Origin: Boswellia sacra
Taxonomy: Eukaryota > Streptophyta > Magnoliopsida > Sapindales > Burseraceae
Direction: 5' to 3'
Length of the DNA stretch: 64,000 nucleotides
Assembly (NCBI GenBank): GCA_013180625.2
Contig: SNVD02013083.1
Span: forward strand, 704,770-768,769
Part shown: positions 1 to 64,000 of the stretch, one piece after another
How the letters are laid out: the number at the start of each line of letters is the position of its first letter
Position numbering within the stretch: the stretch's first letter is position 1
Program-made: the position numbers and the translations under genes
The notes under the pieces: generated by a model
The model's database searches: none
Told to the model about the DNA's origin: nothing
Seen by the model: only the letters and a program-made list of their open reading frames with translations

Positions 1-1335
1 CAAAGCAGTCAGGACAGTTCTTAACCAGCTCTATGAGATGAATCCAACTCAATATAGGTGGTTTTATGAGTAAGTGGAATCTTCAATGTTGTGAAAAGTT
101 GTCTTTTCTCTTAAGATCATTCAGATTATACATATTGTGCAGTGGTCCCTTTACCACACATATTTGTGACTATTTTTTAGTTTTTGGTGAACCAATGAGG
201 TTTAAAATTGACTTTCCAGCCTCAGATAGTTGTTAAGCTATAAAAAATTTGAGGAAAAACATGCCACACTATGAGGATCTTTCAAATAGACATTAACCAA
301 AAAAAGGAGAACATGTCAAAAGAGAGTATATAGGCTGCTCATAATCTCATTAGATTCAGATTAAAACAGAAGCTGTTAATAGTCTTTCAGTCATTGATTG
401 AAAACTCTTAAATACTCTGAATCAGGATCCAGTTTTGTTCTAGTTCCTTTTTAGTTTGACATGATTATATGGGTGTAAGTCTTTCAACTGATATGCTTAA
501 CGAAGTTAGCTACACTTTTTGTGTCTTAGCATCTTTAAGTATAAAAGATAGCCCAGGTAAGTTGAAAATGTATCAAGATTAGTAGCATGACACTATTGGC
601 CAGAAAGACTAAAACTGTTTTGTGACAAATAACTTCAGCTTTATATATTTATTCTCCATACCTTTTGACAGCTTTGTTGTATCAAACAAGCCTGGAGATG
701 GCAAGCGTTTTATCCGTTCTCTTGGGAAGGTAGTTCTTAGAAACCCTTATACTCTTTCTGATTGCTGGTTACAATGAATATGCATAAATTTTATGAGAAA
801 GAATGACTGCAATAAACAAGACTAATTTAACTATTTGGCTATTGTAAAGATAAGCGTAAAAGGTATTTGGGAACAAAACATTGTAGATTGTAGGGCATAA
901 GTTTCCTTCATAAAATTTCCCTTATGAATGGCAGCTCAATTTTCTCTGTTACCAAAAGTGGATTTGATACCTGTTACTTGGATTACTATGTCTATGACTG
1001 GTTGAAATGTTGCAACTAAAGTTACATTTTTTCTGTTCACAGGAGAAGCAAGATCTTGCTGAAAGAGTAATGATAACGCGTCTTCACTTGTATGGAAAGT
1101 GGGTTAAGGTATCAAAAACCATTCCAAAGTTACCTTGCTTTAGGTACATGTAAAAATGGTAAAGAAAAGAAACTAGAAATTATTTTTTTTTCTTGTCTGT
1201 TTTTTGATGTAGAAATGTGATCATGCTGAAATATATAAAGAGATCTCCGACGAGAACTTGGAGTTGATGCGTGAACGCCTCATTGAGACTGTGATATGGC
1301 CCTCAGACGATACAAACACAGAGAAGATTGGCTAA
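1..1335 (+). CDS. RBCX2: RbcX2-like chloroplast Rubisco assembly chaperone, 3' part
   Basis: This is the C-terminal part of a plant RbcX, a small homodimeric chaperone that binds the Rubisco large-subunit C-terminus and helps assemble Rubisco in the chloroplast stroma. I join four exons, 1-69, 672-729, 1043-1108 and 1213-1335. All junctions are GT-AG and the frame stays open to TAA at 1333-1335. About 104 residues result. They start with KAVRTVLNQLYEMNP, continue through NKPGDGKRF and ERVMITRLHLYGKW, and end with ETVIWPSDDTNTEKIG, which agrees with Arabidopsis RbcX2 as I remember it. The transit peptide and N-terminus lie outside the window. The family is known to be about 200 residues long in plants with the transit peptide. 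No disruption is seen, so the gene is probably functional. Confidence 0.9.
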
Positions 1336-1650
1336 GGTGTGAAGGCCAAGAAATTCTAACTGCCTTGTTGTTCACTGTTTTTCCACTTGTTCTTAGACTA
1401 GTTACACTTTTGCTTTGTTATCCATCTGTTTGGTTCCGAAGACTCAATTACATTATTTTTTTAGCAGCTACTAAAATGTATACTGTAAATTGTATATATG
1501 AATGCCACTCCTTAATTCAGATAAATATGTTAGAAATTAATAGTGATAATAAACACTGATAAGAAAATAGCGTTATTGTGTCTAGAGTCAAATAAAGATG
1601 TTGAAATTACCTAATGTCCTGCAGAATGGATATGCTGTTGAAAAAAAAAT
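1336..1650 (+). other. 3' UTR and downstream spacer of the RbcX2-like gene
   Basis: This stretch has no convincing coding sequence. AATAAA-like hexamers lie near 1547 and 1591 and could serve as poly(A) signals. The 87-residue open frame starting at 1296 overlaps the last exon in another frame and has no recognisable content. The spacer ends in an A-run directly before the MULE terminus. Confidence 0.5.
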
Positions 1651-2475
1651 GGGAAAATTGAAAAAATGGACAAATTTAGGGGGCTGGTTTGAAAAATGGA
1701 CATGTTCTGAAATATTTTCATCCCATAGACACTTTTGTGTCTAAAAGACAAAAACACCCCTGTCCTAAAATAAATTCCCAAAACCTTGTTATTTCATATC
1801 CTTCGGACAAATTTTTTTAAGAAAGACAGTAAAGCAAGACACAGAACAACGGAAACCAGTAACAGCTCGAATTATATACCTTACAAATGGCTTATGTATA
1901 TGAACTAAGGATAGAGATAGTGCCGTCTGTGTAAAAAAATGCTGGAAATTGGCTGTCGGTGTGCAAAAATGGGTTTTCGCAGTCTAAGGTCGAAGAAGAC
2001 GACTGTGTTCGAGTGTCGTCGAGTGTAGTCGAGTGTCGAGAAGTTCTGTCGGGACCGAATCTCGACAAGTCCGATGGTTGTTTCGAGTGTCTCGAAATTG
2101 CGTCAATTCTAGGTTCGAGTGTCGCGAGTTCGAGTTTCGTCGAGGGTCTTGTGGATTGTCGAGAGTTCGTGTGTCGAGTGTAGAGAGTCGAGTGTCGGAC
2201 GAAGGGAACAGACCTGTAGATGTCTCGAACCATGCATGTCGAGTGTTTCGTGAGCCGTGACACTATTTCGTCGAGCTTTCGAGGAAGTTCGTCGAGTGTC
2301 GAGTGAATTTGTCGAGTGTCGTCGAGCGGTTTGGCAGAACACTTATTTTTTGGACTTTTGCAAGCAATTTCGTAATTATTTTTTGTCCACGGAACTTATA
2401 TGATATGATATGTCTCAATCATGCAGGAAATGGAAAGTTTACACATACTTATTGTATACAATGGTTGTTCGACCA
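1651..2475. repeat. Left inverted arm of the Pack-MULE
   Basis: This stretch is the reverse complement, with mismatches and one gap of about 150 bases, of 3255-4324. Shared blocks are the terminal ~210 bases, the block around 1920-2000, the CGAGTGT array at about 2008-2330, and the block around 2330-2470 that includes an ATG at 2423 equivalent to the transposase start in the other arm. Confidence 0.85.
2008..2330. repeat. CGAGTGT subterminal repeat array, left arm
   Basis: The motif cgagtgtcg and close variants recur many times in short, irregular spacing, with runs such as gtcgtcgagtgtagtcgagt. The array mirrors 3400-3835 and resembles the one at 23060-23310 in the second MULE. Subterminal arrays of this sort in other transposons bind transposase; here that is inference. 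Confidence 0.8.
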
Positions 2476-2479
2476 GAAA

Positions 2480-2641
2480 ACACGAGAAACACCCCCCCCC
2501 CCCACCAAAGGTTTTGACTTAATTTCATTCGGAAACACTGTTTGTTACATTTCATGATACGGTAGCCCTGACTTTTTCGAAATTCATCATGGGCACCCCT
2601 TCTGTCAGTTTTGCCGTTAAGTGACATCATACGGTACCCCT
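2480..2641. repeat. Internal repeat-like segment of the Pack-MULE
   Basis: Two related phrases occur here, catgatacggtagccctgac near 2555 and catacggtacccctaacttt near 2627, with an 11-C run at about 2492. The doubled phrase suggests a small repeat unit brought in with the element. No protein is recognised. Confidence 0.4.
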
Positions 2642-2920
2642 AACTTTCTTGCCAGATATTGTTGTGAATGTTGTGTGGTAGGTGTTCACATACTTCCGAA
2701 CATCATCCTCCTTTGAGAGGCTAAAAAGCTTCCTAATTTGGGATACCCTTTTTGGACCGCTCATCGTTGGGTTTCCACTGTCTGTCAACCCAGGTAGATC
2801 GTTCTCATCCTTCTTAACTATAACCAAGTTCAATACAGACAGATCTTGATTTACAATGCATCCACGAACAGATTTCCTCGTTCGCTCTCCATTGCGCCTT
2901 CCATAACCTCTGAAGCAAGG
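2642..2920 (-). pseudogene. Captured fragment of the ribosomal protein eS6 (RPS6) gene
   Basis: A minus-strand frame encodes about 93 residues that follow plant 40S ribosomal protein S6: CFRGYGRR, then [32 protein letters not shown], then IRKLF and [14 protein letters not shown]. This is the middle of S6; both protein ends are missing. Several residues that are normally constant are changed (for example RRNGERTRK in place of the usual RRTGERRRK), which suggests relaxed selection. The fragment lies in the same orientation as the transposase start, inside the two inverted arms, as expected for a Pack-MULE capture. The frame is open from an ATG at 2971 to a stop at 2627-2629, so a short chimeric peptide is conceivable, but nothing shows that it is made. 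Confidence 0.88.
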
Positions 2921-3089
2921 GGAGATTGTTAGCCCTAAGGCTACATGATAATTTTGATGATAACAATACACATTGATTCATTGAGATTATATTTATGCGC
3001 AAGAATAAGATTATTGAAATAATTGCAAAATCAAGATGGGGCTTATTAAAATGAAGTGTTGAAGCCAAAGGAGAATACTACATGTTAAG

Positions 3090-3307
3090 GCACAAAAGTA
3101 GTGTTGAACCTCTAAACTCATTCTTTTCTTACGAAGATCCCAACCCATTTTAGTACTAATACAGTCAACCAACTCGTTATAAGTAGCACATCTACGAATT
3201 ATCAATGGCTTCCCCGTCCCATCGGCATACAAATAACTACCGTTCTCTTGCACAATCCATGAACCATTATATGCAATGAGTACGCGTAAAGTTTCCATTT
3301 CCTGCAT
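3090..3307 (-). pseudogene. MuDR-type transposase, N-terminal remnant
   Basis: The minus-strand frame from ATG at 3307 reads about 70 residues. It has the layout of the N-terminal PB1-like domain of plant MULE transposases: a hydrophobic strand with YNGSW, then ENGSYLYADGTGKP, then TYNELVDCISTKMGWD and SLEVQHYF. After that the similarity stops and the eS6 fragment follows further on. The DDE catalytic core and zinc knuckle are absent from the element, so it cannot encode an active transposase and would depend on one supplied in trans. The domain name comes from family knowledge; no search was run. Confidence 0.7.
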
Positions 3308-4324
3308 GATTGAGATATATCATATCATATAAGATCCGTGGACAAAAAATAATTATGAAATAGCTTGCAAAAGTGGGAAAAAAGAGCGTTCTGCCAAAAC
3401 GCTCGACGAGACTCGACAAAAACACTCGACACTCGACATATGTGACACGACACTCGAACTCGACTAACTTCGTCGTCCAACACTCGTCAACTTGTACACT
3501 CGACTCTCTTACTCGAAAGCTCGACAAAATGGTGTCCACGACTCTCGAAACACTCGACATGAATGGTTCGAGACATCTACAGGTCGGTTCCACGCGTCCT
3601 ACACTCGACTCTCGACACGCGACACACGAACTTTTGACAATCCACAAGACCCTCGACGGAACTCGAACACGCAACACTCGAACCTAGAATCGAGGCAATG
3701 GCTAGACACTCGAAACCACCATCCGAATTGTCGTGATTCGGTCCCGACAGAACTTCTCGACGACACTCGACGACACTCGACTACACTCGACTACACTCGA
3801 AGACACTCGAAGACAGTCGTCTTCTTCGACCTTCGACTGCGAAAACCCATTTTTGCACACCGACAGCCAATTTCCAGCATTTTTTCACACAGACGGCACT
3901 ATCTCTACCCTTAGTTCACATACATAAACCATTTTTAAGCTATATAATGCGGTTGTCAGTTACCAATGCGAGCAATGACGAAAACACTACACATACATTA
4001 AATTTTCATGCCATTTACAGAGAGATTAAGGAAAAGTTGCTCTTACGCGTTTTGCTTACTGCTTCAGATATTGAGGTTGTTTCGGGACAGTGAAGTTAAG
4101 TGATTCGAGCTGTTACTGGTTTCCGTTGTTCTGTGTCTTGCTTTACTGTCTTTCTTAAAAAAATTTGTCCGAAGGATATGAAATAACAAGGTTTTGGGAA
4201 TTTATTTTAGGACAGGGGTGTTTTTGTCTTTTAGACACAAAAGTGTCTATGGGATGAAAATATTTCAGAACATGTCCATTTTTCAAACCAGCCCCCTAAA
4301 TTTGTCCATTTTTTCAATTTTCCC
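3255..4324. repeat. Right inverted arm of the Pack-MULE
   Basis: This is the partner of 1651-2475. It carries the ACACTCGA array at about 3400-3835 and the fuller version of the sequence at 3935-4105 that is missing on the left. Its inner end contains the transposase start codon on the minus strand at 3305-3307. Confidence 0.85.
3400..3835. repeat. ACACTCGA subterminal repeat array, right arm
   Basis: This is the reverse-complement counterpart of the left array, with many copies of actcgacactcg and variants such as gacactcgactacactcg. Open frames read through it, rich in Thr, Arg, Ser and His, are by-products of the repeat. Confidence 0.8.
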
Positions 4325-7300
4325 AAAAATATAAAAATATATGATCAGAGAACAGGGGACTCAATGAGAAGAAAATATTACACCTCCCTGAAGTTTCAGT
4401 ATTTCTTTAATAACCACTGAAGTTTGTAAAAGGCTTCAAATGGATTAAGTTTATTATGGTCTGGCCTTTTGGCACTGTAAGTTTATGGAAGATCAATTTC
4501 CCCCAAGCAGTTACAATTGCGAAAAATGAAGTTACACTTCTATAGGTGTCAAGACTTTTACTATGGTCACAAAATTCTTTATAAACGGCGGCCATGACTG
4601 CTGCAACGTCATAAAAGGAAAGTCATTTTGGATTGCAACACTCGTGTAATCAGAGCCAAATCTCTTTACGAAAACCACATCATACCCAACACTAATCTAT
4701 AAATTACCAGAATACAACCTACTCCCGCTACTCCCGCTATTCAAACGGCTCAAAATATTGATCCAGAAATTGCTCATGATGGATTCGTCAAGTGAAAATA
4801 GAACAGAACATAATAGAATATAGAAACTATGACAACTTGATATATCGAGTAAGTTTCACCAAAAGGAAGGTGTTCCTCAGCGATGTACAATTGCCAATAA
4901 ATACAATATCCAAAGAGCTTGTTTAGATGAAACCTACAAATACGCTGGACGCTCAAAAACATAATACGGCATGCACCAGGTAGATATCCTCAATACAAAA
5001 GAATGAAGTGATTGGGGCACCCAACCATTAGGCCGGCATGTTAAGTTCTTTGCTCTCACGTGTGGAATGCACTATGTATCCAAAATTCCATAGGTACCCA
5101 GGAAGTTCAAAATAAAAGAAAAAGCAGTCTGCATGACACCAATACCAGCCTACACATCTGGCCACCACTTTATGCAAAAAGTCTCACCTTGACTAATCTC
5201 CTGCTTTATAATCTTCTTTCAGCTACAAGCCTCACTAGCCCTACCTGATTCTGAGGAGCCATGCCATACAAATGAATCAAATATATGACCTATCCAAACA
5301 TAATCAGTATTAGAGAGGAAAGAGGAAAAAAAATGAACACAGAAATTCACTTACAAATCAAAGAAATTATAGAATAACTATACATTATTCACAAATTCCA
5401 ACCCATTACATCCAATATCTTTCTCATTGGAAATATGTAAGGTAAAAAAAAAAACAATAAATAAAAGAACAATAAAATTCTTCTTGTTCTCATTTTGTTT
5501 TAAGGCACGCTTGAACCTTTTTACCTTAGCTTTTCAATTCCTTCAGGCCATTCACAATACAAGTGTCTCCCAATCAGATACTCCAATTATCAAACAAATC
5601 AAATAGTGAAATAGGCCTCGTCAACACATTTATGGTATTCTCTACTGCAAACGAAGAGAGAGAAAACATAAAAACCGATTTCAAAATTCTCATTTTTGTC
5701 AACCCATAATGAAGTATGAATTTAATTATAAAAACAATGATAAATAAAAAAAACTAAATTAAAAAAATAAGCTTTGCCTGCAAAGATAAATTATATTTCC
5801 CATATTTGAAACAAATATATGAGCAAATGCCACAAAAACACCCTTGTCAGTTGTCACAACAGCACAAAAGATCATTCTAAAACAAAAAGAAAGAAAACCA
5901 CAAGAACAGAACCTTTGTTGCAAGTCAAAGATCAAATCTCTACTCTTTTCTTCTATCTTTTGTTTGACGGAGGTTACAGTTTTTTCAAACCCTATGTAAA
6001 GAGAAGAGAGCGAAAAGAGAGAGAATTGTGTTGCCTTTTTCATATTTACAATTTTTATTGCTGGTTAAAATGTGTGAGTTGTTCTTAATCTTTTTCAAAC
6101 CTTAAGGAGTTGAATGTTAAATTTGAAACCTTTGGGGGCTGCAAGAACTTTCCTCCCATTAGACTTGCAGGCGGGCTTATCAATTAGGCAATATATTCCA
6201 TCATTTAACTCATCGCAGTCAGTGACCACCTAGTCTATAAATCTAAAGAATTCCATATAAATCATAGCAGATAAAATAATTCATCAAATCAATGGATAAA
6301 TACCTACAATATCAGTTCAGATGAGACATTCAGCGGCAAACAATAAGCTTTATATGGAGTAGCAGAAGGTTTCCTTTTCTTGCAAAATGGTAAAATATCA
6401 GTTAGGTTAGGCACTCCATCTTTTTCTTCTTCTTCCATAATAAGAGTCCTCCAGCTAATAGAACTCTCTCATTGCTCTTATATATTAGCATATAAATTTA
6501 ACACCCAACAAACTAAATCTTCACAAAGGATCATCTTTACGACATTGCGCCAATACATTAATAGCTAGCATGTCACTAGGATCTAATAGGCTGAAGCCAG
6601 AAATAACTAGTTTGAAATTATGAAAGATTGCTGCAGTCTATAACAGGAACATACAAGCCAAATGATGCATATTACACTTAAAATTACAATAAGAATCTGA
6701 TACAAACAAAAACTTGACACATATGTGTGTATAGGAGGAATAAGATTATCAACGTTACCTGGTCAGCATTACCCACAATATAAGAGCTCTGACACTGATC
6801 TAACTTAAGTTAATGAAAGCATTGTATTTTGCCTGTGAAAGAAAGGTACAATATTACAAAGCAGAAATTAAACTAATTTAATTTTGAAGATATTTAAACA
6901 AAAACTCCCAGTATATTCAAGAAGTTAAATAGTCAGTCTTATCAGAATTGACTCCTATAGGATCCTTCGCATCTGAATTAAGTCAAATATTTGTAATTAA
7001 CTGTTATTTCTTTCTTTATCACATAGTTTAAAACAAACTAACAGAACCTTTTACAATGAAATATCCAGGTGTCCCAAAAAAAAAAAAAAAAGCCTTCACA
7101 TTTGCTATTATAATAGTGAATTATTACTGATTATATTACCCTAAATGAATCTGTCATAAATATTGACTAAAGCGTACCATGTTGGAAGCCTCCAGAGAAA
7201 ATCTGAACATTATCCTGCAAAACAAGGTCATGCTTATCTCCCTCAGCTAAACCTTTGTGGACAGACATTTATCCATCTGGTCTCCAGGTCGCAAACCTGC

Positions 7301-7379
7301 CCAAAGGACTAAATTGCTTGTATTTGCTTCCTTCTCTTCAAGAGCAAGGCTGACTTCCCTGGCCAGCCAAAAATTTCAT
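4325..7379. other. Intergenic region downstream of the DYW PPR gene
   Basis: No gene is recognised. The part next to the PPR stop is probably its 3' UTR. At 4382-4430 two copies of a ctgaagttt phrase face each other and may mark a degraded small repeat. The part from about 6290 to 7240 is paralogous to the ARMC8 3' flank and is listed separately. The short open frames here show no known domain. Confidence 0.4.
6290..7240. repeat. Segment paralogous to the ARMC8 3' flank (copy 1)
   Basis: Several blocks match 13640-14895 in the same orientation and order. Examples are agcctccagagaaaatctga near 7190 and near 14850, ttgactaaagc just before it in both, aaataactagtt near 6600 and near 13871, and the block with acctggt near 6758 and near 14030. 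Similarity is diluted by indels and by the SINE and poly-A tract in the second copy. It appears to stop near 7240, before the PPR stop codon. Confidence 0.7.
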
Positions 7380-9659
7380 TCACCAATAATCCCCACAAGA
7401 ACAAACTCCATCTTTAAAATGATGAAACCTATTAGTATCTCTGACAAATATCTCTCTCCCTTCAAAACTGGATATAAATTTTATAACAGCATGACAATCA
7501 ACACAAATTCTAAGGTTTTTAATTACTTGAAGAGGAGATCCTGGTGGACTGTTAAGAAGTCCAAGCACCACTGCCAACTTCTCACTGTGCCCACACAAGA
7601 TCTGCTCCTTGTCCTGCTCCTCCACATCTTGCAGCACAAAGTCAGTATGTGGAAAGTAACCTGATTTCTTCATCTCCATGTTTAATTTATTTAACCTCTC
7701 CATGATTTGTGTTGTTTGTGGATGAGATTCATCTCCTGCAAGAAGCATGTGCACTTTGTTCTTAACCTCAATCCAACTGCAGCCAGGACTCTTGCTTAAA
7801 CTCATGGCTTTCATTGTATCCCTCACCGCATCAACTTCAGTCCACATACCCTTGGAAGCATATATATTGGACAGAAGAATGTAGGTCCCAGCATTTGTAG
7901 GTTCTAACTCAAAGAGCTTTTTAGCAGCACTCTCACCTAAACTCACATTATTGTGAACTCTACAAGAACTAAGCAAAGCTCCCCAAACACAAGCGTCCGG
8001 CTCAAATGGCATTTTCTCAATCATATTATATGCCTCTTTGAGCCTTCCAGCACGACCAAGAAGGGTAACCATGCAAGCATAATGCTCCATGCTTGCTTCA
8101 ATCCCATGCTCTTTAGACATGCTATCAAAATATTTGCAACCTTTGTCTGTTAGGCCAGCCTGGCTGCAAGCAAATAATAAACAAGTGAAGCTGATAAAAT
8201 CAGGCTTCTGTCCATTCCTAAGCATCAAATGAAAAATCTCCATAGCTTCTTTAGCCTTTCCATGCATAGCATATCCACCCATTACAGCATTCCAACAGAC
8301 CAAGTTTTTGGATGGCATCTTATCAAAACAAAGTCGAGACGCTTGAATCCTTCCACACTTTGCATACATATCAATTAATGCACTGGAGACATAAATATCG
8401 TCAGAAAATCCTCTTCTAATAGAGAAGCAATGGACTGCCTTCCCGTGCATCAATGCAGCAATACTTCCGCAGGCCGGAAGTAAGCAGGGTATTGTGACAT
8501 TGTTTGGCTTCAACCCCAATATCTGCATCTCTCTAAAAAGCTCCAGTGCCTCAACACCTTTCCCATTTTGTGAGCAACCAGCAATAATTGATGTCCAAGA
8601 CACAACATTCAATTCCACTCCTTGGCTCTGGAATAGCCTAAAGACCTCCAACGCTTTGTCAATAAGACCATTTCTAGATAGACCTGTTACAAAAGCATTG
8701 CAAGCTCCTACATCCACAATATCCATTTCATAAAACACTTCTGACATTTTCCATGTACACGCACACTTTCCATACATATCAATAAGTGAACTAACAATGC
8801 AAATGTCCTGCAATAAACCCTCCTTAATCACATAACCATGAATCTGTGCCCCAACTTTAAAATCCTCCAAGTCCCCAATAGCAGAAAGAATGCTAGAAAC
8901 ACTACTCCCATCCGGCTTAAATCCCTCCAAATGCATCCTTCGAAACATCAAAGCCGCCTCTTCATAGTGCCCACTATGATTAAACCCCGCAATCAAACCA
9001 TTCCAAGACACTAAATTAGGTTCCACGCACATCCGATACATCTCACCAAAAAGCTTTTTGGCTTCCTCTACGCACCCTTGTCGCGCGTAACCCGCAATCA
9101 GAGCACTGAAAGTAAACACATTCTGTTGGGGCAATCTATCAAACACTTTGTGGGCATCTTTTATTTGATGACACTTTATGTACATATGAATCAAAGAAGA
9201 CTGAACAAACGAATCCAAATCAACCCCAGATACAAGCGAAATTCCATGAACTTGTTTCCCAGCTTTCAACGACGACATTCCAGCGCAGGCCTTGAAGATA
9301 TTAGGCAACAAATGCCTATCAGGCAGCAGCCCATTAGAGAGCATTTGAGCGAAAACCCGGAGCGATTGATTGAAAAGACTTTGCTTCGAGTATGCATATA
9401 TAAGAGTAGAATAAGAGAAGACATTAGGGTCAGGAATTGAAGCAAGGATTTGATTAGCCTCACTGAAGCAGAGGTGGTTTGCATACTGAGACAGGAGCTT
9501 CGTCGCAATATACGTGTTGTTGGAGACGCCGGTTTTGAGGATGTGGGCATGCGATTGAAGTGTCTGTGATAGAGAAGCAGTGGCGGAGTTGAGGCAGTGT
9601 AAGATTAAGCGTTGAATGTTCTCGAAGTGAGGAAGAGGAAGAGCTAGAGTTTGTTTCAT
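7380..9659 (-). CDS. PLS-class pentatricopeptide repeat protein with DYW domain
   Basis: A single intronless frame of 759 residues starts at ATG 9659 and ends at 7380. PPR proteins bind organelle transcripts one base per repeat, and DYW members usually act as C-to-U RNA editing factors in mitochondria or chloroplasts. The protein has an N-terminal region of about 30 residues that may be a targeting peptide, then P, L and S type PPRs from about residue 50 to 560 (typical phrases are SSLIDMYGKC, VVSWTSIIAG and NLVCWNAVMGGYA). E/E+ motifs with PGCSWIEV follow, and a complete DYW domain ends in CGDYW. The deaminase signature is present as HSEKLA and CVDCH. Length and order resemble Arabidopsis At1g20230 as I recall it. 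No break is seen. The editing target cannot be read from sequence alone. Confidence 0.92.
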   Translation of the reverse strand: MKQTLALPLPHFENIQRLILHCLNSATASLSQTLQSHAHILKTGVSNNTYIATKLLSQYANHLCFSEANQILASIPDPNVFSYSTLIYAYSKQSLFNQSLRVFAQMLSNGLLPDRHLLPNIFKACAGMSSLKAGKQVHGISLVSGVDLDSFVQSSLIHMYIKCHQIKDAHKVFDRLPQQNVFTFSALIAGYARQGCVEEAKKLFGEMYRMCVEPNLVSWNGLIAGFNHSGHYEEAALMFRRMHLEGFKPDGSSVSSILSAIGDLEDFKVGAQIHGYVIKEGLLQDICIVSSLIDMYGKCACTWKMSEVFYEMDIVDVGACNAFVTGLSRNGLIDKALEVFRLFQSQGVELNVVSWTSIIAGCSQNGKGVEALELFREMQILGLKPNNVTIPCLLPACGSIAALMHGKAVHCFSIRRGFSDDIYVSSALIDMYAKCGRIQASRLCFDKMPSKNLVCWNAVMGGYAMHGKAKEAMEIFHLMLRNGQKPDFISFTCLLFACSQAGLTDKGCKYFDSMSKEHGIEASMEHYACMVTLLGRAGRLKEAYNMIEKMPFEPDACVWGALLSSCRVHNNVSLGESAAKKLFELEPTNAGTYILLSNIYASKGMWTEVDAVRDTMKAMSLSKSPGCSWIEVKNKVHMLLAGDESHPQTTQIMERLNKLNMEMKKSGYFPHTDFVLQDVEEQDKEQILCGHSEKLAVVLGLLNSPPGSPLQVIKNLRICVDCHAVIKFISSFEGREIFVRDTNRFHHFKDGVCSCGDYW

Positions 9660-10392
9660 AAAGCTCGTTAAATGGTTATCCGGCGGCCACAGAGTCGTGA
9701 GAATGCGTTCAAGCAGTTTAGAAGAAGCCTAAACAATGGAGTTCTTCTGAAGTCTTGTCTACCGTGGCTGAAGCACGAACTCAGAAAACCCTCATAAGCC
9801 TTGCATGAGTCAAACAAGGGGTTTAGCTTACGTAACCGGGGTTGATTCGTCATTTTCCCCCCTGAGGGGAGGGAAGTAAAAATCACTTTAACCCCTGTAT
9901 TTTTAAGAAATTTTATAAATTCCCATCACACTACTCATTTCATGCTGACATATGTATATTTGAGAGAAGTTTCGACAAGTTCAATTTATAAGTTAAAAGG
10001 TCTTTACAAATAAATAAAATTAAGCAATTGCAAATGCGTATATACATGTTGCGTATTCACATAAATATGTACAATATGATATGATTGCCATCTATTTCTT
10101 CCTCGAAGCCATATAATGTATATGTATTCGCGTGAGGCACTATCAAAATCTTACAGAAATTTCAAGTTTGTTCATCCATATAATCCATCCACTAGTTTTT
10201 CTAAATTATTTATACAAGTTTAAATATTCAAATCTCAACCAAAGTTTTGAGGGCCGGTTGTGGCATATTTTATAGACATAGCTACTATATTATAATGTGG
10301 AAAGCAATCACATTTATAATATCTATTATTATATATATTTGTATAATTTTTCTTTACTTTTAGGTTTTAAACATGAAATATCATTTTATATT
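9660..10392. other. 5' flank of the DYW PPR gene
   Basis: The 200 bases upstream of the PPR start are less AT-rich and probably hold its 5' UTR and promoter. About 9720-9850 resembles 11560-11700 (listed separately). From about 9900 the sequence is AT-rich and holds nothing recognisable up to the MITE. Confidence 0.45.
9720..9850. repeat. Segment similar to 11560-11700
   Basis: Shared phrases in the same order are tggagttctt, tggctgaa, aaccct and ggggtttag followed by tta-cg-aa. The match is short and gapped, so it is a probable rather than certain paralogous pair. Confidence 0.5.
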
Positions 10393-10796
10393 GGGATAAT
10401 TTTAATTTACCTCCTGAGGTTAGGCTTAAAAAAAATTGAGGACCTCAGTTTTCTGAAATCTAAGATTGCCCCCTGAGGTTACTGTAGCACCGTTAGATTT
10501 AACGGAAAATGTATTAAACCGTTAGATTTAACGGAAAATGTATTAAATAATAACTTAATGCTAATATTAGATTTAATAAAAAATATATTAAATAATAATT
10601 TAACGCTAATAAGCAGTAAAATAGACTATAATACACTTTTCTAAATGGTTTGTAAAGCGTTAAGTTACTATTTAATATATTTTCCGTTAAATCTAACGGT
10701 GATACAGTAACCTCAGGGGGTAAATTTAGATTTCAGAAAACTGAGGCCCTCAATTTTCTTTTCACCTAATCTCAGGGGGCAAATTGGAATTATCCC
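10393..10796. mobile_element. MULE-type MITE, copy 1 (404 bp)
   Basis: The ends are inverted repeats: gggataattttaatttacc at the left and the near complement of it, ending ggaattatccc, at the right. A perfect 9-bp target duplication TTTTATATT flanks it at 10384-10392 and 10797-10805, which points to the Mutator superfamily. The inner sequence is also largely self-complementary (cctgaggtta, ccgttagatttaacggaaaa), so a transcript would fold into a hairpin. It has no coding capacity. The second copy at 11775 is its reverse complement. Confidence 0.9.
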
Positions 10797-11774
10797 TTTT
10801 ATATTACCGATATTTCGTTTGCATTCTTTTTTTTTTTCATAAGAATGATTTTCACTTTATAAAATTAAAATTGTTTGCAAAGCACCAATAATAGTGCGTT
10901 TAGATTGCTGTTGTACAATTTGTGTCTTGACGGAGAAAATGGATGAGCAGAAATGTACTCAAGTCAGGTGGAACTTGTTTCTAACAAAATGCAAAGACAC
11001 TCGTAAGTTGCAACAAGTCACAAGCTCTTAATAGCCAAGTAGCAGCCAAATGTAGCAGCTGTGAGAAAGTCATCGAGCCTGACTGCTTGATTTGTCTTTA
11101 ACAGCTACAATACAATTTATGAATTTATAGTTACCATTTATAGTTACTAATTTTGTGGTTATAATTGTGTAGATGTATTATACAAATTATTTTAGTAATA
11201 TATTTAATAATTTTTCATTCATTAATTACTTCTTTTTATAAATTTTTAACTATTTAACATAATTTTTTTTAAATACTACACATTTTTCAAAGTATTAAAA
11301 TTTGTTCATAGGATACAAATCAAAACTACTCGAAATATTATCTATCACAATAAGTAAGTAAATAATAACTAAATACTTCCTTTAGACCTGTAGTATTTCT
11401 TAATTATTTAATTATTCATAATAATTATTTTTGTTGGATAGAAGTTGTTGAATTTTATTATAATTTTTTTTAAAACAAACTAGGTCTGAAATTGCATTTA
11501 TCAAACATTTTCTTTAAGATACTTTATGTTCTCCTATTTTTTAATCTTTTAGACAGTTGCAAAAGAGTCTGGTGAAGCTAAAAGATGGAGTTCTTGTTAA
11601 GTTTCTTCTTGGCTGAAACAAAATTCAGCAACCCTTAAAACCCCAAACGAGCTAAGCCAGGGGTTTAGTTAACGAAATTAACCCCACATTGTTTTTTTAA
11701 CTTATTTTGACCCCTTTAAATAATAAAAGTACCAAATTACCCTTACAACCGAAAAAATGGATAAATAAAAAAAA
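10797..11774. other. Spacer between the two MITE copies
   Basis: AT-rich sequence with no recognisable gene. The part at 11560-11700 resembles the region upstream of the PPR gene. The stretch 11100-11520 is very AT-rich and unremarkable. Confidence 0.4.
11560..11700. repeat. Segment similar to the PPR 5' flank (9720-9850)
   Basis: Phrases tggagttctt, cttggctgaa, caacccttaa and ggggtttagttaacgaaa line up with the PPR 5' flank in the same orientation. It could be a relic of a duplicated PPR promoter or 5' UTR. No PPR coding sequence follows it. Confidence 0.5.
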
Positions 11775-12178
11775 GGGATAATTCCAATTTGCCCCCTGAG
11801 GTTAGGTGAAAAGAAAATTGAGGGCCTCAGTTTTCTGAAATCTAAATTTGCCCCCTGAGGTTACTGTATCACCGTTAGATTTAACGGAAAATATATTAAA
11901 TAGTAACTTAACGCTTTACAAACCATTTAGAAAAGTGTATTATAGTCTATTTTACTGCTTATTAGCGTTAAATTATTATTTAATATATTTTTTATTAAAT
12001 CTAATATTAGCATTAAGTTATTATTTAATACATTTTCCGTTAAATCTAACAGTTTAATACATTTTCCGTTAAATCTAACGGTGCTACAGTAACCTCAGGG
12101 GGCAATCTTAGATTTCAGAAAACTGAGGTCCTCAATTTTTTTTAAGCATAACCTCAGGGGGTAAATTAAAATTATCCC
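11775..12178. mobile_element. MULE-type MITE, copy 2 (404 bp), inverted relative to copy 1
   Basis: The sequence is nearly the reverse complement of 10393-10796 and has the same length. It starts gggataattccaatttgccc and ends attatccc. The flanks TAAAAAAAA at 11766-11774 and at 12179-12187 form a perfect 9-bp target duplication, though of low complexity. The very high identity with copy 1, seen by eye, suggests recent movement or one copy serving as source of the other. Confidence 0.88.
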
Positions 12179-13639
12179 TAAAAAAAAAACTATAGTAGAT
12201 TCATAACCCTAATTGTTTGGGGTTAAACCAAATCTAACCCCTACATTGGATTTCTAATATTTGTGACCCTTTTGTCGTGTAATAAAATAAAAATACCCTA
12301 ATTTATGCTATAGCAGAGTAAAAAATCGAAAGAACAGCAAACTTTTGTTATCCTCATCTAAGCCCAATCTCAAAGCTTCCTGGAGATTCTTGAAGTTTCA
12401 AAGTTGTCAAGGCAAAATATTTTTAACTCAATATTCGAGGAGTGAAAAAAGTATTCAAATGTGGCCCTTGTTTCTAAATCGTTCGTTGGTCATTTATGGG
12501 AGTGGAAAAAATTTTAACGCAAAGATGTTAGTTATTTATTTCTGCAAAGTTGTTTGTAGAACGTTAGTTGTTCATTTATGGGGGAAAAAAAACTTTTAAC
12601 TCCAAATATTAGTTGTTTCTACCAAGTTTAAATTATGATATATTTTGTTACTTCATGAGAGCCTATAGATAGTTTGGAAAGGAAGGCCTAAAGCCGCAGT
12701 TGGGCTCTTCCGTCTATCAATTTAAATCATGTAGGATCAGGTGTGTGTTTACATGTGCTTTCTAGCAATGCAATGCATGACTACAAAGAATTTTGATGCG
12801 ATGGAATAAAATGGACGATGAGTAAGTCTGAAGAATTTTGGAACCTTATTAATGTATGCTAGCAATGGTAAAATTACGTCTACCATGGATGATTTTCAAG
12901 ATGCATTAGACTTTCCATGAAATATGATTATCATGCCTTATGCCACATTGAATGTAAAACTATGATGGAGAATGATATGCACTTCACCAGTATTTGAACT
13001 AAGAAATGTAAGATAAAGCATTTGGATTACGAGGCATTGTAAATTTTCAGGAAAATGGAGTTCTCAATGCACTGGGTTCATAACATACGACAACCAGAAA
13101 GATTGCACTGGGTACTACGTATTCTCTTTAAACTGTTTTTGGCAATTTCAACTGCGTACAATCTTACAGGTAGTCAGTCTGGTCACGATGGTCCTAGCCA
13201 GCTGAGATGCAATTCAATCAAGCCTTCGAAGTTGGAGCCACTAACAGAAAAGATAGACATAAGATAGAAATAATACCTAAGCATTTAATGTATTTTGATC
13301 AGTAAAACAAGAATTCATGGCTTGACTCAGTAGCATGACTTCTTTTTTTTGAGCTCCTTACCAAAGGAATATGTTCAAAACGCCAGTAAATTTTCAATCA
13401 TTCGAACTCCAAAGAATGATTCTGCTGTTAAATACATGACCAGAGAATTGAGAATTCAAATGAATGTCAAGCTAAGATTAACGAACTCACAATGTTTCTC
13501 AAAAATATAACTCAGTGAAGTAACCGATCACCTAGCCTAACGGAAGAAGAACCATTGAATACCACACAGCAATACCAATTAAAATCTATCATCAAATACA
13601 TTGGATAAATAAATAGTTACCTAAGAGTTAAAAGATCGG
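12179..13639. other. Intergenic region, nothing recognised
   Basis: The stretch holds only short open frames without known motifs (for example at 12345-12599 and 13055-13267) and no repeat structure that I can define. It may contain fragments of old insertions. Confidence 0.4.
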
Positions 13640-14082
13640 GTTTACTTGAGATATTCAGCAACAAACAGTAAATTCTATTTGGCGTAGCCAGTTATGAGTT
13701 AGAAACCCCATCTTTTCCTCTTCTCCTCCCTGGATAAGACCCCTGCTGCAAGAACACTCCCATGCTGTACTTAAACATATTGGCATTCATATATAGCAAC
13801 CAGCAAAATAAGATCTAAAAAACCATCAATACAACAATGCAACATTTAGTATCTGTAAAGTTGAAGCAGTAAATAACTAGTTTAAAATTATGAAAAACCG
13901 CTGCAGTCCACAGGCAATATACAACTCACGTGGTATACTATTACAGTTCGTATCACTGCAAGGATCTGATACATACAAATATTTGACACAGACATGTATG
14001 TATCTATGGAGTAAAAATTTACAAACATAACCTGGTTGGCAATACGCACAACATAAGAAGAGGCCCTCACACTGCTCTGACT

Positions 14083-14115
<33 letters not shown>

Positions 14116-14895
14116 GAAAGCAATATGTCAAGCCTGCAAAAGAAATTTTAATTCGTTAGATCTACAATGCCTTCTTTCTCATAAAATAAAAAATATTAAA
14201 ACACTAAAAAAACCAAAATGGGACCTTCATAGCATATTCAAGCAAAATTAACTTGAATTAAAAATGTAATTAAATTTTTAAGGTTAATGGCAGGCATCTT
14301 TTCAACAGAAGGAAAAAAAAAGACCGGGAAAAAGATGGAGTAGTCAAATGTGACAGTTGAACAAACTATTTCATGAAGTTGAAAAATAAAATATAAACTT
14401 GAACAGCCAGTCGATCATTCTTTTTCTTTTTCTTCTTCCCTTTCTCTTTTTTTTTTTTTTTTTTTGATACCCAAAAATCCCTTAATTTTCCCTTTGTCAA
14501 TCGTGTTATAAACCAGGGCCTAATTCCATACCTTACAAGCTTGGTCGACGCTAAAAACTTGCTAAATATATATGTCCTACATAGGATTTAAACCCTTGAC
14601 CTCAATTATAAGACCAAGGCTTTTACCTCTACACCCAACCCTTAACAGTTGTATCAAACTCTTCATATCTGAATTAAACCAAATTATAAATCCACTATCA
14701 TTCCCTTAAGTACCTTTTAAGATAAAATATGAAGATACAACAGGTAAAATTTCACAGTAACTCTTATAACAGTGGATAACTATTCTAATAATATTGCTAT
14801 AAATGAAGCTGACACAAATGTTGACTAAAGCATACCACGTTGTGGGGAGCCTCCAGAGAAAATCTGAACAATATCTTACAAACAAGGTCAAGAAC
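13640..14895. repeat. Segment paralogous to the PPR 3' flank (copy 2), downstream of ARMC8
   Basis: This is the partner of 6290-7240. It lies immediately 3' of the ARMC8-like stop codon and probably includes its 3' UTR. It is interrupted by a long A-run at about 14085-14112 and by the SINE at 14447-14646, which are absent from copy 1. Confidence 0.7.
14447..14646 (-). mobile_element. tRNA-derived SINE
   Basis: Read on the minus strand, a body of about 180 bases ends in a 19-base A tail (T run at 14447-14465 on the plus strand). An internal promoter B-box-like GGGTTTAAATCC lies at 14584-14595 (complement), and an A-box-like gggtgtagaggt lies about 35 bases before it. Tail, size and box spacing fit a tRNA-type SINE transcribed by RNA polymerase III. 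I could not find a clear target duplication. Confidence 0.7.
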
Positions 14896-14956
14896 AAAAA
14901 TCCAGAAACTGTATCAATATCACTTTTCTTTGTGTTGGTCCAAGGAGAAACAAGGA

Positions 14957-17900
14957 TCACGTGGAGACATCATCAAGGGTCATAAACTGTCCAAGCGCTG
15001 TTTTGACACGAAGCTGCACCAACCAAAGAGCTCAAAAGGTTTAGCAAGAAAATAAAATGCATTCAAAAGAAACCCAAATTGAGATGTAAAATAGATGACC
15101 TTTACATCCATGCAGGGATCGTTCACCATATTCTTTATTTGAGAAACTATGCCAGCATCACGTAGTTTGACAAGCCGACCAATTGCACCAGGACTTGATA
15201 AACAAGTGAGATTTACTATAGCCCAGACAGCTGCTGTTCGTAATCGGTTATCATTACTCTGCAAAAACTTAATTATATAAGATTGGGTCCGGTTCTCCGC
15301 ATGTGGGAGGAGCTGGCTTATCACTGCTTCTTTATGAAACTCTTTCCCAGTTGCCACATTGCTTAGCACATACATTCCCTGCATGAAAAGAATTTAGAAA
15401 ATCCATCATCAGTTGACGAAAGAAAAGGCCTTATTGAAGCCACCCACCCAACCAATCTCACATTTTCCACATCAGACATTCTTGTTACTCAACTACAACA
15501 CTCATGTTACATTCTCCCCCATATTGCATATTATAGGATGATAATGATGCTTCATTATCCATAAGGGACACTTAATAGAACTTCCAATGCCTTTTTCCTT
15601 ACAAGGTAACTTAAATAACATGACACAATCAGATTAGCACTGACAACAAGTCACAATCAAAAACATTATCATATGGCATTCCACCCTATGATGTTCCTCA
15701 TAATAATCAGAAGTTCCAAAAATTATTTCCCAGATCTTCCCATCAAAATATACTTCTAACCTGTATCCCAATTTCAGCTTTTGAAGAACTCTGTAATTGT
15801 CTTCCAATGGCATCTAATATGATACCATCTTCAGCAAAAATATACTCAACAGAATCTATACATCCATCAACAAGATTACGAACAAGGGCCAGAGCTTGCT
15901 CTTGGACAAAATATTCAGGGTCTGCAGTGCAAAAGCAAAAGAACGGTTGTTCACAGTTAAAAGCGCCATATAACCATAAAGAAAAATAATAGAAACAATC
16001 ACATTTAAAATACGATCATTACCGCATATAAGACTTGCTAATAAGGGTGCTGTAAGATCCAAAAATACCCCTTCTTTGCACTTGTTTTCCGCTAGGAACA
16101 TAAAGTTCCTCAAAGCCCATAAAGCATTTAACCTGATTGTTGCATCCATTGACTTTGATAACTGAACAAGCTGTTTCACACCTCCACATTGTACAAACAT
16201 TGACCTACGAGTCGTAAAGTCAACTACTATGTTGCTAATAACACCAAGAGCAGCAACCTGGAAAACAGAGCATCCAATATTAAGCAACATTTATACTATT
16301 AAAAATCATAAGCATTGACAAGATGATATAGATTATAATTTTTTTTTTCAATTATAAACATTGACAAGATACAATAAGCATATTTCCCCCAAGTTTGCAA
16401 TGGTTGGGAAAGGAAGTAACCCCAACTAGCAGTTATGTTACCTTCCTAAATATATTTCGTAACATTAGTTAGCATGAAAAAAGAAATGGAGTAAAATTAG
16501 ACTGTTGATCACATGAGCTTTGCAATGAAATAATATTAAATAGAAAGAGTCACAAGGAATGAGAACCAGAATTATAAAATAGAGTTTTAAACTAAGTCCA
16601 AACCTAAAACCCATCCATAGGTCTTAAGTCCACATCTCAGGAAAGACTTTGATGTCTCCCACTTCAGAACTGTGGATAAAATTGATTGTTTGGATCATAT
16701 AAAATGATTATAAAAAATAGTCTGTTATTTTGCTAGACAAAAAAATTAATTAATTTAATATTTAATAAATTACATAACGAGAGAAAAGAAAGCAGAAAAC
16801 AGCACTAATGAGTCCAAAAACATCCAGTACAAAGAATGCATTTTGCTTGTCCATCTACACCACACTCAGAAGTTGGAACTGTGAGAATGAATGACCAAGT
16901 GAATTTGAAAAAAAGATATAATACTTGAATAATGTAATAGCATGAAGATGCTGGATGACACATAGTGATCAATAGAACTGCTAAAAAGATTTTCATACAA
17001 TCACTTTGCAGATTCAATCATATAAAAGTTCAAGAAATTACCATCTATCAATCATACGCGTTACCAGTAAATGAATTGCAGTCAACCACTTAAGTTTTTT
17101 TCTTTAAAAAAAAAAAAAAAATTCCCTCTTTTCCAAGAACCCCAGAATTTGTGGAATGTTTCAGAACAAATTAGCAACAAGTTTGCCTGGCCGGTTAGTT
17201 TTTTAAGTCCATGCTCAAAATCAGAAATTAATATATGAAGGTAGAAAGCAATACAATAATGAAGATTAAATTATATTCACAACTACTAGAGTACCAATAT
17301 ATAGATTCAACTAGAAGCACACTTGCCAGTGTTCACTTTCAGTTCTTCAAAGTGACCAATCATTTAAGATTGCCATTAAAAAATTAGTTAAATTTTAACA
17401 TAAACACATTTCAGGTGAACTTTTACAACAATAAGAACAAGATAACCTGAACCGTAAAATGTCCACAGGAACACTCGGCGCTAATGACTCTACAGAACAA
17501 ACTAAAAGTGTCCAAGTTCCAAACTAGACCTAACCCCCCTAAAGCTAAAAGTTATGTGCCTCACAGGAATCTTTTGTTGGGTTTTGAACTACCATTCCTC
17601 CTCTTAAAAAGGATTAAAACATAAAACCCACCTCTAACAATTTATTGAGGGGCAAGCCTGAGACCAGCCCATCAACCTCACAATATTTGTACTCCCATAC
17701 AAGTTTAACTGGATAAACAATATCTTCTTAACATCAAGCAAATCCAAAATCTTCAAAGAAACTAAAATTGGAGTCTTTAGAAAATGGGTTGAGCCCAACA
17801 CTGCTCAAATCATTTGTCTTCAGCTTTTGATCCCATAATTATTAACTATTATCTGTACAAAGGTCAAAGGGTTGCAAACGAAAGAATCATTTTAACTATT

Positions 17901-20900
17901 TTAGAAGGACAAAATATAAAGACATAAGCTTCTTTTGTCCGGTGGGGCCAGTGAAAGTTTTCAGATTCCTGTATCCCATGATTTTCCAAAACTGATAATA
18001 AAAAGCAAAACCCTTTCTGCTGTTTACAAATTCCACTTATATGCAGCCAAGCTATTTCACAAACTCGATAAGATTCGATGACAATTTACAATAAGCTTGC
18101 TAACAGAGAAGATACATGCTTACCTGGACAGAAGTAGAAGGGTCATTTAAAAGCTGAACCAAGGGAATAACAACTGTGTCATTCATAAAAAAACCTGCAC
18201 TCAAATTCTGAACAACATCTATTAGCAAAAGTTCATGCATATTAGACTCGAAATTTTGATTCAACAAAATTCATTTTCATATTGCAAACCTTGATTGATC
18301 GAGATACACTTCTTAAGCAAATGCAAGCTGCAGTACGTACATCGGCACTATCATGAGCTAGAGCATTGATTATCAAGTTTAATACCTATTTTCAGGGAAA
18401 AATAAATATAAGTTGCTAAATTTTTATGCATAATACCTATATGTTTAATTTGACTCCATTTAGTCATAAGTAAGAATGTCTTTGCGCCTCTATTTTCAAG
18501 GAACTCAATATTACCGCGATCACTAAGATTCTATGCAGCATTAAAGCAAAAGGAATAATTTAACTGCTCATTTCATTTTATTTTTCTAAAAACATGCCTG
18601 TAAAGGGAAATGAGAGTGGTAAACAGTTTCCTCATAGAAAGTTACTGACATAAAAATAAAAGACAGTATATGAAATCAAAAGACTATGATTATTTCAATA
18701 ATAAAAGTTTTTGTTTGTAGTCAACATCTTCATTTATTTCACTAATTTAGCATACAAAAAGAAACTTCATCAGCCCCTTCAATTAGTTAGGATCTCCTTT
18801 TTACTATTCCCTAAAAACCTTTTAGTGTCCCCGACTCCTTTTTGCATCTTCTCCACAATCATATAATTTTTTTCTACTTGTCATCGTCAATTAAAATATT
18901 TTTTGTCTCTTTGAGGAAAACTACTAATCATGCAAAAAAAATATGTTTTACAACTGAACATCATGAAATTAAGTCACAAATCCCAGCACTTTCTTGATGA
19001 TTCACTAGAAATAACTAAATCACTAAACTTGAAAGTATAAGGACAAATGTAAGTAAAGCAGGAACAAGCAAAAGAAAATCTAGAAATTATAAATTGCTAA
19101 GTAAACACATGCATGCAACAACAGACCTGAAATGACAAAAATTTAGCCCTGCAATATTCCAACTTTGAGCACATATCAGCCAATGCCAGCAATATTCCTT
19201 CAAAACGTCTGGGTTGTAATGATCCTTTTTGCAAATGGGTGTAAAGTTTGTCAATGGCATTAACATCAAATGCTAGTTTCTGCATATCCTCCTTATGTGC
19301 TATTAAACTAGAAAAGGCAAAGGAAGCTTCATCTCCAACTTGACCAGGATCGTCAAGAAGCTCAAGTAGAGTATTTATAAGTTTGGTTTTGATTCCTACA
19401 TCTTGTAGATAGCAAGGTGAAGTGTTCCTTATGACAATCAAGCACAAGGAAGCAAGTAATCTTGTCCGGATAAACCTATCCTTCACTAATTCAATTACAG
19501 AACTCAAAGCTGTTCCACTTTCAGGTCCTACAAATTTTAAAACAACTTCAGGATTGTTTTTGAATATTGTGGCTAGAGACTCTAAACTAGAATCTCTCTG
19601 ACTTAAAGAACCTTTAAGAAGACTGCTAAGCCTCTTCAAAACCCCTGCATCAAACAATAACTTCTGCTCGACACTTGTCTTACAAGAATGAGTAATAATA
19701 CTTGCACCAAGCCCATTAACATTTTCGTTCTCGTTATTCAATAATGAAAGAAGGAATTCCATGTTTTTTTCATGAAGGAAATCATACTTTGGAGCCAATT
19801 TTGATTGATAAATCATCTTCAGGGAGCGAGCACCAGCATCCACCACCTGAAGAACCAAACAAAACCATAAAAGTCACTTACAAACACAATCTACAAAGCA
19901 AGTGGTCACTTCAGTGATTTTCGCCAAGAAACACAAGAACACAAAAAATAATAATAATAATAATAAATAATCAGCAACGTTAATTCAGTTTGGTTGTTAA
20001 GATTGTGATGTTCAAGCAGGGTATTGAATTTTCACCACACACAATTAAGAGGGTAGTTCACTTTTTAGGTCCATAATCAGTTTCATTTTGATTAGATGTC
20101 TTTTGCTTGCTTTTAATATTTGATGAGACCAAATCCACCAAACTCAATTCTCCCCCTTCCCACGATTGTCCTATGGAGAATATCAACCCTGTGATATTCA
20201 GAACAAAAGCCTTCTAATAGTATGGTGCTGAGAAAGTAGAAGACAAAGAGAGCAAACTCCAAGAACAAAATTAGACTTGCATCAAATGACATCCATTTCC
20301 AACCAAGAGGACATACGTAAAAATGCCCTATGAGTACCTCACACGTGACGTTCTCCCTGAATTTCGGAAACAACAAGATCATTGATTCTGACAATAAACT
20401 CCCGTTTCAAACCCAGTTAAACACGAAGCTACTTCTAAGCGAACTCAATAATAACAAGAAATTCTCAAAGAGAAGCAGGTGAAAAGCGTTTAAAATCTCT
20501 TGGTCAACCTCATTTCCCCCACATTCCTACCGCAAGCAATCTATGCAAAAAGTTAAATCACTTTTGACAATTTAAGGCCAATTAAAGGTCACAAAATGCC
20601 CAAAACACAACCATGATCGCGCATTCACTTCGTTTCAAAATCTCAGAAACTCCATTCATTTCATAACCAGTTCATTAATCAAATATGTTTCTTAATTTCT
20701 GAAATCATCAAATTAATTAATATCTAGAAACAGAGAATAAAATAATTCAGAAAAAAAATTGTAACTTCGGAACCAAAATAGGAATAATTTTATATAATAA
20801 CTTAAAATTTAAAATATACATATGTATATAAAATAAGATTTCACCTTTGCATCCAGATTGGTGAGGAGCCGCGACAAATTCGGAAACGAGCCGGCGTCGA

Positions 20901-21246
20901 GGACGGCTTGGACGCCGGGGTCGAAGCCGCAAGCGAAGCTACCAAGTACTGCAGCCGACTGAACGATGATATTTTTATTAATACTGTTACTATGATTAAT
21001 GCTGTTGAAGTCATCGGCCGAAACGGCGTCGGATAGGATAGTGGCGACGGCAGGGACAGCACCGAGCTTAAGGAAGGATAGCTTCTTGGTGCGGTTACCG
21101 ATGATTTGGTTCTTGAGCTCTCTTAGAGCCTTCAGCTTCTCATCTTGGTCGCCGGAGGTCAGGCGGTGAAGGATGCTGGTAGTGGGTGTGGCGGCGGCGG
21201 AGGCAGCGGCGGTAGTCGAGGTGGTTGGCATGGTGGCAAGCTCCAA
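14957..21246 (-). CDS. ARMC8: ARMC8/GID5-like armadillo repeat protein, CTLH/GID ubiquitin ligase subunit
   Basis: Eight minus-strand exons join in frame: 20845-21246, 19127-19846, 18290-18385, 18124-18207, 16023-16257, 15761-15921, 15100-15378 and 14957-15013. The total is 2034 bases, giving 677 residues, close to the about 670 of animal ARMC8. All introns are GT-AG and the phases agree. The N-terminus is Thr/Ala-rich. Armadillo repeats follow from about residue 25 to the end, with LRELKNQIIGN, KLGAVPAVATIL and AAVLGSFACG matching the ARMC8 start, RTAACICLRSVSRSI in the middle and KLRDAGIVSQI near the end. ARMC8 is a scaffold of the CTLH/GID E3 complex; its yeast counterpart Gid5 holds substrate receptors. 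The start could also be the second Met at 21231. No defect is seen. Confidence 0.93.
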
Positions 21247-22805
21247 TGAGAGGCGCTGGTTGCGTTTGGCCCTAGAGAGAGAAACTCGAGGTGAGGCTAG
21301 AGAGAGAGAGAAAGAGAGATTGGATTTTGTGGTAAGTAAAATATTTTTGAATTAAATAAAAATGTGATTTAATTAATTTTAAATTATTTAAATTATTTTT
21401 GGCGAACAATACTTGATATATCAATTATTATACTATTTATGAATGAGTTCTGTTTTTAGTTTCTTTCTTTTCAACAAATATTAATATCTAACAAACAAAT
21501 TTTATTTAAAATAATTCACTTATAAAAGATTTTTCTAAAATTTTTTATTTATATATTGACACGATATTTTTAGTTTTATTTGACAAGTAAGTTGTTTTTT
21601 ACCATATATGGAGAGATTAGAGAATACCTACTTTGAATAAGTACAAGCAAAGGCAAGCTGGGTTCGGTCAATCAAGTCAACCTCAATGAGAAGATTATAA
21701 GGCAATGAAAGGATGGTTTGACCCACACTACGCTTTTTTGGTCAACGAAGCTAAGGAATAAGTCTTAATAAAAAAGTATTTAAATTTTGAAAATATTGAG
21801 AACCAATCCATCATTATAATATCATAATAATTCTTCCATTATTGGTATAATAGGTTAGTTTTCATAAATTTTCAAGTTTTCGGTTATTTTTTACTAAAAT
21901 CTCTAGTCTTTCCTCAATCAATAACAAAATCTTTTAGAAATTAATCTTAGTAAAAATTATTATAAAGAAAAAAAAGTTAAAAAATAGAGATTAATGATGT
22001 GTTTAAATGTGTTTTTGAGTTTTTATTTTTAAGATTTTAAAACAATGTGTGATTAATTTTAAATTTTTTTTGAGTTTTGAAAATGATATGTGATTGATAT
22101 TGATTTAAATGTATTAAAAATATACATTTAAAAAAAATTTGAAAAATATAAACAAAAAAAACATAAACTTGTAATAAAACCCGAATTAAATTTAATTACC
22201 TCATTAAACTCTAATTTTTATTACCTAATCAAGTTTGACGTTAAAATATCAAATTTACTTACAACATACTAAAAGCAGGATTGGATCAAAATATCAACAT
22301 ATCACTTAACATATATCTAGCATTGCATGACAACTAGATAATTTGTTAGATGTTTGTTTAGTTGTCTAGCAATACTCAATAAGTGTTTAACAATGTGTCA
22401 TTTTATCAAATTAGTTTGCTCAGCAACTTGACATTTGTTTAAACGATCAAAAGAAAAAAAAAGACTTTTAACACTAATTTACAATCATTGATCTCATTAA
22501 ATCTATTATTGGTTGAAAATTTAAAATTAAAAAGTTACATATAATAATATCAATTCATCAATGATATTAAGTATTTGATTATATGGATAAATAACTATAG
22601 ATTTTTCATCTAATTTTATGTCAAAAGATCCCTAAAAAAAGGTTTTATTAAAATTCAAAAATTCTTAAAACATGATATTTTTACATTTTCTCAAATTATT
22701 TAAATTTAAAAACTTTGAGATCAATTCCATGGTTCCATTTTTACTTCATTAGGTATTTAGGTCAGTTTAAAAAATAATGAAGTTTTAGGTTAGGTTTGAA
22801 CAAAA
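21247..22805. other. 5' flank of ARMC8 and AT-rich spacer
   Basis: A GA-rich run (gagagagagagaaagagagag, about 21278-21320) directly upstream of the start probably lies in the 5' UTR or core promoter. The remainder is AT-rich with no recognised gene or repeat. Confidence 0.45.
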
Positions 22806-22814
22806 TAGAACTTT

Positions 22815-23465
22815 GGGAAAATTGAGAAAATGGACAAAATTATGGGGTCTCATTGAAAAATGGACACATCCTGAAAAATTTTCATGCCATAGACACTTTC
22901 TTGACAAAAAGACTCAAATACCCTTTGAAAGTAATTACTTGTATCAGACACAACTCATTTCGGAGATGAAATTGTCAAATTACAAACTATGGGGACTAAA
23001 AAAAATTAAAAGTAAGGATATATTTAGAGCTATAGGATATATTTAGAGCTATATATCGCACGAAGATTCGACACTCGACACTCGACACTCTACAAATATC
23101 CGACACTCGACACACGACATTTCATCATTCGACACACGACATTTCACCACTCGACACTCGACATTCACTACTCGACAAACACTCGACACTCGACATTAAC
23201 CACTCGACAAACACTCGACATTCACCATTCGACAAACACTCGACACTCGACATTACATAACTCGACAAGACTCGACAAGTTATTTTCGAGTGTCGAGTGT
23301 CTTCTTCGGTCGTCTGAAGAGAGAGAAATAAGGCTTTGAAAAAAATTGAATACATAAGGGTAATTGAGTCTTTTGTCAAGAAAGTGTCTATGGCATGAAA
23401 ATTTTTCAGGATGTGTCTATTTTTCATCAAGGGCCCCTAATTTTGTCTATTTTCTCAATTTTCCC
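22815..23465. mobile_element. Small non-autonomous MULE related to the Pack-MULE
   Basis: The ends gggaaaattgagaaaatgga and its near complement form inverted repeats of about 130 bases, and they match the ends of the element at 1651-4324. A perfect 9-bp target duplication TAGAACTTT lies at 22806-22814 and 23466-23474. The interior at about 23060-23310 is an array of gacactcgac units, ending in one short inverted stretch cgagtgtcgagtgtc. It has no coding capacity. Confidence 0.92.
23060..23310. repeat. ACACTCGAC repeat array in the small MULE
   Basis: At least fifteen copies of cactcgaca-type units occur, mixed with variants such as cattcgacac and caccactcgac. It is the same motif as in the arms of the first MULE. 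Confidence 0.85.
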
Positions 23466-23476
23466 TAGAACTTTTG

Positions 23477-25540
23477 TGTAACAGCCGTAATTTTTTTTTT
23501 AGGGCTATAAAAGTCTTTGTGGGAGTTGGACAAGGATTATAATTAAAAAAAAAGTTATATTTATATTTAAATTAGAAGTTTTATTCCTTTTAGAATACCT
23601 TAAGCTCACCTAGTATATAAGCAATATTATAATATTGCAAATAGGGTTTTTAACCTAAAAATTTAGGGGAGGCTTTGGAACTCAGAGATTTCAAGGTAAG
23701 ATTATATTCCCTTTAGTTTGATTTAATAATCTTTACTAGAATTATTTTTGTTGCCTAAATTTGTGCTAGGATTTCTGCAGAGGATTAATGAATAGCTTAG
23801 GATTTTTGAAATTATTAGGATATTTAAAATTCGATTTTCAGTCTGTTTTTTTATATGTTCTTATAGACATATATATGAACGTGTGAAATTTTATTTCACA
23901 AAAAAATATTAAGATTTCAATTTATTACGAATTTTTGAACTCTCTGTTGAAAACCTGGAAAAGACTACAATTTCTGGATGTTACGAATTTCAGAATTTTG
24001 TTTCATATGCTAGAGGAGTCAGAAATTCCTCAAATTTTATATGCTACTTCGTCAAGATGATATATACATTTCTGTAAATTTTCATGATTTTTAAGCATGT
24101 ATAATAATTTTTATGAAATTTTGATTTTGAAACGTTTTAATCTGAAAATTCTGGACAGATTTGACGGGCAGAAAACGAAAATCATTTAAAAATAGTTTCT
24201 GAACGTAATTTGCTTTGAAAAATTTTTAGCTGAATACTTTATGTGTCTAGTTCGCCTCTGCAAAATTCTAGGTTAATTGGATTAGGATATAATTTTCTAA
24301 AATTTCTGGAATGACCTCTGTTTTGGGTATCTGACTTAGGCAAAACGGTTTGTTTAGGAATTTTAAGGGAATTTTGTAGAACATTTGAGGTTTTGAGATT
24401 ATGAATTTATCAAGATGTTTTTGGTTATGTCTTAGGACAATCGTTGAACAAGTAGGAGCTAGGATATTTGCCTTTTTGGATCGATCAAGGTAAGTAACAT
24501 CATACATGTACTATGATTAAAGTGTAATGTGTTCTTAATAAATATTTTGATTTGTTAGAAAATATTTTTATGTGATATTATATGAATTATTTTCTGTTTT
24601 AGAATGAAAATTGTGGAATTAGAGTTTTAGCAAAGCTTTTAAATTGATTCTCAAAAACCGTTTTCACGTTAAAAACCGTTATAGTGAAAGGAACTTTTGA
24701 CGAATCTATTATTATCTACGAAAAGTTATTTGTATATGTACTTTGAATATTGTGTTATTTGAAATGGTTCTTGAATGTTTTGACTCATTATCCATAGTAT
24801 CTGAATACTGTTACGAATTCTGAACCCAGCTGTGGTATTAGTGTGCACACGACTTTTGGGTCGGGTCACCGAGATTACAGGTGACATACTTTTGGACCGG
24901 GTCACCGGGGATACAGGTGACATACTTTTGGATCGGGTCATCGGGGATACAGGTGACATATTTTGGGCCGGGTCACCGAGATTACAAGTGACATATTTCT
25001 GGGCCGGGTCACCGGGATTACGGGTGACACTATGTGACATGAGTCGATAAATGTTTTCTGATCTTTAAAGATTGTGAATGATTTCTTTGATCTTAAATGT
25101 TACAAATGCTTATAACTCCGTTTTACTAAGATATGATTTTTGGAATTGAAGTATTAAACTATGAATTTGATGATGTTTTTATAATTGTTTTAAGATACTA
25201 AATGGTTGTGTATGATTTTACTTACCGAGTTGATGGCTCACCCCTTGTCTCTAACATTTTATCAGAGTAGCGCAGCGGAAGAGTGGTTGGACTTGATGCT
25301 TGATGTCAAGGCTTTAGTTCATTTTTGGAATTATGCAATAAGAAGATCCCCTTTTATTTTAATATTTGTGTCTGAAACTTTAGATTATTAGACTTTGTTT
25401 TGACGTAGAGAGATATTAAATTTGTTGTTATGTTCCCTATTTTCTAATAAGAAGATTTATTGAAGTTTTATTTAGAGGTTTATTGTTAGTAATGTCCAAG
25501 CATATTAGCAATATTTGTGTTTCGGTTTTGGGGCGTTACA
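23477..25540. mobile_element. Solo LTR of an LTR retrotransposon (2064 bp)
   Basis: The sequence begins TGTAACAGCCGTAATTTT and ends GGGGCGTTACA, that is TG...CA ends with the short inverted repeat TGTAAC/GTTACA. Perfect 5-bp target duplications TTTTG lie at 23472-23476 and 25541-25545. There is no primer-binding site, coding region or second LTR, so it is a solo LTR left by recombination between two LTRs. Ends of this kind are common in plant Ty3/Gypsy elements, but superfamily cannot be proved from the LTR. It contains a 36-bp tandem repeat. Confidence 0.9.
24851..25030. repeat. Tandem repeat, about five units of 35-36 bp
   Basis: Each unit has the pattern ttttgg-ccgggtcaccgg followed by gatacaggtgacata. 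Units differ at a few positions. The repeat lies inside the solo LTR. Open frames on both strands across it (PGDPAQ-type repeats) are by-products of the unit length being near a multiple of three. Confidence 0.88.
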
Positions 25541-25545
25541 TTTTG

Positions 25546-26495
25546 TCTAATGTTATCTTTTAGATTCTCATAGAACAATAGAGAGGCCTTGCTTAAGCAA
25601 TATTTCTTGTTTTGTTATAAGATCATGTGATTGGTTAACAGATATTTGAGACAAATAATAATCTTCGCCTTGGAGTAAAAAATGAAAAAGTGTTCAATTG
25701 GAATATGCAAACTCATTAGCTATGGCGTCAATTCATTTCCCCAAAGGTGTCTTAAAGTTCCTCCAACAAATTATTGTACTAAATCGTCTCCAAAGATCTC
25801 AATCAAAGGAGGCACATACCAAATGTGAATACCCTCGGAGCCACAAGCATAACACCTGGTAGAAAGAAAAAATACTAAGTGAAATAAATACAAAATCTTC
25901 AATCTTTTTCAACAAAATCATCACGAAGTAAATTAATAAAACCTAAAATTATATATCTTTGTCTTTCAAATTTACCTACTACTGTACCAAAGTCAATATG
26001 ATTTCTAGCAGACATACACGTAAAGCTTTTAGTATACAAAAGTGTATACCATGATTCTTCTACCTATCAATACACTATGATTCTTCTATCTATCAATAAC
26101 TACATGCATTGCACAGTAGATGTGAAGAAGTACACTGTTATCTCAACGACTAAATTAATTTTAGGTTAGTTTGGAATTGTTGTTGTTATGAAAAGTCATG
26201 ATTTATTTTGGACCAAAATAACACTACATCTATAACTAAATCTTATAATCAACTGCTTTCAATCTGAGTTGACAAAATTCTATTAGACATATAACTCCCC
26301 TTTTTCATCTTTTTTCCTCATCCAGTAAATTTTTACTAACTTAGGTTGTAAGCAGATTTAGTTATGGGTGTAACATCACCCAATAACAACAGCCCAAAGT
26401 GTTTGATATTTTTTTTAACGAATTAAAATATAATTTAATTCAAAAAATAATTAAATATTTTAAAGGATTTCAGAAGTAATAACCTCTTGCTCTTA
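25546..26495. other. Spacer between solo LTR and copia element
   Basis: AT-rich sequence without a recognisable gene, repeat or RNA. The sequence just left of the copia element supplies its target site ATAAC. Confidence 0.4.
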
Positions 26496-26500
26496 ATAAC

Positions 26501-27343
26501 TGTTGGTGTCAACGTGTGACATTCTTGCATGTGCCATATACATGATTATTTTGGCCAACTTGTAGATAAAAATATTGTGTTATATTTTTTCTTATTTTAC
26601 TGTTTCTAGAAGTATGATTTAGGAAGTACTTGATTCATAAGAAAATCTCTTTAGATTAAGACATTATTTGATGTATCCTAGTTAAATTAGGAATATACTT
26701 ATTTGTATCCTATTTCATTTAGGAGATTATTTATATCATTTCCTAAAGTATTATTCTTTATCATAATTTGAGTTTGATTAAGATTTTTACAGGATTTTGA
26801 CGAGATTACAATCAGACATCACAATATATATATATATATATATATATATTTCACAGCATTCCAAGAGTCAGATAAGAGCTTCAACACAAAGATAGGGAAT
26901 GCTTCTTTGATTTTATTTTATGAATGTTTTATTCATGTATAAGAGGTTGTGATCGTGCATGAATTTCAATTAGGTCTGTTTGAGTTAGTATACACTTGAG
27001 AGAACTTACGAGTTGAGTGTTTATATAATTCAGTGTCAGACACCGTGGTTATATTTTATTCAATAGTGTATTGTTAAGTTGCCAGTGACAGAAAGTGGGC
27101 AGCGTCACTAGAGTTTAAGATCTTGACGAGATTTTATTTTACAAAGATTAGGTCAGTGTGTGAAAGTAAGTCAGCACTATAAATGATCCTAAACATTGTA
27201 CAAACAAGAACTTAGTGAATTGTAGTTCTAAAGCTATCTGTGGATGTAGGTTTTATAACCGAACCACGTAAAATTCTCATATGCCATTTTACTTTACAGT
27301 TTACTGTAATATTACATATAACTTCATACTTTCAGATCTTACA
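26501..27343 (+). repeat. 5' LTR of the copia element
   Basis: 843 bases, TG...CA. It contains a (TA)n run at about 26825-26849 where the 3' LTR has a (CA)n run plus about 45 more bases. Confidence 0.92.
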
Positions 27344-27345
27344 AT

Positions 27346-27357
27346 TGGTATCAGAGC
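27346..27357 (+). promoter_or_regulatory. Primer-binding site for initiator tRNA-Met
   Basis: TGGTATCAGAGC begins two bases after the 5' LTR. It is the standard site where the 3' end of initiator tRNA-Met primes minus-strand synthesis in plant copia elements. Confidence 0.9.
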
Positions 27358-27404
27358 AAGTTCAATGACATACGAATGAAGAAAGATCATGTTGATTTAG
27401 AGGA

Positions 27405-28345
27405 ATGAAGTTTATTCGCAATAGAGGATCCGAAACACAACCATATATTCTTGATTATTGTAATTATTTATATTGGAAAGTAAGAATGATGATTTATATC
27501 AAATCTTTTGATGACAGGGCATTGACCAGTGTGCCTAAAGGATGGACATCATCAACAATATTGAAAACTTTTTGAGACTCTCTAAGGAGGAATGGACTGA
27601 TGAAGAATATCGGTGTTTAAGCTGGAACTTAAAGGCTCTTAATACGATTTTTGCTACAGTGGATTTAAACAACTTTGGACAGATTTCAAAGTGCAAAGTG
27701 GCTAAAGAAGCCTGGGACATTCTTGAGATGAAACATGAAGGTAATGCTTCTGTTAAAAAATCTAAATTGATGAGATTAAATTCACAATTTGAAAACTTGA
27801 TGATGCATAAGGATGAGTTATGTCACATCACCAATTCTACATATATGCTTGACAAGACCTTTACTGTTGTAGAAATTGTTAGCAAAATAATTAGATCTGT
27901 TTAAGATAAATTTCAACCTAAAATTTCAGTCATTGAGGAAGTTAAAAACACTTATGAGATTAGAGTTGATGAACTGATTGGCATTCTCTATAACTTTGAG
28001 ATTAATCATAATGCTAGGAAGCAAAAAGGAAAAAGCATTACATTCAATGTTAAAATTAAAAAATCTAATAATGAAAGTAATGATGAGCTTGATAAAACTT
28101 ATTCTAAACAGATTGCTTTTCTAACAAAAAACTATGTCAAGTTCATGAAAAAGAATTTCAGGAAAAAGAATCAAGAAAAGTCATCAAACTCAAATGAAGA
28201 CAAGTTCAGAAATTCAGCAAGGAGAATGACAAGAAGAAATCAAAGCAACCTGACAAGAAATGACAAATTCAATACTATGAGTGTTCTACTTATGGACATA
28301 TTCAATTTGAATGTACTAATTTCAAAAAGAAGAACAAAGGCTTAA
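27405..28345 (+). pseudogene. copia gag, broken
   Basis: The start has the usual copia gag layout with YLYWKVRMMIYIKS, then after a frame change near 27545 the frame with KEAWDILEMKHEG, KKSKLMRLNSQFE and so on (UBN2-type gag). A stop lies at 27902. Near 28280-28320 there is a CCHC zinc-knuckle sequence in which the first Cys position reads Tyr (YECSTYGHIQFEC). Frames are shifted several times. Gag would form the particle; this copy cannot. Confidence 0.8.
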
Positions 28346-28489
28346 CAACTACTTGGAGTGATGACTCAGAAACTGATTCAGAAGATCAAGAATGCATGAA
28401 TAATTTTGTAGCATTTACAGTATCTGCAACTAATAAAGAAAGCTATTATGTCCAGCACAATAAAAAAGTGCAGAACTAATGATGAACAT

Positions 28490-29025
28490 TTAGTTTAGAA
28501 AATAATCCAGAATACTATAAAGAGCTGCAAGAAACTTATAATGCACTCTATGGTAAATGGTTGAGTCAGAAAGAAGAAATTAAATCTTTGAATAAGGAGA
28601 TTGAAGTGTTAAGATGTGAAAAATAGTATGCAGAAAACTGCATCACAGAATTGGAGCTTGCTTTGACAGATAAAATAACACATATTGAGAAAATTATAAC
28701 AGAACTGATTGAGAATAAAAAATGTGTAGATCAACTCAAAATTGGGTCAGCTAAACTTGATCAGGCCTTGAGTCTTGGAAGAGACAATTTCAACAAACAT
28801 GGCTTTGGGTATACAGAATGTAATGTTGCATCCTCATCAACAACAGTGTTTGTAAAAGCTTCAACATTATGTAAGAATTCTGAACCTAACTCAAAAAGCA
28901 ATGAAACATTTGTTTCCTCTCTAAGCTTTTTCAAATCCAATCCTGAAAAGCAAGAAAATTCATTCTTACATGTTATTTTTGCTGTGTCAAATAGCATATT
29001 AGACTTAGATGTTTTAAATTGTTGA
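28490..29025 (+). pseudogene. Coiled-coil-like region after gag zinc knuckle
   Basis: The region is rich in Glu, Lys and Leu in heptad-like order (LQETYNALYGKW, then KEEIKSLNKEIEVL, one stop at 28624-28626, then ELELALTDKITHIEKII). It is followed by KLDQALSLGRDN and HGFGYTEC. This layout is known from the long gag of Sireviruses. It is interrupted and not functional. Confidence 0.6.
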
Positions 29026-29059
29026 ATTTATTGCATAAAAGGTCAAAATAGTTCAATAT

Positions 29060-29587
29060 GTTACCAAAGAACAACAGCAGTGGCTTAAAAAAGAGAAGAC
29101 AGTCTGTAATGTTGCTTTTACTGCATTTAAGTATTCTTCTAATGATTTATGGTATTTTGATAGTGGCTGTTTCAGGCACATGACTGAAAATAAACAGTTT
29201 TTTAAAGATTTTAAATTATGCAGGAAAGGAAATGTCACTTATGGTAATGATGCAAAGAGTAAGATCATTGACAAAGACACTTTGAACGTCAAAGGTCTAC
29301 CCGAATTTTAAAATGTCTTACTCTTTAAAGATTTGAAAGTCAGTCCAATTAGTGTTAGTCAAATATGTGATGACAAGTATGTGGTTAATTTCACACAAAA
29401 CAAATGCATGATTTTAGACAATCTTGATAGATGCATTCTAGAAGGAAATAGATCTTTGAATAATTGTTATTTAGTAAAAATTGCATTTAATGCTAGAATC
29501 TCAGATTTAGAATTATGGCATCAAAAAATGGGACACTTAAATTACAAGGACTTGGTTAAATTAACTAAGTTAGGTGCTGTAAAATGA
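29060..29587 (+). pseudogene. copia protease and GAG-pre-integrase region, broken
   Basis: The aspartic protease motif is at 29159-29167 within WYFDSGCFRHMT, and the flap region follows. A stop interrupts at about 29309. The frame at 29333-29587 ends with the pre-integrase signature LWHQKMGHLNYKDL and then a stop at 29585. The protease would cleave the Gag-Pol polyprotein. Confidence 0.8.
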
Positions 29588-30280
29588 GTTCCTAAACTTG
29601 ATGACAAAATCAATGAAATTTGTCAACCATGTCAAATGAGAAAACAAATTAGAAGTGCACACAAATCAATCTCACATCTTAGCACATCTAAAATACTTTA
29701 TTTGCTTCACATGGATCTTACGGGTCCTATGCAAATTGAAAGCATTTCTAGTAAGAGATACATATTTGTTTTTGTGGATGACTTCTCTAGATATACTTGG
29801 GTTGATTTTATTAAAGAAAAATCTGACACTTCTTTGTGTTAAGCTTGAAAATGAGCAAAACAGAAAGATTGGCAGGATAGTGAGGATAAGGAGTGATCAT
29901 GGCAAGGAGTTTGAAAATGTTAGATATGCTGACTTTTGCAAATATCATGGAATTGAACATGAATTTTCAGCTCCCAAAACTCCTAAACAGAATGACATTG
30001 TGGAAAGAAAAAATAGAACTTCAAGAGATGTCTAGAGTGATGCTCAATAGTAAGAAGTTGACCAAAAGACTATGGGTTGAAGCAATAAGCACTGCTTGTT
30101 ATATTTCAAATAGAGTTTTTCTAATACCTGGCACTAACCAGACACCGTATAAAATTTTGAAAGGAAGAAAACCTAATTTGAAATGTTTTCATGTTTTTAG
30201 ATGCAGGTGTTACATTTTAAATGACAGAGAGCAGTTAGAAAAATTAGATCCGAAAAGTAATGAAAAAGTTTTTATGTGAG
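29588..30280 (+). pseudogene. copia integrase, broken
   Basis: The zinc-binding Cys pair is CQPCQ near 29622. The catalytic D,D,E residues appear in HMDLTGPM (near 29710), RSDHGKEF (near 29895) and NDIVERKNRT (near 30000). A frameshift near 29835 separates the first D from the rest, and another lies near 30025. The C-terminal part with ACYISNRV and TPYKILKGRKP follows. Confidence 0.85.
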
Positions 30281-30759
30281 TCTGTAGTCTTTAAACTAAG
30301 TCAATCATGGAATCTGCAAATATGGTATTTGATGATCTAGCTGATTATGAAAAGTACTCACACGAAGAAAGTATAACCAGCTTCACAGAAAATGCAGAAA
30401 GACGAGTACCAAATAGTATTAACAGCAAAAAAGATTCAATTATGAAAGAGAAAATAATTGCTGTTACATCAGACACAACAACGTCATCTGGCAACACAGA
30501 TCTGAACAAAAACTCAATCAGAAATGAAGATGAAAGAAAAGATCCACCCAATTGGATGCAGAAGGCACATCCAACTAGCTCAATTATTAAAACCCCATAT
30601 GGAATGATGAAAACTATGAGCAAGGTAAGAAATCATGTAAGATTTGCATGTTATGTTTCATTAGTTGAAACAAAAAAATGTGAAAGAAACTTTAAAAGAA
30701 GATGTTTTGATTCAAGTAATGCAAGATGAACTTAATCAGTTTCAAAGGAAAGAAGTATA
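30281..30759 (+). pseudogene. copia linker between integrase and reverse transcriptase
   Basis: A 140-residue frame at 30307-30729 is polar and Ser/Thr/Lys-rich, ending with a segment like the usual approach to the RT domain (NHVRFACYVS). It is a low-conservation spacer in this class of elements. Confidence 0.6.
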
Positions 30760-31400
30760 AGAACTAGTTTCTAGGCAAGAAAATGTAAATGTCATTAGAA
30801 CTAAATGGATATTCAAAAATAAAAATGATAAAAGTGGTCAAGTAGTAAGAAATAAGGCTAGACTAGTAGCTCAAAGCTACACACAAGTAGAAGGCATAGA
30901 CTTTGATGAAACCTATGCATCAGTAGCTAGGCTTGAGTCAATAAAATTAATATTTACAATTGCTTGTTTGCTTGATTTTAAATTGTACCAAATAGATGTT
31001 AAAACAACCTTTTTAAATGGCTATGAAGCTTTTGTTGAATAGCCTAAAAGATTTGAAAGGATTTGAAGATATTAAATATCCTGATTTTGTATATAAATTG
31101 CATAAAGTTTTGTATGGGTTGAAACAAGCTCCTAGAGCTTGGTATGAAAGGTTGACAAACTTTTTGATCAAGAAAGGTTATAGTAGAGGCAGCGATGATA
31201 AGACTTTGTTTATAATATATGCATCTAACTATTTTATTATTGCTCAAGTATATGTAGATAACATTGTATTCGGATCAACTAACAAAAACAAAACTAATTA
31301 GTTTGTTAAGTTGATGTAGAAAGAGTTTGAGATGAGCATGGTAGGAGAATTAAATTTCTTTCTTGGATTACAGGTTAAACAAATGAATGATGTGATATTC
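30760..31400 (+). pseudogene. copia reverse transcriptase, broken
   Basis: RT motifs in order are VIRTKWIFKNKND, RNKARLVAQ, FDETYASVARLESIK, YQIDVKTTFLNG, then after two stops KVLYGLKQAPRAWYERL. The catalytic YVDD box reads YVDN at about 31252-31263, so a catalytic Asp is lost even apart from the stops. ELNFFLGLQV follows near 31350. Confidence 0.88.
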
Positions 31401-31659
31401 ATATCTTAATCAAAATATGCTAAAAAACTTGTAAAGAAATTTGGACTTGAGAATGCAAAACCAACGAAAACTCCTATTAATACTAACCTGAAACTCTCAA
31501 GAGATAATACAAAAAAATAGGTTGATGTCAGTTTATATGAAGCATCATTGGCAGTTTGTTATACCTCACAGCCAGTAGACCAGACTTGTATTTTAGTGTA
31601 GAACTTTGTGCAAGATTTCAAGTAAATCCCAAAGAATCACACCTTGCAACAGCTAAAAG

Positions 31660-33235
31660 AATCATCAGGTATGTACTTGGAACTTATGATTATGGAATAT
31701 GGTTTTTCTAAAGATACAAATGGTTGTCTTATAGGGTTTAGTGATGCTAACTGGGCAGAAAATACAAATGACAAGAGGAGGACATCAGGTTTATCTTAGT
31801 ACTAACTTAGTTTCTTAGCACAACAAAAAACAGAATTCCATCCCCTTGTCTACTGCTGAAACTAAATACGTAGCAATAAGAAGTTATTGGACATAACTAC
31901 TTTGGATGAAGCAAATGCTAAGTGATTATGGTATAGAACAAAAACCTATAACTGTGTTTTGTGATAATACTAGTGCTATAAACATTTTCAAAAATCCTGT
32001 TCAGCATTCTAGAACAAAACACATTGGCATAAGATATCATTTTATAAGGGAGCTTGTAGAGTCTAAGGTAGATGTGGGTTCGGATCGAGTGGGGGCGGGG
32101 ATGCCATCCTTATCCCTATCCCCAATTTGAAAATTAATCGCCATCCCCGCCCTATCTTCAATTTGAAAATTAACCTATCCCCATCCTTGATTTCTTAAAT
32201 CATCCCCATCCCCAATCCGCCCTAAGCTACATATAATAATTTCATTTTTTTTGTTGAATTATATTTTAGCATTTTTCTCAACATTGCAAACACAAGTATT
32301 AACAAGTTTTCAACTTTTAATTAACTTCACTTTCAAGCTTCCAAAATAGAGCCATGTTGATTTTCTAATTTTTTTATAATCAATCTATTAATCCAATTAT
32401 CCTAAAATTTTACAAAAATATCGTAAACACCTTTATCTTTAAGCTTGTCAAATCTAAAAAATTTTTGAATAATAAAGGTATTTTAAAATAATTTATATTT
32501 TGGGGTCTATCAGTTCTACCAAAAGCATTTAGGATTGGTCTCTCTTCATTTGTAAATACATAAAAAATCTCAATTAAGTATTAAAATTACAAATCAAACT
32601 AGACTCAAAGACGATAATATATACAAAATTTCATAATTTTTTGATATCTCTAGGTAGCTCAAATAAGTTTTGAAAGACTAATCTCTTCTAGAAAACTAAA
32701 AATCCCAAAGTTGCAGAGTCATTTTCAACAATTCATAAAAAATCAAATACTCAACATTTTTCAGTGAAAAAAATTTTAAACAAACATTTGAGATGTCTAT
32801 TTTAATATATATAAATTTGAAAAGCAAAATCATATTAAAATTATTACATAAATTTTTATAATCCTTTACTATCTTCTAGAAATAACGTTAATGTGTTTTT
32901 CTTTTATCAATCCTATACACACACACACATATTTAGGGAACGCGCCGAGTCGAGTTAGGGAACACAATCCCTATCCCCATCCCCATTTAATTTCGAGAAA
33001 AATTTTCATCCCCATCCTCGCCCCGTTCCACGTTTTTTACTCCCCATCCCCGGCCTAATCGTGCTGGGGAGTTACGGGAGCCCATTCCCATGGGGATTTG
33101 TCCCAACTCTAGTATAAGATGATACACATTAAACACATCTCTACTGATAAATAATTAGTTGACTTGTTCACTAAGGTATTCGATACAACACTATTTAAAA
33201 ATCTAAGAAAAGCCTTAGACATTTGTCGATTTTCT
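31660..33235 (+). pseudogene. copia RNase H, split by a hAT-like insertion
   Basis: RNase H signatures are FSDANWAEN near 31742, STAETKYVA near 31850 and VFCDNTSAI near 31955. The frame continues through HSRTKHIGIRYHFIRELVES to 32068 and is then cut by the 1043-bp insertion. It resumes after 33111 with the usual C-terminal copia residues (LFTKVFDTTLFKNLRKAL), with one stop. Confidence 0.85.
32069..33111. mobile_element. hAT-like non-autonomous element nested in copia RNase H
   Basis: The insertion starts tagatgtggg and ends with the near complement cccaactcta (8 of 10 match). Its subterminal parts are full of (c)ccatcccc units, while the middle is AT-rich and non-coding. The flanking 8-mers gtctaagg (32061-32068) and gtataaga (33112-33119) match at 6 of 8 positions; the uninterrupted copia reading frame predicts the target was between the two. 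An 8-bp duplication and TAGAG-like ends fit the hAT superfamily. Confidence 0.75.
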
Positions 33236-33305
33236 GAATAAGCATTGTTTTCTGTTATGTTAATTATATCAACAACAATATGCAGAGATCCCGATTAATC
33301 CTACA

Positions 33306-35023
33306 ATGAGTGAAGATGAGTCAATTCTAGTTAAGCGTATGAGGGACCAGGTGAAGCCAAAGTTTAACAAGTTCATCACAGTAACTGTCAAGCAAAATTC
33401 TTGAAGTATACATCAAAGAGGAAGTTGCAGTGAAGGTAACCGACTTCAACAGGTATGGATTGACTGAACTTCTTGAGTCTATTTACTAGACTAAAACATT
33501 AAACAACTTCCTGCCCCTTGTTAAGTCTTTGATTCAAGAATTTTAGGTAAATACAACAGCTTCAATTGATGACCCGAAGAGCTTTCATTATTACAAAGTG
33601 TTTTGTAGAGGAAAATTTGTGAAATTTTCACCAAATGTTATCAACTCTTTCTTTGATATACCTATTGGTAGTTTGCTCTCTGTTGAAGAAAATTTTGATA
33701 TAGCGATTGTTTTTAAGGAATTACCTGGTCGAGAGGATTTAGTTTGGAACTCGAGAGATGGCATTGATCAACAATACCTTAGAAAGAAATATAGGGTTCT
33801 ACATAAGATTGCATAATTTGATTGGTTCCCTTCTTCACATCAGAACCAGGTCAGGGGAGATAAAGTGAAATTTCTGTTATGTTTGGGCACAAATAAACCA
33901 ATTAATTTAGGTTTATGGATTAACAGGATGATTGTCCAAATTACACCATATAAATCCAATTATCATTTGCTTGTATTTCCTTATTTGATTCAAGGTATTT
34001 TAGCTCAAAATAGTGTTCCCATTAGCCCAATAGAGTACACTGAGATTTTGTCAAAATTCATCACAAAAGGATTTCTGCATCAACTGCTTGACAAATCTGA
34101 TCTGCCTGTCATTGAACCAAAAACAACAAGAGTTTGAAATAATCCCATGAACAATGTGGAAGAACAGCTTACTTTGATCAATTCTACTTTGTCTAATATT
34201 GTGCAGGATCTCAAGGACATCAAAGCCAATCAATCTGCACTGGAGAATAAACTTGCTGGAAAAACTGCTGCTGCAAAAGAACCACAACCCATGGAAACTG
34301 ACAACGTGGTGTAAGAATATTCAATAGAACAAATTTCAGAGGAGGATTAAGCTAAATTATCTGCTGTTGAGACAAACATGAGGGCAGAAAAGAAAAAGAA
34401 GAAAAAGAAATCAGAGGAGAAAGCTAAAGGAATTGATCTGAAAGGCAAGAAGAAGGTAAAAGTGGTGAAGAAAAAGTCTGACAAGAAGAAGAAGAAAATT
34501 GCTACAGCAACTCCAAAACTGCTGGATGAATCCTTGTTAGATGAACCAACTCAAAAGGAACCCGCAACACCAAAATCTTCACCACCCTCTGAAGAAGAAC
34601 CTGACAATGCACCAGTTCCTGAAGTAGAACAACCTGCCTCTATGCCAGCACAGTCATATCCACATGAAACAGAAACCACACCTGTTGAAGAACACACAAA
34701 GGAAACAGCTCCTGAAGCAGACACAGCAGAAACAACATAGGAAAATCCCAACCCAGCTTGTAGCAGAATCTCTTGTACCTGTTGTTGAGTCACCACCAAC
34801 TGAAACCAGTGCAGATAGACTTGACAAGGAAATCTGCAAGATTGTAGCAAAGGTCACTGCTACTTCCTTTGATACCACTGGAGAATAAGCCACTCCTATG
34901 GTTTCTGAACAACCTAAAACTTCCATCACTGGCAAAAGGTTCAAGACTAAGGCTGATAGGATCAATAAACGACCTGGAAGTTCCTTTTCACCTCATGTTC
35001 GCAAGTTTGCCCAACTTCGTTAA
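33306..35023 (+). pseudogene. Third ORF downstream of copia pol, plant transposon protein-like, broken
   Basis: From ATG 33306 the sequence codes in shifting frames to a stop at 35021-35023. The first 25 codons are acidic or basic; then frames at 33598-33816 (VFCRGKFVKFSPNVINSFF start) and 33865-34137 (NLGLWINRMI, FPYLIQGIL) resemble the domain known as putative plant transposon protein, found in retroelement polyproteins. Next comes a hydrophilic tail with a Lys-rich block at 34378-34500 and a Pro/Glu/Thr-rich block at 34540-34740. Sireviruses may carry an env-like gene in this position, but I see no signal peptide or membrane segment here. Function is unknown. Several frameshifts and stops break it. 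Confidence 0.6.
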
Positions 35024-35520
35024 TGTGCTTTCCATTTATTTTTAGAACTTTTTATGAAATCAAGGGGGAGAAGAAGTTTCTGATTATGTTCTGATATTTT
35101 TATTTGAACTGATTCTACTTGACTTCAAGGATAGTAAGTTAGGGCGAGTCTTATATTTGAATTCGAACTACTTTATGACTTGTGTTTTTTATTTGTTACT
35201 TTGCAGGTTTTCTTTATTGTGTTTTGAGCTCTTACCTGCATATTTAAATTGTTTGATGTTTTTCTCACATTTTTTTAGCTCTGATCATGCTTTGGTTGAG
35301 TGTTACTTGACATGTTTGTCAACTTTACTTAGTTTTGTTTTGCAGGATATTTACATTTAGACATTATTCTGTTATGAGATTTATAACTGCACAATTGTTA
35401 TTTATTTAAGTATGTCATTTTCTGTTTGATGGTTCATGATTGCTTATAGTCATTTTAGACTTATCTTTGTGTACTATTCTTTGATAAAAAATAGTTTGAT
35501 GTCTTCATCACAAGTTGTCA

Positions 35521-35533
35521 AAAAAGAAGAAAT
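35521..35533 (+). promoter_or_regulatory. Polypurine tract of the copia element
   Basis: The run aaaaagaagaaat lies immediately before the 3' LTR. A second purine run, aagggggagaagaag near 35062, lies 470 bases upstream; several such tracts are reported in Sireviruses. Assignment is by position. Confidence 0.6.
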
Positions 35534-35853
35534 TGTTGGTATCAACGTGTGACACTCTTGCATGTGCCATTCACATGATTATTTTCGACAACTTGTAGAT
35601 AAAAATAGTGTGTTATATTGTTTCTTATTTTACTATTTCTAGAAGTATGATTTATGAAGTACTTGATTCATGATGAAAATCTCTTTAGATTAGGACATTA
35701 TTTGATATATTCTAACTAAATTAGGAGTATACTTATTTGTGTCCTATTTCATTCGGTAGATTACTTATATCACTTCTCAAAGTATTATTCTTTATCCTAA
35801 TTTGAGTTTGATTAAGATTTTTACAAGATTTTGAAGAGATTACAATCGTGCAT

Positions 35854-35885
<32 letters not shown>

Positions 35886-36416
35886 ACGTTATTTTTGCAT
35901 AATATATACAGGTGATGTGTATGTCACGACATTCCAAGAGTCAGATGAGAGCTTCAATGCAAAAATAGGAAATGCTTCTTTGATTTTATTTTATGAGTGT
36001 TTTATTCATGTATGAGAGATTGTGATCGTGCATGAATTTCAATTAAGTGTGTCTGAGTTAGTGTACACTTGAGAAAACTTATGAGTTGAATGTTTATGTA
36101 ATTCAATGTTAGACATCGTGATTATGTTTTACTTAACAGTGTATTATTAAGTTGTTAGTGACAGAGAGTAGGCATTGTCACTAGAGTTTAAGATCTTGTT
36201 GGGATTTTATTTTACAAAAATTAGATCAGTGTGTGAAAGTGAGTCAGTACTGTAAACGATTCTAAAAATTGTACAAACAAGAAATTAGTGAATTGCAGCT
36301 CTAAAACTGTTCGTGGATGTAGGTTTTATAATTGAATCACGTAAAATTCTCATATGCCATTTTACTTTACAGTTTACTGTTATATTACACATAACTTCAT
36401 ACTTCCAGATCTTACA
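35534..36416 (+). repeat. 3' LTR of the copia element
   Basis: 883 bases, TG...CA. It matches the 5' LTR throughout, apart from a (CA)n run at 35853-35880 followed by about 45 bases not found in the 5' LTR. Confidence 0.92.
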
Positions 36417-36421
36417 ATAAC

Positions 36422-37380
36422 AAAGTATTCTTATCTATTGAAATATATTTTTTTGAAAATTAGCTAATTAATAATAAAAATCTATAAAATAATTATATAA
36501 TTATATTTGAAATCTAAGAATTTTTTTAAAATAAAAAACATTATTAGACTATAGCCAAACCACTTGAACCACTCGATGATATGATTAATTTTAAAAAAAT
36601 AATATGTTGTAAACATAATATTAATTAGAGTTTAACATCATAGAACACTAAATATATTAACCTTCTAGTTATTAGTTTAACAAACATCAGTTTATATGAA
36701 ATTGTAAATTATTTTGTAAACTAAGTACTACATATGTTTAGTTAGTAAACTAAATATTGGCATAGTTTAAATTACAAGTTTGTGTTTTATAAGTTATGAC
36801 ATTATGATAAATCTAAATCTAGTCCACCTATGTTTATAAATCAGGTTGTTATCATATGATGTCAATATTTTATGTATAAAAATAATTAAGTTTTTTCAGG
36901 ACAATATTTTAATCAATCATAACCATATAACTTATATAACAAAAAATACAAGCGAAATTACTAATAATTATATTCACAGTTAAATAACCTATTAATAAAT
37001 ACGAACCCGAATTTTTTATCACGTCATACGGTTTTACTCAAGTATCTTAAGTTAACAATAGATACTTTCATTTAAATATTAAAATAAAAATTATATATTA
37101 TTTAAATTTATATATTCTAACCTATTATCCAAAACTCATTTTAATTTGGACATTTCAGACAAAAAGTGAAAAAAAATCACGTAACTATTGCTAACATATT
37201 TCTTTCCAAAAATTTTTTCAACTTATTTTGACTAAATTTGACCATTACCCGAACTCCGCTCCACCCAAAAGGATCTACGATTGCCCGGATCCCAAGAAAA
37301 AAAAACAAAAAAAAGGGTAACATACCGGCCCACTAAAACGCGCCCGTAATTTTCTACCGATATATCCGGTCACCAACTCC
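36422..37380. other. AT-rich spacer and distal promoter of the CCCH gene
   Basis: No gene or repeat is recognised up to about 37200. From about 37330 the sequence turns pyrimidine-rich (cactcacctactccactctc near 37390), which fits a plant core promoter and transcription start region for the following gene. Confidence 0.4.
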
Positions 37381-37603
37381 CGCTTTCACTCACCTACTCC
37401 ACTCTCCCTTCTACCGTCTCTTCCAGTCATCCCTTCTCACTCACCAAAATTTAAATTCCCTTCATTTCACTCAAATTTCAAAATTAAATTCAACCCAAAA
37501 ATTAACCACTAATTTCATTACAATTTTAATTCAATTTTTTTTTTCAATTTCCAGTAATTTCATCGTCAAGTTTGTATTTTCACCGTTCTGTACAGTTCGC
37601 CTG

Positions 37604-38473
37604 GTAAGTTCGTTTCATTTCTTGTTTGGAACTTTCTTGTTTGTTATTGTTGTTGTTGTTATTGTTGATGGATTTCGATTGAATTTATTGAGGTTTTGTT
37701 TGAGTTTGAGTTTTCAGTTTGTGCTTTGAGTTGATTGTTACGATTGGAATATTTGGTGTGGAGTTGTTGTGGTATGTTGATGGTAGTGTATTGTGATGGA
37801 ATCTTATTGGTTGTCTGTTTGGTCGGTGAGAAAATGTGGGAAAACTGATGGAAAATAGAAAGTGAGGTTCTGGTCTTCTGTTTGAAGATTTATTATGCAC
37901 TTAAAATCAAGTTTTTCGGATCCTATTGCATGGTAATTTGGGTTTTCTTTTTTAAATTGAAAAAATTATTTTTTTAATTAAAGTTGTCATATTTGTTGTT
38001 ACTATATTTGATATCCTTTTAGAATTCCAAATTTAAAGATTTTATATATTCACATTGAGTTTTTGTCTGATCAGATTCGGAAAATTAGTGTTTGATTTCC
38101 CTGGTAGCGTACTAAATGTGCAGAGAATTTCTATCCTTCCCTTTTTTGATTTCCAGACTTTTCTTTTCCTATAATAAATATCTTTAAAATTTTATATATT
38201 TTATTGAACATGACTTTGCTTTTCCAGTCGAAAAAAAATTCTTTTTGATAGCTTTTGTTTGAATTCGTGGAGGGTACTTTTTTTTTTCTTTTTTTGGACT
38301 GTATAGTTATTGATGTGAATTGTGGAGTTTTCATTTTATCAAGAGTTCGGTGAGTTTTTGTTCTTTGTTGTTTTTCTTATGTTTTGAGTGGAGAATTGAT
38401 GCTAAAGAATCGTTATCATTAATCAGAATTTTTTTTTTAATTGTGGATATGCTTTGTGTGTTTATTCTTGTAG
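37604..38473 (+). other. Probable 5' UTR intron of the CCCH gene
   Basis: A strong donor ctg|gtaagtt at 37603/37604 and an acceptor tattcttgtag|atcgg at 38473/38474 enclose an 870-base T-rich stretch, with no long frame on the plus strand. Leader introns of this size are common in plant regulatory genes. The exact transcript is inferred. Confidence 0.6.
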
Positions 38474-38491
38474 ATCGGTAGTTGGTTGTGC

Positions 38492-38569
38492 ATGGGTGGC
38501 TTCGTTCTTTTCAGATTATTTTTTGAGCTATTAAATCATGTGCGGTTGTTCAGAGACGTTAAGTTCTAA
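38492..38569 (+). other. Overlapping upstream ORF, 25 codons
   Basis: An ATG at 38492 in the inferred leader opens a 25-codon frame ending TAA at 38567-38569, past the main start at 38538 and in another frame (+1). A scanning ribosome that uses it would miss the main ATG, so it could dampen translation. Its peptide begins MGGFVLFRLFFE. Confidence 0.6.
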
Positions 38570-40739
38570 GGATTTGGCTCCATCAACTTCCCCACAGAGC
38601 AACCCATCGCTAGATAGAAGTATGAGTGAGCCAGCTGAAACAGTTGAGTCAAAATATTCATTTTCCCACTTGCTTGAACTTGCTGCTGATAATGACGTTG
38701 AGGGTTTTAAGAGATCTATTTGTGATGCATCTGCCATTCATGAGGTCGGATTCTGGTATTGTTGCCAACGATTCTCAAAAAAGAAATTTCTTGAGTGGAT
38801 GACCCCATTGATGGTTGCCGCTAAATATGGCAGTATTGATGTTGTGAAACTAATTCTTTCTTCATCAAAGGCCAATGTAAATCTGTCTTGTGGCTTGGAT
38901 AAGAGCACTGCCTTGCATTACGCAGCTTCTGGTGGATCAATTCATGCCATTGATGTAGTCAGGTTGCTTTTACTGGCTGGCGCTGATCCTAATGCCACCG
39001 ATGCCGATGGACGTCGCCCAATAGATGTTATTGTTGCTCATCCTAAACTTCCTAACTCGAGATTTGCCCTTGAGCAGCTTTTGAAGAATGATGGCTCTGT
39101 TTGTTTAGATGATATGCAGGTTTCAACTGTTAGTTTGACATCCAGTTCACCACCTTTTTCATCATCATCATCATCATTATCATTGGATACTTGTTCTTCG
39201 ACTTCTGTTTCAGATGTAACTTTGTCTTCTTTTTGCTGCAAGCCTGATGATATGCATGCCTCTTCTGTAATGGAGAAGAGAGAATACCCCATTGATCCAT
39301 CTCTTCCAGACATCAAAGACAGCATGTATACATCCGATGAATTCCGGATGTTTTCCTTTAAGATCCGGCCTTGTTCCCGAGCTTATTCTCATGATTGGAC
39401 TGAGTGTCCTTTTGCTCATCCAGGTGAGAATGCTAGGAGAAGAGACCCAAGAAAATTCCATTACAGTTGTATGCCATGTCCAGATTTTCGTAAGGGGGCA
39501 TGTGGGCGAGGAGATTTATGTGAGTATGCTCATGGAGTTTTTGAGTCATGGCTACACCCAGCCCAATACAGAACTAGACTCTGCAAGGATGGTACAAGTT
39601 GTTCTCGCCCAGTGTGCTTTTTTGCTCACACATCTGAGGAACTGCGACCTCTTTATGCATCTACTGGATCTGGGGTCCCATCCCCTCGATCAGCCACAGC
39701 CATGGATATGGGCCACATGGCTTCAGCCTTAAACCTGTTGCCTGGCTCCCCCTCAGCTTTTTCTGCAATGTCACCTTCTCTATTTACTTCAACCATGGCT
39801 TCTGCTACTGAAATTTCACACTCGTCCATGGCTTGGCCTCAGCAAAACATCCCAACTTTGCATCTCCCTGGCAGCAACCTTCAAACAAGTCGATTGAGAT
39901 CTTCTCTCAGTGCTAGAGACATCCCAGCAGAGGATCTTGATAAGCTGCAAGATTTTCAAATGCAGCATCAGCAGCTCTTTAATGATATATCTTATCACTC
40001 TCAGCCTCGGTTTGGTACTTCCTCAGCGAATATTTCAGATTGTTCCAAAACTGTAAACCCTACAAATCTTGATAATCTTTTCTATCCTGAAGTCGCCTCT
40101 CCTCGATACTCTGACCAGTTTGCTACTTCAACTGTTTTATCTCCCTCACGTAGATCAGTGGTTCTTAATCAACTCCAACAGCAGCAGAGCATGTTAGCTC
40201 CAATCAAGACAAATTTTTTCTCTCCGAAGAATGCTGATCACTCTCTCTTGCAGGTTCCCTACGGTGTTTCCTCTCCAGGAAGAATGTCACCTCGAAAGGT
40301 GGAGCCTATCTCCCCAATGGGCTCCCGCCTACATGCTCTTGCTCACTATGAGAAGCTCCAGCAACAGTTAAGCAGCCATAGCTCACAGGAACCTGGCTCC
40401 AACTTAGCATTCGATCTTAAGTCTAGCAGTGTTGTTGGTTCACCAGTGAAGTCTTGGTCAAACTGGGAATCCTCTAATGTGAATTGGTCTGTTCAGTTTA
40501 ATGAATTGAACCAATTACGCAAATCATTCCCGTTTGGCTACAGTGAAGAGGTGCCTGATGTTTCATGGGTTCAATCAACAATGAAGGAAACTCCATCGAA
40601 GATCAAAGAAACAACCATTGTCGCACCCTCGAGCATGGCACACTCTGTTGAGGATTCTAATTTAAACCTCCAGAATGAATCCGGTGATCATTTGGGAGTA
40701 TGGCTTGAGCAGTTGCAGCTTGATCAGATCGTTGCTTAG
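38538..40739 (+). CDS. Ankyrin-repeat tandem CCCH zinc-finger protein (RR-TZF family)
   Basis: One intronless frame of 733 residues. Order: N-terminal Ser-rich part; [13 protein letters not shown] at about 45; ankyrin repeats at about 88-165 ([24 protein letters not shown]); a Ser-rich linker; the plant RR region before the fingers ([20 protein letters not shown]); two CCCH fingers at about 313-363 with spacing C-X7-C-X5-C-X3-H-X16-C-X5-C-X4-C-X3-H, which is diagnostic for RR-TZFs; a long Ser/Gln-rich tail with DVSWVQS near the end. Family members bind AU-rich RNA or DNA, shuttle between nucleus and cytoplasmic granules, and act in hormone and abiotic stress responses (Arabidopsis TZF7/OXS2, TZF8, TZF9). 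Length is closest to TZF7 and TZF8. Which one is the true counterpart is not decided here. Confidence 0.95.
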
Positions 40740-43700
40740 GAAAAATTGATAACAGTTTTTACTAAACCTCGAAGATGGTTAAAGCTGAGTTATTAGTTTA
40801 TTAATCGTTCGTTGTTGGTAATAAGTCATTTTTTAGTTGATTGGTGATATGCAGTTAAGAAGATGATAGTAAAAAAACAGAAGGGGAAGAATGAAGTTCA
40901 GAGAAAAATTCATCTCCATTTTTTTATACGTTCATTTATTGCATTACCAAAGAAGTCGGCAAGGGATGACAATACCTGTCTGGAATAGCAAACACCCAAC
41001 TCAGGTTAGGTAGTTTTCTTGCCATACTTTGCATGATCTCAGTCTCTATTTTTTTTTTTTTCTTCAATGAAGTATATTATTGTTCTTGAAACAGTTTCCA
41101 TGTTTCACTGTAACGGGGTTGATTGTCCCCTTTTTCATTATTATTTATATTTATTATTGTTGTTGTTGTTTTCATCTCAGATGAATTTGTAATGAGTCTT
41201 AAACATTGTGAAGATGGCTATATTCTTTCAATATTTTAAATATTATTTTCTCCTTCCCATATGCTTGGCTGTTTCTCTCTATTCAATTTACTATTAAAGA
41301 ATTGTGACATGTGATGAGGTGGATCCCAATAAGTGGGATGGTGGGTGAGGACTTGGTGATGGGTGTGGTGGAGAGTTGTTATGTATTCTGCCAATCTTTA
41401 ATAAGAAGATTAATTGTGGGGTGGGGAATATCTTGTCTAACCACAACTAGATGGTGATGTGGAACCTACTTTATTGATGATGGGGGAGGCTTTTAAGGTA
41501 TCATGTAACCAAGATATGATGCCATCCCACTCGTTCCTCTAGTTGTTGTTGTTGTTGTTCTGTCTTTATCGTAGTGGGGAATTCTTAAATGTTGATGTCA
41601 CATGTTGGCCATATTGCTGAGATATATAAGTAATGGGTTTTCTTTTTTTTTTAGTACACATAGTGGGTTTTTTTTTTTGGAAAGCTATAGTTCCTTATTA
41701 TCCTCCAAAATGATGAAAATTACTCTATGATGTGGTAAGTAGTATGATGGATGATATTAATTATTATAATACATGCTAAAAGATTCTATACGTTAAAAAA
41801 TTAATTTCGTTCGAAAACGTGAAATACCGGAATCCAAAAAAAAATTATTCAGTAAATTTTGAAAGGAAGAAAAATTTTATGAGACTTTAGAGATTCAATG
41901 TTTTGATAGAGAAAACCATTGAAAATATAATGATCTTGAAATTCAATTCATTAGGATTAAAAAAAAAAACTGTTGTTTTGAATTGTTGAAAAAAGAACTT
42001 TATACAAAGTGAAGAAGAATAGGATTTTTTTAATTTTTAATTTATTTATTTTTTATATATAGAATTTCAAAGATGATTCATTGAAATGCAGAATTTTACC
42101 TTATGGAGTTTATCAATTAGCAAGAAAAGGTGAATTGAAATTATTTGCTTTACAAGAAATCAATCGCTTGATTCTAAAAGATACCAACAAGAAGACAAAA
42201 TGATACTTAGTTGATATTATGTTAGCCCATATAATAAGTCATCTCATTCCAAGTTTGTATTCAAATGCTCAGTTAACAATTCTTTAGACTCAATTAATTA
42301 ATTAAATTAAAAGCCTATTGTCAAACCGACAGATGTTTCTTCAAGTCATTATCATACAAAGACATCTTTATTAATTTATATGTTGATATGTCATTCCGAG
42401 GAGATAAGTATCTTTACATATAATAAGTTTCTACAGAAAATCACCTTTAGATTTATTTTTCTTGGCCTTCCTAAGTTTATTTTTATCCATAAAATACTCT
42501 CTAAAAGTCCAGAATGAGGACTAGAAATTGGCTTGATTTTCACCTAGCTGAAAAATATGACAATTCAATCAATAAATTAACCAAATTAGAACTGACATGA
42601 TCTTCTAAGAAAATTATTCAATGAATAAAAAGAAAATAGAGATGAAAATGACTCAATAAATTATGTTGAAAGACTATTACTCCCAAATATTTAGGAGATA
42701 GATCAGGACCTCAAAATTGTATAAAAAATTTTAACACATGTTTGTTAAGTGTAAGTTATATTCAATCTAATAGTGATTAGACTCTTAATATTTCGAAACA
42801 AGATATCAACTTAAACTAAACTAAAAAATAAAAATCTAATAATAAGCTGTAATGAATAATTAATTTGCTAGAGTAATAAAACAAATTATTCCAATCAAGT
42901 TCTATGAGACAAAGCATCATAATCTCATTTTGATGAAGTGGGGATAGAGATAAAGAGAAAGCTTAGTAGAAATTGATAACATTTACCGGTGCAATAAGAT
43001 GTATCATTGAAAATGAGAATGATATGTTTGCTTAATATTAGCCTTATATCCTTACTTAATAACTTAATATTTTGAGTCAAATGATTACTTAACATATTAT
43101 AAAAATAAAGGTCCAAAATTTGAGGCTTATGTGTATGTATTATTTTTTGTGTGTATTTGAGTTGGGTTTGACTATAAATAAAAATTATAAAAGATATGAT
43201 CAGCAAAAAGAGGCATCAACAATGAACAAATTCCATAACTGTGTGAAAAAATATTCTTTCAATGGAAGATGTAATGCAGAATCCAAAGTCCAAGAAGACA
43301 AATGAAAAAAGGAAAAAAGAATCCGAAATCTTACAAAAGATATTCCATAGTCAGTTGCTGTACCGATTCAACTTGTCTGCAGATTGCGGTCCTTTCTTAC
43401 CAGCAGCAGCAAAGAGAATAGTAAAACATGATAATTAAGAAGCCAACCACAGCCCATTGGAAAGAAAGAGAAAAGAAATCTGAAGTAATGACAGTTTAGA
43501 ATCACAATGATGTTAGGATAAGAACAACTGACCAAGACTCCCATGCATGCAAATTTATTCCAAGATTGAGAATAACTAGTTGATGCTGGGAATGACTAAA
43601 AATCGAAAAGGCAGAATAAAATCAAACTATTTAACAACTGGCTCTAGATAAAAACAGCACTAGAACACACTTACCAGAATTGATGCCAAAAGTAAAAAAA

Positions 43701-44482
43701 AAAAAAAAAGTTCTAAATGACTCTTAGAACATTGAGAAGACCTTCCTTTGCTTTCTTTTTTTTTTTTTTTTCCTGTTTTTCTTTTAAATGAAAGACCAAG
43801 TCCTAAATGCCACCAGAATTGGTCCAGAACATTTTTCAATTCACATAGCTTAATTTGGATGTCAATCTGTCTAAACAAGGATAATGACAGTAAGCATAAC
43901 ACATATTTGGACTCCAAAAAATTTTCAGATCACTACAGCCCTGATTAATCTGTAAATACAGATAATCAGATGCAGCAAAAGATTTCTATAACATCACTAA
44001 GTGTCTATACCTGATTTCACATATTTAATAGAATTTGGAGATATTGTTGTTTTTAATACTATATGCACTACTAAAATCCTCACGAATATACAATATATCA
44101 CTACCAGTGTTCATATTGTTGCCACTTCTTCCTTGACATAGTCTACGTCCCTCCAACCTTGTATTGGCTTCAAAGTCTTCTAAGATTTTTTCCTTCAGCT
44201 GAAAGCAACCAACAAATATGAGAGAACAAGTATCAGGAAATTTTTTAACAGTGTTCATCAAGCCTCAGCAATCTTGCCTTCGATAAGCAGGGACCTGTAA
44301 TTAATTAATGAAATGGGAAAGAATTCTTCTCCCACTAATCCAAATAACATGTTAACTTAGTTAATAATAATTAACACTGAACCTTACAGTCTTAGAGATC
44401 GTGATTGTGGCCAAGTTCATGCTGCTCAACCAATTTCATAAATGAGCTTCTCAACATAGCTGAAAAAGTTCCTGACTTAAAC
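40740..44482. other. 3' UTR of the CCCH gene and long intergenic spacer
   Basis: The first 400-500 bases are probably 3' UTR (T-rich, with a GTT repeat near 41160). The rest, to the PPR stop at 44483, is AT-rich. It holds short frames of no recognisable content, and a GTT run near 41540. The part next to 44483 probably includes the 3' UTR of the PPR gene on the other strand. Confidence 0.4.
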
Positions 44483-47137
44483 CTAATCCTCTTCATCATG
44501 CAATGCCTGGCAAAAATCGGGCACATATCCGACTTCTTTGATGGAGGATAACAATGAACTCAAAATTTTGTATATCTTGTCAGAAAGAGGATGTGATCTA
44601 CTTCCAGCAGTAAAAGAGTGAATCTGATTTCTGACAACAATCATGCTAATCCCTGGAGGCTTTTTTAGACCCTTTCCCTGCAGCCATGTTCTTGTTTGTC
44701 TGACTTCTGACCAAAGACCAGCTGATGCATAAATATTAGATATTAAGACATAGTTCCCTGCATTCATTGGTTCTAATTCAACAAGTTTTTCAAAAATGTG
44801 TTTAGCTTCTGTAGTGTCAACATGAAGTCGGCTAGCACTAAGTAGAGCCCTCCACACCGTTGCATCTGGTTCAATAGGCATGGAGTTGATGAACTCTTTA
44901 GCTTCGTCTAAGCAGCCCCCACGACCAAGAAGGTCAACCACACAACCATAGTGAGCAAGCTCAGGGGTGATGTTAAAATCATGAATCATGGAATGAAAAA
45001 TCTGTAATCCTTCCTCTATTAAACCAGAATGACTGCAAGCAGATAGAAGGGATATGAATGTTACTCCGTTTGGCTGGAAACCGTCTTCCAACATTTGTAA
45101 GAAGGCAAGAATAGCATCATGTCCACGACCATGCATACCATAGCTAGTTATGATGGCATTCCATGAAATGATGTTTCTCCTTGGCAAGGTTATAAAAATC
45201 TTCTCAGCATTTTTCATACTGCCACATCTTGCATACATTGTTATGAAAGCATTTGCAAGAGACAAATTGAAACTCATATAGGACACCCTTCGTGTTACAT
45301 ACGCATGTAAGCATTGACCATGAGCCAGATTGGCAAGATGGGTACATGAGGAGAGAATATTTATGATCGTGACTGAGTTTGGCTCTACTTCAGAAATCAT
45401 TTGGTTAAAGAGTAACACAGCTTTGTTAGCATCATTATTTTTAATATAACTGGTAATTAAAGCGTTCCATGAGATCAAATCCCTATGTGGAAAGCCATCA
45501 AATAAATTCCTTGCAGTTGCTTCATCTCCACAATCCATATACATATCAGTAAGTGAAGTGTTTAATGACTGGTCTATTTCAATACCATGTTTTATTGCAA
45601 AACCATGTAACGATCTCCCAATATTAAGACTATTTTCACCTTTACAAGAAGCAAGGAGAGCTATCAGTGTGTGAGAGTTAGTTATGATTTCAGACTTTCG
45701 CATTGTTCCAAAGAATTTCCATGCTTCATCTATCAAATTGTTACGTGCCAGTGCCAGGATCAAAGTGTTATATGAGACAACATCTACGTCACTCATCTCA
45801 CTGAAAACATTCTTGACTGATTCACAATTTTGCTCAGCATACATACTTAGAAATGCATTTCCGATAGAAGCATCTAACTTCATCCCACTCTTGATTGCAA
45901 GAGCATGTAAGCTCTTACCTTCTTCGAAGCTATTGGCTAACTCTTCACATAGAGATAGAATAATAACAATGGTTCTTCCATCTTCTCTGATACCTTCTTT
46001 ACGCATTCTAACAAAGAAACTAATAGCTTCCTCATAATACCCATATTCAATGTATGTGGATATCATAGAATTCCACAAAGCAACATCATGGTTGGGTATG
46101 GCATCAAATAATCGACATGAAAACTCAAAATTTCCAATCTCTCTATACATATTAAGCAGCGCATTCACTAAGAACAAATCATTGATACACCTAAACTTAA
46201 CAGCCATTGCATGGATTTGCATGCCCAATTTAAGAGATCCAAATCCTGCACAAGCCTGAATAACAACCAATTTTGTAATGGAATCAAACTCAAAACCATC
46301 CATAACCATTCTTTCAAAAAGCTTCAAAGCTTTAAAGAACTCCCCATTGTCAAGATACCCGCTGATCATTGCATTCCAGCTCACAGCATTCTTAACAGCC
46401 ATAGAATCGAAAACAAGATGTGAAATTCCCAGATCAAGAGCCAAATAAAACCCAGTCAAAGCAGTTCCCACATGAGGATCAGATTCAAAAAGTCCATTCC
46501 TCAAACAAAAACCATGAATCTCCTTCCCTAACCTCAAATTTACTAACTCCTCACATGCCGAAAGCAACGCTACCACAGTGCGAGAATTAGGCCTCAAACC
46601 CTCCTCTTGCATCTTAATAACCAACAAAATCGCTTCCTCATAATACCCACACTCCACATACCCATTCATCATAGCGTTCCAAGCAACCAAATCTCTCTCA
46701 CGCATTCCATCAAACACATCAAGCGCATCTTCAAGAAACCCGCATTTGCTGTAAAAATCAACCAGAGCCGTCCCAACTCGAACATTTTCAATCAAATCCG
46801 TCCCCCGGATACGATCATGCAATCTCTTCCCTCTCTCCACAGCATTAAGCCGCATGCAAGCCTTAATTACTAGGGGCAAAATGGTGGAATCAGGTAGTAT
46901 GTTAAGAGATTCCGTTTGGGTATACGTAGAGAGAATTGCATGGTCATTTTTGAGGCTGATTTGTTGTTTAATAATTGAATTATAGGATCTTTTTGGGTCA
47001 TTTTTCACTTTATTTTGTTTAAAACCAATAAAGGGTTTTTGAAGACCTGAACTCAAAGCTAAAGCCATTCTCAAGAGTTTGTTAACATTTGGCGGGGCTA
47101 GGATTTGGGGCTTTTGATTTTCAGTTAAAGCTGTCAC
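44483..47137 (-). CDS. PLS-class pentatricopeptide repeat protein, E/E+ subgroup
   Basis: An intronless frame of 884 residues starts at ATG 47137 and stops at 44483. The N-terminus of about 60 residues is rich in Lys, Leu and Ser and could target mitochondria or chloroplasts. PPR motifs of P, L and S type cover about residues 90-760 (VAWNAMMNGYVECG, VSWNAMISGYLDNG, ISWNAIITSYGMHG), giving about seven PLS triplets. E and E+ motifs follow (YVLISNIYASAGLWSEV, PPGISMIVV, then GYVPDFCQALHDEED). It ends where a DYW domain would begin, so it has no deaminase of its own; such proteins edit organelle RNA by recruiting a DYW partner, or act in splicing or stability. No internal stop or shift is seen. 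Confidence 0.92.
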   Translation of the reverse strand: MTALTENQKPQILAPPNVNKLLRMALALSSGLQKPFIGFKQNKVKNDPKRSYNSIIKQQISLKNDHAILSTYTQTESLNILPDSTILPLVIKACMRLNAVERGKRLHDRIRGTDLIENVRVGTALVDFYSKCGFLEDALDVFDGMRERDLVAWNAMMNGYVECGYYEEAILLVIKMQEEGLRPNSRTVVALLSACEELVNLRLGKEIHGFCLRNGLFESDPHVGTALTGFYLALDLGISHLVFDSMAVKNAVSWNAMISGYLDNGEFFKALKLFERMVMDGFEFDSITKLVVIQACAGFGSLKLGMQIHAMAVKFRCINDLFLVNALLNMYREIGNFEFSCRLFDAIPNHDVALWNSMISTYIEYGYYEEAISFFVRMRKEGIREDGRTIVIILSLCEELANSFEEGKSLHALAIKSGMKLDASIGNAFLSMYAEQNCESVKNVFSEMSDVDVVSYNTLILALARNNLIDEAWKFFGTMRKSEIITNSHTLIALLASCKGENSLNIGRSLHGFAIKHGIEIDQSLNTSLTDMYMDCGDEATARNLFDGFPHRDLISWNALITSYIKNNDANKAVLLFNQMISEVEPNSVTIINILSSCTHLANLAHGQCLHAYVTRRVSYMSFNLSLANAFITMYARCGSMKNAEKIFITLPRRNIISWNAIITSYGMHGRGHDAILAFLQMLEDGFQPNGVTFISLLSACSHSGLIEEGLQIFHSMIHDFNITPELAHYGCVVDLLGRGGCLDEAKEFINSMPIEPDATVWRALLSASRLHVDTTEAKHIFEKLVELEPMNAGNYVLISNIYASAGLWSEVRQTRTWLQGKGLKKPPGISMIVVRNQIHSFTAGSRSHPLSDKIYKILSSLLSSIKEVGYVPDFCQALHDEED

Positions 47138-47918
47138 TTGGGCTGGGCTGGGCTGCTGGGCCGGGGTAGTCCATGTGCAAAAATCGAAATTTATTTTAGT
47201 CTAATTCAGCGCATTTACCAGTCTCGTCTTTTGGCAAAATTAGGGGTGCTTTCGACTTTCGAGTTCTTCGATTAAAAATTGAATGCAATTTTTATTTCTA
47301 AAACTACTATTTTAGGGCTAATTAGTGTCAAATTAGGGTAAATTACTACATTGGTCGAGTTGAGGGACTTTCTTGAACTTTAATATAGCCCTAATTTTTA
47401 TGATTGTTCAGCCAAATTCAACTTTAAAAAGACAAAAAATACTTTCCTAAATAAGGTGTGAGAAAGTACTACAAAATTTCATAGTCGAGTTAGTATCAGT
47501 TCAATGTCTGTAACGAATGTTATCTACTAATGCATCCAACAATTTATCTGAAAGTACATATTTGTTATAAAATGTTGAACTTGAATACGTTATTAAAAAA
47601 AAATGTTTACTAAAACTCATACATTTAGCTCTTGCTTATTTTCTTTATCTCCCTCCTGTACTCTCTTTCACTCACACCCATTTTGACTTGAGCGTTCTTA
47701 TGTTCACTTGTTCCACTATACACTTTCAACTTAATTCATTTCCAATGACTTATTTTTTTTGTCAACTTAAATACTAATTTATATATAATATACACAACAT
47801 TTTCTTATACTTTTGTTGAACTTCTGAAGAGACTAAACCAATAATTTTTTAATATAATATTTTTAAAGTAAAGAAAAAAAATCCTGACTAAGACATTTAT
47901 ATCACATTATCAGTGATT
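47138..47918. other. 5' flank of the E-type PPR gene, up to the palindrome
   Basis: Within 60 bases of the start the sequence is GC-rich (gggctgggctgggctgctgg near 47140), then it becomes AT-rich. No gene is recognised. The sequence matching the right window end begins at 47919, so the true left limit of the palindrome could lie further left. Confidence 0.45.
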
Positions 47919-48273
47919 TTGTAGACAAATGTAATGGCTTTTTCTTAGATCAGCCAGGTAGTTGCATGTGTTGATCGCATGTAAAGTTTGTCACATTTTT
48001 TCATGGAAAAGACATTAGAAATTGCAAGAATATAATTGCTACAATTTTCATTAGAGGCAAAAGTCCCATAGAACTTCATTCTTTTCCCCTTTACACGTAT
48101 ATGTGGTACTTTTTCCTATATTTTCTGTACACTACACAAAAGGAAGGGAAAAGGTAGGAAAATGCGTACATTGCCAAAATTAATGTTTCCATGAAAAGAA
48201 AATTGTGGAAAAAAATTGCATCTTCCGATAACCTGCAAAGCTAATAGCCGAAACCAACATGAAAAAATCCAGT

Positions 48274-51200
48274 TCAGCTCCTCAGAAATTCCCAAGGACC
48301 CGTTCCTGTCCCAATCCTGCAAAATATGATAGCAGAAACTGAGAATTTTTTTTTTTTTTATTCACATCATAATTTATCTGAAGAAAGTGATTCACAAAGT
48401 TAGAAATTCTTCAATTTTTTAAATTTTCAGCAATATAATTTCGATAATATCAAATGCAGTTAGATTCCTGTCTTCAAGATTCGTAGTGTAATGAGAGGTG
48501 TGTCCTGGCATAATGATATTTTGTATGCAAAAGCTTGAGGGAAGAATAATTGTGTGGTCTTGTAGTGGATAATGAGGGTTTAAACCTGCATTGATGACCA
48601 TAAAAAGAGTTCAAAAGAATTGGCAAGAATGAAAATTACCTCCAGAAGCCGGCAAAAGCTCGAAGACTCATATATATGGTCAGACCAATCCAAAGTCCAA
48701 CGAAGCCATTGATGGCGGAGAGACCTAAAAGACATAGGATGCTGACGATAGCCACTAGAACCTGGAGAAGGAAGAATACGAAGTTAAGACAATTTCATAC
48801 AAAACAAATCTTCCCAGGATTGGTAGGAATTATAGACTTACCATTGAGCATGCAGAGTAAGCAAAATCGGATGCTCCGAAGTTGACACCATCGAAGACGA
48901 ATGCCAGGGAATTGATGGGTTGAGTACCGGCAACAAACTGATACAAAGCAAGAGTAGCATTATTTCTGGTGTTTATTTTGGGTTCTAAGTGTATGATTGT
49001 ATTCTTTTTCTTGTTTAGAGATGAAAGGAGTACCGGAATTCCTATGCCAATGAGGTGGAGAACGTTGGCATCTGTTGTGAATAATCTGGCTCCATAATGC
49101 AGTCCTAATCCAAGTACAGCCGTAAGGACCAACCCCAATACTAGTCCCAACTGCAGGTGACCACATGAAAGGTCAGCTAACAAAATTATATCAAGCCAGA
49201 GGCCATTTGATCCTTCTGAACAAAAATATATAAAGCACCTGCAGTACTCGAGATGCGGTTGCTGTTGCCTTCTCATGGTCCTTCTTGGCAAATGAACTTG
49301 CAAGTATTGCCTGAGAGCATGAAAGTAATCTCAATTTAGCATAAAAACGAACAAATTCCAAGAAAATGAACCAGAAACAATGAAATGATACTATATCTGG
49401 ACAATGTGAACCAATTATGACAACCTATGACACCTATTAGGCCTTTAAAAGAGGATTACAGAAATTCAGCTAACAGTGCTTTAGGATACTCATTTTGGGT
49501 TTGACAAGGTGCCTATTATTTCTCAATCTACTAGTTTGGAAGGAGGGAAATAATTAACTAGCACTATTACTCAGAAGCAAACGAAATCCTGACCAGATAA
49601 TCTCAGATCATGTTATCATAATATTACAGCTGACAGACAAAGATATGAAGTCTGATCAACTTTGGGGGTGGAAAAGGTGATTCTGGTCTCTCTAATATAG
49701 ATGAACATACTACAAGAACTAGAAAGAAGGCAAACCTTGTGTAGTTTTTCATATCAAATGCAAGGAAATTTCATAATGATAAATTTTCAGTTTTCAGCAT
49801 GCTAATGCCAATACATCACTTTTTCAGACGCTTTGACAGGATGATGGTGCAAAATGCTATGCAGATTGTAGAAGTTAGAAAGGAATGGATCAGCGCTAAC
49901 CTGACCAGCAACAGCCAAACCATCAGCCAGAAGAGATGTTGCCAGCCAAACCTGCAAGCAGACCTGAAATGCAGCCATGGGAGTTGGTCCTTGTCTTGCA
50001 GCCAGTGATGCAGACAGGGTGACACAGAATGTGACAGCCATTACCCGAATTAGTAATAGGAAACCTGGAGAAAACAAAAGGAAAAAAAAATGGACTTGTG
50101 AAAAACTGAACTGGACTTGTGAAAAACTGAACTTAAAAAACAAATAAATATCAGTTGGCAGTGGCATCTTTTTAATCATGACAATACATAAGTCCCCATC
50201 CAATTCAAGCAAGCTCCTTTTTAAATTTTGGTTCTTATCTGTGATAATAAGATGCTTTACCAGCCAAGAAAACTAAAAATTTCTATAGCTATCACTTCAT
50301 CTATCAATATGGTATGCATAGAGTTCTTAAGGTTACATAGATTGTATAAGCATCTTTGTTGATACAAATTTTAAAAGTTCTCTAGACGCTGAGAGACAAA
50401 AGACATCTAAATACATAAGAGAAGAAATTTCAGATTGCAAATTACTAAAAGAAAGTAAGGGATGAGAATTTTTTGAAAGTAAAATTGTGAACATACCGTT
50501 CTTAAGAAATCGACCAAATTGGAGATGTTTGATAGAAGGAGGTATAAGGTCAACTTGCTCAATTAATTTCCACAACAGAATAATTGCAATCAGGTACCTG
50601 TAATGGCCACACAGATTATGAAGTAAGACAAATGTGGTAAACATAGCATCATAGAAAAAAAATGGTACTTCTAGATTTTAATAGCAATCAAATATAACTC
50701 ACTGAGATACAACATGGGCAATTGCTGCACCACTGACTCCCAAGCGGAAAACAAAAATAAATATAGGGTCTAAGATTATGTTTGTTACATCTCCTGCCAC
50801 TGCATCAGTTCACATAAGAAGACACATTAGAATGATGTCAAATAGACAACTCTATAAAGTGATAGAGCTTCTCTGGATCTATAAAAGAGAAAGCAAAGTA
50901 TTCAAATCCAATAAGGCATACCAGTGGCAACTAAAGGGGTTTTTGTATCCTTGAATCCCCGGAAGACCCCTTGCATTGCCAAGGATAAAAGAACAGCAGG
51001 GGCACCAAGTGACCTTAATGTCAAGTATTGCTGTGCAGGGTTTAGCATAGGGGAATCCTGTAGAAACAAAAATGTCAAGCAGTTTTAGTCAGCATTAGCA
51101 ACAACTTGAAGAGCCTCTTCTTGTCCTAAAATTTACTTACAGAATGGATTCCCATGAAGTCCAACAGAGGTTTTGCCCCTGCTATAAGGACAAAGGCTTG

Positions 51201-52856
51201 GATGAGGCCGAGGATGCTGCCAATAACCAAAGCTGACGAAGCTGATGGGATATGCCTCTTTTTACGTTCAGGTTTTGCTATATCAAAGGTGCTGCTATTA
51301 AGTGCAACCCCACGGGTATCTGATAGAATGGAAATGAAAGGGGGCAAAATATGTAAAGAGGTTAATCTTTATAAGGTTTGTGAAAAAAATAAAAAGATAA
51401 GTAAAAATAGTTGATATGGAAACTTAGAAGAAATCGCTACTACCCTATCTTTTTATAGAAAAAACACAAAGGAAAAGCAATTAGAAAATTAAAAAAAAAA
51501 ATTATATTAATACATACCACTTTTGGGTAATAGCTCTTTATCTTCACCATCAGCTGGTTCTAAGTATTCACTTTCTTGTCCTTCTGGTTTTTCTCTATTA
51601 ACAGTATCTTCCTCAGCAACAAAAGAGGTGGTTATACTGACAAGTGGGAATATTGCAATTCTTGATACTTGATTAAATAGAGCAATAGCAACTCCTACAG
51701 CAGCAAGTTCTACTGGACCTGTACCAATTGAGATAAAATAAGTGAGTTTTTTAAAGAAAAAATAGTGAATTAGCCATAACTTCTAAAGGATATGCTAGCT
51801 AATCAGTGAAGTAAGTTTAAAGGTTAATAGTGAATCTGAAAGCAAACAGACCGCATTTTCAACTCCGAATTACAATTGATTCATAAACTTTATGGCTTAA
51901 TATAATAGCTACCAAACCACATGCCGATGACATGAGAACCAGCCTATCAATAGAACTTTTACAAACATCACCATCAACTTAAACTTGAGTAATTATTACT
52001 AATTTGGTATAGCTATCAAGCGAATTAGCATCAAACTATCATGTGCTGATAAAATTCTGAGCCGGATAATGAAGAAAAAAGGTGCAATGACGAAATTCCA
52101 GAATGAACAGAGATAAGGAGATACCAATTTGGCCTATAAAAGCTGTATCAACTAAAGAAGCAATTGGATCCGCTGTCAAAGCCATTGATGCAGGCAGTGC
52201 AATCTGTGCTATTTCTAGTCCAAGTTCATCCAACTTCAAAGCATGTCTGCGCATATAATTGAAAAAACCAACCATTAGCTCCTATAACTTCTTTGACAGA
52301 AAAGAATGTTTAGTAACAACTACTAAAATCATTCCACCATGGTTCTCCGAAGCAGACTTAGATTAACAACAAATAAGTAAACTAGAGTACAAGCACGGAA
52401 GGTGAGAACAAATCCGGAGAGTGAACCAAATTATCGTACGATATTTATTAACGATATTCATCCCCACACTGTACCCACTAAATCCTATTAAACATTCACT
52501 GTCACTTAAAGCAAAGATGGTTCATTTCTTTGCACATATAATTTTTAAGAAACTTCGATAACTTTAAAAAAAAAAAAAAAAAAAAAAACTTAACCACTTT
52601 CATTTTTCAGTTACAATTCATTTGTCACTTGAAAACTGCTAGGCCGCAAACACAATGACTAAGACAAAACTTTAAAGCTGAAACAACGATGTCCATCAGC
52701 CAGCTTTTGTTACCTGAGAAGTAATGATTACATCAAATTCATCACCACATAGCAAATGAAAAATCTTGAATGATACCTGGCATCCTTGAAGAAAACGCAA
52801 ATTGGGGGTCTCTTCTTATTCGCGGACTGGATTTGATTATACTCTCCGGTCATCAT
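48274..52856 (-). CDS. DTX42: DTX42-like MATE citrate transporter, left copy
   Basis: Thirteen minus-strand exons: 52777-52856, 52125-52246, 51518-51718, 51141-51319, 50922-51057, 50703-50799, 50497-50597, 49901-50064, 49239-49310, 49034-49150, 48842-48937, 48640-48761, 48274-48316. They join in frame (1530 bases, 509 residues) with GT-AG introns. The protein follows Arabidopsis DTX42/AtMATE and FRD3: PICVFFKDARHALK start, LTADPIASLVDTAFIGQI, a long hydrophilic loop of about 70 residues between the second and third membrane segments, GVFRGFKDTKTPL, GDVTNIILDPIF, AFVFDGVNFGASDF, and the end GTGTGPWEFLRS. Citrate MATEs export citrate across the plasma membrane for aluminium tolerance or iron transport. 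Every exon has the same length as in the right copy. Intron 7 carries a 21-bp tandem duplication. Start: the first of two adjacent Met codons. Confidence 0.93.
50091..50132. repeat. 21-bp tandem duplication in intron 7 of the left MATE copy
   Basis: The unit tggacttgtgaaaaactgaac occurs twice in a row. The right arm has it once (near 61805-61828), which accounts for the 20-base change in arm alignment. Confidence 0.9.
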
Positions 52857-55800
52857 TGTGAAAGGCCCCAAATATATAACTCACAAGTTGTCAAAACAAG
52901 TAGAATCAATTAGGCTACCGGTGCCACAAGGTACCTGTAAATTGTCACAAACTGAGCTCCTTATCATCTAATAAACATAATTTCCTTGAAAATGAAGAGT
53001 GCTTAGGAATGCTAATTCAGATACTAACTTCGACGCGTTTTCATATTCTTCAACAAAAAACTTGTGAATTCAAAGTTTGAGAGAAAATAAGTACATATAC
53101 TTTGACTGAAAGTCCCAGGAAATTTCCTGCAGAAAATAATGGTTTTCAAATTATAGACTCCCAGTTTTGTAAGCTGTCAAAACTGAATACCAAACCCAAA
53201 ACAAGAATGCGAACTCATTTAAGGGGAAAAGACATGCACCTGATTTCAACTCTCCAAGAAAGCCAGAAAACTTATTGAGACGAAAATTAGAAATTTTAAG
53301 TTTTGAAACTTCAACAATCCATCAAAACAGGGAACCACCTAATTCAAATGACAAGGAGGAAAATCAATTGTTACCCACCTCCACAATTTAACTCAGCAAA
53401 AAAAATTCTAATCTCTCAAGCATGCAAGACCGTGACAACGTCAAAACCAGACCCACCTAATTCTAACCCCACAAGAAAAACAAAGTGGTCTTTTCACTAT
53501 CACTGAAACAATTAAAAAGCAAAATCAGAGAGGAATTTTGGAACATGTCAAATTCGAAGCAACAGTTTTTTTGAGCTTGTGGGTTGCATGATTGTGTGAG
53601 TGTACATGCGTGATGTGTTTAACTTCCATTTCAAGAGGCGTTTCTTGGCCACAAGGGTGGCATGACAAAAGCAATATCAAGTATCAACATCATCATGGTG
53701 GGCCTTTCAAATATGAATCCCCGAAGCAAATTTGTCCTCTTGCTTATTGAACTGACATAAAAAAGGAAACTACATGTGTCTGCATCAGATTCCAGAAAAC
53801 GCCACCATTTGCATAAGAATCTTCGAAAGTCTCATTTTGCATGCATATGATTGGCTGCCAGGTGTCCCACCCCATGCAGAAATTTCAATGGCTATTAAAC
53901 ATCACCATTAATAATTCACCGAACCATATTGAAACACAAGAAGAATCAAGAACCAAATATATCGTTAATGGTGGTGAAACTATTAGAGAAAAGATAAGTT
54001 AAAAACCTAAAACTCATCTTAGTAACCCCGTTTGCAAAAAAAAAAAAAAAAAAAAAAATCAGATGAACTCATGCAAACCAGGATGACACAGAAGAAACAA
54101 GAACCAAATATCGTTAATGGTGATGAAAATATCCGGGGAAAAAGGTTAAAATTTGTTTTTGGCTTTAAAAAAATAAAATAAAATGAACTTTACAACTCAT
54201 CTCAGAAACCCCAATTGCATAAAATTCAGAAACTAAAGCAACCATTTATAAAACAAGAACCAAATACCATTAATGGTGCTGAAGATATTAGAAAAAGGAT
54301 AAAGATAAAAACTTTCTTTTGTCTATAACTCATCTCAGGAACCCCATCTACATAAAAATTCAGATAAAGACAAGGAAAGATTAAGCAAAGCAAACCAACC
54401 ACGAATTATTTTGATATATGAAAGTGTGAGAAGGGATTATAAGCTGCATTCCATGAAGCTAGCAGGAGGGGACGGTTTTCATGGAATGAAGCTCTTGGAA
54501 GTTGGAATGAGATGAGAAGGGCAAGCACTCTCTATATGAGAATGCCTTGGAATGGTGGTTGTGAATGGTTTTATCACAAATGGAGTGGGGATGTAAAGGT
54601 GCATTTGCAGAGATAGAAAGGTCAATCCCATACAAGAGTCAGAGGCTGAGAATCAACTTGACTATTCTTAGCATCATCTTTGTCCCCATAATTTACTCTC
54701 CTTTGTCCATCAAATTCTCTTTCTATCTCTTCTATTTATGGTTTTTAGTCAAATTTTTTGCAGCCCAGAGAAAGCTTTTCATTAAATTTGGTTCAGGAAA
54801 ACGTTTATCAAATTCATTATCAACCTCCCATTGTAACTTGTAACATCCTTTCTTCATGTTTCATCAAATTTACAATAGAAAGTATTGACTTCTATTTATT
54901 TTTATAGGGTAAATCTTTTTATACTCCCTTAAGTTTCATTGAATGACTTTCTCTCCTAAGATTTAAGAATTTTACCAAAAAAAAAAAACCATGAATTTTT
55001 CTTTTTCTCTTTGACTTCAAATTTAAGGGTAAAATGATAATTTTATCGCATGTATAGTGAAAGGAAGGAAATAAATTTAATTTTATGAGATCTTAGGGGT
55101 GAAATTTTTATTGGTGAAACCTTGGGGAAGGTAAGGATGTTTATCTTTTTTAATCTAAAATTATGAAAATTATTAGAAACCTTTGCTATTATCATTATGG
55201 CCAACTCTTTAAAGTTTCTTAAATTTATCACAAATTATATCAATAGGAAAGCTATTTATTATTTATTTTTCGAATGTTGTATAACTCATGAGGAAAAATG
55301 AAAATTTTTATTCCCTTTTTAGCATGGAAACCTTAAATCTATATTTAGAGCAAAAACTAAACTAAAAACTCCATTAAAGAAATGTATTATTATACAAATT
55401 TTAAAGGTTTTAAGAAATCGCTATTTAATTATTCTCTTATATTGGGTGAATTACTATTCCAATTTAATATTATTAGATACTATTAAATGAGAACCCCTTA
55501 ATTTGAAGGTAAATTATAAATATTCATTCAATATTTTTTATTTATGGTCTTAGTTCAAAGGAACCTCTAGGTTGTTAGGGCTAGGTCAAAAGTGAAAACT
55601 TTATATTAAATATTGTTAATCCAATATAATAGTACTCTTGCATATATTCTAAAGTTTAAGTACTTGAAATTTATAAATCATGCAATGAATAACATTATAT
55701 AATACATATTATACATATGATTCATATCCATATATCCTTTCTCAAGCACATGTGGGTTTGAGTTGATAGTCAATTAACAAAGAAAAAGGTAATCATAATT

Positions 55801-55946
55801 GAATAAAAATTGAACATAGTGGAGCATTGATTCTTAAGATCTATAAAAGGTATGTTAACATATGAACAATTTTTTATTTTTTCAAAAAGGTGGGGCTAAA
55901 ATATTTTATCTTAATTTAAAATTTAAAATCTACTTTACACACCCAT

Positions 55947-55954
<8 letters not shown>
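52857..55954. other. 5' region of the left MATE copy up to the palindrome core
   Basis: Probably the 5' UTR with one or more leader introns (a splice acceptor tttacag lies about 79 bases before the start codon), then promoter. A possible core promoter with tatagaga (minus strand) lies near 54530, next to ggaatgaagctcttggaa. The outer part, about 54905-55954, is AT-rich and includes a ggtaaat...tactcccttaagtt stretch that looks like an old small transposon end. No other gene is seen. Confidence 0.45.

Positions 55955-55980
<26 letters not shown>
55955..55980. repeat. (AT)13 core of the palindrome
   Basis: Twenty-six bases of alternating A and T separate the arms. The first paired bases on each side are ...ccatttaatatt and aatattaaatgg.... 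The core is itself palindromic, so there is effectively no spacer. Confidence 0.9.
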
Positions 55981-55988
<8 letters not shown>

Positions 55989-58900
55989 ATGGGTGTGTAA
56001 AGTAGATTTTAAATTTTAAATTAAGATAAAATATTTTAGCCCCACCTTTTTGAAAAAATAAAAAATTGTTCATATGTTAACATACCTTTTATAGATCTTA
56101 AGAATCAATGCTCCACTATGTTCAATTTTTATTCAATTATGATTACCTTTTTCTTTGTTAATTGACTATCAACTCAAACCCACATGTGCTTGAGAAAGGA
56201 TATATGGATATGAATCATATGTATAATATGTATTATATAATGTTATTCATTGCATGATTTATAAATTTCAAGTACTTAAACTTTAGAATATATGCAAGAG
56301 TACTATTATATTGGATTAACAATATTTAATATAAAGTTTTCACTTTTGACCTAGCCCTAACAACCTAGAGGTTCCTTTGAACTAAGACCATAAATAAAAA
56401 ATATTGAATGAATATTTATAATTTACCTTCAAATTAAGGGGTTCTCATTTAATAGTATCTAATAATATTAAATTGGAATAGTAATTCACCCAATATAAGA
56501 GAATAATTAAATAGCGATTTCTTAAAACCTTTAAAATTTGTATAATAATACATTTCTTTAATGGAGTTTTTAGTTTAGTTTTTGCTCTAAATATAGATTT
56601 AAGGTTTCCATGCTAAAAAGGGAATAAAAATTTTCATTTTTCCTCATGAGTTATACAACATTCGAAAAATAAATAATAAATAGCTTTCCTATTGATATAA
56701 TTTGTGATAAATTTAAGAAACTTTAAAGAGTTGGCCATAATGATAATAGCAAAGGTTTCTAATAATTTTCATAATTTTAGATTAAAAAAGATAAATATCC
56801 TTACCTTCCCCAAGGTTTCACGAATAAAAATTTCACCCCTAAGATCTCATAAAATTAAATTTATTTCCTCCCTTTCACTATACATACGATAAAATTATCA
56901 TTTTACCCTTAAATTTGAAGTCAAAGGGAAAAAGAAAAATTCATGGTTTTTTTTTTTTTTGGTTATAATTCTTAAATCTTAGGAGAGAAAGTCATTCAAT
57001 GAAACTTAAGGGAGTAAAAAAGCATTTACCCTATAAAAATAAATAGAAGTCAATACTTTCTATTGTAAATTTGATGAAACATGAAGAAAGGATGTTACAA
57101 GTTACAATGGGAGGTTGATAATGAATTTGATAAACGTTTTCCTGAACCAAATTTAATGAAAAGCTTTCTCTGGGCTGCAAAAAATTTGACTAAAAACCAT
57201 AAATAGAAGAGATAGAAAGAGAATTTGATGGACAAAGGAGAGTAAATTATGGGGACAAAGATGATGCTAAGAATAGTCAAGTTGATTCTCAGCCTCTGAC
57301 TCTTGTATGGGATTGACCTTTCTATCTCTGCAAATGCACCTTTACATCCCCACTCCATTTGTGATAAAACCATTCACAACCACCATTCCAAGGCATTCTC
57401 ATATAGAGAGTGCTTGCCCTTCTCATCTCATTCCAACTTCCAAGAGCTTCATTCCATGAAAACCGTCCCCTCCTGCTAGCTTCATGGAATGCAGCTTATA
57501 ATCCCTTCTCACACTTTCATATATCAAAATAATTCGTGGTTGGTTTGCTTTGCTTAATCTTTGCTTGTCTTTATCTGAATTTTTATGTAGATGGGGTTCC
57601 TGAGATGAGTTATAGACAAAAGAAAGTTTTTATCTTTATCCTTTTTCTAATATCTTCAGCACCATTAATGGTATTTGGTTCTTGTTTTATAAATGGTTGC
57701 TTTAGTTTCTGAATTTTATGCAATTGGGGTTTCTGCGATGAGTTTTAAAGTTCATTTTATTTTATTTTTTTAAAGCCAAAAACAAATTTTAACCTTTTTC
57801 CCCGGATATTTTCATCACCATTAACGATATTTGGTTCTTGTTTCTTCTGTGTCATCCTGGTTTGCATGAGTTCATCTGATTTTTTTTTTTTTTTTTTTTT
57901 TTGCAAACGGGGTTACTAAGATGAGTTTTAGGTTTTTAACTTATCTTTTCTCTAATAGTTTCACCACCATTAACGATATATTTGGTTCTTGATTCTTCTT
58001 GTGTTTCAATATGGTTCGGTGAATTATTAATGGTGATGTTTAATAGCCATTGAAATTTCTGCATGGGGTGGGACACCTGGCAGCCAATCATATGCATGCA
58101 AAATGAGACTTTCGAAGATTCTTATGCAAATGGTGGCGTTTTCTGGAATCTGATGCAGACACATGTAGTTTCCTTTTTTATGTCAGTTCAATAAGCAAGA
58201 GGACAAATTTGCTTCGGGGATTCATATTTGAAAGGCCCACCATGATGATGTTGATACTTGATATTGCTTTTGTCATGCCACCCTTGTGGCCAAGAAACGC
58301 CTCTTGAAATGGAAGTTAAACACATCACGCATGTACACTCACACAATCATGCAACCCACAAGCTCAAAAAAACTGTTGCTTCGAATTTGACATGTTCCAA
58401 AATTCCTCTCTGATTTTGCTTTTTAATTGTTTCAGTGATAGTGAAAAGACCACTTTGTTTTTCTTGTGGGGTTAGAATTAGGTGGGTCTGGTTTTGACGT
58501 TGTCACGGTCTTGCATGCTTGAGAGATTAGAATTTTTTTTGCTGAGTTAAATTGTGGAGGTGGGTAACAATTGATTTTCCTCCTTGTCATTTGAATTAGG
58601 TGGTTCCCTGTTTTGATGGATTGTTGAAGTTTCAAAACTTAAAATTTCTAATTTTCGTCTCAATAAGTTTTCTGGCTTTCTTGGAGAGTTGAAATCAGGT
58701 GCATGTCTTTTCCCCTTAAATGAGTTCGCATTCTTGTTTTGGGTTTGGTATTCAGTTTTGACAGCTTACAAAACTGGGAGTCTATAATTTGAAAACCATT
58801 ATTTTCTGCAGGAAATTTCCTGGGACTTTCAGTCAAAGTATATGTACTTATTTTCTCTCAAACTTTGAATTCACAAGTTTTTTGTTGAAGAATATGAAAA

Positions 58901-59081
58901 CGCGTCGAAGTTAGTATCTGAATTAGCATTCCTAAGCACTCTTCATTTTCAAGGAAATTATGTTTATTAGATGATAAGGAGCTCAGTTTGTGACAATTTA
59001 CAGGTACCTTGTGGCACCGGTAGCCTAATTGATTCTACTTGTTTTGACAACTTGTGAGTTATATATTTGGGGCCTTTCACA
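55981..59081. other. 5' region of the right MATE copy
   Basis: Mirror image of 52857-55954. A likely leader-intron acceptor is tttacag|gtacc at 59002/59003. A T run at 59349-59372 and another at 57881-57902 have A-run partners in the other arm. Matching short frames (57095-57373 with 54565-54843, and 58432-58635 with 53303-53506) show no known domain. Confidence 0.45.
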
Positions 59082-62000
59082 ATGATGACCGGAGAGTATA
59101 ATCAAATCCAGTCCGCGAATAAGAAGAGACCCCCAATTTGCGTTTTCTTCAAGGATGCCAGGTATCATTCAAGATTTTTCATTTGCTATGTGGTGATGAA
59201 TTTGATGTAATCATTACTTCTCAGGTAACAAAAGCTGGCTGATGGACATCGTTGTTTCAGCTTTAAAGTTTTGTCTTAGTCATTGTGTTTGCGGCCTAGC
59301 AGTTTTCAAGTGACAAATGAATTGTAACTGAAAAATGAAAGTGGTTAAGTTTTTTTTTTTTTTTTTTTTTTTAAAGTTATCGAAGTTTCTTAAAAATTAT
59401 ATGTGCAAAGAAATGAACCATCTTTGCTTTAAGTGACAGTGAATGTTTAATAGGATTTAGTGGGTACAGTGTGGGGATGAATATCGTTAATAAATATCGT
59501 ACGATAATTTGGTTCACTCTCCGGATTTGTTCTCACCTTCCGTGCTTGTACTCTAGTTTACTTATTTGTTGTTAATCTAAGTCTGCTTCGGAGAACCATG
59601 GTGGAATGATTTTAGTAGTTGTTACTAAACATTCTTTTCTGTCAAAGAAGTTATAGGAGCTAATGGTTGGTTTTTTCAATTATATGCGCAGACATGCTTT
59701 GAAGTTGGATGAACTTGGACTAGAAATAGCACAGATTGCACTGCCTGCATCAATGGCTTTGACAGCGGATCCAATTGCTTCTTTAGTTGATACAGCTTTT
59801 ATAGGCCAAATTGGTATCTCCTTATCTCTGTTCATTCTGGAATTTCGTCATTGCACCTTTTTTCTTCATTATCCGGCTCAGAATTTTATCAGCACATGAT
59901 AGTTTGATGCTAATTCGCTTGATAGCTATACCAAATTAGTAATAATTACTCAAGTTTAAGTTGATGGTGATGTTTGTAAAAGTTCTATTGATAGGCTGGT
60001 TCTCATGTCATCGGCATGTGGTTTGGTAGCTATTATATTAAGCCATAAAGTTTATGAATCAATTGTAATTCGGAGTTGAAAATGCGGTCTGTTTGCTTTC
60101 AGATTCACTATTAACCTTTAAACTTACTTCACTGATTAGCTAGCATATCCTTTAGAAGTTATGGCTAATTCACTATTTTTTCTTTAAAAAACTCACTTAT
60201 TTTATCTCAATTGGTACAGGTCCAGTAGAACTTGCTGCTGTAGGAGTTGCTATTGCTCTATTTAATCAAGTATCAAGAATTGCAATATTCCCACTTGTCA
60301 GTATAACCACCTCTTTTGTTGCTGAGGAAGATACTGTTAATAGAGAAAAACCAGAAGGACAAGAAAGTGAATACTTAGAACCAGCTGATGGTGAAGATAA
60401 AGAGCTATTACCCAAAAGTGGTATGTATTAATATAATTTTTTTTTTTAATTTTCTAATTGCTTTTCCTTTGTGTTTTTTCTATAAAAAGATAGGGTAGTA
60501 GCGATTTCTTCTAAGTTTCCATATCAACTATTTTTACTTATCTTTTTATTTTTTTCACAAACCTTATAAAGATTAACCTCTTTACATATTTTGCCCCCTT
60601 TCATTTCCATTCTATCAGATACCCGTGGGGTTGCACTTAATAGCAGCACCTTTGATATAGCAAAACCTGAACGTAAAAAGAGGCATATCCCATCAGCTTC
60701 GTCAGCTTTGGTTATTGGCAGCATCCTCGGCCTCATCCAAGCCTTTGTCCTTATAGCAGGGGCAAAACCTCTGTTGGACTTCATGGGAATCCATTCTGTA
60801 AGTAAATTTTAGGACAAGAAGAGGCTCTTCAAGTTGTTGCTAATGCTGACTAAAACTGCTTGACATTTTTGTTTCTACAGGATTCCCCTATGCTAAACCC
60901 TGCACAGCAATACTTGACATTAAGGTCACTTGGTGCCCCTGCTGTTCTTTTATCCTTGGCAATGCAAGGGGTCTTCCGGGGATTCAAGGATACAAAAACC
61001 CCTTTAGTTGCCACTGGTATGCCTTATTGGATTTGAATACTTTGCTTTCTCTTTTATAGATCCAGAGAAGCTCTATCACTTTATAGAGTTGTCTATTTGA
61101 CATCATTCTAATGTGTCTTCTTACGTGAACTGATGCAGTGGCAGGAGATGTAACAAACATAATCTTAGACCCTATATTTATTTTTGTTTTCCGCTTGGGA
61201 GTCAGTGGTGCAGCAATTGCCCATGTTGTATCTCAGTGAGTTATATTTGATTGCTATTAAAATCTAGAAGTACCATTTTTTTTCTATGATGCTATGTTTA
61301 CCACATTTGTCTTACTTCATAATCTGTGTGGCCATTACAGGTACCTGATTGCAATTATTCTGTTGTGGAAATTAATTGAGCAAGTTGACCTTATACCTCC
61401 TTCTATCAAACATCTCCAATTTGGTCGATTTCTTAAGAACGGTATGTTCACAATTTTACTTTCAAAAAATTCTCATCCCTTACTTTCTTTTAGTAATTTG
61501 CAATCTGAAATTTCTTCTCTTATGTATTTAGATGTCTTTTGTCTCTCAGTGTCTAAAGAACTTTTAAAATTTGTATCAAAAAAGATGCTTATACAATCTA
61601 TGTAACCTTAAGAACTCTATGCATACCATATTGATAGATGAAGTGATAGCTATAGAAATTTTTAGTTTTCTTGGCTGGTAAAGCATCTTATTATCACAGA
61701 TGAGAACCAAAATTTAAAAAGGAGCTTGCTTGAATTGGATGGGGACTTATGTATTGTCATGATTAAAAAGATGCCACTGCCAACTGATATGTATTTGTTT
61801 TTTAAGTTCAGTTTTTCACAAGTCCATTTTTTTTTTCCTTTTGTTTTCTCCAGGTTTCCTATTACTAATTCGGGTAATGGCTGTCACATTCTGTGTCACC
61901 CTGTCTGCATCATTGGCTGCAAGACAAGGACCAACTCCCATGGCTGCATTTCAGGTCTGCTTGCAGGTTTGGCTGGCAACATCTCTTCTGGCTGATGGTT

Positions 62001-63645
62001 TGGCTGTTGCTGGTCAGGTTAGCGCTGATCCATTCCTTTCTAACTTCTACAATCTGCATAGCATTTTGCACCATCATCCTGTCAAAGCGTCTGAAAAAGT
62101 GATGTATTGGCATTAGCATGCTGAAAACTGAAAATTTATCATTATGAAATTTCCTTGCATTTGATATGAAAAACTACACAAGGTTTGCCTTCTTTCTAGT
62201 TCTTGTAGTATGTTCATCTATATTAGAGAGACCAGAATCACCTTTTCCACCCCCAAAGTTGATCGGACTTCATATCTTTGTCTGTCAGCTGTAATATTAT
62301 GATAACATGATCTGAGATTATCTGGTCAGGATTTCGTTTGCTTCTGAGTAATAGTGCTAGTTAATTATTTCCCTCCTTCCAAACTAGTAGATTGAGAAAT
62401 AATAGGCACCTTGTCAAACCCAAAATGAGTATCCTAAAGCACTGTTAGCTGAATTTCTGTAATCCTCTTTTAAAGGCCTAATAGGTGTCATAGGTTGTCA
62501 TAATTGGTTCACATTGTCCAGATATAGTATCATTTCATTGTTTCTGGTTCATTTTCTTGGAATTTGTTCGTTTTTATGCTAAATTGAGATTACTTTCATG
62601 CTCTCAGGCAATACTTGCAAGTTCATTTGCCAAGAAGGACCATGAGAAGGCAACAGCAACCGCATCTCGAGTACTGCAGGTGCTTTATATATTTTTGTTC
62701 AGAAGGATCAAATGGCCTCTGGCTTGATATAATTTTGTTAGCTGACCTTTCATGTGGTCACCTGCAGTTGGGACTAGTATTGGGGTTGGTCCTTACGGCT
62801 GTACTTGGATTAGGACTGCATTATGGAGCCAGATTATTCACAACAGATGCCAACGTTCTCCACCTCATTGGCATAGGAATTCCGGTACTCCTTTCATCTC
62901 TAAACAAGAAAAAGAATACAATCATACACTTAGAACCCAAAATAAACACCAGAAATAATGCTACTCTTGCTTTGTATCAGTTTGTTGCCGGTACTCAACC
63001 CATCAATTCCCTGGCATTCGTCTTCGATGGTGTCAACTTCGGAGCATCCGATTTTGCTTACTCTGCATGCTCAATGGTAAGTCTATAATTCCTACCAATC
63101 CTGGGAAGATTTGTTTTGTATGAAATTGTCTTAACTTCGTATTCTTCCTTCTCCAGGTTCTAGTGGCTATCGTCAGCATCCTATGTCTTTTAGGTCTCTC
63201 CGCCATCAATGGCTTCGTTGGACTTTGGATTGGTCTGACCATATATATGAGTCTTCGAGCTTTTGCCGGCTTCTGGAGGTAATTTTCATTCTTGCCAATT
63301 CTTTTGCAACTCTTTTTATGGTCATCAATGCAGGTTTAAACCCTCATTATCCACTACAAGACCACACAATTATTCTTCCCTCAAGCTTTTGCATACAAAA
63401 TATCATTATGCCCGGACACACCTTTCATTACACTATGAATCTTGAAGACAGGAATCTAACTGCATTTGATATTATCGAAATTATATTGCCGAAAATTTAA
63501 AAAATTGAAGAATTTCTAACTCTGTGAATCACTTTCTTCAGATAAATTATGATGTGAATAAAAAAAAAAAAAATTCTCAGTTTCTGCTATCATATTTTGC
63601 AGGATTGGGACAGGAACGGGTCCTTGGGAATTTCTGAGGAGCTGA
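59082..63645 (+). CDS. DTX42: DTX42-like MATE citrate transporter, right copy
   Basis: Thirteen plus-strand exons: 59082-59161, 59692-59813, 60220-60420, 60619-60797, 60881-61016, 61139-61235, 61341-61441, 61854-62017, 62608-62679, 62768-62884, 62981-63076, 63157-63278 and 63603-63645. The sum is 1530 bases, 509 residues, stop TGA at 63643-63645; Arabidopsis DTX42 has about 515. Junctions are all GT-AG and in phase. Membrane segments alternate with loops in the twelve-helix MATE pattern, and the long second loop (about residues 100-170, rich in Glu, Lys and Ser) is typical of the citrate-exporting branch. The coding sequence appears the same as in the left copy wherever I compared. The gene is intact and transcribed away from its twin. 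Confidence 0.93.
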
Positions 63646-64000
63646 AGTGGATTTTTTCATGTTGGTTTCGGCTATTAGCTTTGCAGGTTATCGGAAGATG
63701 CAACTTGTTTCCACAATTTTCTTTTCATGGAAACATTAATTTTGGCAATGTACGCATTTTCCTACCTTTTCCCTTCCTTATGTGTAGTGTACAGAAAATA
63801 TAGGAAAAAGTACCACATATACGTGTAAAGGGAAAAAGAATGAAGTTCTATGGGACTTTTGCCTCTAATGAAAATTGTAGCAATTATATTCTTCCAATTT
63901 CTAATGTCTTTTCCATGAAAAAATGTGACAAACTTTACATGCGATCAACACATGCAACTACCTGGCTGATCTAAGAAAAAGCCATTACATTTGTCTACAA
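63646..64000 (+). other. 3' UTR and flank of the right MATE copy
   Basis: Mirror of 47919-48273. Immediately after the stop, one base differs between copies (ctgaagtgg here, ctgaactgg in the left copy). No further gene is seen before the window ends. Confidence 0.6.

Follow-up and report, generated by a model that had tools for sequence, protein, structure and literature searches.

The end of a 64,000-nucleotide stretch of the Boswellia sacra genome assembly (hereafter, the window) is a near-perfect palindrome, each arm of which carries a whole MATE gene. Does the plant have this gene twice, head to head, or did the second copy arise when the contig was put together? The initial annotation had left both answers standing. 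From the analysis described below, we put the probability at about 0.94 that the palindrome is an assembly artefact, in which an AT-rich hairpin at the end of contig C6407 became the junction between two alleles of one MATE locus in head-to-head orientation. Put more broadly, the palindrome is almost certainly not a real feature.

Structure of the palindrome and its axis

The window corresponds to C6407:704770-768769 in an assembly of 638,608,913 bases and 7,431 contigs. It is AT-rich (34% GC), and its genes are plant genes, as judged by their relatives. Self-BLAST matched positions 47919-64000, the final 16,082 bases of the window, to their own reverse complement with 99.3% identity over 16,106 columns. 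Together with an arm-to-arm alignment, this bore out the earlier description of a reverse-complement palindrome with arms of about 8 kb. The left arm (47919-55967, forward strand) is continuous on its outer side with a PPR gene. The right arm (55968-64000, reverse strand) is an inverted copy of the locus and stops exactly where C6407 stops. Over approximately 8.03 kb, the two arms differ by 33 substitutions (17 transitions and 16 transversions) and three indels (1, 20, and 3 nt).

The axis lies between positions 55967 and 55968, inside a self-complementary alternating AT run of 28 bp (55954-55981) that is one of only two such runs of at least 10 bp in the window. From the axis outward, the two sides match perfectly over 828 bp, and as a single strand, the axis and its flanks fold as one long hairpin. 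The 26-base core that had been described between the arms is present, but not as a spacer: it is itself self-complementary, and thus there is no spacer at the axis. A direct transition from one arm into the other is what a fold-back or haplotype-join artefact would leave.

MATE genes in the two arms

Both arms contain a complete MATE gene, as the initial annotation had proposed. The left copy (48274-52856, reverse strand) has 13 exons and encodes 509 amino acids; this rests on the gene model, Pfam MatE domains, homologs, and the match to the HvAACT1 structure (PDB chain 9l7l). All of its internal splice junctions are GT/AG. The right copy (59082-63645, forward strand) has the same 13 exons in its gene model and encodes an identical protein, the sole coding difference between the two copies being a silent change in a leucine codon.

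Relatives of the encoded protein are named DETOXIFICATION 42 or MATE. Among the best 120 of 2,935 matches, full-length alignments had roughly 70-81% identity, with 81% being the highest value; Pistacia, Craigia, Reevesia, and Tripterygium were among the top matches listed in the protein searches. The nearest solved structure was HvAACT1 (chain 9l7l, 630 bits). Because it has MatE domains and resembles DETOXIFICATION 42 proteins along its entire length, the protein can be placed by similarity in the DTX42/AACT1 clade of MATE proteins. The label of citrate exporter is carried over from these relatives, and the protein is best described as a putative transporter.

The palindrome at the contig end

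C6407 has 768,769 bases, so that position 64000 of the window is the last base of the contig. Position 47919 pairs with position 64000 because the sequence stops there. C6407 thus breaks off within the palindrome: nothing flanks the right arm on its outer side, and unique sequence lies outside the left arm only. The initial annotation had named this, a unique outer flank on one arm alone, together with halved read depth over the arms as a finding that would speak against a real palindrome. A real inverted duplication would be expected to have unique flanks on both sides, and an artefact to reach the contig end. On the other hand, an assembler may likewise break off in a real palindrome, and thus the contig end is not decisive by itself.

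We searched 11 other contig ends for palindromes of this kind (8.6 kb each, from seven contigs: seven starts and four right ends). None had a terminal palindrome, which suggests that such joins are not usual in this assembly, as far as it was sampled. The test detects the C6407 palindrome in the last 8.6 kb of that contig, and could miss palindromes with arms above about 8.5 kb. Two of the 11 control ends contained a short, self-complementary element (about 75%, over 425 and 186 columns), which was interior and not terminal in both cases.

The same locus on a second contig

A 1-kb query at the axis had three near-identical places in the whole assembly: the two arms and the end of another contig, C6438. 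Window positions 43660-55970 (forward strand) are present there on the reverse strand, from 752171 down to 739876. Aligned as C6438:752171-739861 (reversed) against window 43660-55985, the two contigs are 98.6% identical; over the arm, C6438 is 99.7% identical to the right arm (55950-64000), a span different from that of the former value. Position 55970, which is 3 bp beyond the axis, is the last at which C6438 follows the window, and C6438 extends for another 739,875 bp from there. In the 39.9 kb that follow in this direction (C6438:700001-739875), the only matches to the window were a 190-bp local copy of axis-side sequence and a diverged LTR match. The same assembly thus contains the locus with an ordinary continuation at the fold point, as would be expected if the continuation in C6407 were an artefact.

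At the axis, C6438 has a perfect AT palindrome of 16 bp. Its predicted fold has a z-score of -2.4, with two of 200 shuffled sequences folding as well, so that the natural self-complementarity of C6438 at this place is only modest.

In C6438:739544-740000 and the adjoining sequence, just past the axis, there is a second direct copy (approximately 190 bp, 89% identical) of what lies to the left of the AT run. The two copies are about 335 bp apart and represent a local tandem duplication.

Outside the arms, the outer neighbor of the left MATE copy is a PPR gene with E/E+ motifs (44483-47200, reverse strand), the open frame of which is also intact in C6438. The window and C6438 versions of this gene differ by 39 substitutions (1.4%; 13 silent and 26 replacement). 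Two intergenic pieces of the left flank differ from C6438 by 2.1% and 4.7%. Haplotypes of an outcrossing plant may diverge this much; formally, C6438 could also be a close paralog instead of the other haplotype. Relatives of the PPR gene and of DETOXIFICATION 42 have neighboring locus tags in Rhamnella, Jatropha, Ulmus, Nyssa, and Diplodiscus. Based on this adjacency in five other plants, we infer that the left arm represents the native, ancestral setting of the locus.

Differences between the arms

The differences between the arms avoid coding sequence. Just one of 36 events is coding, compared to 6.8 expected under a uniform spread (P = 0.005), and restricting the test to divergent block 48025-50814 gives the same P-value (0.005). 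This pattern is that of natural variants filtered by selection, not of read errors, and the arm differences look like real alleles. An excess of CpG transitions among them was not significant (five of 17 transitions, P = 0.11).

We then compared the left arm, the right arm, and C6438 at the 46 events that fall inside the arms; five further C6438 events past the axis were dropped from this count. The left arm was the odd one in 31 events, the right arm in three, and C6438 in 12, and no site had three states. The imbalance between private events of the left and right arms (31 vs. three) has a two-sided P of about 8e-7 on the assumption that sites are independent, which linked sites violate. Seen from the other side, 31 of the 34 events that distinguish the left arm from the right are matched by C6438 base for base. 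Substitution counts over 47919-55960 were 33 for left and right, 39 for left and C6438, and 12 for right and C6438. The right arm thus groups with C6438, rather than the arms being each other's closest relatives as a real duplication would have it. Since the right arm has mostly C6438 variants, the differences between the arms are allelic. Together with the depletion of coding differences, this sharing of alleles with C6438 ruled out sequencing error as their source.

The right arm and C6438 are not the same sequence, however. They differ at 15 events, and the two arms share a state against C6438 at 12 of the 46, so that the match of one arm to the contig of the other haplotype is not exclusive. 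Haplotype switching in the consensus, errors at the tip of C6438, or a third allele would do as an explanation of this mismatch.

No difference between the arms falls within a block of 3,378 bp (50815-54192). Across the same block, only one base distinguishes the left arm from C6438, which points to low diversity at the locus and not to conversion between the arms. Identity tracts specific to the arms, as expected in a palindrome that undergoes gene conversion, were not found, the tract being common to C6438. Gene conversion was accordingly ruled out as the cause of the identical 3.4-kb block.

Other elements in the window and in related contigs

Several elements outside the palindrome were also recorded. 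A second PPR gene (7380-9728) has an E motif and a DYW deaminase domain in an open frame of 782 amino acids. An old LTR element of the Copia type occupies 26498-36418; its LTRs are 85% identical, it retains a gag fragment above the Pfam cut-off, and its integrase match is weak. A set of nested inverted repeats was found at 1650-4325, with an outer pair of 223 bp that is 100% identical and inner pairs that are 89-91% identical. This element is perhaps a fold-back-like transposon that was recently active. Positions 10363-12208 contain two inverted copies of a MITE-like element of approximately 0.4 kb, each about 75% self-complementary, and an element similar in size and self-complementarity was found near the start of contig C6437 (positions 1390-1796 of the stretch compared). 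Finally, contigs C6406 and C6438 resemble each other near their starts, with 92-97% identity (stretches 1-5970 and 2002-6765), which would represent either a repeat or a second haplotype that was retained.

Discussion

The most probable reading, a head-to-head join of two alleles, was one of the possibilities raised by the initial annotation, and it is supported by the continuation of C6438 at the axis and by the mostly C6438-type alleles of the right arm. Such a join most likely began with a read, or a DNA molecule, of the second type of allele that doubled back inside the (AT)n run. The first half of the folded molecule would have been assembled onto the left-arm allele, with which it is >99% identical, and the second half, about 8 kb or roughly one half-read, would have stayed as a contig tip in reverse orientation. 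Alternatively, an in-silico strand switch at a self-complementary AT word in the assembly graph could have had the same outcome.

The main rival is a real inverted duplication on one haplotype, generated by fold-back replication at the AT hairpin; C6438 would then be the haplotype without it, and the assembler would have stopped in the second arm. Some of the observations are in its favor: the AT run at the axis can form a hairpin, as expected from the fold-back inversions described in yeast (PMC7467729), the arm differences look like true variants, such palindromes were absent from all 11 other contig ends tested, and the right arm sides with the left against C6438 at about a quarter of the events (12 of 46). 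It predicts, however, that the two arms are closest to each other, with similar numbers of private events and with C6438 as the outlier, whereas the left arm has 31 private events, the right has three, and the right arm goes with C6438. The missing outer flank of the right arm, the different continuation of C6438, and the fact that the identical block is common to C6438 argue in the same direction. We therefore consider a real duplication very unlikely, and the earlier proposal that a citrate transporter was doubled by a very recent inverted duplication did not hold up. A variant of this scenario, in which exchange between homologs at the AT hairpin produced a real spacer-less palindrome of at least 16 kb, so that one chromosome has both MATE alleles head to head and the other has one, is very unlikely as well.

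Two further explanations can practically be dismissed. In one, a read of a left-arm molecule simply folded back, and the arm differences are sequencing errors. This would account for a palindrome that is contig-terminal and spacer-less, but it leaves unexplained why 31 of 34 left-right events recur in a separate contig and why the differences avoid exons. Plain fold-back of a left-arm molecule, which had also been suggested, was thus not supported because the arms differ at allelic sites. The other explanation is just as improbable: an old palindrome in which gene conversion between the arms has preserved their similarity, as on the sex chromosomes of plants or mammals. Blocks of identity (828 and 3,378 bp) do alternate with divergent blocks along the arms, but the same block pattern is seen between the left arm and C6438, a separate contig. 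The palindrome also has neither a spacer nor an outer flank on the right, unlike willow palindrome W.P1 as it is described in PMC7023750.

The preferred reading, a join of two alleles, has a practical consequence. If the contig end were annotated unchanged, a doubled MATE gene would be recorded that the plant very likely does not have, and genes of this type have, in relatives, been connected with the export of citrate and with tolerance of aluminium. It also offers a test for which no reads are needed: where a contig ends in a palindrome and the variants in the second arm are those of another contig, a haplotype join is the most likely origin.

Comparison with known systems

By sequence, the Boswellia protein appears to be an ordinary member of the DETOXIFICATION 42/HvAACT1 group of MATE transporters. 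For the palindrome, comparisons can be made with both artefacts and biological structures. Fold-back artefact reads, as characterized in PMC12870357, are likewise self-inversions, some of them without anything between the halves. Their share among genomic ONT reads is put there at approximately 0.55-0.6%, and they are described as able to entangle assembly graphs; ONT may not apply here, and three PacBio samples in that study are described as being without systemic fold-backs. Unlike in such reads, the arms in Boswellia carry different alleles, with the fold attached to the other haplotype, and the structure is known here from the assembly alone.

In yeast, the hairpins behind fold-back inversions are described as having stems down to 4 bp and loops of a few nucleotides, with median loop lengths of 5 to 35.5 nt, and the products as being stabilized by secondary rearrangements (PMC7467729). 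As loops can be only a few nucleotides long, the missing spacer is compatible with a biological origin and is not decisive. The human inverted duplications reported in PMC3907307 share with the Boswellia palindrome the head-to-head arrangement of inverted copies that is explained by a strand folding back. According to that report, a single-copy spacer, at least 766 bp long, is retained at all 21 sequenced junctions, whereas the Boswellia palindrome has none. The closest plant counterparts are the palindromes W.P1 and W.P2 on the W chromosome of the willow Salix purpurea (PMC7023750), which also have inverted, gene-carrying arms, with >99% identity in W.P1. The arms of W.P1 are given as about 20 kb, separated by a central spacer of 2.6 kb (text) or 3,586 bp (table), and its read depth is stated to fit the number of arms; by comparison, the Boswellia palindrome is spacer-less and known from assembled sequence.
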